Assembly (NCBI GenBank): GCA_950295325.1
Contig: OX485804.1
Location: forward strand, 33,416,001-33,480,000
Source of the DNA: Polytrichum commune
Lineage: Eukaryota; Streptophyta; Polytrichopsida; Polytrichales; Polytrichaceae
Direction of reading: 5' to 3'
Length of the DNA stretch: 64,000 bases
Shown here piece after piece: positions 1-64,000 of this stretch. The position numbers were made by a program, and so were the translations under genes. Positions within the stretch are counted from its first letter, which is position 1. Each line of letters starts with the position of its first letter. Under the pieces are notes generated by a model. It was not told the origin of the DNA. It ran no database searches and saw only the letters and a program-made list of their open reading frames with translations.

Positions 1-1414
1 GCCACATATGGCACCTAATTCACCTCATTCTAAACACGAGCCATCCGAGGTGGAGGACGACGCGCTTGAAGACTAAAGGATATAACCTATCCTCGCATTC
101 GAAGACTAAAGGATATAACCTATCCTCGCGTTTGAAGACTAAAGGATATAACCTATCCTCGCGTTGAAGACTAAAGGATATAATCTATCCTCGCATTTGA
201 AGACTAAAGGATATAACCTATCCTCGCATTTGAAGACTAAAGGATTGTAATCCTCGCAATTGCAAATTCAAAGGGATTGAGATATTATCCCCGAACTTGA
301 AGGCGTAAAGGATTGAAGAATCCTCGAAATGATTCAAGACTTTAGAGGATAGGAAATCTTAGAGTTTCTTCAACACGAAGAGGATCAAGGATCCGTAGAA
401 AATTGAGATTTTGGAAAATCAAATAAACCGGAGGAACTTTTGGAGACATTGATTTGAGAGTTGATTAAACTTGAAAGCGTAAAGCCAAAATTGGCAGTAC
501 TCGAAAGAATTAAAAAATGGAGCAAAGCCAAATTGGATACCTAGAGCTACTCGAGTGTGATTTGAGGTAGATTGAGCTAGGTGGCGAAGTCGAAATCATG
601 ATCTAGAGAACGTGGTGGACGCGACATGGAGATTATCAAAACATGAAATCATTTCAACTTGTGTACACGGAATGCGGCCGGCAAATGGAACCTCATCAAC
701 CTCTCAACTCGGAGCAAGATTAGGATTTCAAACTCTACTTCATAGATTTAAAGAACTCAAAAATCATGTGATATGATTGAAGATTAATACTCGAATACGG
801 AACAAACATTTAATGAAAGCTTTTCACGAGAACATTATGTAAACTCTAGGAATTGAGTAGAAGAATGAAATCTTATGAATATACTTTAGTGAGGGGGTAT
901 GTTTGGACCTTCAAAGGAATCGTGAACTTATCATAAACATACATTCTTAATGGATTAAGGATATTTTACGATCATTCAAACCATGAAAGATATTGTATGT
1001 ATGAATGATGTTCTCCCTAAAACACTTAACCCTGACATTAAGATTTCGGGGAACATAAACTTGACAACTTGGACACTTTATCCTTAGGGATTTATAAAAG
1101 GATTTTGAAACACTTTTCTTGATTACGAAAAGTATTGTGTTGTTAAATCTATTTGAAGGTTTAGGATCACCTAACCTTGACATTAGATTTCGGGGGACAT
1201 AAACTTGAAAACTTAGGTCAATTTGTCCTTGAGGATTCAAAAAGAGCATTAAGATTTTGTATCACAAAATTAAGATTATATGAGTGCAAACACCTTCACC
1301 AGAAATGGAAATCAAATGAAGGATCTAATTTTGGTGGGAGTAATTTCCATGTAAACCGGTCAGCAGCGGGTTACACCGTCTAAGTTTGCTGAGGGTTTGA
1401 AGGTGACCTCGACA
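1..1414 (+). repeat. 5' LTR, partial (R-U5 part)
   Basis: This matches 19284-20697 base for base apart from G1378. It begins a few bases after the TATA box seen in the 3' copy (19273-19280), so nearly all of it should be transcribed leader. It ends with CTCGACA directly before the primer site. It contains six 33-bp hairpin units (68-262) and an internal direct repeat with a GATTTCGGGG core near 1042 and 1186. Small reading frames here (such as the minus-strand one at 947-1249) lie inside the LTR and are not credible genes. Confidence 0.95.
68..262 (+). repeat. Six tandem 33-bp hairpin units in the LTR/RNA leader
   Basis: Units start with GAAGACTAAAGG at 68, 101, 134, 166, 199 and 232 (period 32-33). 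Each carries AGGATA, a short TAACC spacer, then TATCCT, so each can fold into a 6-bp hairpin. The sixth is altered (AGGATTGTAATCCT) but stays self-complementary. A degraded seventh unit may lie at about 299-331. The same array is in the 3' LTR at 19351-19545. Being downstream of the TATA box, the hairpins would be in the transcript; a role in packaging, dimerisation or translation is inference. Confidence 0.9.
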
Positions 1415-1417
1415 TTT

Positions 1418-1439
1418 TGGCGACCATGCTGGGGATTCG
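1418..1439 (+). other. Primer-binding site, tRNA-Arg-like
   Basis: Three T's after the LTR end, the sequence reads TGGCGACCATGCTGGGGATT. The TGGCGAC start (CCA end plus acceptor stem) and the CTGGGGAT block fit the 3' end of plant tRNA-Arg as I recall it, with mismatches at positions 8-11. tRNA-Arg priming is known for Ogre/Tat-type elements. tRNA-Asp is a weaker alternative. Confidence 0.7.
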
Positions 1440-1527
1440 CCACATGGATGTTACACTCACCTAGATTAGAATATCTAAATTACAAACTACAAAATATTTC
1501 GGAAAGTTGGATGGCAGGAAAACATGA

Positions 1528-2145
1528 ATGGAGAACTTGTATTACCTATATAATGGGAGAAGCCAACGGGAGGCAAATGAACAACGGAAGTGGGCGGAAA
1601 CGTTTGGACCGCGAAAACAAGATCGTGTAGAAAGAGCAGTGCAACGGCGACTCGAACAGTTTAACCTCCGCGGCTTTATTGTGCAGGAAAATAGAGAAGG
1701 AGAAGAAGATAACTCTAAACAACAAGAAATCTCAATCCTAGGCAGGTGGCCGTGGGATTATCCAAAGTATAACACCGATAAAACAACCTTGAGAAAATGG
1801 GAAGGAACGAAGAAATTCCACGACTTGATGTGGGACATGCAAAAATACTACGAAGACAAAACATGGCAGTTGTTTAAAGAAAAAGAAATAGGCTTTACTT
1901 ACCGGTCTCAATTTGAGAGAAGCATTGAGGAATTACCAGAGGAACTACAAGCGTTAATTTATTCCAAGGTGTGGAATAACGGAGGTGAAGGTATTTATGC
2001 CCATGCGTTGGGAGCAACCAAGCATCGAGGATACCACTATAAACAGGAGGGGTTATTGTATGATTTGTATGTTAGAAAGATATTCTTACCTCTGTATGGT
2101 GGTTTGCATGGTAGTGTGGGGAACTTGAATGTGGAACAGGAATAG
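1528..2145 (+). CDS. Leader ORF (ORF1) upstream of gag, 205 aa, unknown function
   Basis: This open frame of 205 codons lies between the primer site and gag, in a different frame from gag (+1) and separated from it by 136 bases. The protein is charged and hydrophilic, rich in Glu, Lys, Arg, Tyr and Trp, with no signal peptide or membrane segment. The N-terminal third is basic (around EQRKWAETFGPRKQDR), and the C-terminal half holds aromatic clusters such as GRWPWDYPKY and HRGYHY. An ORF before gag is known from Ogre-type elements of the Tat branch, where its function is also unclear; that parallel is by position only. The start chosen is the first ATG giving the full frame, and an earlier overlapping ATG in another frame (1397) makes the real start uncertain. 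It could be read from the genomic transcript before gag. Confidence 0.6.
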   Translation: MENLYYLYNGRSQREANEQRKWAETFGPRKQDRVERAVQRRLEQFNLRGFIVQENREGEEDNSKQQEISILGRWPWDYPKYNTDKTTLRKWEGTKKFHDLMWDMQKYYEDKTWQLFKEKEIGFTYRSQFERSIEELPEELQALIYSKVWNNGGEGIYAHALGATKHRGYHYKQEGLLYDLYVRKIFLPLYGGLHGSVGNLNVEQE

Positions 2146-2281
2146 GAACAAGAAACAAGAACTTAAATCAAGTATCCAAGTAATCATCCATAGGCAAACA
2201 GGTGAAGTACGGGTGCATTGAGGCGTCAGAGCTGAGAGAGCCGGCCAAGACCATGACCCCGAAACACTCTCAGTAGCGTAC

Positions 2282-5200
2282 ATGGTTGATCATGAGGATA
2301 CATCTAGTACGAGAAGTACATCACCAACTCCTAGAGAACAGGAGGCAGAGAAGAAGCATGTGGAGCGCATGCATTCCAGAGAAGACCGCATAAGGCGGAC
2401 TGAACAACTCAAGAGAGAAAGAGAAGAGAGGTACGCTAGGCGTACAAGACAAAGAACTACAGGAAGTGAAGAGAGCCGATACGCTTCTGAACCACCGGCA
2501 ATAGGTTCCCACACCCCTAAGCCCAGCCACCATAGAAGTCAAAGTGAAGGAGGAGGTAATGGTGAGACAAGCAAAGAACATGAAGACTTGGATGAAGAAA
2601 ACTTGAATCAAGGAGAAAGCGAGGAAAACGAGGATGATCTGATAATAGGAACCCCTCTTGGGACCTACGTATTGAGAACAAAAGGTACAGGTAAAACCAC
2701 GGGTACGCATACCCCAGTAGATAAAGCGCAAGACAAAACCCATCAAGAAAACACGACCGAGGAAGATATTTTCGACCAAAGGAGTTGGGAGAAACTAAGA
2801 AGGAATTTTGAAGAACAATTCAGCTACGAGGACTCCGGCTTCTCAGGAGGGAGCACTCAGAACCAAACGGACCAAGAAATCAAAAAGCCCATCACACAAG
2901 AAGAATTCGACGAATTAAGGAGGAAATTTGAAGAAAGACTTAAACAATTCCAAAACCTTGGAATTAACACCAGAGTCAGCCCACCACCACCACCACCTCC
3001 AAATAACAACAATCCACCTGGTGTTGGAAACAACCCAACCACTTCAGCCAACATGGCTGCACAACAACGGAGAACAAAGGTTCCCTTACCGACCTACAAA
3101 GGTAAGACAGATCCCGACACCTACATGCAAGAATTTAACAATGTGTGTCTTGCCAACCAGGAAGACACAGATGCAATCAAGTTGCAATTATTTCCAGTCA
3201 CCTTGAAAAAGCGAGCATTAGAATGGTACTCCCAATTTGGCCCAAATCATTTTCCAGATTGGCCCACTTTAGGAACTGCTTTTCTTATGAGATTCAGATC
3301 AAAGAAATCGGAGGGGGAAGTCATTGAAAGCTTAGGCTCCCTCAAACAAAAGAAGGACGAAACGGTTGAAGAATTCTATGAACGGGTTATGGTGGAATCG
3401 TCAAAAATTAATCCCCAACCCAGCAATCAATTCAAAAAGGCATGGTTCCTTAACGGCCTAAAGAAAGAATATGCCAAGCATATTGATTTAATGCCAACCG
3501 ATGACTTGGATGAAGCCAAAGCCTCAGCTCGGAAATTGGAGCTAGGACAAATGAGAAAAGGAAGATTCCATGATGAGAGTGACAGCGATGACTCAAGCGA
3601 TGACTCTGAAGAAGAGCGGAAAAAGAAAAAGAAAAAGACAAAGAGCAAAAGGAACGATTCAACCAAAGATGACATCAAGACTCTCAGGGAAGAGATTGAA
3701 GGATTAGCTCTAGGGAGCAGAAAATTTCGAACAGGCATCATATGTCGGAGATGCCGAAATGAAGGACACTATGTTCAAGAGTGTCAAATGAAGCAGTGCA
3801 CGAACTGCAACAGCCTAACACACAACACAAGTGAATGTGTTTACGAAAGACATGAATCTCGGAGGCCCCGAGATAGGAGATATGGGGTAAACCAAGTACA
3901 ACCCCAAGCTAATCATAGGCCAGGAGCGATAACTCCTAGGCGAGAAATGAATGAAAGAAGGGTTCGGTTTGAACCAAGGATAGAATTCCGGAGAGATGAA
4001 AGATCCCCCTTTAGGGAGGGCGATTACCGGCGGGAGGCGGGAGGCCCCTACCGGGGAAATGAATATCGCAGAGAGGAACGGCCATACTATAGGCCCAACA
4101 ACAACTACCGAGATGAGTTCAGAAGGGAAGGTTATATCCCTTACAAAACCCAAGATTACCGGAGGGAAGATGGATACCCCTACCGAGGAGGCCCCAGAGG
4201 ACCTATTAACCATGACAGGTATGAGTATACCAGGAGCCTGATGGATAATAACAACACCAAGGCAGCGCCGAGAACTGGGTTCACTGGCGGACCACAGCGA
4301 GATGGCAACCCCGACGAGTGTTTCTATTGTCATCAGAAGGGGCACCGGAAGCCGGATTGTCCGCACTTTATTAAACACCAACAGGAGTTGAGTGGATTTA
4401 GAAACCCAAAACCGGCAGTAGGAGCCAACGTGGTGTCCCCTGCGGTTTGTGTGATGACCAGAGGCCAACGGGCCGCAGCCGAGAAAGGCAAAGAAGATAG
4501 TGAAAGTGATGACAGCGATGACAATGATGAATCAAGCAGTGGCAGCTCAGAAAAGCAAGAAGACCACCAAAAGAGGGAGGAGAACTCCGAAGATGAAAGG
4601 GATGACGCATTCGAGGATAATGAACGCAACAAAGTGATTGAAAAAAGGCCGATAGGAGCCAACAGTGAAGAATGGAAAGCGGATAGGGAAGTCCACCGGG
4701 AGGTGAGTAAGACTATCCATGAAATACAGGAGGAAGAGGGCGAAGCTCTACCCACGCCAGAAGAGTTCGCACCTTGGTACCCAGAAAAAGAAGAGGCAGA
4801 GAAGCCCGTGAAACGGAGCCCCGAGAAGGGAGGCGTCCCAACAGCTACCCGGGCAAGGGTAGATAAAATTTTAGAGAGTGTGATGAATCACACAAAAGCA
4901 AACATCTCAATAGGGCAGCTGTTAGAGATAGCCCCCTATTGCAAGAAACGGGTAATGGCGGCCCTTACCAGCCAAGAGGAGGAAACGGAGAAACCGACCT
5001 CTACATATCACGTAACAGCAAAGGCGTTCGACGAAGAAATGCCCATGATATCAGTGATCGTTAAGAACATAAGAGTTCCAAATGTTTTAATCGATGGTGG
5101 CTCAGGAGTGAACATCATCACTAATACCTTAAGAAAGAAACTAGGGCTTGACAAAATAGAGCCCGCCCCATTTACCATCAAAATGGCTGACCAAAGGAAA

Positions 5201-8200
5201 GTCATGCCCAAAGGAATCATCCGGGATGTACGCCTTGATGTCGGCGGCATCGTGATCCGGACAACACTCACCGTCATAGACATGGTGAGCACCGAAGATA
5301 GTTACTCTCTATTATTAGGGAGACCATGGTTGAAGGAGGCTCAAGCACAACATGATTGGCCCCTCAACAAATTGACCTTGACTCAAGGAGGAAGCAAGGT
5401 GGAATTGAGTACTCAAAGAACCCCGGCACTACCACCGGGTAGGAGACCCTTAAATTGGGAGGACTACGACTGGGAGATGGGACTATCTGATGAAGAGGAA
5501 GCAATAGTCTATGAAGCATTTCCCGAGTTGCTACCTATGGGAGACTTTGATTTGAAAAGCTTAAGGAAGTTGAAGGAGTCAAGCTGTAATACAGTGGGGG
5601 TTGATAACCCTAAGAAACCGGGAAGGCCTAGAGCAAACCCCGGCGAACAAGAGAAACCTCGACCTCGTAAAGCTACCAAGAAGGAGCAAGAGGCCATGGA
5701 AGAGAAACCCGTATATCCGGACCAATTCTACAAAGTTAAAGAAGGGGATATAACGGTGGACGTTACTCCTGCCGCGGAGGCAGTGAAAGGAAAGAAGATA
5801 GCGGGATGGACCGTAGAAGATGAAGACCTAGTCAAAAATTTGAACCTAGGAACCCTTGAAGATCCTAAATTGGTGAAAATTTCCAAGGACTTGGGAGAAT
5901 ACGAAGCTAAAGTGAAAGATCTTTTGCTTCGTTTTAAAGATGTGTTCGCATTTACCTATAAGGACATGAAAGGGATACCCCCGTATGTTTGTGAACACAA
6001 GATTGAATTGCAACCGGAAGCCAAGCCGGTGCGGCAGATGCGGTACAGAATGAACCCCAATTACGCCGCCAAAGTGAAGGAGGAAATTGATAAGTACTTG
6101 GAAGCCGGGTTCATATACCCTGTCGACAAAACGGAATGGCTATCACCGATCGTGATTGTGCCAAAGAAGAATGGGAAACTACGAGTGTGCGTTGACTACC
6201 GCAAACTCAACGCAGTCACCAAGGTAGACCCTTTTCCTCTACCTTTTACCGAATCAATTTTGGAAGCTGTTGCAGGACACGAGATGTATACGTTAATGGA
6301 CGGGTATAGTGGTTACAACCAAATCATGATCGCTCTGGAGGATCAATTGAAGACATCTTTTATTACCGAGTATGGAGCTTTCGCATACCGAGTAATGCCC
6401 TTTGGTTTGATGTGTGCCCCAGCCACATTCCAAAGGGGAATGATGAAAATATTTGCAGACTACCTTGATAAGTTTATGAAGGTTTTCCTAGATGATTTTA
6501 CAGTATATGGAACCAAGGAGGACCATATCGAACATCTAGAGAAATGTTTGATCAAGTGCCGAGAAAATGGAGTAAGCCTAAACCCGGAGAAATGTTTTTT
6601 CTGTGTAAATTCGGGAAGGCTCCTTGGACATGTGGTTTGCCAAGAAGGCTTGTTGGTGGACCCCAAAAAGGTGGACGTAATAGGAAAGTTACCTCCACCA
6701 ACCACAGTACGGGGAATTCGGAGCTTCTTAGGACAAGCCACATATCACCGGAAATTCATTTGGATGTATGCGGAAATCACTAGACCTCTGTACTTACTTT
6801 TGAAGAAAGGGGAAAAATACATTTGGACAAAATCCTGTCAAGAGGCGTTTGAGGGGGTGAAGAAAAGACTCACAACAACGCCTATACTAATAACCCCCAA
6901 TTGGGCTATGGAGTTTCACGTACATTGTGATGCCTCCAACATAGCCATTGGTGCGGTTTTGGCTCAAAACATCCACGGAGATAGAGATTCTCCAATATAC
7001 TATGCCAGCAGACTTCTAAACAACGCCGAGAGGAATTACAGCACCACCGAGCGAGAAGCTTTGGCGATGATTTATTCAGTCGGTAAGTTTAGACATTACC
7101 TTCTAGCTAACCATGTGGTTTTCTATGTAGACCACCAAGCTTTACTATATCTAGTCAACCGACCAGTGGTATCTGGCCGAATTGCTAGATGGATGTTACT
7201 ACTTCAAGAATATGACTTTGAAGTAGTCTACAAACCTGGGAGAAGCCATGTGATGGCCGACCACCTATCAAGGATAGAAAGCGGAGAAGATCCCTCAGGA
7301 GTACAAGACCAGTTTCCGGACGCCAGCCTCTTTATGGTGCACGTGCAACCTTTCGAAGATTGGCGAACACCTTTTATTGAATACCTTACCCATGGAAGAT
7401 TACTGTCAGCTCTAACCACTTCACAAGAGCAGGACAAGATCAAACAACTAAGTGAACCATTCGTTTTGAACAACGAAACACTCAAACGGGTAAGCATCAC
7501 TGGCAAAATACAGGAGTGTATCGCTGGCGACATCGTTGAAGAGATAATAGGGGAAGCCCATGAACACGAAGGAACACATGTTAATTACAATACCACGTGG
7601 CAAAATATTCTGCGCACACCTTATTGGTGGCCTACAAGGAGGAAAGATGTCTTGGCATATTGCCAAGAATGCCCGATATGTAACATGGTAAACAAAGGTG
7701 AGATACACGACGCAATCTCACTGGCCGATATTGAAGACCCTGATAACGTGCTACCAAATGAGCCTTTGGAAGCCGGAGAAAACTTGGCAGGTGGTGCTGA
7801 TCCCGATTGGACAACCCCATATGTCCAATATTTGACCCATGGAACCAAATGGGAAGACGACCTACCTTACGAGGAACAACAACTGATAGCTCATCGCAGT
7901 CAGTTTTACATACTAAAAGAAGGGGAATTACATCGCATCTTCCAAAACAACGTTGTCAAAAGATGTATGCCTGGAAAGTACGTGAAAAACTACATAAAGG
8001 CTTTCCATATACGTGAAAATCGGCATTACTCATTCGACGCCACCCTGCAACTCATCTTACGAGAGCCATATTGGTGGCCCACCATAGCAGAGGATCTCTC
8101 GTTGTTCATAACTTTGTGTACAGGTTGTCGTGGAAAAGGGGACGAGCTGGCCCCAAAGGAAGGATCCCACGAACCTACTACCTCAGAAGGCGCCGTACCC

Positions 8201-11200
8201 TATGAAGAGACCCTCAACGATTGGAGAACACCAATAATCGAGTATCTGACCCAGGGAGAAATCAAGGTAGGGACACTTACGCGAAGGGAACACAAAGAGA
8301 TCATACGAAGAAGCGAGTTTTTCACGATGGACAAAGGAAAACTCAGGAGATTAGAGAGGAATGGGAAAACCAAAGAATGCATTGCGGGACCTCAAATCAA
8401 GCAATGGATAGAGAAAATGCATACTTACCAACAAAAACATTTGACCGCTGATCAAACTTGGTTTCGGATCTCGAAGGGAAATCGATGGTGGCCTACCATG
8501 GGGATCTACGACGTACAAAATTTTATCAAATACGATTGCCCGACATGTCGGGAACAATTTCACAACTTAGCAAGCTTATTCATGGTACATGTGCAGCCGT
8601 TTGAGGACTGGCGAGCACCTTTTATCGAGTACCTGACTCACGGGAAGTTGTTATCCGTTCTAGCTACCCCTAAGGAACAGACTAAAATTTGGCAATTGAG
8701 TGAACCATTCGTTTTGGACGAAGAGAAGCTCATGCGGGTCAGTATCTCCGGCAAAATACAGGAATGCGTAGCTGGGGACATCATCGAAGAGATTATAGGT
8801 GAAGCTCATGAACAAGACGGAGTGCATTACAATCTGTCTACTACATGGCACTATATATTATGCACACCTTATTGGTGGCCCACACGGCGAAGGGACGTAC
8901 TGGAGTATTGTGATGAATGCCCAGTATGTAAGTGTGCAGACAAAGGTGACGTGACTGGGGACGTTACCCCACACGACTCCGAAGAAGACGATGACCCACT
9001 TCCTGTCAAACCTTTGGAGGCACAAGAGGATATGACAGGAAAAGCGGAACCAGATTGGACAACACCATATGTCCAATATCTAACATGTCAAACGTACGGT
9101 ACACCATGGGTGAATTCCCTACCTCTAGAGGAAAGGAGATTGATTGCTTACCGCAGTCGATTCTTCATACTCAAAGAGGGAGAATTACATCGTATGTTTC
9201 ACAACGGCATCGTAAAGAAATGTATACCGGGAAGGTATGTGAGGAGTTACCTCAAGACCCTCCATATAAAGGAAAATCGGCATTTCTCGGAAAACGCCAC
9301 CAGACAACTGGCGCTACAAGGCCCTTATTGGTGGCCAACCATCGCGGAAGATGTGTCGCTACTCATCACGCTATGCACTGAATGCGAAGGGCAGGGAGAA
9401 GAGTTACCAATGGAGGGAAGCTCTACTCAACCTAGTAATGAAACGGATATGATACCTTACAAAGAAACCTTCTACGATTGGAGAACCCCCATAGTTGAAT
9501 ACCTGGCACGAGGGAAATTCAAAATGGATGCAGAAACTCAAAGACGGCAAAGAGAGCTCCTACGGGATAGCGAGTTCTTCGCTTTAGAGAAAGGAAAACT
9601 CCGGAAATTGGAGAAAAACGGAATGGCCAAGATTTGCATTGGAGGTTACCAGATAAAGCATTATATCGGGAAAATGCATGTCTATCGAAAAGCACATCTG
9701 AACGATCAATACACCTGGCTACGATGTTTACAAGGGAACCGGTGGTGGCCCACGATGGGGCTGTGCGACATACAAATGTACATTATGTACGACTGCCCGT
9801 CTTGTCGAAGAAGATTTCGAGGCCCGCTCCATAACATAATTTGCGGGTCCATTGCCGTACAACCACAAGACACCAAGGATTGGAGGAAGTTATTGATAGA
9901 ATACCTCACCTACGGATACCTTAAAGGACCCCGTATTTCAAAGAATCAATACAAGAAGATAACTCGACAAAGCCAGGAATATTTCATCGAAGAAGGAAAA
10001 CTAAAAAGGATATTCCCGGACGGAGACATTAAGATATGTATTGCCGGACGCGAGATTGACGAACACTTGAAAGGTTTACACGTAACCGATTCAGGAGAAC
10101 ATCTCAGCATGGAATTAATGTGGCACCTAGTCACGTTTGGACCCTACTGGTGGCCCACGTGCGGAGCTGACATTAAAAACTTATGCAATCATAAATGTTT
10201 GACCTGCAGCAACCAACTGGAGTTCTCAAAAGGCAAGCAAAACCAATCACACCTAGGCAAGAAAGAATTCCAAGGAACACCTACCCCAGATTGGAGACGC
10301 CCTTATATGGAATATTTGACATGCGAGAAGATCTTTACCCTAAACTTAACACCAGAAGATAAAAGGGCTGTGGAACACAGCCATAAATATTTTGTGTTCA
10401 CCGATGGTACTTTACAAAGAATTCGTAAAGGAGGCAAGAATAATCAACGCTGCATTCCGGAAGCCCACGTACCCAGGTACTTGGCTAGGATTCACGGAGA
10501 AACTAAACCTCATTTGGCCGCCATGGAAACATGGAAGGCAGTGGCCACAGGAGAATACTGGTGGCCAACATGGGGAGTTGATGTGTGCAACCATCTAAGA
10601 GATTGCAAAACTTGCAAAGGAATGGGACGTTGGGAAACGCAACCAGCGGAGAATCAAAACTCGGTTGTGCAAGAATCAACACACGAGCCAGATTGGAGGC
10701 TCTCAGTTATACAACAACTAAATAGCATCGAGAAACTGGACCATATTAACAACCAAGAGGAATTGGGGTTAACCAGTTTCGACACGGAGACTTATTTCGT
10801 AACCGAAGATGGTCTGAAATACCGCTTACCAAATGGGATGGTAAAAATGTGCATCACTAAGGAGGATGCCATTGATTGGGTAAAAAGAATCTATGGGTAT
10901 CAAGTACCCCCTCTTCCGAAAGAAGAAATATACACAGAAATACACAAAGGCCCCTATTGGTGGCCAAATATTTCCCGGGACGTGGAATATACACTCAACG
11001 AATCCAGAAGGTATCAGGATACCTTACTACCAGGTTTTAAAATTGAGAACTATGGAACTGTCTTACGAAGCCAGAAGGCACATGATTGGAGAGAACCAAT
11101 CATCCAACACCTCAAGAACCCCATGGAACTTAGCAATTTTGCCTTCCACGAGGAATTGGGAGTGTCGCGTGAAGAATTACCCCAGTATTTCTTGCAAGAA

Positions 11201-12142
11201 GGGGAATTAAAACGGAAGCCCACCAATGGAGACATTAAACTTTGCATCTCCAAAGACAAAGGGATTAAATGGTTGACAACCGTACACCATCAAGGAAACC
11301 CACATCTCTCAATGGACGAGATGATCTCACAAGTCAACACAGGACCATATTGGTGGCCCACAATTCCTCCTGATATTGACTATTTATGCAGACATTGCAG
11401 GATTTGTTGGCCCGATCAAATCACAGGACGGATGGTCGGGTGCACCACGATCACAGCGAAAAGGGAAAACGAACAAGACTGGAGAACCCCCTACATTGAT
11501 TACTTAAAACATGGTCGCTTGACCACAGAAGCGTCCACTACGCAACGACAACAAATAGCAATACGCAGCCGACCTTTCATGTTAAACCAAAACGGGACAC
11601 TAATCAAAGAGGGTCCAGACGGCATGCGGAGAACATGCGTGGCTGGACCAGTGACCACAACTATCATTGCGGAAGCTCATGAGGGTATAGCCGGAGGACA
11701 TTTTTCAGCTAGAATCACCCTCCACAAGATTTTGACCGCTTTGTATTGGTGGCCCACCATGAAGCGAGATGTTCATTTATATTGCACTCAATGTGATATA
11801 TGCCAAAGGGTTGGTCCTAAAGTATCCACAAACCTCCAACCCTTACACCCTACAATGCCTACTGAGGTATTTCAAAAATGGGGTTTGGATTTCATTGGAC
11901 CAGTCAATCCGCCAGCTAAAGGCACCAAAAATCGGTACATCATTACGGCCACCAACTACACCACCAAATGGGTTGAGGCCAGAGCTTTGAAAGATAACAC
12001 GGCGAAGTCAACAGCCAAATTTCTCTTCGAAGAAATAATTACAAAATTCGGATGCCCATTGGAGTTCGTGAGCGACCAAGGAAGTCATTTTATTAATGAC
12101 ACTATCAAAGTACTCACCCAAGAATTTATGATTTTACATTGA
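2282..12142 (+). CDS. gag-pol: Gag-Pol polyprotein with eleven integrase HHCC modules, ending at an in-frame TGA
   Basis: One frame of 3286 codons. In order: acidic/basic N-terminus; proline run near residue 235; Gag domain about 270-400; lysine run near 450; three CX2CX4HX4C zinc knuckles starting at residues 488, 506 and 680 with an Arg/Tyr-rich stretch between the second and third; protease with DGGSG (Asp938); reverse transcriptase about 1270-1440 with FLDD (1402-1405); RNase H with Asp1550, Glu1590/Glu1592 and Asp1617 and a closing ADHLSR; then eleven repeated integrase N-terminal modules (1693 to about 3190); then the integrase core with Asp3203 and Asp3265. The TGA at 12140-12142 falls before the catalytic Glu, and the frame continues beyond it. 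Without the array, Pol would be of ordinary length. Gag and Pol are fused in one frame with no frameshift. The ATG at 2282 is the first in frame. Products should form cytoplasmic virus-like particles and a nuclear integration complex. Confidence 0.95.
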   Translation: MVDHEDTSSTRSTSPTPREQEAEKKHVERMHSREDRIRRTEQLKREREERYARRTRQRTTGSEESRYASEPPAIGSHTPKPSHHRSQSEGGGNGETSKEHEDLDEENLNQGESEENEDDLIIGTPLGTYVLRTKGTGKTTGTHTPVDKAQDKTHQENTTEEDIFDQRSWEKLRRNFEEQFSYEDSGFSGGSTQNQTDQEIKKPITQEEFDELRRKFEERLKQFQNLGINTRVSPPPPPPPNNNNPPGVGNNPTTSANMAAQQRRTKVPLPTYKGKTDPDTYMQEFNNVCLANQEDTDAIKLQLFPVTLKKRALEWYSQFGPNHFPDWPTLGTAFLMRFRSKKSEGEVIESLGSLKQKKDETVEEFYERVMVESSKINPQPSNQFKKAWFLNGLKKEYAKHIDLMPTDDLDEAKASARKLELGQMRKGRFHDESDSDDSSDDSEEERKKKKKKTKSKRNDSTKDDIKTLREEIEGLALGSRKFRTGIICRRCRNEGHYVQECQMKQCTNCNSLTHNTSECVYERHESRRPRDRRYGVNQVQPQANHRPGAITPRREMNERRVRFEPRIEFRRDERSPFREGDYRREAGGPYRGNEYRREERPYYRPNNNYRDEFRREGYIPYKTQDYRREDGYPYRGGPRGPINHDRYEYTRSLMDNNNTKAAPRTGFTGGPQRDGNPDECFYCHQKGHRKPDCPHFIKHQQELSGFRNPKPAVGANVVSPAVCVMTRGQRAAAEKGKEDSESDDSDDNDESSSGSSEKQEDHQKREENSEDERDDAFEDNERNKVIEKRPIGANSEEWKADREVHREVSKTIHEIQEEEGEALPTPEEFAPWYPEKEEAEKPVKRSPEKGGVPTATRARVDKILESVMNHTKANISIGQLLEIAPYCKKRVMAALTSQEEETEKPTSTYHVTAKAFDEEMPMISVIVKNIRVPNVLIDGGSGVNIITNTLRKKLGLDKIEPAPFTIKMADQRKVMPKGIIRDVRLDVGGIVIRTTLTVIDMVSTEDSYSLLLGRPWLKEAQAQHDWPLNKLTLTQGGSKVELSTQRTPALPPGRRPLNWEDYDWEMGLSDEEEAIVYEAFPELLPMGDFDLKSLRKLKESSCNTVGVDNPKKPGRPRANPGEQEKPRPRKATKKEQEAMEEKPVYPDQFYKVKEGDITVDVTPAAEAVKGKKIAGWTVEDEDLVKNLNLGTLEDPKLVKISKDLGEYEAKVKDLLLRFKDVFAFTYKDMKGIPPYVCEHKIELQPEAKPVRQMRYRMNPNYAAKVKEEIDKYLEAGFIYPVDKTEWLSPIVIVPKKNGKLRVCVDYRKLNAVTKVDPFPLPFTESILEAVAGHEMYTLMDGYSGYNQIMIALEDQLKTSFITEYGAFAYRVMPFGLMCAPATFQRGMMKIFADYLDKFMKVFLDDFTVYGTKEDHIEHLEKCLIKCRENGVSLNPEKCFFCVNSGRLLGHVVCQEGLLVDPKKVDVIGKLPPPTTVRGIRSFLGQATYHRKFIWMYAEITRPLYLLLKKGEKYIWTKSCQEAFEGVKKRLTTTPILITPNWAMEFHVHCDASNIAIGAVLAQNIHGDRDSPIYYASRLLNNAERNYSTTEREALAMIYSVGKFRHYLLANHVVFYVDHQALLYLVNRPVVSGRIARWMLLLQEYDFEVVYKPGRSHVMADHLSRIESGEDPSGVQDQFPDASLFMVHVQPFEDWRTPFIEYLTHGRLLSALTTSQEQDKIKQLSEPFVLNNETLKRVSITGKIQECIAGDIVEEIIGEAHEHEGTHVNYNTTWQNILRTPYWWPTRRKDVLAYCQECPICNMVNKGEIHDAISLADIEDPDNVLPNEPLEAGENLAGGADPDWTTPYVQYLTHGTKWEDDLPYEEQQLIAHRSQFYILKEGELHRIFQNNVVKRCMPGKYVKNYIKAFHIRENRHYSFDATLQLILREPYWWPTIAEDLSLFITLCTGCRGKGDELAPKEGSHEPTTSEGAVPYEETLNDWRTPIIEYLTQGEIKVGTLTRREHKEIIRRSEFFTMDKGKLRRLERNGKTKECIAGPQIKQWIEKMHTYQQKHLTADQTWFRISKGNRWWPTMGIYDVQNFIKYDCPTCREQFHNLASLFMVHVQPFEDWRAPFIEYLTHGKLLSVLATPKEQTKIWQLSEPFVLDEEKLMRVSISGKIQECVAGDIIEEIIGEAHEQDGVHYNLSTTWHYILCTPYWWPTRRRDVLEYCDECPVCKCADKGDVTGDVTPHDSEEDDDPLPVKPLEAQEDMTGKAEPDWTTPYVQYLTCQTYGTPWVNSLPLEERRLIAYRSRFFILKEGELHRMFHNGIVKKCIPGRYVRSYLKTLHIKENRHFSENATRQLALQGPYWWPTIAEDVSLLITLCTECEGQGEELPMEGSSTQPSNETDMIPYKETFYDWRTPIVEYLARGKFKMDAETQRRQRELLRDSEFFALEKGKLRKLEKNGMAKICIGGYQIKHYIGKMHVYRKAHLNDQYTWLRCLQGNRWWPTMGLCDIQMYIMYDCPSCRRRFRGPLHNIICGSIAVQPQDTKDWRKLLIEYLTYGYLKGPRISKNQYKKITRQSQEYFIEEGKLKRIFPDGDIKICIAGREIDEHLKGLHVTDSGEHLSMELMWHLVTFGPYWWPTCGADIKNLCNHKCLTCSNQLEFSKGKQNQSHLGKKEFQGTPTPDWRRPYMEYLTCEKIFTLNLTPEDKRAVEHSHKYFVFTDGTLQRIRKGGKNNQRCIPEAHVPRYLARIHGETKPHLAAMETWKAVATGEYWWPTWGVDVCNHLRDCKTCKGMGRWETQPAENQNSVVQESTHEPDWRLSVIQQLNSIEKLDHINNQEELGLTSFDTETYFVTEDGLKYRLPNGMVKMCITKEDAIDWVKRIYGYQVPPLPKEEIYTEIHKGPYWWPNISRDVEYTLNESRRYQDTLLPGFKIENYGTVLRSQKAHDWREPIIQHLKNPMELSNFAFHEELGVSREELPQYFLQEGELKRKPTNGDIKLCISKDKGIKWLTTVHHQGNPHLSMDEMISQVNTGPYWWPTIPPDIDYLCRHCRICWPDQITGRMVGCTTITAKRENEQDWRTPYIDYLKHGRLTTEASTTQRQQIAIRSRPFMLNQNGTLIKEGPDGMRRTCVAGPVTTTIIAEAHEGIAGGHFSARITLHKILTALYWWPTMKRDVHLYCTQCDICQRVGPKVSTNLQPLHPTMPTEVFQKWGLDFIGPVNPPAKGTKNRYIITATNYTTKWVEARALKDNTAKSTAKFLFEEIITKFGCPLEFVSDQGSHFINDTIKVLTQEFMILH
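7322..8569 (+). repeat. Three-module block, copy 1 (units 1-3)
   Basis: The block begins with codons for ASLFMVHVQPFEDW and covers HHCC units 1-3. The same opening recurs 1248 bases later at 8570, and units 1/4, 2/5 and 3/6 resemble each other far more than their neighbours. This indicates a block duplication after the units had diverged. Confidence 0.85.
8570..9834 (+). repeat. Three-module block, copy 2 (units 4-6)
   Basis: Diverged, in-frame copy of 7322-8569. The paired units keep the same special traits: units 1 and 4 have a tyrosine-cysteine before the CxxC, units 2 and 5 have WWPTIAED, and units 3 and 6 have RWWPTMG in place of YWWPT. Unit 7 opens with a related LHNIICGSIAVQPQD stretch, suggesting an older third round. 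Confidence 0.85.
12140..12142 (+). other. In-frame TGA inside the integrase catalytic core
   Basis: The TGA follows MILH and precedes KSTTYYPQ in the same frame. The second catalytic Asp (codon 3265) and the Glu after it (codon 3301 in the unbroken frame) are 35 residues apart, the normal D-D(35)E spacing, so no bases were gained or lost. A single transition from TGG or CGA would explain it. It removes the catalytic Glu and the C-terminal domain unless it is read through. Confidence 0.9.
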
Positions 12143-13273
12143 AAATCAACGACTTACTACCCACAGGCGAATGGGCAAGCTGAAAGTACTAACAAGGTGA
12201 TAAAAGTTGCCTTGACCAAAATGGTTAATGCCAATCGAACAGATTGGGATACCAAGTTACATGCAGCGCTTTGGGCCTATAGGACAGCCTATAAGGTTAC
12301 CACAAAGCACACTCCATTTTCATTAGTTTTTGGTACGGAAGCCTTATTGCCTATGGCTTACCTTCACCCTGATGTGTACCAAAAACGGAGCCAAGAAATT
12401 CATCCCATTCTCGAAAAGAGAATGGAACAACTCAGAGTTATGGATTTGACCCGACATGAAGCGGAAGAAAACATGAGACACATGCAAACCTTACGCAAAG
12501 AAAGACATGACCATCCAAAACCAAAGACACGTTGTCACCAATGTAAACAAGGAGCAACCAAGCCACCACAAAATGAGGCTAAGGAATCCGCACTCATGGA
12601 GAAAGAATCAGAGCAAGGGACTACACTCAAACCACGATTTTACCCCGGCCAACGAATCTTGTGGCATTTACGCCATAAAATACCCGGGCCCGGCAAATTC
12701 AAAATACGATGGGCAGGACCATACGTGATTAAACAACTCTATGACAACGGATCGGTGGACGTCACCACTTTACAAGGAGAAGAGTTGGGGCGAGTTAACA
12801 TGAACAAACTCAAACCATATCAAGAACCGGAGGCTACTCAAGCTTATGCTTTACAAATTCTAGCATGCCATCTGTTGGAAGCAGAGATTAAGGCAAAGAA
12901 ATCCCAAACTCAAAACAAGGATATTTCAAAGCCTCTATTGAACCCCTCTAACCAAGGAACGACCTCACATACCAAACCTCTACCATACCCGGATCAGGCT
13001 ACTCTGGATGAAGAAGACTTGGAGATACATCGTATCATGCTAGAAGGTTATTACGCGCAACCCACAAAGTTATGGGAGCAAGGTGTAACCCGACCACGCA
13101 ACCTTGGGACAAAAGGCACTCAGTCAACCAACGAATTGGTCAAACCACAAGGGACAAATGTATTTACGCCACCAAAGCCAACCTTGGATGGAGAAGTACA
13201 AAGGGATGCGGACCATGCCTATAAACACCCTACCCATGTGAAAGAGGGTAGGGAGGTGCATCCTCTTGAATAA
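12143..13273 (+). pseudogene. Integrase C-terminal part of pol, downstream of the in-frame TGA
   Basis: The pol frame continues without shift from the TGA at 12140 to a stop at 13271-13273; the first ATG after it is at 12197. It holds the catalytic Glu (in NGQAES, 12182), the AYRTA and HTPF motifs typical of plant Ty3 integrases, a basic linker, and a C-terminal domain with a GPYVI motif (GPY/F module, near 12715). The last about 120 residues after KLKPYQ are a low-similarity Gln/Lys-rich tail, part of which is duplicated downstream. No chromodomain is seen. As a separate protein it would lack both catalytic Asp residues, so it works only if the TGA is bypassed. Confidence 0.88.
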
Positions 13274-13500
13274 AGAAAACCACACACATCACCCCTAGGC
13301 AGAAGCTCGCCTAGGGCGACACACTGGGTTAGTAACCAGTGAGAGCCTTTTTACCACCTAAACACGGTAGAAAGTAATGGGAATAGACCATAACATGTTT
13401 ATGCGACAACAACAACAAAGTGTCGAATCAAGGAAGGAAGTCAAGACCACCTGGGACTCGAAAGTGCAAGGATACGACTAACTCGAACCACAAGTTGTAA
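12953..13500 (+). repeat. Post-pol tandem duplication, copy A
   Basis: Covers the end of pol and the following non-coding DNA. Its coding part (EEDLEIHRIMLEGYYAQP) matches EVEDLEIHQVLMEGYFAQP in copy B. Its non-coding part has two hairpins, 13293-13316 (CCCTAGGC/GCCTAGGG, 8-bp stem) and 13322-13341 (CACTGG/CCAGTG), followed by GAGCCTTTTTACCACCTAA. The offset to copy B is about 609 at the start and about 700 at the end, so an indel separates them. Confidence 0.8.
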
Positions 13501-13505
13501 TTAAG

Positions 13506-13976
13506 ATGCGGAACTCTTCAAAGAATAACACCACCAAATTCCTAATTACTACACTTTCTCAACCAAGTGAGGAGATCATCTCACACACCGAGTCCCCACC
13601 TCACCAAGACCAAGAAACTTCAGAGGTAGAGGACCTAGAAATACACCAAGTCTTAATGGAAGGGTATTTTGCTCAACCGATACAACAAAAGAGAAATACC
13701 TTAAACCTCATAAGTGACAACCAAATGAAAGAGAAAGAAACCAACCTACATACCATACAATTACAACACAAGAAAGATGCCTTAAACAGGCACGACCAAG
13801 GGAACGGAAAAGAAACCAACCTACATATCATCCAACTACCACCCTTATCCCAAGGGGGACTACTACCAAGATCAGGAGGAAATTTGGAAGCCGCCACCCC
13901 TATGAGGAATACAATCCATGCCCACTTTGCCATATCTAGCTCGGACCCCACTGGGGTGGAACCAATATACCAATAA
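13506..13976 (+). CDS. Small ORF derived from the duplicated pol tail, 156 aa, doubtful
   Basis: The first half of this frame (about residues 20-60) is a copy of the tail of pol, with the shared motif DLEIHxxxxEGY(Y/F)AQP. It also contains an internal duplication, with KETNLHTIQLQHKKDALN resembling KETNLHIIQLP downstream. No known domain, membrane segment or signal peptide is visible. It probably arose when the end of pol was duplicated, leaving an orphan frame. It could be a small accessory protein or simply untranslated. Confidence 0.35.
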   Translation: MRNSSKNNTTKFLITTLSQPSEEIISHTESPPHQDQETSEVEDLEIHQVLMEGYFAQPIQQKRNTLNLISDNQMKEKETNLHTIQLQHKKDALNRHDQGNGKETNLHIIQLPPLSQGGLLPRSGGNLEAATPMRNTIHAHFAISSSDPTGVEPIYQ

Positions 13977-14190
13977 AATTTGGAGGAAGATCCCTGGGCA
14001 AGACTCACCTGGGATCTCAACACTGGACTAGTAACCAGTGGGAGCCTTTTTATCACCTAAAACGATAAAAAGTAATGGAAGTGAATCATAACTTGATTAT
14101 GCACCAATAACAAATGTCAAAGCACCAAAGAAAATAATTTACTTCAAAAACTTGAAGAGTGAACACTACAACTAACCAAAGACCACACGA
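13562..14190 (+). repeat. Post-pol tandem duplication, copy B
   Basis: Diverged copy of 12953-13500. It repeats the acidic LEIH motif, the CACTGG/CCAGTG hairpin (14021-14040), and the following GGAGCCTTTTTATCACCTAA. The first hairpin (around 13991-14014) is only partly paired. Confidence 0.8.
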
Positions 14191-15862
14191 AGTACTTGAA
14201 GAGCGGAACACAGGCCCGGGTGGACACCAACTTAGCAACCATGTATAACCATATGAATGAATGCTGGATGAAACCCAATGGGGGAATGAACGTTGCTCGG
14301 GACGGAGTTGTGGAAGGTGTTAATGTCTTGAAAAATAATCTTAGGAAGGGAAGCGAAGGTGGATGGACGCTGAGACTTACATTGGAGGAAGTTTAGAAGG
14401 CAATGGATGAAGATTGGTTAGGATGAAGTCTGGACACTGTTGGTCGAGGACATTTTGAAGGACCAATTTTACTATGAGGAAGCCAACTATGAATGAGATT
14501 GGAAAAAATAAAATAAAATAAAATAAATTTTTTCGGATGATGAGTAAGATGAATGTTGATAAGCACAGATTTGATGACTTATTTTATGGACAAGGGAAGC
14601 TGGTTCCATGTCCTAGTACGTTAAAATTGGATAAGAGTTGAAATCTTATCAATGAACGCTGGACGAGAGATTGAGTCAAGGAAATCCGAGACGGAACGGG
14701 ATGAACAACTGATTGAATGGAGGTAGTTCGGAATGAAGTTTGGAAATTGTTGTTCGATGAAAACTTTGAGGGATGACTTTAGGGTTCAAGACAGAATTCC
14801 GTTCGTTAAATTTTAAAGGAATATCGAGATGGGTGAACGCCACTGTGCGTGCATGATGGTGACTTATTAAAGACCAAATGAATAAGGGCAGACAATTCCG
14901 TGTACGCTACATTTTCTCATCGGATAAATGGGAATGTGAGTTCAAAAAGCGTATAAGCGAATGAATTTGAATGGAATTACTTACGACTAAAGACTAAGTA
15001 AACGACAGGTGCAGAACAGTGAAGCCTAGATCGATGAAGAAGAACCAGCAGAAAATTTCAGAGGCATCAGCCGAGTTTACGAAATCCCCAACTCGGTTAA
15101 AGCTGCAGAAAAATTTACTGATTGTTTTAGAGGAATGTACATAATCTATACCAATTTCATAAAGAAAACCAAGAGGATGTCAACAGGTACCCGGTTGGAC
15201 AGGCAAACATTAAGCCCTCAACCAGTTATACCCAACCACCGCATCAGGTTCACATTCCGATTCAAGCACAAAAGCTTACAACTTTTAAAGTTCATCCATC
15301 AGAAGTTCATCCATCAGAAAAACAAAGACAACCATGTTCACCATATCACTCCGGGAGCTGCGTATAAAGACTGGAGAGAGTTGAATGCAAATTTTGGAAA
15401 ATATGTATATACGTGTCCGAATCATAAACAAAATACAGTATAAGACTAGGGAAACCAACTCCAATTTAGTTTTTTTTTGTTGGAGGGGTCCAACAAGTGG
15501 ACCCCAAGAAAATTGGGGATTCAAACCCCAAAGGGCGAATCCCACTTAAGAGTAACCAGGGTACCTACATCAACCCACTTACACACAGTTAGTCAAGATT
15601 TAACACAGAACTGACAAACAGATGAAGGCTTAGAGGAGAGGGCTTACCGGATGCCACCTCGGCATGTCAAGAAGCACCACCTCAGATGCCAGCTTGCACA
15701 AGGGATCTAACGCGGCCGCACCAAGAAGAACCCCCAAGCTTAGGGTTGAGAGCTCGGGGCTGTTCAAGACTCTCTCTTTTCAGTTGAAGTGCAGCGGTTG
15801 CAACAGTTACCCTGTTCCTCGCCGCTCAGCTAGTTTGGACCGCTAACCGAATCCTCATAACC
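14191..15862 (+). other. Non-coding stretch between pol and the 3' gene
   Basis: No convincing gene. It contains an AAAAT microsatellite (about 14504-14525) and two adjacent hairpins at 15485-15505 (GGGGTCC/GGACCCC) and about 15515-15533 (TTGGGG/CCCCAA). From about 15600 the DNA becomes GC-richer, like the gene that follows. A pyrimidine tract ending CTCTCTCTTTTCAG (to 15783) is a good splice-acceptor candidate 80 bases before the ATG of that gene. Bases 15050-15230 have a diverged relative at 25920-26115. Confidence 0.6.
15770..15783 (+). promoter_or_regulatory. Candidate 3' splice acceptor for the downstream gene
   Basis: CTCTCTCTTTTCAG is a strong polypyrimidine-AG acceptor just upstream of the ATG at 15863. 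In env-bearing retroelements the 3' gene is expressed from a spliced RNA; a donor in the leader or gag was not established. Confidence 0.4.
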
Positions 15863-18508
15863 ATGGAAATCACCACAGTTTCAGTGTCTGCAGGAAAGCA
15901 ACTGTCACAGCAGGGTGAGGCTTGGAGTTTGATCAAGTCAGGGGCACTCAGGGCTTTAGCAACCATCAGGTTTAGCACTGGAGATACCAAGTTATACCCT
16001 CCCTTGTGCAAGCAGCACATTTGGCAACACGCCTTGCTTCAAGCAGTCAGCCAAGCGGCCAAGCTTCTGAGAGAGCTCCCACACCTTAAGTTGATGCACG
16101 GGTTGCTCCCCTACACACCAATGGAGTCGTTCACTTTCAGCATGGATGCTGCATTTAAGAGCACTCAATTCAGCAAGGAGGAGTTGACCTTCTTGCGCAA
16201 GCTGCGACTGGAGGAGTTCCTGTGCGACGTGCCATGGGGAGTGTTGCATTCAGTCCGAGCAGCAGAGGTTATCAACACCTTGCAAGAGGAAACGCTGAAG
16301 GTCAACCTTAAAGGTGAAACCTTCCCTCTGTTCACTGAAAATTGGAGGGACTTATTTCGGAACATCTTTCATTTGTCACCCAAAGGGGCGGGTGGAGGAG
16401 AGACACGGCAGTTGCATGAGCTCTTCCCTTCTTTAAAGGTCATACAAAAAGGGCAGGTCACAGTGAAGGTGAGTGACTGCCAATTGGCCGGTTCCAAAAG
16501 GCCATTGCGCCTTCTCAGTTCATTCTTTTGCCTCAACACAACAGGTCAGTACAGTGTCACCATCCATTTTGCTAAGCTAGTGTTGGCTGCAATCAACGGA
16601 CAAGCAGTGGATTGGCCTCTAGAGTTCTTTGATGAGTTTAAAGCGGAAGTGGTCACTCTGCATCGAAACCAACAGGAAGATAAAGCAAAGGTCATTAAAA
16701 CGGCAATTGGACCTCATCTGACCATGATTTTAGAAAAGGCCAAACTCTTGGACAAGCAGGAAAGGAAGACAGCAGGGTATGGCACCCCAGCAGGGTTGTC
16801 CATGACTGAAAGGGAACCCCCAGCCAGGAAACGAAAATTGAGTGACCAAATAGGGAAGGGAAAAATGGATGCAGTCATACGGATCACCAACCGTTACCCC
16901 CACCCCTCCAAAAGTCAGGCCCAGGCGGCTCGTGACACGGATGCAACGGGGGAGCCTTCCAAGCGGCGAGTCATACAAGCTGCAGAAAAGTGGCAGGTAC
17001 CAGATAGTACTTCCACCATGATCAACCAGATCTGTTTCACTCATCGCAGGTTAGAGCAATTGTTAACCACATTTACCAGTAAAGCTGGACCAGAGTTCAT
17101 TCAGAAAATGGACGATGAATTCCAAAAATTGCAGACTGATGCCACCAGCCACTACAAACAGGGATTAAGGGAGAGAGAATCCCTCACTGAAAATGAGCAT
17201 GCGGTAGAGAAGGGTTTGTTACAGATGGAAATCAGAAAGCTCACCGACCAAATTTCAGCTCTTAATGAGAATTATGATGAGCAGATCGAGGTGTCGTTCG
17301 ATCTCCAGGAACAATTGACCACGGCAGAGGAGGCATTGGCCACTCTCACAAAAACCAACAAAACACAACAAGCACAATGTGACCAACTGACTGAAGACTT
17401 GAACCGGCAGAACAACAGGCTGGCGGAAATAGAAGCGGAACTGGAAGCTACCCAAGTACAATTCACCGAACTACAGCTCCAGCATCAGGGGCAGTCCGAT
17501 CTTTTAGCGACCACACAAGAGCGGCTTCGGCTACAAAATCTGGCATCAAAATCGACCAGTCCGGATACCCCCAGATCCGGGGATCAGACGCCACATGCAA
17601 GTGGCAGCACAGTCCACATACCTACATCAGGGCTCTATTCAATGGTGGAAGGGGCCCTGAATCAACCCGAGACCAAGGAACGTGCCATCAGCGAGTTACA
17701 GCAGGAACTTGCATACATCCGGCGTGAGAGGGATGAACTCCAGGTGACACTGGGAAGGACAATGGAAAGCCCCCGCACGATTGATGAAGAAGCACTCGGC
17801 CCGGCAGACATTCCCAGATCAAGCACAATGCCGAAGGCCGCCATCTACCACCAGCTAACAACCAACATCCCTCCTTTTACTACTATCATGCAATATTTCC
17901 AGGCTATGAAGGGCCTCAATCTCTTGGTCAGCCGGGTACCGCTCCTCAAACCAGGTACTACCCTTTCGAAGAGCCAATTTGAACAGATCTGGGAAATGGC
18001 TGATGCTACCGCCAGAGACACAATTGCATTCATGTGGGTTACAGGGGATATCAAATTGCATGCAGGGATGATGGAATTAGTCACGGGATCCCCACCCTTT
18101 TATGTTGGACGATTCATGCTCAGAACATTGAGTTTCATCAGCCACCATCACTCAACCTACTACAACCACACCCCATCACATAGGCTGCCCACCCTTAAGT
18201 CCTACTCGAACTCTGTTTTCCGCCAGATCAGGGACTTTGTGAAAAACCAACCCATCACATTCACCCAGGCGCTCAAAAATCTCTCTACAGAGGATACAAC
18301 CATTTGTTACGAAGCCACCCAGCAATACACATGGTTACAGGAGCGCCATCCCCACAGGTTACCCGAACCTTACACGATTCAACAGATTCAAGACTACGCA
18401 ATGCGAGTGATTAAGGAAAAGGAAACCACCCTCTCCACGCGGCGTTTCGGCACACCCAGCCCACGCACGATCCTCCAGACAGATCACTACTGTCAAGCAA
18501 GAGCATAG
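15863..18508 (+). CDS. Extra large ORF between pol and 3' LTR, coiled-coil protein of unknown function, 881 aa
   Basis: Long sense-strand frame starting in a good context (ACCATGG) and ending 16 bases before the polypurine tract. I do not recognise the family. Residues about 1-290 form a globular alpha-helical region with several Leu/Trp-rich helices. Residues 310-385 are basic and flexible with nuclear-localisation-like clusters (PPARKRKLSDQ, EPSKRRV). About 390-580 is Gln/Glu-rich coiled coil; 580-690 is Ser/Pro/Thr-rich linker with a further short coiled coil. 690-881 is a second globular part with His-rich HHHSTYYNH. There is no signal peptide, clear membrane segment or zinc finger, so it does not look like a classical envelope protein. 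Its base composition is richer in GC than gag-pol, hinting at a different origin. Position matches the env or extra-ORF slot of Athila/Tat-type elements. It may be made from a spliced RNA (acceptor near 15783). Confidence 0.8.
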   Translation: MEITTVSVSAGKQLSQQGEAWSLIKSGALRALATIRFSTGDTKLYPPLCKQHIWQHALLQAVSQAAKLLRELPHLKLMHGLLPYTPMESFTFSMDAAFKSTQFSKEELTFLRKLRLEEFLCDVPWGVLHSVRAAEVINTLQEETLKVNLKGETFPLFTENWRDLFRNIFHLSPKGAGGGETRQLHELFPSLKVIQKGQVTVKVSDCQLAGSKRPLRLLSSFFCLNTTGQYSVTIHFAKLVLAAINGQAVDWPLEFFDEFKAEVVTLHRNQQEDKAKVIKTAIGPHLTMILEKAKLLDKQERKTAGYGTPAGLSMTEREPPARKRKLSDQIGKGKMDAVIRITNRYPHPSKSQAQAARDTDATGEPSKRRVIQAAEKWQVPDSTSTMINQICFTHRRLEQLLTTFTSKAGPEFIQKMDDEFQKLQTDATSHYKQGLRERESLTENEHAVEKGLLQMEIRKLTDQISALNENYDEQIEVSFDLQEQLTTAEEALATLTKTNKTQQAQCDQLTEDLNRQNNRLAEIEAELEATQVQFTELQLQHQGQSDLLATTQERLRLQNLASKSTSPDTPRSGDQTPHASGSTVHIPTSGLYSMVEGALNQPETKERAISELQQELAYIRRERDELQVTLGRTMESPRTIDEEALGPADIPRSSTMPKAAIYHQLTTNIPPFTTIMQYFQAMKGLNLLVSRVPLLKPGTTLSKSQFEQIWEMADATARDTIAFMWVTGDIKLHAGMMELVTGSPPFYVGRFMLRTLSFISHHHSTYYNHTPSHRLPTLKSYSNSVFRQIRDFVKNQPITFTQALKNLSTEDTTICYEATQQYTWLQERHPHRLPEPYTIQQIQDYAMRVIKEKETTLSTRRFGTPSPRTILQTDHYCQARA

Positions 18509-18524
18509 GGACATGCTCTCTCTC

Positions 18525-18541
18525 GGGAGGGGAGGATAAAA
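18525..18541 (+). other. Polypurine tract
   Basis: GGGAGGGGAGGATAAAA, all purines except one T, lies immediately before the TGTAGAG start of the 3' LTR. It would prime plus-strand synthesis. Confidence 0.85.
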
Positions 18542-20697
18542 TGTAGAGACATTCTGCATCAGACAACTGCGAGGTGATTTCGGTGACAAAAACATGCACA
18601 AGCTAAGAAGCAGCAGCAGCAGCGCAAGGGGGAGCCGATCGAGGGTAAGGACCAGAGGAGGCCGCGGAGCAGACCGGGAGCGGCCACGTGGCAGAACAGG
18701 CTGGGAGCCCAGCTAGGGGAGCTGGAAGGAGGACTGTGAGCCCAAGAGGGAGAAGGCCGCGAGAATTAGGGCCAGGCCACCTCTCTTTGGTAGGACCCAC
18801 CAAGCTTACTAATTAGGGTTACGTGTCGAGCTAGTGAAACTCTATACTAGAAGGTTAGGGGCCCAAGTTTAGTGAACCTATTAGTAAAGCGTTTCGCACT
18901 AGTAGGTTAGGAGCTACTTAGTAGAATAGTAAGTAGGGATGGGAGAGGATGAACCCAGAAAATGGTAGATGAAAGGACATGGGGATGACTATTTCTGAAT
19001 GAACTCACCTAACTACATTGCCGTCAATGAATGACGAGCCAATTTTGGGGATGAATGGAGGAAATGAATGGTAACCAACTCATGGCACATCTAGGCGGTT
19101 AGAACATGCCCGTATGTACTTCATGGGTAGATCTATTTTAAGCACGTGTCAGTCTAATTATAGATCTGACAGGGTTGAATTTAGACTGTAAGGGCATATA
19201 TGACTAAAATTAGTAAATACAGACATTTAAAGACCTAACCGCCACATCTTAGATTACCCTAAATTCGAAGCCTATATAAAGGGGCCACATATGGCACCTA
19301 ATTCACCTCATTCTAAACACGAGCCATCCGAGGTGGAGGACGACGCGCTTGAAGACTAAAGGATATAACCTATCCTCGCATTCGAAGACTAAAGGATATA
19401 ACCTATCCTCGCGTTTGAAGACTAAAGGATATAACCTATCCTCGCGTTGAAGACTAAAGGATATAATCTATCCTCGCATTTGAAGACTAAAGGATATAAC
19501 CTATCCTCGCATTTGAAGACTAAAGGATTGTAATCCTCGCAATTGCAAATTCAAAGGGATTGAGATATTATCCCCGAACTTGAAGGCGTAAAGGATTGAA
19601 GAATCCTCGAAATGATTCAAGACTTTAGAGGATAGGAAATCTTAGAGTTTCTTCAACACGAAGAGGATCAAGGATCCGTAGAAAATTGAGATTTTGGAAA
19701 ATCAAATAAACCGGAGGAACTTTTGGAGACATTGATTTGAGAGTTGATTAAACTTGAAAGCGTAAAGCCAAAATTGGCAGTACTCGAAAGAATTAAAAAA
19801 TGGAGCAAAGCCAAATTGGATACCTAGAGCTACTCGAGTGTGATTTGAGGTAGATTGAGCTAGGTGGCGAAGTCGAAATCATGATCTAGAGAACGTGGTG
19901 GACGCGACATGGAGATTATCAAAACATGAAATCATTTCAACTTGTGTACACGGAATGCGGCCGGCAAATGGAACCTCATCAACCTCTCAACTCGGAGCAA
20001 GATTAGGATTTCAAACTCTACTTCATAGATTTAAAGAACTCAAAAATCATGTGATATGATTGAAGATTAATACTCGAATACGGAACAAACATTTAATGAA
20101 AGCTTTTCACGAGAACATTATGTAAACTCTAGGAATTGAGTAGAAGAATGAAATCTTATGAATATACTTTAGTGAGGGGGTATGTTTGGACCTTCAAAGG
20201 AATCGTGAACTTATCATAAACATACATTCTTAATGGATTAAGGATATTTTACGATCATTCAAACCATGAAAGATATTGTATGTATGAATGATGTTCTCCC
20301 TAAAACACTTAACCCTGACATTAAGATTTCGGGGAACATAAACTTGACAACTTGGACACTTTATCCTTAGGGATTTATAAAAGGATTTTGAAACACTTTT
20401 CTTGATTACGAAAAGTATTGTGTTGTTAAATCTATTTGAAGGTTTAGGATCACCTAACCTTGACATTAGATTTCGGGGGACATAAACTTGAAAACTTAGG
20501 TCAATTTGTCCTTGAGGATTCAAAAAGAGCATTAAGATTTTGTATCACAAAATTAAGATTATATGAGTGCAAACACCTTCACCAGAAATGGAAATCAAAT
20601 GAAGGATCTAATTTTGGTGGGAGTAATTTCCATGTAAACCGGTCAGCAGCGGGTTACACCATCTAAGTTTGCTGAGGGTTTGAAGGTGACCTCGACA
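18542..20697 (+). repeat. 3' LTR, complete (2156 bp)
   Basis: Bounded by TGTAGAG and CTCGACA, an imperfect inverted pair with TG...CA ends, preceded by the polypurine tract. The right boundary is fixed by where identity with the 5' LTR ends. U3 (18542 to about 19300) has a GC-rich beginning with a CAG run near 18610 and a TATA box at 19273. The six-unit hairpin array is at 19351-19545. Compared with the visible 5' LTR only A20661 differs. Confidence 0.93.
19273..19280 (+). promoter_or_regulatory. LTR TATA box
   Basis: TATATAAA in the context CCTATATAAAGGGG is a strong plant TATA element. Transcription should start about 25-35 bases downstream, near 19300-19310, placing the hairpin array in the RNA. 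The equivalent box of the 5' LTR lies just left of base 1. Confidence 0.75.
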
Positions 20698-21559
20698 CTA
20701 ATTAAAGATTGGAAAAAGGGCTTTGAAAAGATTGTGATTTACTTAAGAGAACTTATCATGAAACAAGCATTGTAAGAAGCCGGAAGAGGCTAACTCTTTT
20801 GAATGAACAATCACAAAGATTTGTGCATAGTAACACTTGAGCTTAAAAAGGATTTGAGTACCTTTCACTTACTTGAGCAATCTTGACTAGAGGTACGCTA
20901 TCCATTGCATTAGGCTAAGGATCGTAACCAAGGATTTCTACTCAAGCAAAGCCGCCAAATAGGCAAATTCCACATCTTGTCACCATGATACCTATACTAA
21001 GATTTCACGTCATTCCAATCTAAGGAAACTTAGGAATAGTAAGTTAAGGCGTTGAAATCTAACCAAGGATATCTCGGAGAATTCTACTCAATAGATCTTG
21101 AGAATTCGGAATTACACCTAAGTAAGGGAATGTGAACTTTGTGGACTAAGAATAAAGTTAAGAATCAAAAGGGAAAGAATACAACAATTGTAAGTATATT
21201 CGAATTAAAAGATCTTAGTACAATATTCTTAGAATTGAAATGGAATAAGAATATTTCATTATCATTCAAACCATGAAAGATATTGTATGTAAGGATAAGA
21301 GTTTCCTTTAAAACACTTAACCCTGACATTAGGATTTCGGGGAACATAAACTTGCAAACTTAGGTCAACTACTCCTTGAGAGTTCAAAAGAGCATCAAGA
21401 TTACATGTTACAAAATTAAGGTAACAGAGAGAATACAAACACCTTCACAAGTATGAAAAGCTAAGATAATCTAATTTTGGTGGGAGTAACTTCCATGTAA
21501 ACCGGTTCGCAGCGGGTTACACCGTCTAAGTTTGCTGAGGGTTGAAGGTGACCTCGACA
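20698..21559 (+). repeat. 3' part of an older, diverged LTR of the same family
   Basis: From about 21260 to 21559 the sequence tracks the end of the LTR with many substitutions and small indels: shared landmarks are CATTCAAACCATGAAAGATA, TTTCGGGGAACATAAACTTG, a GTAAACCGGT...GCAGCGGGTTACACC block, and the terminal GAAGGTGACCTCGACA. The DNA immediately after 20697 is weakly LTR-like as well. The young element therefore probably inserted into this older LTR, whose left part should lie upstream of the window. Confidence 0.8.
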
Positions 21560-24241
21560 CACTCAATGTTGGTTATGGCATTTTCATGGACAAGTTTTGA
21601 GGTTAAAATGGGATTTGTCCGTAGCATCTTGACTTTGGAGATGAGCTATAACGAGGGAAAAACTTGGCATCAATAAACCTTGAAATTTGAATATTCTCAT
21701 AATTGAAGGAAGTGATGCACGAGAATTTGCCATGTTTTATCCCCAAAAAAGGACCTTTGACCAATCAATTTCACCTAGAAAGTGAGCAGAAGGTTTGTGT
21801 GATCCACTAGATGGGAACAACTCAATAGTTGAGAATCTCCACAAATTCTCATGCCAAATGTGCAAACCACAATAGGCTAGCCATCTCGAATTCGGAGCTG
21901 TATATAAACTATCCCATATTTCTAACCACACATTTGCAAAGAATTCCTTAAAATTTTGAAAATGCCCAAATGTTAAATTGTGAAATAAGACATATAGATA
22001 TTCAACATCGTTCAAATGACAAAGATTCAAATATGCACTACATACACCTTATCATAGTTGTCACATATGATCATAACTCTTTACTATCCAATTTCGGAGG
22101 AGTCCATCTCCAAGTCATGCCAAGTCATCATATACTTTACGCCAACATCATAAAGCAAAACTTGGACCAATAGTAAATTTGAACCAATATGATACATGAC
22201 GACTATAAAGTGCTTCTATTTTGGAGCATTGAGTGAGAATATTCTTGATTGTTGTCCTCATTCATACATCTATTGTTTGTGGAATTGATTGATTATCTTA
22301 TTGTGGCCAATAAAAGTATGTGTGACAACAAGGAGGGAGGGCGGGAGGGATATCATAGGCGTGAGCTCATGTGTGAGCATGGGGTAAGTTTACTGAGTAG
22401 GGATGTGGGACAAGTGTTGCTGCCTCATGTTGGAGACGGTCCCTTTTGGGTATGGGAGGGGTTCATGGGTTCCTAATGGTTGTAGAAATAGGTGTATGTG
22501 GTGTATCCAAAACATGGGTGTTATATTGACAACGTGGGTTATTGGTGATACTATGTGTTGGGATCACATCCTGAGTTTGTCATTGTTTATCCCACAATTT
22601 GTGCTAATTGGCAAGGTGTGAGTGACCTCAATGTAAGATTCACCTTTGGGGTTTTGTTGGTTGTGTGTGGGTTGGCTGTGATGGTTGTAGTTATTAGGGT
22701 AATATGGGGAGTTGGTAATTTTCTAGATGTCTCTTGTTGAGCATGAGGATTGTGAGGCAACGGAATGACATAGTCTATGGTTGCATCCACAGTTCTACCC
22801 GTAATATCCATAGAGACCACATTGTGATTGCCACATTATTTCTCCAACACCTGAACACCGGTTGGATGCTCTTTTTGAAAAGAGGACACTTTTGGCGGGA
22901 ATACTCAAGGTCTACTCCATAATGATGTTTTGAAAAGCAGATATGGGGTAGAAGCCACAATATTTTTTACTATCACTTTGAGCTCATAGCCACCCTCACG
23001 CCACCCTCCCAATTGTTGATTGGTTTTTTTTCCCAATAGAATCACATTAACCAGCAAAGAGAACCAAGATTCTCAATTCTTGACTGATGTTTCTTTTCAA
23101 AGAAAGAGATATTGGTAACATTTCTCTCTAATCACATATTTCCTGAAAATATTGAGAAAATTAATTATATATACTTTAGAAGAGAAAAATAAACTAAAAT
23201 AAATAATGTAGATGTGTATCATGTAGATGATTATCTATGCAACACAAAAACCTTCACAAACCCAAGGATTCTTTTTGATGAAAGGTTTGACATATTTTTT
23301 GTATTTCATTAGCAAAGTTTCCTCACTCTATACATACTAAGACCATAATGTTGTATATTTTAAGTCTACATATGATAAACATGGTTACAAAATATGCACA
23401 TGAGCCAATGTAATATCCGTTTTATGAACATTATTTCACACTCTTACTTTGAAATCGCTTACATTGGGAGCTAACTTAACTTTTATGGAACCACACTAAA
23501 CAATCCCACTCCTATGGGTAAAGAATCATCGTAATGATGATTAGTCTGGGCCACTCTAATTCTTGAGTCAGGGTAACATTAACATGGGTCCAAGACCTCG
23601 GATCTTCCCCTTAATCTTCCTGAAGACTTCCAACCAACAACTTACATGAAATAATACAATCACCTTATGTCAAAAATAGCGCAAAAAAAAACTAAAACCA
23701 CCCACAATATTCTACATTAAAAAGAACAATTAACATGGCCCACTATGATTTTCCCCTGAAACAATCATGTGGGTTGGAAATTAGTGTGGCCCACATCAAT
23801 TCTCACTACGGGAATTGGCGTTGGCTCTAGCGAATAGAGCTTCATGTTTGGTGCCGTTTCCGGAAAGATCCGAGGGTGGTGAGGCCCGGCCGTGCTATGC
23901 GTGTGAAGATAGTTTTGTGGGCCTACGGTATATAGTGTGATTCCACGCTTGCCTAAAAGGAGAGGGGGAGAGGGAGTGGGAGTGTTAGAGACGAAACGAC
24001 AATAGTGATGAGCTACTACTAACTTAATGCCTCGGGACATTGACTTGAATCTTGTGAGACCCAATCCCCATGTTGCCCACGACCGTAAGTTAGCTTTCCC
24101 TTCGCAAAGGAAGGCCAAATGAGGTTGATTCAAATCGCGGCTTTACATGCAACATGAAGTGCAGCTCGACATGCGGAGATGGGCATCCAATGGCCGGCTA
24201 CCTTGCCAAATAATAGTCCAATGAAGCTCCGTAACTAGGCC
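21560..24241. other. Non-coding DNA, no gene recognised
   Basis: Mixed intergenic sequence. Bases 22320-22760 are strikingly rich in G and T on the plus strand, similar in character to 37.6-39.7 kb. Bases 23815-24240 look like scrambled repeat relics. No reading frame shows a recognisable domain. Confidence 0.5.
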
Positions 24242-24957
24242 TTGGGGCCCTTCTCTCTAAAACGTAGGTGGGTCACGGGTTTTCGTTTCATAACACCTAT
24301 CGAGGGACGGGGTGGTAGTAAAAAGCATACATGTCTTCTTTTATAGGTTGGGTGTTGATTTATTCCATTTAAATCTTTGAAGGTCGAAGTGAAATCTCTA
24401 TAAAATTGTATATAATGATATAGTCTAATTCAACAGCTTATTGGAAAAAATTGGTACCTCTTATGATGAATTTGATTGTACGTGTGGCATCTTTTTGAAG
24501 TCAATGTTGTTCACTCAAAAGTTCAGTCATTCATGTGTCCACAGGGAGAAGATTGATACGTATACGTATATGCTAGTACGGTTGGGTGGAGGTGACTGGT
24601 TTGGGGCCCCTCTCTCTAAAACGTAGGTGGGTCGCGGGTTTTTGTTTCATAACACCTATCGAGGGAGGGGGTGGTAGTAAAATTATACATGCCTTCCTTT
24701 GTAGGTTGGGTTTTGATTTATTCCAATCAAATCTTTGAAGGTCGAAGTGAAATCTCTATAAACTCGTATGTAATGATACAGTCTAATTCAACAGCTTATT
24801 AGAAAAAATCGGTACCTCTTATGATGAATTTGATTGTACATGTGGCATCTTTTTGAAGTCAATATTGTTCACTCAAAAGTTCAATCACCCAAGTGTCCAC
24901 AGGCTAAAGATTGTTACGTATATGTATATGCTAGTATGGTTGGGTGGAGGTGACTGC
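24242..24957 (+). repeat. 359-bp tandem duplication, two copies
   Basis: TTGGGGCCC plus CTCTCTAAAACGTAGGTGGG opens at 24242 and again at 24601. Both copies carry matching text through CATAACACCTATCGAGGGA, ATTCAACAGCTTATT and GATGAATTTGATTGTA to a GGTTGGGTGGAGGTGACTG end. Copies differ by scattered substitutions. A weak relative of the middle part occurs near 35390-35440. Confidence 0.85.
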
Positions 24958-25919
24958 TTGGACTAAAAGTTCAACCTTGGGCCTCAACCTTTAGGGGTTG
25001 AGCTCACCAGACAAATTCACAATCTTAGACCTCAATTTAAGTGTTAAATTTTCTTAACTAGCAATCCCATGCTCTACAATAGTAGGTAATCACCGTTTCA
25101 CCCCTCCCCCTCCCCCTCCCCCTTGGTAGGTGATGTGAACATTCACCTACAGGTAGACTGTTGCTTCATCTAGGAGGCCAAAGATTTGTGCCATCCATGT
25201 AAGTCGAAAGTGAAAACGTCGGGAACACATCATAACTTATATTTGTTTATTTCTTGATGTTTTGATGTCTATTCTTAGATCCATGGCTAGCCACATAACA
25301 CTCAAATATATATAGGTGTTCAATAATGATAAGTAACCAAATTAGTTCACTTACCTTACTAGGTTTTCTCATTCCCAAACGTAGTTTGCGAATCACTCAA
25401 GTGGTTGTGGTCTCGGGGGGTGCACTCCCTTTTATATTTTGCGTACACGTGCACTCAAGACCTATTTATCGGGGGGGCTATATTCCTTGTAGAAGATTAC
25501 AAGGTGTGGTATTTTCCAAAATAAAGGTAAATGCTTGTATTTTAAAAACACCCTATCAGTAATTATACTTTTTTGTGGTCAATGATGAGGTCAATTTTCC
25601 AAATTACAATCTATCATCCGTTAAGGTTCCAGACTGAAGATGAAATCAAATTGACTATCATCTTTAGTGGTCTTGCATTTTAGTAGGTATCATTATGGTT
25701 GTTACCTCAACTTTCTCCCTAAACCTTGGCCTCGAAGCTCTTTAGTGACGATCAACCACACGGAGTAGTGGGATTCATGGGGTAAAAAGTGGTCAATGGT
25801 TGTGGTCAACATTTTGTTATGTTTTTTTCTTTCATAAAATAGAACCAAAAATAAAAATAAATAAAAATCACAACCACAACCATAACATGTAAACAACCTT
25901 GAGACTATGATCGGGGAGA
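24958..25919. other. Non-coding DNA with a C-rich microsatellite
   Basis: A CCCCCT-type run occurs at about 25101-25123. No gene or defined mobile element was recognised. Confidence 0.5.
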
Positions 25920-26115
25920 ACCGGCAGTTAGTTACAGACGAACCGGTTGAGTTTGAGAAATAACCGGTTGAAGTTCAAGACTGCAGGAAAATTACCGATC
26001 ATTTTAGAGGAATTTATAGAATATACCCATTTTAAGAAAGGAAAACCGAAGGATGTCAACATGTAACCGGTAGGACTTGCAAACACTAGGATCTCAACCG
26101 ATTATGCCCAAAAAT
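25920..26115 (+). repeat. Relic related to the untranslated part of the giant retrotransposon
   Basis: Several blocks align in order with 15050-15230: TTTTAGAGGAAT, an AAGAAA..ACC block, GAGGATGTCAACA (here AAGGATGTCAACA), a CCGGT-GGAC block and GCAAACA. The similarity is clear but diverged. It marks an older member of the family or a relative. Confidence 0.65.
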
Positions 26116-27381
26116 CTCCCCAATCGCTGCCTTGAGAGGCTCGGTGACATCATTGATGGTGTCGGATTTGACCTTCAAGTGTTAACTCACCCATGGTTGT
26201 ATTGGGCTCCTGGTAATCTCTATGTTGTCTAGATGTCCAAGCAGTTTTCAAGTTTGTTGGGAAAATAATGAAGTGCAGCTATAATTTCACCCCATATCCC
26301 ACACTTCACTTGAAGGCCCTTCTTGACACCATTAATTAACTTGGACTTGGTTTTCCTTGATATGAATATATAGTGGAGTTCAATGACACAACATTTTGCA
26401 GTTGAATGAATCCTCAGCAGTACAAAGTGGGTACACATCAAGGTTGGTAAAATTCAAGGTGCGATTGCATGCGTCTACACACACAAATTACAAAAAGGGT
26501 TACCAGGTTAAACATACCAAGTTTTTTTTTTTTAAAGGAAAAAATATAAAGTGTTGGGGTAGTGTACATGATTAAGTGTAACGACACTTAGCCCCTAAAT
26601 GCTTAAGATGCTCAAATGCATCAAAATACATGTGTTTTATGTTCGTTTTGTCAACTTCATTTTATCACAATTTTTTGATATGTTACTAGGTGTTATACGA
26701 TTTTGAAACAATGGGGGGTTAATGGATTGTATCAAATTTGAGACATATATAAATTTTTGAACTTAGATTAGTTGGATATTCTGTTGTTTGGCTCCCCTGT
26801 TTGGACAGTTCATACCAAGTCCGTCATTTGAGAATAGGCACGTGTTCATGCCCGACTTGCTTGAGTTGTTGACCACTTAACAAAGGCTAAGCATCCACAT
26901 GGTTGGATGTGCAATTTGCATTTCAAACGTGGAGATACAAATCTCCAAAATTCATTGTGTCTCGTGGTATGCTTCAAGGTGCCTTTAGGTCTTCCATTTA
27001 GAAGTCTATCTAAGGGCCTTGCCACACATGTCAATTTATTGACCAAACTGAATTGGTAACAATGAGCTTTGCGACCCGTGAAAGTAGGATTCAGTTACCC
27101 TAGCCAACCGGAACGCTGCTTGGGACCATTCGCACTATCAACTCACAAGCAACAATGGAACAATTAGGGGAGGCTCAAATTAGCAAAACTTTTGAATTAG
27201 CTAAGTAGTTGGGAGAGGCTCCGATTAGCCATCATATGCTAGGTGGCTACACTTTAGGATTCACAAAATCATGTCAAAGTTCACATGGATTCATCCTTGG
27301 TAACTGTTGAAATTTTCTAACTAAACTCAAAAAGTACTTCAACAAAGCTTGCCTAACCCCTCCCGATTCCAGTCAACATAA
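26116..27381. other. Non-coding DNA, no gene recognised
   Basis: AT-rich intergenic DNA with homopolymer runs (T/A around 26521-26545). I see no gene or defined repeat. Confidence 0.5.
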
Positions 27382-27756
27382 GGGCCGGTTTACACTACGG
27401 TGGAGAAGGCCTCCGGTCAGTCAAGAATGCTTGGCCAAGACATGGTTATATGAGGCAAATGGTGGATGTGCCGGAGAAGAATTAAAGGCAATAAAATATT
27501 TTTATTGAGTTGGGCTTCTCCGGCCTCTTGAGGCCGGACAAGAAACTCCTCCTCCGGAGAAGCCCAACTCCAAAAAGTGTCGCCATGTAGGCGGCCATGT
27601 CATTTTATCATCCATGAGAAAAGTTCATCACCATTGTTTTCTTCACCTAGTGTAAACACCCACCGGTCAAGAGTTGCATTTTCGACCAATCACAATTGAG
27701 AAACGCCCTTTTTTTCATGACCGGTGGACTTCTCCACCGTAGTGTAAACCAGCCCT
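27382..27756. mobile_element. Tourist-like MITE 1 (375 bp)
   Basis: Starts GGGCCGGTTTACACTACGG and ends with the inverse CCGTAGTGTAAACCAGCCC, extending to roughly 38-bp terminal inverted repeats with few mismatches. Flanked by TAA on both sides (27379-27381, 27757-27759), the 3-bp TWA duplication of PIF/Harbinger-type elements. A second inner inverted repeat (CTTCTCCGGCC / CCGGAGAAG) lies in the centre. It has no coding capacity. Confidence 0.9.
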
Positions 27757-28299
27757 AAATATGGTGGCTTGGTAACTACATTGTTTGATGGTCATACTAA
27801 TTCCCAATTACCCACATTATTCTTTGATTATAATTTGAAGTGGCCCACTGTAATTTTCAGCGTGAAAGTTTAATCCTGGTTGTTTTGTCTATATATTTGG
27901 TCGAAAATTTAAGAAAAGGCAAGTACTATAAAACTAATGTGGGCCGCACTAAATTCCAACCCACATGAATTTTCCACCCACACTAATTAGACAAAACAAT
28001 GTAGTTGATACAGTGTGACAAACAATTGGGCTACTTCTCAAAGTCATAGACCGGTTTCGGTCACCAAACTAGCCCTAAATTGACTAACAAAAAATGATGT
28101 TGGCTCGGTCTTTATATATGCCACTTGGCATGCGGTTAGGTCTTGGGTTACATGTCATTAAACGATGATGCTTTTGATCTATGATTCAATGCTTCTTGTC
28201 CCCGCCACAGTGAAGTTCTTTGAGATCCAACTTTTACAATTATCTCTTTGCCTCAAGTCGAATAAAGCATCTGGGAGCCCACCACATTACTTTCTCGGC

Positions 28300-28400
28300 C
28301 AGGCCATAAATTTGACACCCTAGCCAAATTTCCAGGGGACACCCTGTCCCAAATTTTGGGTGTCTCAAGGACACCCTGCTCCAATTTTTGGGTGTCCTCA
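28300..28400. repeat. hAT left end with subterminal GACACCC motifs
   Basis: After the terminal repeat, GACACCC occurs in both orientations at least five times within 100 bases. Such clustered short motifs near hAT ends are usually transposase binding sites. Confidence 0.7.
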
Positions 28401-28528
28401 TAAATTTCTCTTAAATTTATTTTTTTGTCAAAATAGGTACAATTTTGAAAAATATATAATATCATTTCAAAATCTCAATCAAAAATCAAAAAATCACTAC
28501 ATATCATAACTTGCAATGCAAATCAAAC

Positions 28529-30787
28529 CTACAAGCGGCGGCCTTTCATAGCACACCACTTTACCCATACTTGTTCAAAGTCAATGGCCTCTATGGGGAT
28601 TTTTGCCATTGCAACTCTCATTTGTGCTTCCAAAGTCTCTAATACCAAACTACACCGTAAAGTAGATTTAATATGATTTTGAGTAGAAAATCCTCTCTCA
28701 CAAGAAGCTGTACTAGCAGGAATTACAAGAACAGCTTGCCACAACTTTGTCATATGAGGATATCTTCCAACATAGTCCAAATTGGAAGAATAAACCATCC
28801 AAGCTTGGTGCATTTTAAGACCACCACATGAAATATGAAGTGTATCCAAAAAACCTCGAAGCTCTGATTTTAAACCACGCTCATCAAAAAAATTCCCTCC
28901 ATTAGTGCAGAAGTGGTCAATGAAACTCTGAAGTCATAAACGAGCATTTCGATGAAGAAGTGTCAAGTTTGTTGAAAAACAGACAGGGCTAAATAGCTTA
29001 GCTGCATTGAAGAGCTTCAAATTAGGAAATCGTTGCTGCAATGATTCTATCACCTTAACCACATAGGCCTGTGCAATCACCTTGCACCCATGGAGGGTAC
29101 CATCACCACCAAACTCAATTGCATGAGACAATGGTGCATAATGCAATATATGTAAATGCACCACTCCTGTAGAGTCTTGAAAATGGATCTCACCACCTCT
29201 GGAAATGTCCAAAAATTGTGCCACAAATTTGGTATCCACACCAAACTCCTCATCTTCATACACCAAGAATTTTCTTGACAAACACCGTGTCGTAATTTCT
29301 ATGGCATCTCCAATTTCAATTAGATCCAAGTTTTCCTTTTGGAAAATCTTGTTTAATGTATGCAACTCTCCAAGTACATCTGCAAGAAGGTGAATAAAAA
29401 ACAAAACTGAATAACATCGAAACTTGTGGTATAGTTCTTCACATCCACTTGGACCACGAAAACAAGATAAAATGGCTGGCATAGTTGATGCCATCCGCTC
29501 CATTACTTGGCCCATTGACAACCATCGCACATTGTGAATATGCAACATCTTCAAGCGCCCTATCTCCATGATACTTAAAAGGCCCTGTAATACTTCATTC
29601 CTCAAAAAAGACTTCCCAATCCATCCATGCAATTTGTTGGATAACTTCTCCAATGAAGTTAGAGGGGTGATTGCTTCCACTGCTTCTTTCGAAGCCAATG
29701 CCTCTCTATGGGCTATGCAATGTGTTCTACATAAATGTAAGACCTCTCTCTTCAATTTTGTTGCAAAACCTTCATGCACACCAACCATAGATGCAGCCCC
29801 ATCTGTAGTAAGTCCAACAAGGTGGCTTTGAACCAAATCATATTTGTTACTAGTCTTCTTCCACGCTTCAAAAATGGATATTGATGTTCCATTTGGAAGG
29901 CCTTGAAGGTTTAGGAATTGTATTTTGGGTTGGCCTATACCATCACCCTCTAAATAAGTCACATAGGTAATCAAATGTGACTCCAAAGCCCTATCAGTGG
30001 ACTCATCTACCATAATAGAGAAAAATGGAGAAATATTAACCTCCTCAATCAATTTGTCTTCAAGGACACTAGCAATGGCTAGTAGAAATTCCCTACCCGA
30101 AACTGCATTTTCGTAAGTCCCATAGTCATTCACTGCACTAATGCTTGGCATTTCCATGTATCTTCCAAACTTGATGAGATCAGGGAAAGAAGATAAAAGC
30201 ATGATGTTCAAAGATAAGAAATAAATCATTTTCATGGAGGAAATGATCTTAACCTTGTTAGATTCCAATGCCTCTTGCATATGTGTTTCCATTGATCTTG
30301 CAATCTTCCCCTGTAAACCCAACCATCTAGTACGGGCATAGATATGTTGATTGCTCAAGTTGTATTTGAGCAATCCAGAGTTCTGCAAATTCACTGATCT
30401 TTTTCCCACCCCCCAAGGTCCACTTGCTCGAAATTTCTCACAAAAAATACACTTCAATTGAGTTTGACCCAAAACATCAATACTTCTTACCCACGGATAT
30501 TTGAATTTTCATTCCGCTCTATAATTTCTTGCTTTCATGCTCCCTTGCCCATCCAAATTTGCCTCATGGTCTAGAATATGCATAAGTGCTTGCTCCTCTG
30601 GTAGAGTTTCATAATTGCTACACCCTTGAACCACCGTAGCACTTTCTTTCTCCAATTGGTGACCCTCTTTAGGAATTTGGCTACTTTCTTCATCCACCTC
30701 GTTGCATTCGACATTCAAATCCACCTTCGGTCTTTTGATAAAACCTGCGAGGGTTGCTTGCTTCTCGTTTTTCTTACTCTTCCCCAT
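28529..30787 (-). pseudogene. hAT transposase, ZNF862/KIAA1586-like (DUF4371 type), two in-frame TGA codons
   Basis: A single frame of 753 codons from ATG at 30787 to the stop at 28529, broken only by TGA at 30509-30511 and 28934-28936. The N-terminus (KQATLAGFIKRPK) is of the type seen in these proteins and faintly PCNA-box-like. A zinc-finger pair CX2C lies at codons 113-116. The RNase H-like catalytic core has MVDEST (Asp at codon 261) and LTTDGA (Asp at codon 329), followed by HCIAHREAL. The C-terminal hAT dimerisation region has ASTASCERGFST near 28720. No base has been inserted or deleted. The first TGA replaces what is most simply TGG before KFKYPW, and the second could come from CGA. 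The intact protein would bind the element's ends and cut and paste it in the nucleus. Confidence 0.9.
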
Positions 30788-30859
30788 GATCTATACATAG
30801 AGGTTGACAATTATATTCAACTTCAATGCTCAAGAATTTGCTTTCATCCAAATGCCCAC

Positions 30860-31860
30860 AACATAACTTGAAATCAAATGCTCCAACATAAATTAAAATG
30901 AGCAAGACTACCACCAAAAGAAGGACAATCCAAATAGCTCTTTAATAATATCCAAACTAGGGTCACCGGATTAGATTTGACCTCACAAAGTGCAAAACAA
31001 GTTTGTTGTCTTGAAATGAATGTTTGAAAACTAGGCAGCCTTCAAATGCACATATCTTTGCCAATACAAACTGGAATTTAGCAAAACTACTACCAAAAGA
31101 AGCACAATCAAAATACCTTTCTAGAAATATGAAGAACATGGTAATTGGATTAAAATTCACCTCACAAATTGCAAAATAAGCTTGCTGCCTTGAAATGAAT
31201 GGTTGAAACTTGGACAGCATTCAAATGCATATATCTTTGCCAATACAAATTGGAATTTAGCAAAACCACTACCAAAAGAAGCACAATCAAAATACCTTTC
31301 TATAAATATGAAGAACATTGTAATTGGATTAAAATTCACCTCAAAAATTGCAAAATAAGCTTGTTGCCTTGAAATGAATGGTTGAAACTTGGACAACATT
31401 CAAATGCACATATCTTTGCCAATACAAACTGGAATTTAGCAAAACCACCACCAAAAGAAGCACAATCAAAATACCTTTCTAGCAATATGAAGAACATGGT
31501 AATTGGATTAAAACTCACCTCAAAAATTTCAAAATAAGCTTGCTGCCTTGAAATGAATGGTTGAAACTTGGACAGCATTCAAATGCACATATCTTTGCCA
31601 ATATAAATTCAAATTGAGCAAAACAAGAACCAGAAGAAGCGTAATCTTCATAGCTTTCCAAAAATGTAAAGAAGTGTGTAATCGGATAAGAACCGACCTT
31701 ACAAATTGCAAAACCAAATCGATCAATTTCTAGAACTAGGCGACCTTCATATGCTCATAACTTTGTCTATACAACTCGGAATGAAGCAAGACTACCACCA
31801 AAAGAAGCGAAATTTCAATAGCTTTCCAACGATATGCAAAACACATCAATCAAATAAAAA
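30860..31860 (+). repeat. 179-bp tandem array inside the hAT element
   Basis: A unit with TGAAATGAATGGTTGAAACT, CATATCTTTGCCAATAC and ACCAAAAGAAGCACAATCAA recurs every 179 bases, giving three to four well-matched copies (about 30960-31640) and diverged ones on both edges. Repetitive small frames on the minus strand come from this. It lies upstream of the transposase start, in its promoter/leader region, and may supply repeated regulatory sites. Confidence 0.9.
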
Positions 31861-32097
31861 TTTGATCTAAAAACCTCGGATTCAGATTGTGGATCTTAGT
31901 TTAGGGTTTAGGGTAAGAGATGCTACGAAAAAGACACCATTTGATGAGTGTTGTGAGTGTGAGTAGGGTTTTACAAAGATAACCTAGTTCCCATGGTTCT
32001 CATGTTTATTTCATCATTTTACATTTAAACTTCCTTAATCCAAACTTCATATGTTTAAGAACTTCATATGTTCAGGGCCATAGGCCCTACAAGTACA

Positions 32098-32245
32098 AGG
32101 GACACCTTAAATTTTTTTTTGGTGTAAAAAGGACACCCTTGTAGGATTTTTGGGTGTCCTCGGGGACACCCAAAATGAGATTTGGGTGTCATAGGACACC
32201 CTAGGAAGCAAAATACACCCCCCAGGGTGTCAATTTTATGCCTTG
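32098..32245. repeat. hAT right end with subterminal GACACCC motifs
   Basis: At least six GGACACC/GGGTGTCC copies in both orientations precede the right terminal repeat, mirroring the left end. Confidence 0.7.
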
Positions 32246-32399
32246 TTCTCGGCTAAAGTAAGTTTTCTGGGCAGTTTACATTCCATGGGACCCCAAGCCC
32301 AAGAATCATGAGTCCCAAGAAAAAATAAGCAAAGCTCCAAGAGCATGGGACCTAGGAATACACTAACATACATGTTGGTTGATAGTCTTGGGGTTCTAA

Positions 32400-32783
32400 G
32401 GGCCGGTTCACACTATGCCCAAGTCGAGAGGAGAAGCGTCACTTTTCTGGACCAAATTATGTCGAGAGGAGAAGCCTTTGGGCTGAAAAAGTATATTAAA
32501 ATAATCAGATGTCAGATTTTGAATATTTTAATGAAAAAAAAGTTCGGCCTCTCGATGGAAGTTTGGGTTGAGCATTTTGCTCGACCCAAACTTTGCTCGA
32601 GAGGCCGAACTCTTGGCGCCATAACTTCCTAAAAGTGTTGCCACCTAGGCTCTTTTGGAGGCGACGTCCTTTGGACTTCGGCCTCTAGTGTGAAGGCCGA
32701 GAGGACGGACTTTGGACATTTCTGCATTTTCATTGGTCCAAACGCTTCTCCTCTCGACGTTTGGCCATAGTGTGAACCGGCCC
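32400..32783. mobile_element. Tourist-like MITE 2 (384 bp)
   Basis: Ends GGGCCGGTTCACACTATG / CATAGTGTGAACCGGCCC, flanked by TAA on both sides. The terminal repeats run on with GAGAGGAGAAGCG against CGCTTCTCCTCTCG, and an inner pair (CGGCCTCTCG / CGAGAGGCCG) follows. It sits about 150 bases from the hAT right end. Confidence 0.9.
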
Positions 32784-33083
32784 TAAGTGCATTCTACAAT
32801 CCACAACATGTCCCAACTCCAAATACTCCACAACATCCCGGGGCCTTTACCCTAATACCATACGTGATAATTTATGAGGCGGGTTCGGTACAAATGGAGT
32901 CTAAGTCTTGAGCACATCGTCACTTGTCACTTTTCCACTAGTCTTGACCTCTATAAATATTTCATGTGACACCTCAAGAGATTAGCATTACATCACCAAA
33001 GTGTTCGACATGGTTGTATACCTCTCGTATGATGAATACATTAACGAGTTGTCGTGGATCGTTTTCAAATAAACACCTACTTA

Positions 33084-33568
33084 GGGCCACTTTGCACTAC
33101 AACGTGAGAGCCCTTGACCCGTGATGTACAAATTATTTGATTGGTCGAGGAGTTGGAGACGGTCCAAGTTCACTTTACACAAGAGCACCAGGACCTAAGG
33201 GTCCAAAGAATTTTGAATGGATGAAGATTCTACATGGCGTGCTACATGGCACCAAGTGGATAATGTTTCATGGTTTATTAGTTATTGCGTTGGGCTTATC
33301 AAAAAGAGGTGGATCTAATGCAAAACTAGGAGCTATGACAATCAACTAAAGTGTCGAATTGGCTCCTAGAGATGTTCTATTGTCATGGCGGGGACCCAAA
33401 CCCGAACATATATTGTGGTCCCTCAACATGGTTCACTTTTCACTAAGCTTGAGGGGTCCAAAGTATTGCAAGATGGATTTTTATTTCCCTCAGTACGGCC
33501 TTTGAATGATTTTAAAGGGCCCTCAGATTTTCATGGTCCCGGCTTTTGATATGCGTGTAAAGGGGCCC
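33084..33568. mobile_element. Tourist-like MITE 3 (485 bp)
   Basis: Begins GGGCCACTTTGCACTAC after TTA and ends TGTAAAGGGGCCC before TTA. The interior shares ordered blocks (ACATGGC, ATAATGTTTCATGG, GCAAAACTAGGAG) with MITE 4, so both belong to one family. Terminal repeats are imperfect. Confidence 0.75.
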
Positions 33569-34086
33569 TTAGATTGAGAAATAGTTTTATTTTAAAATAT
33601 GGGCACTTAAATTTTATATTATTCTCAAGTCCAACATTTGAGGTATCCTTGAACTTGGGTCAATCGAGGATGGACTAGAAGAGAAAATCATGATTTTCAT
33701 GGGGACTCCTTATATTTGTAAAGATTGCCTCTTTCGTGTTAGGACCTATGTTCAAAGAGTTTTCCTCACATTCTTGGTCATACAAGAGTGAGACTAGAAT
33801 TTTGTTCCCAATTGTGATCGTGGGAACAAAATATTCTATTAGGAACATAAAAATCGAGCTTGAGATCTTCTTGAGAGCCAAGAGGTTGGTGGGCATGGCT
33901 TGTCTATGTCCAAAACGTTTGTTGAAACTAGAGAATTTGTGGCTAACACACCAAAGACAATATGCACCTTCATTATTACTAATTAGACCCATGTTGTCCT
34001 AGCCCATTGCACCCATGCATATGAGATAATGTTCTAGGCACCCGCACCATTCCAACTTGTAGTTCCCATGTGTATCTAGTACAAGA

Positions 34087-34117
<31 letters not shown>

Positions 34118-36875
34118 TTTCCTTTATTCTTCCCTCCTCCCCCCACTCACACGTAAGCCTCCTCCTAAACCAGGGTTTGGGAGATTTTTAAGCTCAACCA
34201 GGAAATCCACCCATGCACAACTTCTACCGGTTTTTTCAGGATTTGACCGGTTGCAAACTTGTTGTCATTAATTTGGACCGGCCAATATACTATTTTTTTT
34301 TCAAGTGCCGGCTAATTTCCTCTTCATTGTAATGACAACCGGCCAAAAACTTGGGCATTGATAAGTAAGATGATTTTCCAATGCAGTAAAATTATATCTA
34401 CAAACAACATACACCATTGAACAACAACGTCCAAAGAACATATCAACATACAACAATAATATGTAATGATATCAACATCCAACAACGATGATCAACAATT
34501 TATCCATAGCAGGAATTGAACCTAAAGTAACCCATCAACCGGTTGATGGCCATGGATTTACTCTTCTATCATACCTAGGCCTTAAAACCTCATATTAGAT
34601 TTGAGGCCACAACATGATAAAAGAGTAACCTAACATGCCATACTATATACAAAAATGAAATTCATCAATCGTTAGAGTCAAAATCAGCAGTATCATCTTC
34701 ACCTTCAAGAGGAAAACGCCCTAAAAGGTATCTTTGTGGATGTGAAAAAAACCATCTAAACTTTGTAGAGTTCCTTCATAAAGCTATGGCTTTCATTAGT
34801 ACATTATCAAGATCACCACAAAGATCTTCCATAGACACACTCATAATACATTCTAAATGCTAGCCGTCAACAATGAAATGCAATAATGAAGCAAAAGCTT
34901 CGCATGTCCGCCATTCACCAAATCGCTACAAGCCTACAACGAACACATAACCTAAACCCTAGAACAGATGATACCCGGCCCTAGATGAATCAAACCGGAT
35001 GAAATTTGTCTATTTCACAATTCATCTGGTTAAAAATCCTCCTCCTCAAAATGGTTGTTGGTTGATTTTGATTTTGATTTTTATTTTAAAGCACCGGTTT
35101 CACATCCTCCACTTTCCCAATACAACCGACTTTTCACAAAACCAACCGGCCGCCATTACACTAAATACCGGTTCTCCCCGGACATTGTCCTAAACTACCA
35201 CCTAAACCCCATACAATCCCCCCTGATACATCCCACTACCCACCCGACTGAGCCCGCAACCATTGCCACTTGCATGAGCTTCAATTGGTTTTCTATAATA
35301 TAAATTGGGATCGACCGGGTCACAACAATTGGTCGACAACCTTAGCCTCTAAATGCCAAAGCGGAATCTCTCCAAAATGTCTAAAACGGTTAGTCCAATT
35401 CAACAACTTATTAAAGAGAATTGACACCTCTTATATACCCGGCACCTCCACTACTTAGACCCATGTTTTTCCGATGTGATAGATCATGTCATACATTTGA
35501 CATCCTTGTAAATTTAGCATTTGTTCACACAAATTTGCAAATCTCCACATGTCCAAAATCAAAAGATCATAGCCTCAACGTGTATGTTGGTATGATGTGA
35601 TTGCATGGACAAAGATGTATGCCTCGATGTACCCATGTTATGTGCCACTATATTTGTTATTGCATGGGATTAAGCATCTTGACTTCTATATTTCATACTT
35701 TAACTTAAGTAAAGTCTACAAATAAAGCACATATTGCATTTGCCTTGTAATAAGAAACTACTAATCAACAAAAGTGAAGTTTTAGTTTTCTTATCCAAGT
35801 TCACGAGCAAGTTAATTCCTAGAGGTGATCACGATGAGTATACACCCGCCTTACCTATTTTCTTATTCATGTTTTAAGTCCAATGTTTATGTTGCCGTGT
35901 GGAAGCCAAAGTCATAAGTATCAACCCAAGTCTGCTAATCACACGTCATCAATACATGTCAAGAATGGGCATGTTTGACTTCATCACCAATACATGGTGG
36001 AAGATATTAGGGAAAACTTGAGTTTATTGGTGACCACACATGCACTATGGACATTGAGGGGCTAACAATGCATGACCAATTTCTTTGAGAGTATGAGTTA
36101 AGGGGAACACTCATATCATTATCTAGATGATTGGAATATCAAGAATATACTCTTCCAATGGTTTTACACCTCATGTGTGTTTCTCATAACTACTCACTGG
36201 GCCCTCAAAATATAATGGTCGGATGCTCAAAAAACTCTGCAGGGAGACGCAAATTCATAGGGATCTCCCAACATCCCACTATTATATTTTTAGGGCCCAC
36301 ATCGTTGAGTAATGTTATGCTAAAACTTTGACAAGCAGAAGAAGGAAAGCCAACTTATGAAGGAATTAAGGATGAATGAAGAGCCTCTTTGCTCACATGC
36401 TACTGACATCTTTTGGTGGAGAATTTTTATTTACAATATCTATCACTCAAGATTAAATCATTTCCTATGCTTATTCGCACATGGTTTCTTATTGATGCGG
36501 ACGGCATCACAAAGGAGAGACTTCTTGTTCTTCTTTTAGTCTCTTTGGACATGTATGTGTCCTAGTTCTCTTCTAAGCCGGCTTTTTGACAAGGGTTCCG
36601 GTGTCATGGTGGTAAGTGTATCTCTTCATGCAATGAAACACTTCACTTGCTTTCCTAAATAAAATTAAAACGGAGAGCCTTCTAAATTTGGGAGACATCA
36701 AATTTAATCATTGCCTTCTAGTCATTGCTTGTTTCCAATGCAATCCATTCATATGCCACATGAATAAATCAACTACAAGACCAACAATTGGGCAACAATT
36801 TAGCCGAAGGATATGAGGAATTCTTATCTTTCCCTCAGAGAGAGAGAGCAGCTCATGTGGTGGCCTTTTTAAGTG
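33569..36875. other. Non-coding DNA, no gene recognised
   Basis: Contains a TG microsatellite at about 34087-34114 and several CCGGTT-rich patches (34220-34350, 35090-35180) in AT-rich DNA. A weak relative of the 24.2-kb duplication lies near 35390. No frame has a recognisable domain. Confidence 0.5.
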
Positions 36876-36878
36876 TAA

Positions 36879-37365
36879 GGGCCACTTCAGACACGAGACT
36901 GAGAGCCCGTGACCATTAAACTTCAAGCACTCTCATTGGTGGAAAAGGCAGAGCCAATCCAAATTCACTTCACACTACGCTTGAGGGACCAACGGAGTAT
37001 GTGAATGCAAGACGAATTTCAAGTCTACACGGATTCCTACATGGCATCGAATGGATCATGTTTCATGGTCACTTGGACTATTTTCAAAAACCGCCTCTTA
37101 GAGGCAGGCCTAACACAAAACTGGGAGACCATGGCGCTCTGAATGCTCACAATCGTTGCTTTATTCTATTTTACCATGTGTGAGGATTCACATGAATAGA
37201 ATTTCATTGAAATAGCATTTGATTAAGGACCCGGTCACATATGACTTCACACTAAACATGAGGGTACGTGATCTTGGAAGTGCCTTGGGACGGCCTTTGG
37301 ACACTTTCCTTTTGGGCTCTCACAATTCCATGGTCACGGCACTTGGCTCGTGTGTGGAGTGGCCC
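36879..37365. mobile_element. Tourist-like MITE 4 (487 bp)
   Basis: Begins GGGCCACTTCAGACACGAG and ends CTCGTGTGTGGAGTGGCCC, flanked by TAA on both sides. The repeat continues with GAGCCCGTGACCAT against ATGGTCACGGCAC. Internal blocks match MITE 3. Confidence 0.88.
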
Positions 37366-37803
37366 TAATTAAGTATCTTGTCAATGTAAGTGGCAAAGAT
37401 ACTCCTATGTATGTGACTGGTCACATCTTATCTCGGTCAATGTAACTTAAGCGACAAGATACTCTAGTTGACCACCTTGGATGCACTTTGATTACTCAAG
37501 AAATTAGTCAATGGTCTTGGACTTATGAATCTCCCATACAATGCTAGAGAATGAACTTTAATTTAGGCGTGGTGTCGTTTGTAATGTTGTGTTTTAGATG
37601 AGGGTTTCGTTTTTTGGTGTGTTGTTTGGGGATTTCAGAGATGGAAATTGCTTGGTCAATTGGGCAGAGGGTGATGGGTTTAGGGTTCCACATGTAGGGA
37701 CATAGTATCAAGGCATTTTAGTAAGGTGGTGAAGTCCTGTGGGGGGGAAACCATTTTGGAGTTTGAGGTTGCATTGTATGGCAAGGGGGCCTATGGATAC
37801 TAA

Positions 37804-38353
37804 GGGTCGCTTTACACTTAGAGGCCGGGCCAATTCGTTGTGTAAGAGGTTTGAAATCCTCACTTGTGATTGGTCCAAAGGCTGAAATCAGCCCCAACCC
37901 TTTTACACCAAGAGGCCGGGCCGATTTGGTGGTATGAATTTTTTAGTGAAAAAATGCATGGTCTAACACGGCCCGAGCTCATTGAATTGGGTGCATTCAA
38001 AATGGAAGGCCAATTCTTGGCCTAGGGGCCAATGTCAAATTTTAATATTAAAAAAAACTTTTTTAAAATAAAATATGAAATTTTTAAGCGAACCATATCC
38101 ATTGGATTATGTGGAAATCTGATCAGCTCTATGCTACATTATGCTACATTATGCTAGATCCGTTGGATTATGCTAGATTTATTGAATCGGCCTAGCTTCT
38201 TGGCCCTAAGACCTTTACATATGGGAAAATTGGCCCCCATTATAATCTTATTATAATGTGTAGTTGAGGCCAGCCGCCAACCCAAAAGGGGCTGAAATTT
38301 CATGCAATCAGCCTCAAGGGGAATTGGCCCGGCCTCTAGGTGTAAAGCGGCCC
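37804..38353. mobile_element. Tourist-like MITE 5 (550 bp)
   Basis: Begins GGGTCGCTTTACACTTAGAG and ends CTCTAGGTGTAAAGCGGCCC, flanked by TAA. The arms continue with GCCGGGCCAATTC / AATTGGCCCGGCC. Confidence 0.9.
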
Positions 38354-39708
38354 TAAGAGGGAAAATCAAAGGTGTGAGGTGTGGTACTTGTTTAATTGCC
38401 TGGAATGTTGGACAAGGCGGGGAGGGTCATGGTTGGGAGGTGGGCGGTGGGGAGCGAGGGGTGTGATGTAGGGGACCAAAATGTCCATGAGATGTGAGTA
38501 CTCATTCTTGAATGTGGTGGAGTTTTGTTTGGTAGTATTGAGAGTGTCTTTGTGTAAATGTCTTACGCATGTTGGTTGGAACGTGGAATGTGAGGCCGGG
38601 GTTAGGTAATCTTAGGATAAGGGCATCGTTGTTCCATATGTAGTGGTGGATTTTCTTATTTTTGGGTGTTTTGTGAGATGTGTGTGTGTGTGTTGGGAGA
38701 GAGAGAGAGAGAGAGAGCTCTTGTGGGTGGATAGGAGGTTATCATGGTATTGGAGTGTGGAAAGATGGTGTTGTTTGTGTTGTGTGGAAAATTTTGGCAT
38801 ATTTATGGAGGCTTGGGGTGGTGCTTGCTAATGGAGTGAGAGTAGTGCCTTTGGTGGGGCAATGGCATTCTGAAAGTGGTTGTTTTTGTGTGTTGGTTTA
38901 TTTTGGATGGCTTGGTGGCTTTGCTTAGTGGGGTTTGATGTTGAGTGTGGAATGGTACGAGTGAGTGGTGATGTGAGCATTGGAGCAATGTGTCGGGTGC
39001 CTCTTTGTAAGTGGGCCTACATGTGGATTAGAGGTTATGGCATTGGAGATGCAACTAGACGGGGAGCTTTGTGATTGGAAATCGCGTGGGGGTTTGAGGG
39101 AGAGAGAATGTATGTATTTGGGGAATCGGCTGATGGCAAACTGTGTGTTCTAGTGTGCATCATTGTGTCGCTTGCCATCTTGGCATGTTTGGTGCCGCTC
39201 TTCTCCAACGCAATGATGGTGTAGGATGGTGGTGCAGTGGTTGGAGTTCTTATACTTGGGTGTTGGGTGGAGGTGTGCATGGTTGTCTTGAAGCTTGTGC
39301 TCTGGGTGTTGCCAATGCAACGAATTGAAGTGGTGATGAATAGGGTGCAACACCGGGGACATGTTCAGGGTCAGGGCTAGGTGGGTATGAAGCCAAGAGA
39401 GTGTTACAAATGATGGCAATGTATCATTTGGTTCCTTGGAATATGATGTGTTGGTTGTGTTGGGCACAATGCTTGGATCCTCTTGTCTCTATGTATGTAC
39501 ATGTGTTGGGGTAAGATCGGCCCAACTTCAGAGTTGCGTATTGGTCTGCATCTCTTGTTCGTGGTGGTGTGTTGATACATTCCGGTTTGGGTACGCGAGC
39601 CTAGTGTGCCTTGCCGCGATCTCCTACGTTGATGTGTCTTCTATGTGTGTTGTTGCACCCCACCTTAGAGGGCCTCAGTGCCTTCAGGAGAGTTTTTGTC
39701 GAAGGAGA
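38354..39708 (+). other. G/T-skewed non-coding DNA
   Basis: From about 37560, and again from 38354 outside the MITE, the plus strand is strongly rich in G and T. It holds TG and GA microsatellites (38679-38717). Long frames exist, but their content is low-complexity Cys/Val/Trp or His/Ser/Thr, so they are composition artefacts. Confidence 0.55.
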
Positions 39709-39711
39709 TTA

Positions 39712-40537
39712 GGGCCGGTTTACACCATGGACGAGGACGTCGTCCTAGGGTATTATAAGAGCGCTAATTGGTTGCTGAACTCATCCCCAGACCACTTCGA
39801 TTTACACCAAGGAAAAAATGGTACGATGATCATGAAGGTCGCAGTTCCCAAAAGACATATTTGAAGGCCTAATTAATGCACGGGCATGGTCCAATGGGTT
39901 TTGCGGTGAGAGAGGCAAGAGAGGTGGTATGGTAAGAAAAGGCAAGGGCCCGTGGCAAAGAAATGCCGTTATAATATTTTCTTTTAAAGAATTTTTTCGG
40001 GGGGCTTTATATACAACTCTTCCCACTAGGTAAAGCTCACAAAGCACATTTTTTAGCATCTATGTGATGTAATGAATCTTTAGAAGCAAGTCCGCCCCTT
40101 TACGTGCCTTGATCATATCATAGCCCATGAGACATACCATTTCTTTCATGCCCTACCCCTTAAACCAACTCCCACATGTTTCACCAAACAATGTGGGACA
40201 TCTAGAACTCAAGAACTCTAATACACATGGCAAAGCGGGTTGCATATTATGATGCTCAATGTACAACGCAAGGTACATGTCACATGTAAATTACATGCAT
40301 GTACAAATTAAATCGCTCATTTTTTTTTAGAATTGTTGTGAGAAGATTTGCAAGCCACATCGTCATACATTTAACAAGAAGTGAAGGAAAGTGAAGCCCA
40401 AGAGAAGTCAAGACAATGGTCAAACTTGATTTTTTTTTCCCAAAAATGTCCTTTTTGGGCATATAATAATAATAAAATCAGCACATTCATTTTTGGATGC
40501 ATGGTCCGACTTCATGGTCCATGGTGTAAACCGGCCC
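39712..40537. mobile_element. Tourist-like MITE 6 (826 bp)
   Basis: Begins GGGCCGGTTTACACCATGG after TTA and ends CCATGGTGTAAACCGGCCC before TGA, so the flanking triplet is imperfect. Its right part (CCTTTTTGGGCATATAATAA, TCAGCACAT) is the inverse of the left part of MITE 9, showing one family. Confidence 0.85.
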
Positions 40538-41392
40538 TGAGTAGTGATATAGTGGTTTCCTTTTGGGATAGTAAAGTAGATGGAATCCAATGCAATTCTG
40601 TAGTTAATTTGGTGAGTATAGTGCAAGTGATGATGAGATTCTGATTTTCTATAGTTGAAAGTTGGCTTAGATTTGTTGCAACCTGCATTTGAGATGTTGT
40701 TACATGTTTTTTTGTGACCTATAGTCACTATAATTTTAGTTTTCTATGTAGGTACGTGTGGATTCAAGAACGGACATCAAATAGACATGTGTTTTAATGT
40801 GTTTAACTAAACTTCGTGCTCAAAATCTCATAATTATTCTAGATCCAATAGTCAACATGATTGGGGGGGGCCTACATGACCACTTAATGAACATGAGAAC
40901 TTTCATTTTGATAATGAATAAGATATTCATAGGAACTCTGAAAATTGTGAGGCAAAATGAGTATGGACAAATTGGATACGCTAATCATCTTCATTGGATG
41001 TTTCATATTGTACAAGAAGATGGGTGCAAAGAGAAGAGAGTCCAGATAACACATGTCTACCTTAATGGGGCCAGTAACGGTCCAGGGAACAAACATGAGC
41101 AAAAGCTTTCAGCTTCCATACTGTGAGGGATTGTCAGTATTTCTTAGGGTTAGAGATATAATAATAAGAAGAAAAAAAATTAAATCATTTACATTCAATA
41201 GAAAATGTCCCGGCATCATCAAAGGCACCAAAGCTACATTACTAAGCTTAATACCAGATTATGATGGCCTCACACAAGACAACAAATTGTTCAACCTTGA
41301 TCTAAACTATCAAGAACCTGGTGGGTAGGGTAAGTTTAAGGTTGGGCATCACCGTTTAACAACACCCATGCCGTTGCTGGAGATGCCCTAAC
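40538..41392. other. Non-coding DNA, no gene recognised
   Basis: AT-rich, with a G run at about 40863-40870. Frames of about 100 codons (40797-41126, 41053-41328) show no known motif and overlap each other; I do not support them as genes. Confidence 0.45.
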
Positions 41393-41395
41393 TTA

Positions 41396-41788
41396 GGGCA
41401 TGTTTGCACTAGAGGGCATTAGGCCATGGCTCTTAAGTGACCATCGTATCTCAATTTTTGGATGAGAGCATAGAGTAGCCCAGGGACTCTAGCCCAAAGT
41501 CTTTTGGAGGTCACGAGTCCTTAGTCTAAACTCAAAATATGGACGCACAATCCACCATGCCTACCTTCAAATGTTGTCTTGAGAAATTCCCCCACAAACC
41601 CGGCCAACATCGTCCATGCTTGCCATGTGGAATTATGTGTAGAATTATCATTCACTAAAAATGTTAGTGGTTGTAATCCAAAATTGTCCTCATGTAAACC
41701 TAAAGTGGGGGGTTTGTGACACTGTCAACCAATGAGAATTCAAGGATTCTCAAAAGCCATGGCCTGATGACGTTCGTGTAAATAGACC
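41396..41788. mobile_element. Tourist-like MITE 7 (393 bp)
   Basis: Begins GGGCATGTTTGCACTAGAGG after TTA and ends CGTGTAAATAGACC before TTA. The arms pair further in through AGGCCATGGCTCTT / AAAGCCATGGCCT. Confidence 0.75.
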
Positions 41789-44700
41789 TTAAGAGCAAGC
41801 CCATTGTTGTGGTTCCAGCTATGACACAAGGCTTTGGATAGTCCCAAGGAGTGCACTGTTCAAGTACTGTAAATATACACGTGCGTGCACAAAAGGGGTA
41901 TTATTTAGAACAAGCATGTACAAAATGTACGTACAAGAGACATATTGTTATTAAGCAGGAAGTAGATATACATGAGGCTGGAGATAGGGCTATAGAAAAA
42001 TATATGTAAAGTACGCGTTTACGCGTTCAAGTCGGACATGGACCAAGAATCATGCGTTTTTTCATCCACTAAGTAACGACTTTATAACTAAAAATCCATA
42101 ATTTGATATTATACATATAATAGGGCCATATTTTTGCATTTCCAAACATTTGTACACATGTTATATACAATTTTTGTATTTGTTTTTGGACCCTTGTGTA
42201 CGTATGGAAATGTATTTTGAAACAATGACATTTGTAAGTATATTGCTTGATTTTAGCAAAAATAAATTGTATACATGGGTATTTTAATAAGGGGCATGCA
42301 CGCACGTGATGCTTGGTTTTAATGAATAGTGCACTCCCTGAGTGGATAGTCCAAAACATCACTCAACTCTTTGGTTGCGTTCCGTGAACCAGGTATCGGA
42401 CGAGCATAATACTCCTTTATTTGTGGTATTCCCTGTTTATGGGGAGCATTCATGGCATGCCTTACAGAGTTTTTGATAAGTAATAATAATGTATCATAGT
42501 TTTTCAATCGCAACCTCTTTCTTTAGAAAGAAACCATCATCTAGTTGCTTAGTAATGTTGTGTCCCATCCTAGGTTAATCAAGTTGATCACATGTGACAC
42601 GAGTGTTGCGAATTTGTCTTGTTTTCGGAACCACCTATATTTCTCTATGATCGCTATGGATTAGGTGTTGGATTCTTTTGAGGAGTAATTCACCATGCAA
42701 GTAAGGTGGTACTTTCACATTCTTCAAGGTGAGTTTCCGAAAATAAGCAAGGGACATTATGGCTCGTTGGGCACTTTACATCAACAAGGCAGTCTCGAAA
42801 GCTTCACGGTGTGATGAGAGATGGACAAAGAGTCGCATTTTCGCACGGCAAGTGGCCCTTAAGTTCTGGAGAAAAGCATGGAATTGAACTTTTGCTCTTG
42901 ATAACTGAACTCCAGAAAAGGGCTCTAAAGAATTTTGTCAAAATATAGCACATCGTTTGTGGACTCCTTTTTTTTTTTGTTCTTTTCTTTTTTGAGACAG
43001 AAGGCCAACCCAACCAACACCAAGAATGAATACCACAAAAGGAGTGGACTCCTGTTCAAGGGCCACCCAATTCCGGTGATCGTAAAGAATCATCCTCCGG
43101 TTCATAGCACTAGGAGGGAGACCTTTTGATCACTCGATCATGACACAAAACTCGTCCTTGTTATGGGCAAGTGATCCAAAGGCATTCCCTTCTTCTAGTG
43201 ATTTGTGTTTATTCTTTTGTTTTGCCATATATGGAAGTCGAGTCATGATCTTGGGTCAAAGCATGGTAAAGTGAACACAAAAATGTGTCTTGTCACTTTA
43301 GAAGAGTCAAAAACCACATTTCCTAGTTATATAGTTCAAAATAATAATTATACTTCATGTTAAGGTTACCAAATAGGTGTGTCATGATGTTTTCATAGAT
43401 ATTTTTGCAATCTACATGATATAAGTATTACTAGAAGTAGGTTCTAAAGTGTGTAGAATTTATTTCTATAATTGTCAAATTTCAGAAAGTAAGAGTGAAA
43501 TAGACCTTAAGAAGATGTATGTTGTTTCAAAATATGTGGTGTATTAACATACAACATGGTGTTGTCAAGTACCTTAACTACACACATAAATCATAATAAT
43601 ATATTGAATTGAAGTTGCTTTATCCTTTGTCCACTGCTAAATTTAGTATGTACCTCATACATGTTTCCAAAACCATAATGAGGAACAATTTTTTATTTTA
43701 TTATTATGTTTGGTTCAAACCTATTGGAGGGCCTCGAGATGACATGTTGTAGAGAATTGAGCCCACTTCCTTATTATATATAAAAAGTGTATCACAATGG
43801 AAGCGCATACCACTATTCTTGTTCACTTTACCATGTTTGACTCTATTTGTCATGCAAATGATGTGTCGTATTTTGGAATAGGTATAATTAGTCAAGCCAC
43901 ATTGACTCAGTTGACACAATTGACACAACTGATTTTCCTTAGAAAATCATCAAAATTTGAGCTTTGAAAACAATTTATGTCCTAGACATAAAATCAAAAA
44001 AGCATTACGTCCCAATATGGATTCAATCAAATCATAGATGAAAGATGAACAACTCTAATGAAGGAGTTTGCACATGGTCCTTTGATTGTGCTACAAATTC
44101 ATGGTGTGGGGTGGTTATCAAGGGGACAAGTGATGAAGCGAATGGGACTATGCAACCACGACTTGTGAATGGTTCAACATTGGGCCATGCTTACACAAAC
44201 ATTAAACCACTTGTGCCTCCTACTGTAGGAGGCACAACTCAAGCCTTTTTGTGGTCGACACTCATATGGTTCCAAAGATACCGCAAAAGTCTACGTGACA
44301 ACAACGTCTAAATATGTATATTCCAAACTCCTACTCTTGTGCAATCCACACATTTAAGTGGCCCCTCAACCAATGAAGTCCATACTTTAATTTAGCATCC
44401 TTCCCATATGAAGAAGCTACGAGACCAATTCCACAAGGTTTGAATGTGATTTGGAGTGAAATTTGTGATGCCATGGTGTAAAGTTGAAGTTCTTTTAGAG
44501 GTCATTGATGGAGTGTTTGGTGCATCAAGTTCACCATGTGTTTGGACAACTCTTCTTGACTATGGTAGGCTTAGGCTTGATAGGAATAAAACTCTGAAGG
44601 ATTTCCACAAAGTTTCATGGGTTGCTTGCTTGCATAGCATTTTGTAGCACTCCCAACATATGAGTCTTAGGCAATCATCCCGCATCAGTAAGAGGACAAT

Positions 44701-46301
44701 GTAAATCTATCAATGTGGTAGGGTGGCAGATTTTTAACTACACATGATATTTGTGCATAACTCATAGGTTTGCAGTGCAATGTTCTTATTCTTATTTTAC
44801 ATGGGATGCTAGATACTTTTTATGTATCATTCATATGTTTTTGCTACAAACTCAACAGATTCAATTGCATGAGGTAACCAAAAGTGCGACGACCAAGGGA
44901 AAGCACCCATCACGGGTCCCAAAGGGACATCAAAGCAATCATACCCATTCTAGGCCTTTCCTTGCAAGTATTTACATGGTTGTTTGTAGCAACAATAAGA
45001 CCTTTGATACACCAAAAAAATTCAATATAAGGATACTAGACAATTGATTGTGTCTAAGAGAGGCTTGATAGATTCTACAACCCCTCCAGCCATGGGATGG
45101 GGATTGTTTTTATTTTATTTATTTTCACTTAAGGGCCTTTTTGAGGGGTGTTTTAGGATCTTATGTGGTTGTATTTTACTAGCTTGGACCCATGCCATCC
45201 TTGCACGGGTGCATATCAATCCCATACGAGCCCAACCATATGCGCATGCCCTTGCATACTCGCCATATGGATGTATGCCCATGCTCGTAGGCCCCTCATG
45301 ACCCCCCTGGCATCGTCAATGGAGTTCCTTAAGAAAAGTTATAACAACAATAAGTTTCTTTTCTTCTAATCATGTTGTCTCACTTTATCACGTTGTCCAT
45401 GCCACATCACCACCATGGCTCCATGCCTTGCGCTTCCCCTTAGTTTCCCCCACCATGCTCACCTTTTTGCACTTGTAGTCCCCCAATTTTCTATATTTGT
45501 TCCATGTTTCTTGTGTGACATGTTTGTTATGGGGAGGAAAGTTTGAATGTGTGGCCCATTTTCTTTGAAAAACTAGTTGGACATGTGTCCATCTTTCGTA
45601 GACTCCCACCACCACAATCTCAAGCTCCATTGTACACAAATCACGAGGCCGTTTGCAACTAGGCTCACAAGATCGAAATCTTGGTATGTCTACGGCTGTA
45701 TACGAAAATGCCAAAGAATTACTCCTAGAAATTTTCCGAACCAAATCTCAAATTGTCATGAATCGTCAGATTCCAATGACAATGCGCCAAAAGAAGATCT
45801 CCCCTCCCCCACCATCAATTACGTTGACTCTAAAACTCAAAACGGTTACTAAACTTTGAGCATGTAATCCAGTCTCTTTTAAACATATTACATCGTTGTG
45901 GTGTCTATTCTTAAAAATTCTTAAATAGTGCTCAAATGTAGGTGTCCGATTAAGATAAGTAACCGAATTAGGCCCGCTTATCGTGGGGAGGACAAAGGGC
46001 AGGAATCAAATCCCGTGAGGCTCCACATCATGCAATGGTGTGGCCTGGCCTGGCCTTGTGTTGCCTTTGATCAAATGTTGCAGAAGCATATCTTGACTTA
46101 ACTTGTTGCATGTCCTGACTCCCTCTGCCTGAGGAGCCTGTGGCTGAGTATATATCATGCTTGCTTAGTTCATTCATTCATTACTTATTATGGCTGCCAT
46201 TCACCACCTCATTCATACATTGTTAATGGGCTCACGACTTTCCTGCCCATGCAAGATCGTGCGCACAGAGAGAGAGAGAGCCTCTCATTCATTTCACCAT
46301 T
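41789..46301. other. Non-coding DNA, no gene recognised
   Basis: About 4.5 kb of AT-rich intergenic DNA with T and A runs (42968-43000) and a short AG run (46267-46280). No reading frame carries a recognisable domain, and no RNA gene was seen. Confidence 0.5.
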
Positions 46302-47033
46302 GAATGCTCTTCAATATTAATTATGCCCCTTGGAGATTACGTTTTTGGGTTGATTTGATACCGGAATCAGGTTTAAAGACCCCAAACTACACTAATACAA
46401 GAGATTTAGTGTTTGATTATATTTAGTGTTGTTACCACCCTACCCTGCTCAACACTAATTTTCAGTTCCTTGACAATTAGTGTTAGACATAATGTGTTGC
46501 TACCTTCTCTATTGTCACCTCCCTTGTTGTATCCCTTTTTTTCATATCTTTAGTAACACCAACTTTAAACATGTGACTGCCACATATTACTATAGTTGAT
46601 ATTTAGGGTTTGAGTTTACATTGAATGCTTTGCAATATTATGCACCTTGGAGATTACTTTTTGGGGTTGATTTGACACCGGAATCAGGTTTACAGACCCC
46701 AAACTACACTAAACAAGAGATTTAGTGTTTGATTATATTTAGTGTTGTTACCACCCTACCCTGCTCAACACTAATTTTCAGTCCCTTGACAATTAGTGTT
46801 AAACATAAATGTGTTGCTACCTTCTCTATTGTCACCTCCCTTGTTATATCATTTTTTTCATACCTTTACTAACACTAACTTTAAACATGTGACTGCCACA
46901 TATTACTATAGTTGATATTTAGGGTTTGAGTTTACAGTTAATGTTTGTTACTTGCTATCATAGGGTTATTGATAGTTAGTGCATGTGTTCGTATTTAGTG
47001 TATCAAACACTAAATATCCTATTTAGTGTAGTG
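46302..47033. mobile_element. CACTA-like foldback element with tandem duplication
   Basis: The unit starting near 46702 ends at 47033 with the inverse of CACTACACTAAATAGGATAT, identical to the start of the 52141 copy, and contains TTTAGTGTTTGAT arms at both ends. A segment of about 317 bp that includes the start of the element and its flank (TTGATTTGACACCGGAATCA) is duplicated in tandem at 46302-46618 and 46619-46935. The CACTA start suggests a relation to CACTA elements, but the small size and lack of genes make it a MITE-type repeat. Confidence 0.75.
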
Positions 47034-48865
47034 TACTTGAGGCCATTTGAGATGAAATGGCAGCAAACCTAGAGGGGATCGAGTTTTTATGTTGGATGGA
47101 TGGGAGGTATGCTCGTATATTATGATTTCCTCTCTCCGATCCACCGTCATCTTGTCAATTTGACTTACACACATAAACTGACTTGGGTACTTGAAATCTA
47201 AATATCTACGTTGTACATGGGTCTTAAATAGCCCACTTCTCCTAGGATATGAAACATGTGATTAGTACAAGATGGTTGGCAAATCCAAGTCAAGGCCATA
47301 GCCACTCTCCTCCCAATTTTCTTAGCTCATATCAATATCTTATCCCATTATCAAAGTGAAGATCCTCGGTGCTCCTTAAAAGGTTGTATAAGTTCCCCCT
47401 GATTATGTTGTTATAGAGCGTGGAATGATTATCATGATTTGACATGCTATCCAATCTTCTTTTAACACATACATGTCTTTTTGATATGTGTTCTTGGAGC
47501 CACATCAAACTACATACCATTTACATGATGGTGTACCAATAAGGAAAGTAACCGAGTAAGGGTTGTCCACGTTACATTGTTATATGCAATTAGGTTGGGA
47601 ATAGGTTGCCTCTTTATCCATGGAAATGACCTTGGGTCAAAACGTGATCGCAAAAACTTCAAATTTTGTCTATTCATGCAAATCACAACCATGGTTTAAA
47701 AAAACATTGTTTGTGTTTTCATACTATGGTAATAAATATCCAAAGATAGTATGGAACATTGATAATGTAGTGTGGCACAACCTAGTTGCACATATCAGTG
47801 TAGAAATCTCAAAGGGAGGCCACCAAATTGAAAGGGTTTTTTATCCTTCTAAAATTGCAAATAAGGGTTTCTAATAAGCTTCCATAAATAACCCTTTATT
47901 GTCACATGGTGCATTCCAATGAACTTGAAACATTCATATTACCTTTGGTGTCAAGGGCAATGAGCCCATCCCCATATCACCGACATAGTTTGTGATCAAC
48001 CACTTGTATGTGGAGACCAACTCCATTATGAAGATATGGGAACAAAAATCTCTTTGTCTAATTCTTTTTTTGAGATAGTCTAGCAGTCGCATAGTTGAAC
48101 CTCCCAAGTTGGGACAATTAATGGACATCTTTACTCCTTCTAAATTGGGATGGAGGGATGAGTGAGGAAGTATAAAAAAAACTAAATATACATATATTTA
48201 GAATACACATGTAACAATTTATAGATTCCAAACTTGGATTCATATGCCTATTCTAGAGGTGGTTAAAGTTCATTGACTGGATGATGAGTATCTCTCAATG
48301 AGCTTAAGTGTCAAGCTTGAAACATTTTTGGTTTGAAGTGTTGCCATCACTATTAATAATGGCTTATCCATGCAATGGGCAACATCCAAGGCATGAAGAT
48401 TTGCTTTCCTCCTTTAACTCTTAATGACCTTCTACAAGCTTCAAAGCAAACTTTAGTGCATCATTCTCTTTCAAATTATAATAAAATTGAAGAAGACTTG
48501 CACCTATCTATTTTTGAAGCATTGATGGATTTTCATGATGAGTGGGGGCCCTAGATGAAGACATGAAGTGGCTCCATGGTAGCTTCCATATTTGAAGATG
48601 GGGCTCCCAATGGCAATAAAAGGGTTAAGCTTTCAACCCACTCTAAAAGTTTGAAGTAATTTAATTTGTACGGTAGACAAGTCCTATTCATGCATCAACC
48701 TTATGTAACCACTAAGTATGGGTGCAAAATGGTTTAAGATTCTCCTAAAACAAACACTTCAAGTATTATTTTTAAGGATCAACATAACAACTCATTGGTT
48801 GGGATAGCTAAAACGTTGATAAACTATTGTTATGTGCATGGGTTTGGTTGATAGTTGAGGAGAAA
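47034..48865. other. Non-coding DNA, no gene recognised
   Basis: Bases 47063-47110 (TCGAGTTTTTATGTTGGATG) recur at 53226-53250, so a dispersed repeat extends beyond the foldback element. Nothing else could be identified. Confidence 0.5.
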
Positions 48866-48868
48866 TAA

Positions 48869-49325
48869 AGGCCATTTTACACACATGACCAAGGGTTGTG
48901 AAAAAGAACAATTTGAGGATATCTTGCGGTCATGGTTAGTGGTCCTAAATCACTTTTTTAAAAGCTCGGTCACAATGCAAAGCAAACTTAGACCAAATGT
49001 AGTGTTCTGAGTAAAAATGATCGATAACTAAAACTAGGTATTTAGTAATAAATTTTACTACAAAAAAAACTTGACATGATTACCTTCATTTTTTGCTAAA
49101 AACAACTATTTGGGTTGTCTTGCCACAACATCTAGGTGATCACCAAACAATTTCCACTTCTAGATTTGAAAGGTTCCATATGAATTTATCATACATTTTA
49201 AACATGGTCGACCATATTTCTGGTGACATTGTGTAAAGCAAAGTGAAACCACCACTCGTTTCTAAACCAATAAGGGAATCTAAAAACTGTGATCATGTTT
49301 CAAGGTCACTTGTGTAAATATGCCC
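48869..49325. mobile_element. Tourist-like MITE 8 (457 bp)
   Basis: Begins AGGCCATTTTACACACATGA after TAA and ends TCACTTGTGTAAATATGCCC before TAA. The arms are imperfect but share the TTTACAC core of the family. Confidence 0.75.
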
Positions 49326-51540
49326 TAAACTCATGGAAAGAAAGAAATGCATGCATTGTCTATTGGACACCATGGTCTTAACAACATGGTTACAAACAAG
49401 TGCTTTGTTAAATGAACATGCCTAATCTAGACCACTCATAGATGGGTCTTGCCAAATTTTACAACCATTTTGTTCGAAACTGTGTTGTTTGGAACCAAGT
49501 TTAGATTTGCATTAGTGTATGAAGACTCTAAAATCCCTTAACAAAACAATCATCTATTAATGTCCCTCAATTCCAACCTCGTCTAAGCAGAGATTAAAAC
49601 CAAGAGATTAGTGTAGATGGTAGGATGTGCACAAAAACCTACACCATGATCAATACAACATGAATGGGCTCTCATTCACATTGGTGCTTAATTGTTTCTT
49701 TATTTTCTACACAAGTGCGTCTTACTTTGTTTATGGTCGTTAGTATCACCGGCTCAATAGTGTCACATATCCTACATTGAAGCCTATGTATAGGTTACAC
49801 TAATGACATAGATTAAAGTAAGACCGGAGCCAAAGCAAGGTCAATGGGCTTATTGTACTCGGTTGTATCAGTGGAATCATGAGCCGAAAATTTTAAAATT
49901 TTAAAACAACACAGGAAAAAATTATGTTCCAATAAGTGAGTATATTGTTGTAATTCTAGTAATGAAATAAATAAGCATCATGGATTAACATCGGGGATGT
50001 CTTCCACATGTGGTGTAAGTTGTCACCCCACTCCTTACCTCACTCCTCCATTCTCACCCCTTACACTAAATGTGAGATTGTGAAGAGCTATTCAATTTTT
50101 TTTAAAATTACATGTGTTCATAAATAGTGTCATGTTGACAATTTATGGACTTGACATTTCTAGGGTTATAGACAATTCAATGTACTCCTTCTTAACTATT
50201 GTATGTGGCACGGAATACCAAAAACAATATGGCTCAAATGGTAGAATGAATGTGCATAAGAACTAGGAGATTTTGTGGTGATTGACTTAGCCTTCACGTG
50301 GTGGCCCGATGAAATAGTTACGTATTGGTTTGCGCCATACATGAAGCGAACCAATAGACATCAAGATGAGATTGTTTGTCAACACTAAAAGACAAGGTGC
50401 GTTAACATGTGGGAATATTCATCACGATTGTCCTCATTGATAATAGTATACTTATACTTTTCGTTGCCTCCAAGTCTAGGAGATCAAAAGCACAGGATCG
50501 TAAGCTATATGTCTACAACATGATGTCGGGAGAACTGGTTGTCCAAAAGGAGCCTTACCATTCCTAGGACCGGAAGGGTATTTTGGAGCCCTAGGTTTTT
50601 GGACCCCAACAAAAGAACCGGAACACATGAAACCAACAAGAGCATGGGCTTGACTTTTGGATTCAAGAGTGGAGTTTGGTTTCATAAATTTGGGTGGAGT
50701 ATTATCCTGCGTCAAAACCGCCAGAATTTGACTGGAAAGCGGTCTCACATTAGCTCCACTTCACTCTTTCTTTCATCCATATTCTGGATTCGGATCCCTA
50801 GTGTAAACTCCTTGCATCCCAAATCTTGCCATCAACCAATATGAATGCTCGGTTTCAAAGTCTCTTTAGTCTCGGGACCCCTCGTGTAACGGCTTGGGAT
50901 CCGTGGTCTCTATGTCAACCCATCCATCATGGATGAAGGGGCTGCAATTTGTTATTAAAAAAAAAAACCAACCCTGCAAAGATTGAGGGCCGGTTCATTC
51001 CAATTCGACACTGCTTGACTAAATCAAGGTCTTTGACTCTACTTCCAAAGTCAAATCATCTACAAACAACTAGTTACAAGCTATAATCTTGTACGGCATT
51101 TCCACCTTCGCAATGGATGAGTTAGTGTATGTAGACACCACGAGCCCCTCGCCTAGTGTAAACGCACCATATATAAGGCAATTGGCACATTAGTCCAAGT
51201 CGTGAGAAAGGCAAGCAAACCGGGATGCTTTAGCACACGGAGTCCCCATTGGCCTGCAGAGATGGTTTGCTGAGTCCCGACATTGTACACAAGAAGAAGA
51301 GGGAGGGGGGGGGGGGGGGGCTTAATTGGTTAGCTAGCGTCCTCCCTTGGAAACTGAATTGGCTTGTCGAAGAAGGAAAATGCACCACTTGGAGATGAGA
51401 CTGGACCTAGCTAGCTAACTATCTCGGTTTCCATGCATTGTTGACAACCGGTGCATGTTTGGTCCGGGAAGCTCAGCTACAAGGGAGTTGTGTCAAAGTA
51501 CTTACCTTACATTACATGTGCTTGTGGAAGTCTTTGATAC
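49326..51540. other. Non-coding DNA with a possible degraded MITE end and a G run
   Basis: GGGCCGGTTCATTCC at 50987 and TAGTGTAAACGCACC near 51154-51168 resemble the two ends of a short Tourist-like element, but without matching flanks. A long G run lies at about 51305-51320. No gene was recognised. Confidence 0.4.
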
Positions 51541-52140
51541 TAAGGGGCGGTTTACACCATAGACCATGAACTCGTCCCACGGAAGATGCCATATTCCGTG
51601 GTACGAGTTCATGGTCCGAGTTCTTAAAAAATTGACTTACAAAGCCGTTGGGCCCCTCACTAGGTGTAAACCGAATGTGGACCAAGAGGAATGACTATTT
51701 GGCAAGAAGTGGATGTGCTGATTTTTTTAATATAAGCCCAAAAAGGGCAGTTTTGGGAAAAAAAAATGAAGTTTGACCATTTTGTTGACTTCAATTTGCC
51801 TTCACTTGTCTACACATGCTTTCACTTATCTTGTCACTTAGTTTTTTCTTCTTTTCGCCTTAAAATTCAGCAAGTATGGTCAAAATGGAGGAGAGGAGGA
51901 GGAAGCTAGTCGTGCTACTAGGATTGTACATATTTTTGTACATGCTTGTGAAGAATGTTGTGGGCATTCAAACACTGATTTTGCAAGGAGAATGGGAAAA
52001 AATTGCAATTTTGAGCGTGGTTTACGAAAGCATTGGACGTAGAGAGAGGAACATATGGAGTCAAGAGAGGTCTTCTCACAACAATTTTTACAAAAAAATG
52101 AGTGATTCAATTTGTACATGTGACATGTACCTTGTGTTGT

Positions 52141-52243
52141 CACTACACTAAATAGGATATTTAGTGTTTGATTATATCTAATGTTGTTACCACCCTACCT
52201 TGCTCAACATTAAATTTCAATTCTTTGATAATTAATGTTAGAA
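52141..52243 (+). mobile_element. CACTA-like foldback element, 5' fragment
   Basis: Starts CACTACACTAAATAGGATAT followed by TTAGTGTTTGATTATAT and the GTTGTTACCACCCTACC block shared with the 46.7-kb and 62.7-kb copies. Similarity stops after about 100 bases, so it is truncated. Confidence 0.7.
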
Positions 52244-52341
52244 GATTTCCCATTGCACTTCTTTTGACTACCCTGATCTACAGGCACTAAATGACTACAT
52301 ATTTTTGTTTTTTGTTTTGCAACTATAGTTTTTAAACATTC

Positions 52342-52408
52342 TGGGGCGTGTAATGTACCGTTGGAAAGATATTTTCAAGACCTTTCCAACGGTACATTAC
52401 AAGCCCCA
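52342..52408. repeat. Long hairpin, 27-bp arms
   Basis: Left arm TGGGGCGTGTAATGTACCGT continuing TTGGAAAG pairs with the right arm ending at 52408, 26 of 27 positions matching, around a 13-base loop. Confidence 0.85.
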
Positions 52409-52861
52409 AAATTCCAAACATTGCAGTCGGTAGACCAAAAAAACAAATCTGCACTTGAATTCTTGAGTTCTAGATGTCCCGCGTTGTTTGATGAAACACA
52501 TGGAAGCCGGTTTAAGGGGTAGGGCAAGGTAGTGCTGGTATGTCTCATTGGCTATAATATAATTAAGGCACATGAAAGGCAGATTCATTAAAACATTCTT
52601 GAAATGGCATTTCTCTGACATGGGCCCTTGCCTTTTCCTACCAGACCACCTCTCTTGCTTCTCTCACCGCAAAACCCGTTGGACCATGCCAGTGCATTTA
52701 TTAGGCCTTAAGAATTATATTTTGGGGACCTCAACCTCCATGGTTCCTCTGCCATTTTTTCCTTAGTGTAAACCGAAGTTGTCCCGGGACAACTTCAAGA
52801 GCCAATCAGCTGCCTCGCAAAGCCCTGGTCCAACTTCATGGTCCATAGTGTAAATCGCCCC

Positions 52862-55800
52862 TGAGTGCAATCTGGATGGAGAGAGAGAGTGGGGGGGGGG
52901 GGTAGGGAGGAGTATTATTGCATACGAGCTTATCTCTCATTTATCCAACATAAACAAGAGCTCACCCACCGCAAGGTAGGCAGTGAATCCCACTGTGCAC
53001 CAAGGGGATTCTTGAGGAGGGTAGGGCCAACGAAGTCAAATTCACGTCGGGTTGTTTGATGCTAGTGTTTTTCTTTTTCTTTCTATCCAACGTAAAAAGT
53101 CTTGGACATAGGTGTTACCTCATAGGGTTGTTTTTACTTGATTTGACACCGAAGTTGATTCTTAAGACCCTGAGTTAGTCCAACCCAAAAGAATAAAAGT
53201 AAATTGGTCACAAATTTATAGGGGGTCGAGTTTTTATGTTGGATGGATGAGGGGTTAACGTGTGATAGTTCCCTCTCATACTATCCAACCCAGTTATTTT
53301 TCATGTTAGAAATGAAGCTTAAGTATGAGATAGCACGTGGTGCGTTAACTATAGGGTGGGAGGAGGGGGGGGGGGGTAGGGTCAAGAGGACCACTTGGCA
53401 GCTGCCAATTGTTGGACACAATTGCTTCACTTTCCATGATCAAAATTTGATGAAATCAAGGGCTAAGAATTTGGGATTGGACTTAACCCTTATTGTTTGT
53501 ATTTGTTAGGGCGAAAAAACTTTGACGATGGGTAATGAACATGTCGGTGCGGGTGGCAAATGTAAGGCCTAAACCCCCACCCTTAAGCGTCGTAGTCCGG
53601 GTAGAAGCTTAGAGCCCACATTCACTGCTAACTGTTCACTGAACCCTTAACATGTGTGAAGTTCACAGGCGGTCCCACCAAATCATCACTTCCATTTCAT
53701 AGCGTGAAGTACAAGCATTAAGAAATGCTTTTCTCTTCTAACCTACATCCCCTTACCCACTAACCCACTCACTATCCTATCACTCCTAGCTTAGACTAAA
53801 TGTTTTGTAAACTATTTGCACCACATGTCATGGTCGAGAGCCACGGCCCCACTGGGAACCGGTCCCCAACCCTTGCTAACCACCACCTAACCCAGTCTAA
53901 TTTCCCCCTTATCCCTGCCTAATTGCCCACTTATCCCTAATGGCCCATGGGCCTTCCCCTTCAGATTATTATGAGCCCTGGCACCTAACTTCAGTCGCCC
54001 CCAGTTGCCGTGGAATTTGCGCTGTTTGGCTAGAACCCAGCCCGTCAACGCCCGTCACTGGGTTTGCTGCCGGCAGGCAGTGGAACTGACCTCGCCGGTC
54101 CACACTCCAGTGGCTTCCCACCTCGGACGACCAGCAGGTCGGACTCTCTCATCCCTCAGCAAAACCGCCGCTCACTCAGCCACCTCCGAACTACAAGGTT
54201 GATTCCCCCCTTCCGAATCAATAGCTGAATCCCAGTAGTAAACCCAACATTCTTGCGACCGAGTCCGACTCAGAATCCGAATCCGGCATTTAGAATTCTG
54301 GAGCTTCGACCGAGAGGTAGCAATTCCAGCTACCTCCCCTTGTTCTCATTCAGTCTTCCGCTCCCTCCACCTACTGGAGTATATACATTGCCTCATTCAG
54401 GTCCCGACTGTCGCAACATTTCTCGCCTCCTTGCCGTCAAATCTCCTTGCTTTTCAGTTGCTCCCCCTCCTCGTCCTTGTGGAGTTGACTGCAAGCCGTT
54501 CGGCAGCCCCCTCCTCGGTGACCTGCTGCTGCAACCCTTCTAGCCTCAGCATCCTGGAGAGAGAGTCCCGGCTGCGGCCACTGAATCTTTTGGGTACCCC
54601 TGGATCCGGGATTAACTAGGTCACAGTGACCTTATCCCACAATGAACACCGGGCAAGCCTAATTTGGACATCTCCTCAATCTAATTCTAACACACCCTAG
54701 CCTAATCTAAGCATTCAACCCAACTCTCACCTCACAACAAGTTTCACTCAATACTTTCACTCTCCCTAATCAAATACGTTCACTCCCAACCTACTAAACA
54801 CTTAAACTCGCGGTAAAACTCAACTCCAAACCAAAACCATCCTTACACTCTTTTTAAGTTTTTAAGTAACTAAAAGAATTTCCAAATCAAATCAAAATGA
54901 CTTCACATGATCAACTGAACATGTGGGCACCGATTTGGGCTCACAGCAACACACAATGGGTGAGCTCCACCATGCTTCTTGTTTTAGAACACATTGTTTT
55001 CATGGCAACCACTTTGGGTTTGGTGCAATCCTACCAAATGACATGGGCAAGCTACATGCTTGCTCTCTTTCTAGTTTGACTTGGGCACTAAGTTACATCA
55101 ACGGCGCACTTTCATGTGCAAGTCCAAGTCCACAAAAACCACTACACCGTTTACGATATTTAGTGGTGTTAACTCTTTGAGAGACATGTCGAGGTGTGCA
55201 AATTGTGGGAGACCTACCACAATAGAACCCTAGCGTAGGTTTCTTGGGTATAAATTATTTTTGGTCCCTCAGTAAGATTGCTCGATTTATGATGGTTTTT
55301 GGTCTTGGACCCTAGTCTAAACCAAGGTTGGTTTGGTATATATGTGATTGCATGGTCTCAATAATCAACATCAATAATGGTATCAAAGAACCTACCCATA
55401 GGTATGAAAATTGTAATACCGATCAAAATATGAGTATGTCAAGGTGAAGTGATCTTTGTTTATCCTAGTTACTATTTCAGTCACAACCATTCTAAACCGT
55501 ATTGATACCCAGGTACGAAGGTTCTTGCATGCTATATAGACCCGAGTGGTATCAAAAAATAAACATACCATCAAATACCCATACAATGCATGTTCGTATA
55601 TTTTTAGGCAAACAAATTTAAAGTGTACGTGTTGGTGGCTTGTGATTGATTATCTCATAATAGTTTTGACAATTTTTGTAATCAAGAAGTAGCATTGAGA
55701 TAAGTGATTAAGAATAAACATATAGATCCACTATGTATCAATGGATGAGATGTTTATCCTATTGGTACCCTATTGGTATCCAAAATGGAAAACAACTTGT

Positions 55801-56042
55801 TACATATATTGAAGTGGTGTAAAAAAACAAAGGTGATAGCAATCTAATGCCAGCGATGACATGGGAAATTATTCTATGGACTAGTTTTCTGTAAATCAAA
55901 TATGAGACTCCAAAAATAAAAATCAAAGGCTAGTGTACCCTAAGTAGTCCAGTGACCCTAAGTAGGCTAGTGGGGTCCAACTAGAATGACCAGTTTTCAA
56001 CTTGAAGAGTTTTTAATTTTATTATATTTAAAAAAAATCCAC
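52862..56042. other. Non-coding DNA with a GC-rich island at 53.9-54.65 kb
   Basis: Includes GA/G runs (52875-52902, 53357-53376) and a relative of the 46.3/47.06-kb repeat (53120-53260). Bases about 53860-54650 are distinctly C-rich and GC-rich, as in a promoter/first-exon region or an LTR, but frames there (for example 54253-54543) are Pro/Ser/Leu-rich with no domain. I cannot assign it. Confidence 0.4.
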
Positions 56043-56504
56043 TTCAGACCTTGGAGAACTGCCAAAATAACTATAGTTAACTAGATTTTTTTAAAATCAC
56101 TTTTAGGAACAATTATAGTTAACTAGAAAAATTTAAGACCAAATTCAAGAACAACTATAGTTCCTAAAAAGGTTCCCAAGTGTTATTACATATTCGAAGA
56201 AGTTTGCGTCTTGATTTGTTTCAATTAAAGCTCTTCAATATGCTCGGGCCATTAAGGATCATCAAGAAACGCCTTTATACAATCACTCACAATGTTGAGA
56301 CCCGGAACAACCTCCATCTACACCACCAACACAAATAACACACTAGTGACACTACAACATTACACCAGAATCCCGTGAACAAGTGGCCATCAACTTTAGT
56401 TAACTAGATATATAACTATAGTTAACTACATTTTTTGGTGGGTCACATCGCGAACAATTGTAGTTACAAAAGGGAATTAGATGGTTAGTTGTCCAAGGTC
56501 TGAA
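56043..56504. mobile_element. Inverted-repeat element with TATAGTTAACTA motifs (about 462 bp)
   Basis: Begins TTCAGACCTTGGAGAACT and ends with the inverse AGTTGTCCAAGGTCTGAA. ACTATAGTTAACTA, nearly palindromic, occurs near both ends and again inside. It is likely a MITE of another family; the target duplication is not clear. Confidence 0.6.
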
Positions 56505-59500
56505 CCCCTTCATCCACAAACCCTAGCTCTAGCCAACCTTCAACATAATGAAGTTGTGCATGAGGGACGGAACTTGAAATTTGGTCCCACTTCAAGGGAA
56601 TTTCCTTACAAACTCGTTAGGTTGTCGTGTGTCAGGACTTGATTTTGAAACATGGGTGAAACCCTTTGGACCTCTTCTTTCAATTAAGTGCGAAACAACT
56701 TAAGAGGCCTAAAATGGAAAATAAATTGTGCAGGGTCCAAGGAGACAACACCGCCATTGTGAAGAGGTTAGTGTTCAAGGACATTGAGTCACAACCATAT
56801 ATTGGTGGTGATGAAAGTTTGGAGATTGAGAATGTGATACAACTTTTTGGTCAAGATGTATGACTTTTTGAATTTTGATGAAATTTGTGCTCCAAATGGA
56901 AGTTAGAATGCCGAAAGAATAGGAAAATAGGAAATTAGTGACTAATTAGTAGAAGTGAGTAAGAAGTGAATTATTTTCACTCACCTAAACTAAATATTAG
57001 GATAGGAGAGTCAAATGGGCAAGGCCATAGACATGTGATCAAAATGAAGAGACTTAGAAGATAGAGATACATGCAGACCTACTGGCAAGAGAGACTTGTT
57101 TGATTGATAAGGACCATAGGCAAGGAGAGAGGGTGTGTGTGCAAACTCTCATTCATCTCTTGGGAAGAGAGTAGTCCTTCTCTTTCAACAACCTTTGTAG
57201 TATGTGCGGTAGTAACAAATTCCTGGGTGTGAAGCCCTTGTTTTGAAAACAATAGCCCTTCATGATATAAAAGCGTGACGCATTTTTTTTCTTCATATAT
57301 CGATGTGTGTGGTTTACTATTTTGATTGGCAAGGCTTGAGTGATAACAATTGATTCAATGGAATTCTGATGATGTTGTGGGTAGGATCATTTTAAAACCT
57401 GACCTAAGGATAGAATATTGATAACGTACCCTACTTGCGAAGAGTAAAGTTTCCTCAACTATACGTGTCTCAATTTGTTAGAGAAAGGTGTGAAACCCTG
57501 TAATCCTCATACATTACCAGGAAAAGAATCGATGTTAAGCATCCTCCTTATTCCAGGCTGGTATGTGTGAGGGCTTGAAATAGGACGATTTGTTCGGTGC
57601 AGTCTTTTTCTAATAATTTACCATAACATCTTGATGAGTTTGTTTAACATGTGAAAGGAGTAAATCTATATGTGGCACCCTATCGATGTCCAATTGTCGG
57701 AACGACAATACATGCAGCTTTGAGAGAAGAAGTGTAATCTGGACAACTTCAAAAATGTGATGAGTTATGGAAGAAAGTAGAGTAACACGACTAATCACAT
57801 GTTTATTCTCGACATAATAAGAGAAAAATGTGTTAGTTGAGATAACTTTCTGTCGATTCCCCAGGGATTGGGTAACATTACCACCAGGGGGGATGTAAGT
57901 GAAATGTATTTTCTGAGAGAGGAACACAACTCCCTCTCTTGTGCGAAGAATGTGGTGTGCACCGTGAAGTTGTGAAATGAGATAACTCAATGACATTGAG
58001 AATCGGGCGTCGGAATGAAGCTCGTGATCGAATATTGTAAGATCCATCGTCTAAATAACTATCTCAGAAGGCGATCATAGTCTTTAATGCCGGGACCATA
58101 GTGTGCAATGACGGCCAAAGGTCGGGAAGACTGAGGAGCATGGTCACAGGAGGTGAATCGCGGAGAAGAAGGGAGGCGCCATTGTCCCATAACGTTTGGT
58201 GGAAGGCTTGCTAGCCAGCATAAAAGGAATAAGGGCCAAGTCTATCTTTGATAACTTGATGCTTACTTGTGATTCTTACTAAGACTATGACCCATTTTGT
58301 GAGACTCGATAGTTGGCATTGGTTGATGTTAATGGTGACTGGTGATTGAGACTATGGCCAACATTTACTAAGCTATGGACTTGGGGATTTAGACTCAATC
58401 GCTTAGCTATGGTTCGCTTAGTTTCCGATACTAGTTCTTGTCACTTGTAACTAGACTTTTGTGTATTACAATAACTAAATTTAAAATAATTAAGTTCAAT
58501 ATTGGCTAATTAATTTAAAAAGGATGAAAAGATATCGAATTTAGAATTATCCGCTTTGATTAGTTAATCCGAAAACCTGAGGTGTATAATGGAGACAAAT
58601 TGTGAATGAATGCTAACTTGTGACATGGCTTATAGTCACTGGATACTTAAGGAAGAGACTATGGACTAAAACAAGGTGCCTTGGCCTTGGGTATATGAGA
58701 CTATTGCTCATTCAAAAGGCTATGGTTGAGTCGTGACTCTCTGTATTGTAAAACATAATAAGAGGGATGATACTGTCAAGAGTGGGTTGTAAGGGAGTGA
58801 CTGAGTAATTGCATCTATTGCATTGATCGACCTTGGATACCTACTCCCCAATCTAATAAGACTCAAAACTCACCTAAGAAGATGTTTACCATGGGATTGT
58901 CATACTAATTTCATTTCATAACGTCGGTAATCTATCAATTAACCTAATAGTGGCACCTAGATGCAAAAGCCTGACACTCATTTGGTCTTCCATGTGTGGT
59001 TTTCTTAATTGGAACCCAATCCCAAAAACTATCTATAGAGAGTGAAACAATTGAAGAGTCATCATCGTCTGAGGATGAGGGGAAAAACCTACATTCAAAG
59101 GATGCAAGTTGTCCATCAAAATTATTGTATGTAGATTGAGTACTAATAATCTGGGGATGTCACTATTGTTTCTTCCTAAACCACCCTGAACCTATTTCAA
59201 ATCCCTAGGGATTTAAAGGGCAAAATTTATTCTTCAAATAGAACAAAATTCCAACAAAAAACTTAGGGGAAAATATGTTCTTTGAGGCAGTTTCCTATGA
59301 AATACGACCATTTGAATGTGGGTTGTGAATGGTAGACCAAACCAACTGCTCATGCCAACACATGCTCACTTATAGGGAGCCCCTAAATTAGTCATGGCCC
59401 AAACCCTACCCTTTTGGATTGTGGGTGTAGGTCCTCATCGACGATATCATTGTGAAGGACGACCTTAGAGGAGAAGATGATGTAGGATAGGAGGAGGAGG

Positions 59501-59900
59501 GTGTTGGTGGCGGAGACAAAGCACAAGGGGCATGCAATATTGTCAAGAGTGTGGGTGGTGGCAGGGAACAAGAAGAGCAGGCGACCCTTACATCTAGATG
59601 GCAGCATTATGAAGACATTGGTCGGGGACCAGCAAGCCTTAGTGAGCCAATCATCCACCGCAAGGAGCAACTAGCCAACAACCACTTGGGGGGGGGGTGG
59701 AGGGCAACAACCCTAAACAAGGTAAGTTTGATTCAAGTTGTAGTTTGATTTCATATCTTGCATGTGATTAGGGTAGGTGGAGGGGATTGAGGCCCCCTCC
59801 TTGCCTCCAAAATGCACAAATTTGAATGTGTAAGGTTGTTGGGTTAAGCCCAAATGACCACTAGAAGAACAAAAAAATGTGGAAATTTTGGAAGAAAGTA
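56505..59900. other. Non-coding DNA, no gene recognised
   Basis: No recognisable domain in any frame. The longest, on the minus strand at 57610-58047 (145 codons), has no motif I know. A G run lies at 59689-59697. Confidence 0.45.
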
Positions 59901-59901
59901 T

Positions 59902-60322
59902 GAAATTGTCACTTTGGTGCCGAGGATACAATTTCAAGTTTTGACTTTAAGAGAGACCAATTTTTTTCCGAAGGAAACATGAAATTGTCACCTTAATGTC
60001 GATGATGCAATTTAAGGTTCCTTTTGGGATTTTTAGGTTTTTTTAGTTTTTTCCATGTTTTGAATTCGAGGAAGACAAAAAAGCTCAAAGGAAACCTAAA
60101 ATTGTCACCTTAGTACCGAAGATATAATTTCAAGGTTTCTTCCAATTTTATTTTTCTTTATTTGTTTTTTATATTTTCCACATATTATAGTGTCTCTTTC
60201 ACTTATTGAATGAAATGTGGTAGGAAGAAGCCACTAGAATCTCCCCCAAAGAGTAGATTACAAAGAAGAAGAAATAGAGAGAATACCATAAATTGTATCC
60301 TTGGTGCCAATGATACAATTAT
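59902..60322 (+). repeat. Fourfold 34-nt hairpin motif
   Basis: A motif with arms GAAATTGT and ACAATTTC around a CACCTTGGTGCCGATGAT-like centre occurs at 59902-59935, 59981-60014, 60098-60131 and about 60289-60322. Arms drift but remain largely self-complementary. Spacing is irregular (79, 117 and 191 bases), unlike a simple satellite. Confidence 0.65.
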
Positions 60323-60605
60323 TGGTTGTCTCGCTACTTTTTGTTTGTTTTGTTTCCCTCCTTGGCTTGCAATTTTATGTTCCTACTCGTACATTTGAAG
60401 GGGTTGATTGATGTCGATTTCGTGATCCTGATAAAGGTTGGAGCCTCATATAAGTTTCATGTATACATAGCAATTGACAAATGTAAAAAACCTAAATTGA
60501 AAATAGAAATATATGCTTCATGATTTAGGGTAACGATCTTGTATTGATATTGATGTTCATGTTTGTTGTTCAAGACATTCTTGATGGGATGACAGTCCCG
60601 ATAGG

Positions 60606-61140
60606 TTGGGAAATGCACAAGACACTATAGCACATATGCGCACCTTTCAATTTACAAATTTCAAGTCATTTATTAGTGGGTTGTGTATTAAGCCAATAAG
60701 TAAATCCCAATCCTCTATTCCAATATGTTGTCTTATTCCTTTGCCTTTAGTTAGGCCCATCCTAGAAATTGACGTTCAAAATTTGAAAAACGAGTTTGCC
60801 AATGGGTATTGCGAGGGTGATAGGGTGTTATATGTGTCCATATATGACGGTTGATGTTATCAATGTGGTCACCGACTCATGGACTGATCATTGGAAGGCT
60901 TCCAATGAACAAGTTGAATTCTTTGTCTCCAACAATGACGATTTGGAAATGTACAGTGGCAAGATGCTCTATGTTTGGGAAGGCAATAACAAAATATTTG
61001 CTTGGATGTCCATCATTTTGATGATCCGTGAATCTCATCCCACAAACTTTGTTGGTAGTCTTTTGGAGGCAATGCACAATGTCAATAGGTACATTACCCT
61101 CACTTCCATTTTTTTTTTCATTTACTTTGTTCATATTTTT
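60606..61140 (+). pseudogene. Probable frameshifted gene relic with a WEGN-type motif
   Basis: Two overlapping frames look like one broken gene. The first (to about 60840) ends in EFANGYCEGDRVLYVSIYD; one base-shift later the second continues with SWTDHWKASNEQVEFFVSN and GKMLYVWEGNNKIFAWM. I recall hypothetical plant proteins with a similar layout, where the motif reads DGNH-R and is faintly like ParB/sulfiredoxin-type folds; this is from memory and tentative. Similarity seems to fade after about 61120, where a poly-T and hydrophobic frame follow. The start is not reliable. It is either a pseudogene or an exon of a gene with introns. Confidence 0.4.
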
Positions 61141-62730
61141 ATAATCACCACCTTAGTCCACCCAACTATGGTGGGGGGTCCTTGGACCTTGTTGTATGGG
61201 TACCTCAAAGCCCTTTGGGGGGATACCATGTCCGGTATCTTCAAGGCACTAGTGGCTAGCTAGGAACTTGTATAGTGTGTCACTATAGTGTCCATCCTCG
61301 AAAGGGGAGAGTAGTATTCGTCCCAATGTCCCCTTGTCCAGTGGGCATCGGGTCATTGGCATTACGAACGGACACTTTATTCACGCCGGCCCCTTGCTTG
61401 AAAGGGGTTGGAGTTTCTATTTATTTTTATAAGTGTAGTATCTTGTGAATTTGTAGATCCACAAAGAGTGATCACATGAAGATGAATTAGTGCACAAACT
61501 TCACCATGTGATGAAGTTTGGCAACCTTAAGTTCAAAGAGTCGATACTCATTGAGATTTATAGAAATGAGATCATGTCATGCCAACATTGATGGAACCCA
61601 TATTGGCGAGCAAGCCACGTGCCATCGACGTACTTGGAACAATCCTCTAGTTCCAACTTGATGCATTCATCTATTCTTCTGGTTGGAACTATCTAATTCC
61701 AACTACATCCATTCATCTAACTGATAAGATGAATGAATGAATTCAGTAAGACATACACCAATCTTGACTTGTTGGTTAAGTTAGAAGTGGAACGACTTCC
61801 ACTCAATAACAAGAAAAACATATTCAAACGTGATTTCCGATGGTGTTGGGATGTCCGAAACTTTCCATTATGATAGACCCCATGATGCTTTTCAAATGAA
61901 TGTCTGTAATGTACCAAATGTCAAATCCTTGTTAAGCTAGATGTCGAGAAAGCTAAGATGTGATCATTCCAATATTCACACCATTTGAACATTCAATAGA
62001 GCTGTTGCTTTTGGGTTGCCTACAAATGAAACTTTAGACATGTATATATAACGCCTGCATACGGTCCTCGAGCAGATGTGTTTTATAAAGGGTTGGAATC
62101 CATCCTCTTCACCTCACCAAAAAAGACACATGATGTTCATAACTCTAATAATAGAAAACACGCTCAGCCTTAATTATGTCGGTTTTTGGTAGACTAATGT
62201 TGACTCACTGGATGTCATTGCCAGGTACAATGGCTATAGACACGATTACAACCACACCCACAGATAAGCTTTATAAAGGGTGTGACAATATATAGTTGAA
62301 TTCCTTCTGTCCCGCTGGTCTTGGCATCCTCATCAGTAGGTCCAGGGTCAAAGTTAGTTACGATGCGTCACTTAAGTTAGTAAAGCACTATTGTTAGTGG
62401 GTCTCGTTTGGAGTGAAGTCGGTTATTTTTATGTATACACATAACTTATTACACCAGCTACTACAACTACTACTAAGTCATGGCACTAATACGCCACCAT
62501 GATTGGTTCCAAGCATGTGGAGGTCATGGCAAGCCGGGCCATGATCTCCAACATTGAAGATCGAATAAACAATTTTCGGAGCCTGGACATGCCCAGGCTG
62601 TTCGAGCCACTGTAGTAGTGACGCTGTTACCGAGGGAGTCGAAATGGCGAGCTGGAGTGCAAGCATTGGCACTGTCTGCAAAGTGCTGATGGCCCAGCCC
62701 CAGTGTAGATGATGCACAAGGGTCCATAAG
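61141..62730. other. Non-coding DNA, no gene recognised
   Basis: Intergenic sequence with no recognisable gene, RNA or repeat unit. Confidence 0.45.
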
Positions 62731-63051
62731 TACACAAAATATGGTATTTAGTGTTTGATTATATTTAGTGTTGTTACCACCCTACCATGCTCAACACTAA
62801 TTTTCAATTCTTTTACAATTAGTGTTAGACATAAATGTGCCGCTACTTTCCCTATTGCCACCTCCCTTATTACATTCTTTTTTCATATCTTTACTAACAC
62901 TAAATTCAAACATGTAACTTCCACACATTACCATAGTTGATATTTAGTGTTTGAGTTTACAGTTAATGTAACTTACTTTCATAAGGTTATTGATATTTAG
63001 TGTATGCGTTCGTATTTAGTATATCGAACATTGAATATCATATTTTGTGTA
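62731..63051. mobile_element. CACTA-like foldback element, full-length diverged copy (321 bp)
   Basis: Ends TACACAAAATATGGTATTTA and TGAATATCATATTTTGTGTA are inverse of each other. The interior matches the 46.7-kb copy through GTTGTTACCACCCTACC, TTACAATTAGTGTTAGACAT, and GTTGATATTTAGTGTTTGAG. The CACTA end itself is mutated. Confidence 0.75.
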
Positions 63052-64000
63052 TTGTTGTGGGTCTTGTTTGTGTCCTCACACCTTTTCATTGGACACCTAT
63101 AAAGGCCAAGCACCCCACATAGAAGTACCCCTCCATAAAATGGGTGACATCACCCATTTTTTGGATGATGTCACCCGTTTCTCACCCATTTACAAAACGG
63201 ACCGGGACCGGCACATGGAACTTGGCCCTAAGGCAGATATATGGGTCTTAGAAAGTTACTCTTTCTGACTACAATGCTTATGCTCCCTTCCCACCTGACT
63301 TTAGCTAAGACTAAAAGTTGGTTCTTACACCCCCGGCCTTCACACCATCGACATTATCTAGTGTTGAGCCTAGTTGGCAAATGATGTGGCACGGCTTAGA
63401 AGTGGAGGTTTTAAGCCTCAAGCACCGACCCTCCCATCGGTACGTAAACATGAGGCAAGAATATAGGAGCTTTAAAAGTATCGCCTCCCGCCCTTGTGAC
63501 TGGTTACTTTTTAGTCTTAGCTATGAGGGTACGAGGAGCTCCATTAACAAAAACCGTTGGTAAGATAGGTGAGTAGTAAGGCATTTTAGGATGGGACAAA
63601 AACTACCCAACATTCATTGCTTGGTAGATTAAACAATGAACATGTGTGAAAGCTACTTAATAACTATAACTTACTTGAAAATCTCCGGAGCAAGTTCTTG
63701 TAGGTGCATTGGGATAGCCGGATGCCTCTGCTATAACCGAGGGAGCTTTACCCAATTTTTAGGAAATACTTTAGGTCTTAGCTAAAGTCACGTGGGAAGG
63801 GGCCATTATCCCAATGCGTGTGCATTACTATTTGGAGTTATATATATATGCGGCATAATAATGTCTTACTCAAGAGTTCAGTTTCTACTAATGAAAGTTC
63901 AATAGGTGGTTGTTTGGACACTAAAGAACATAAATGTCCATGCGCCCTACATTGCCATGAACTTCTTCAAGAACTAGGCGTTGTAGCAGCTTTCAAGCTC
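63052..64000. other. Non-coding DNA, no gene recognised
   Basis: Contains a short palindrome near 63138-63175 (ATGGGTGACATCACCCATTT and its neighbour). No gene seen. Confidence 0.45.

Follow-up and report, generated by a model that had tools for sequence, protein, structure and literature searches.

Tandem integrase N-terminal zinc modules in the Pol polyprotein of a retrotransposon family of Polytrichum commune

The element and its eleven-unit array

The stretch of DNA analysed here, which we call the window, comprises 64,000 nucleotides of the Polytrichum commune genome. An LTR retrotransposon about 21.4 kb long fills positions 1-20697; its first 745 bases fall to the left of the window (Table 1). 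Its domains are met in the order gag, protease, reverse transcriptase (RT), RNase H and integrase, with the protease match falling below the Pfam cut-off, and, judged by sequence, the family belongs to the Ty3-type (Ty3/Gypsy) LTR retrotransposons. The full LTR measures about 2.16 kb. Inside the window the LTR pair differs by one mismatch in 1,414 bases, and further left by a three-base gap with no mismatches; with two LTRs so nearly identical, the window copy inserted recently. The flanks, CTAAA and CTAAT, match at four of five bases and form a near target-site duplication. Both LTRs contain about 5.5 copies of a 33-base repeat (61-245 and 19344-19528). Directly to the right of the element, positions 21239-21560 are 84-87% identical to parts of the LTR and are maybe the remnant of an older one.

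The Gag-Pol ORF (2282-12142, 3286 amino acids) is open as it stands. It closes with an in-frame stop inside the integrase core of the window copy (12140-12142), beyond which the same frame continues; since another copy that we read stays open past the corresponding position, the stop is not a trait of the family. The 881-residue ORF between integrase and the 3' LTR possibly encodes an extra protein of the element. An additional ORF upstream of gag is counted among the traits of the Tat/Ogre lineage, and the window does have an upstream ORF. A Pfam scan of 4799-12142, run in three pieces, gave no match at E up to 1 to PF13456, which we take to be the second, archaeal-type RNase H that lies between RNase H and integrase in the Tat/Ogre lineage. 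Elsewhere in the window, a hAT transposase dimerisation domain is found on the minus strand (28529-28849, Pfam E 8e-9), adjoined by a 512-residue ORF without a Pfam match (28934-30472), and there are tandem arrays at 24242-24956 (period 358 bases), 30901-31713 (179 bases) and 46320-46947 (316 bases).

Table 1. Coordinates of the retrotransposon features in the window
Feature	Position	Strand	Remarks
5' LTR, right part	1..1414	+	matches 19284-20697 with 1 mismatch; left part read from copy L033
ORF of 205 aa upstream of gag	1528..2145	+	no Pfam match
Gag, protease-like, RT and RNase H part of Gag-Pol ORF	2282..7321	+	Pfam gag, RVT_1 and RNase H above cut-off; protease and CCHC below cut-off
Junction peptide LFMVHVQPFEDW, RNase H/unit 1 border	7328..7363	+	
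Unit 1, cassette A, with linker	7358..7804	+	HHCC kept
Unit 2, cassette A, with linker	7805..8218	+	HHCC kept
Unit 3, cassette A, with linker	8219..8605	+	HHCC kept; below Pfam cut-off
Junction peptide, second copy, units 3/4	8576..8611	+	predicted protease site
Unit 4, cassette B, with linker	8606..9052	+	HHCC kept
Unit 5, cassette B, with linker	9053..9475	+	HHCC kept
Unit 6, cassette B, with linker	9476..9877	+	HHCC kept; no Pfam match; leave-one-out 120.6 bits
Unit 7, with linker	9878..10288	+	HHCC kept; below Pfam cut-off
Unit 8, with linker	10289..10690	+	HHCC kept
Unit 9	10691..11083	+	4/4 zinc ligands lost in window copy; fold predicted to remain
Unit 10, with linker	11084..11476	+	HHCC kept; below Pfam cut-off
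Unit 11, ordinary integrase N-terminal module adjoining core	11477..11815	+	HHCC kept
Integrase catalytic core up to stop	11813..12142	+	Pfam rve 33.1 bits, cut-off 32.6
ORF of 881 aa between integrase and 3' LTR	15863..18508	+	no Pfam match above cut-off; weak coiled-coil-type matches
3' LTR	18542..20697	+	start at TG placed by eye in alignment

Positions 7358-11815 encode eleven in-frame units of about 130 residues, each made of an integrase N-terminal extension (about 57 residues) followed by the HHCC zinc domain. Every unit starts with DW at the first coordinate of its row in Table 1, and units 1-10 span 129-149 residues including their linkers. The starting Asp and Trp, two Leu, a Cys at residue 54, WWP and a later Asp are invariant across units, WWP(T/N) being present in all eleven, and the zinc ligands H, H, C, C are complete in ten of them, unit 9 having none of the four. 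The Pfam profile Integrase_H2C2 (PF17921) matched the two halves of the array with E values of 2.2e-33 (five stretches) and 5.5e-31 (four stretches). When units were searched singly, six of the eleven (U1, U2, U4, U5, U8 and U11) exceeded the cut-off; U3, U7 and U10 stayed below it, U9 reached E 0.14 and U6 gave no match. This is the profile that the preliminary description had proposed to run on the translation of 2282-12142. A leave-one-out profile, in turn, recognised all eleven units at 64-143 bits, with 10.7 bits as the best of 200 shuffles for any unit. Together the two kinds of profile bear out what had been read from the letters, namely eleven tandem HHCC units between RNase H and the core, and the ligand count of ten was likewise correct, unit 9 being the exception. 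The units are predicted to fold like the extension and zinc domain of foamy-virus integrase, with disordered linkers between them.

Array length in other copies and in relatives

We searched the host genome (408 Mb, 64 contigs) with a two-unit query, which gave at least 170 matches; this query is biased towards array-bearing copies, and a later query with RNase H, blind to the array, is free of that bias. Close reading of the window copy and 20 further copies found eleven units in 8 of the 21 and eight units in the other 13; copy L030 also has eight. Broken or partial units were left out of the counts below, which used 177 complete units of 192. In a sister family, whose identity to the window family is 80-81% in RNase H and 82-83% in the core, two copies (L029 and L032) have five units and a third (L031) ends early. 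The third unit of this five-unit family is without zinc ligands in the three copies read (L029:2921-3274, L031:2926-3288, L032:2856-3218), a second case of a degenerate yet retained unit. In one eight-unit copy, some 2.8 kb of additional DNA separates unit 3 from unit 4 (L020:2806-5666).

Arrays of like make-up lie at many places on several contigs, which rules out an assembly artefact, and the copies with 11, 8 or 5 units elsewhere in the genome rule out a private rearrangement of the window copy. The preliminary description had named two outcomes as fatal to its claim: that only one unit would prove genuine, or that the array would be confined to the window copy. The profile test contradicts the former and the other copies the latter.

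In the RNase H search, we used 67 of 150 match rows (identity 68% and above) and compared them with 67 unit-match rows from the two-unit query, a unit match downstream indicating the presence of units and saying nothing on their number. Where RNase H identity was 90% or more, a unit match lay directly downstream in 37 of 38 copies; the sole exception, L038, has no unit and no core after RNase H. At 79-84% identity this was so in 22 of 22 copies (21 by script, one by hand), and at 68-77% in none of seven, among them L034, which on reading proved to have a single unit. In four relatives of this genome that stand further off (RNase H 57-70%) there is one unit apiece, the frame of L035 breaking inside it, which makes one unit the outgroup state in this genome. 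On the RT tree, the five-unit copy falls into one clade with the eight- and eleven-unit copies (support 0.999), and the nearest outside proteins that reach integrase, P0003 and P0005, have one unit; the named proteins in the nearest part of the tree come from the liverwort Riccia and the fern Adiantum, pointing to a host among the non-seed land plants. Ty3/Gypsy integrase is characterised by a single HHCC module and the window copy has eleven; because one-unit relatives occur in the same genome, we treat the eleven units as a variant trait of Ty3/Gypsy.

Among 128 public proteins that we compared, tandem pairs of units were found in five, P0001, P0002 (Fagus sylvatica), P0069, P0074 and P0123 (ENA), and three or more adjacent units in none. 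Like the window copy, these two-unit Ty3 polyproteins have adjacent units between RNase H and the core; they lie, however, outside the clade of the window family on the RT tree (P0123 being without RT). Some long proteins among the 128 contain several units far apart and look like joined elements. Among the matches listed for titles and abstracts of 5.39 million open papers, we found no description of arrays of more than two units, and the words zinc and H2C2 are absent from the main text of a large plant survey (PMC6317226). The earlier statement that no description of such an array was known thus needs limiting in view of these pairs.

Cassettes, recombination and selection

We found that the eleven-unit copies consist of a cassette A, a cassette B and five further units, A and B being diverged versions of one three-unit cassette, and that the eight-unit copies have either A (L016-L019) or B (L020-L028) followed by the five units. 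In a tree of cassettes (rooted at the midpoint only), the eight eleven-unit copies split accordingly: their units 1-3 fall with the leading three units of L016-L019 and their units 4-6 with those of L020-L028, both with support of 1.0. We rejected a simple recent duplication of units 1-3 into 4-6, with which this tree disagrees; the eleven units may have arisen by fusion of A and B arrays, or by an old duplication with later losses. The eleven-fold amplification proposed in the preliminary description therefore needs qualifying: the array is real, but the family also occurs with other unit numbers, and a single cassette, in two versions, underlies both units 1-3 and units 4-6. Since the synonymous difference jumps along pairs of copies, the copies are mosaics, as by template switching or other recombination. 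Between the window copy and L012, for example, it is 0.05 over the stretch reaching from RT to unit 5, but 0.38 over that between unit 9 and the core (Fisher p 2e-36; the six mosaic comparisons were picked after inspecting difference profiles).

The added units are under purifying selection, weaker than that on unit 11 and the enzyme domains. Seven disjoint pairs of copies gave dN/dS of 0.14-0.27 for the added units, with no upper bound above 0.34, as against 0.03-0.08 for unit 11 (four pairs with data) and 0.02-0.05 for RT, RNase H and core together, where only full-length ungapped RT (18/21), RNase H (19/21) and core (19/21) were used. By position, dN/dS of the added units was 0.10-0.35, with unit 9 highest; these are means over non-independent pairs, in which the first three units of L016-L019 (cassette A) were counted as units 4-6. 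Saturation affects synonymous distances above about 0.7. The ligand columns of positions 1-8 and 10 were changed in 4 of 410 cells, compared with a mean of 56.2 for random four-column sets, none of 2000 of which changed as little; here and in the charge counts, the first three units of L016-L019 were counted as cassette A. The dN/dS values and the near-fixed ligand columns together support the idea of the preliminary description that zinc binding was selected after amplification. Of the 20 copies whose ninth unit is complete, 15 retain HHCC there, while the window copy and its four closest copies have lost it; L030 has lost it as well.

The sign of the net charge is constant at 10 of the 11 positions in all complete units read: positions 1, 4 and 9 are acidic, position 10 is mostly acidic, and the others are basic. 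Because of these acidic units, the array is no uniform nucleic-acid binder. Nonsynonymous difference between units 1-3 and 4-6 is 0.40-0.46 in the linkers and 0.13-0.26 in the units themselves.

Possible functions of the array

Integrase N-terminal modules contribute to assembling the machinery by which the DNA of retroviruses and retrotransposons is inserted. In prototype foamy virus integrase, multiplicity is reached through four chains, as a tetramer. The extension and N-terminal domain (NED-NTD) of this enzyme (PDB 3l2q, 4e7k), which is the best match of the units in both sequence profile and fold, is present as one module per chain, unlike in the window array. Ty3 integrase (NED-NTD-CCD-CTD; PDB 7q5b; PMC8632968) likewise has one NED-NTD per chain, whereas the window family has eleven or eight and the sister family five. 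The maedi-visna virus intasome contains sixteen integrase chains, which its authors suggest as the basis of multivalent chromatin contacts (PMC9065133). It brings many integrase domains into one complex, as the window array would; in the virus, however, they come in trans from sixteen chains, while in the window they are repeats in one chain, and the likeness of function is putative.

Since the string of modules has been both kept and diversified, multivalent docking would be its simplest use. We tentatively propose, at a little short of an even chance, that the added modules are position-specialised docking sites that likely give one integrase chain many contacts, whether with LTR DNA, with further integrase chains or with a partner from the host. 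Several observations count against docking: the acidic units described above, the weaker constraint on the added units relative to unit 11 and the enzyme domains, the loss of the unit 9 zinc site in the sublineage of the window copy together with the unligated third unit of the five-unit family, and the structure prediction, which placed no packing between units (pTM 0.36).

The junction peptide adds a further step to the proposed mechanism. Its 12 residues are identical at the RNase H/unit 1 border and between units 3 and 4, where the peptide opens the second cassette, in all eight eleven-unit copies, despite 6-9 synonymous differences, a saturated level (in seven of the eight, the counting method scores a Leu-Leu codon pair as one nonsynonymous step, although the residues are identical). 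Of 50 related proteins, 42 contain the border motif D-x-x-L-[FLMY], compared with 71 of 2500 random stretches. From its sequence, the peptide between units 3 and 4 is likely a second protease site. In eleven-unit elements the protease would cut there, yielding a free three-unit protein and an eight-unit integrase. The preliminary description had suggested that the array could multiply DNA or chromatin binding, drive assembly or be released as small proteins; for a three-unit piece, such release is indirectly supported by the duplicated peptide. A bolder version of the docking proposal, possible though rather doubtful, is that the integrase is a modular, beads-on-a-string docking protein whose diversified cassettes are added, swapped and partly released at the duplicated protease site, one chain replacing the many chains of retroviruses.

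The same peptide might instead mark the array as a precursor of separate small zinc proteins, in which the protease would cleave at least one linker and set free single units or pieces of three, with a function independent of integrase such as that of a nucleic-acid chaperone. We regard this as unlikely, even though the conservation of the peptide between units 3 and 4, the frequency of the border motif, the predicted disorder of the linkers and a similar L[FY] stretch before both units of P0069, P0074 and P0123 all favour it: cleavage of the peptide is putative, its absence from the other linkers of the window copy makes release of every unit unlikely, and the eight-unit copies carry it only once (12 of 13; the thirteenth, L019, has a broken first unit and showed no such peptide).

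More doubtful still is a fast-changing recognition array, with which the element would choose insertion sites or evade a host silencing factor, and in which exchange of cassettes would change partners. The faster protein change of the added units than of RT, RNase H and core, the charge proper to each position and the mosaic make-up of the copies would fit it, as would the reported binding of TFIIIC by the Ty3 extension domain; dN/dS, however, is well below 1 in every pair tested. Finally, the array might be no more than a side effect of recombination within the Pol frame that the element tolerates, its frame staying open only because any stop would deprive the element of the core that follows. 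This is quite improbable: array length does vary by a whole cassette in mosaic copies, constraint is weaker than on the enzyme domains, and the window's sublineage spread despite the lost zinc site of unit 9, but an open frame alone would not account for the dN/dS values and near-fixed ligands, and the nonsynonymous difference between units 1-3 and 4-6 is smaller in the units than in their linkers.

Whichever use the added modules serve, docking or another, the family shows that a Pol polyprotein can gain about 1,400 residues of tandem domains that are retained by selection. With one, two, five, eight or eleven modules, the naturally occurring elements offer a route to test the effect of module number on assembly and target choice.
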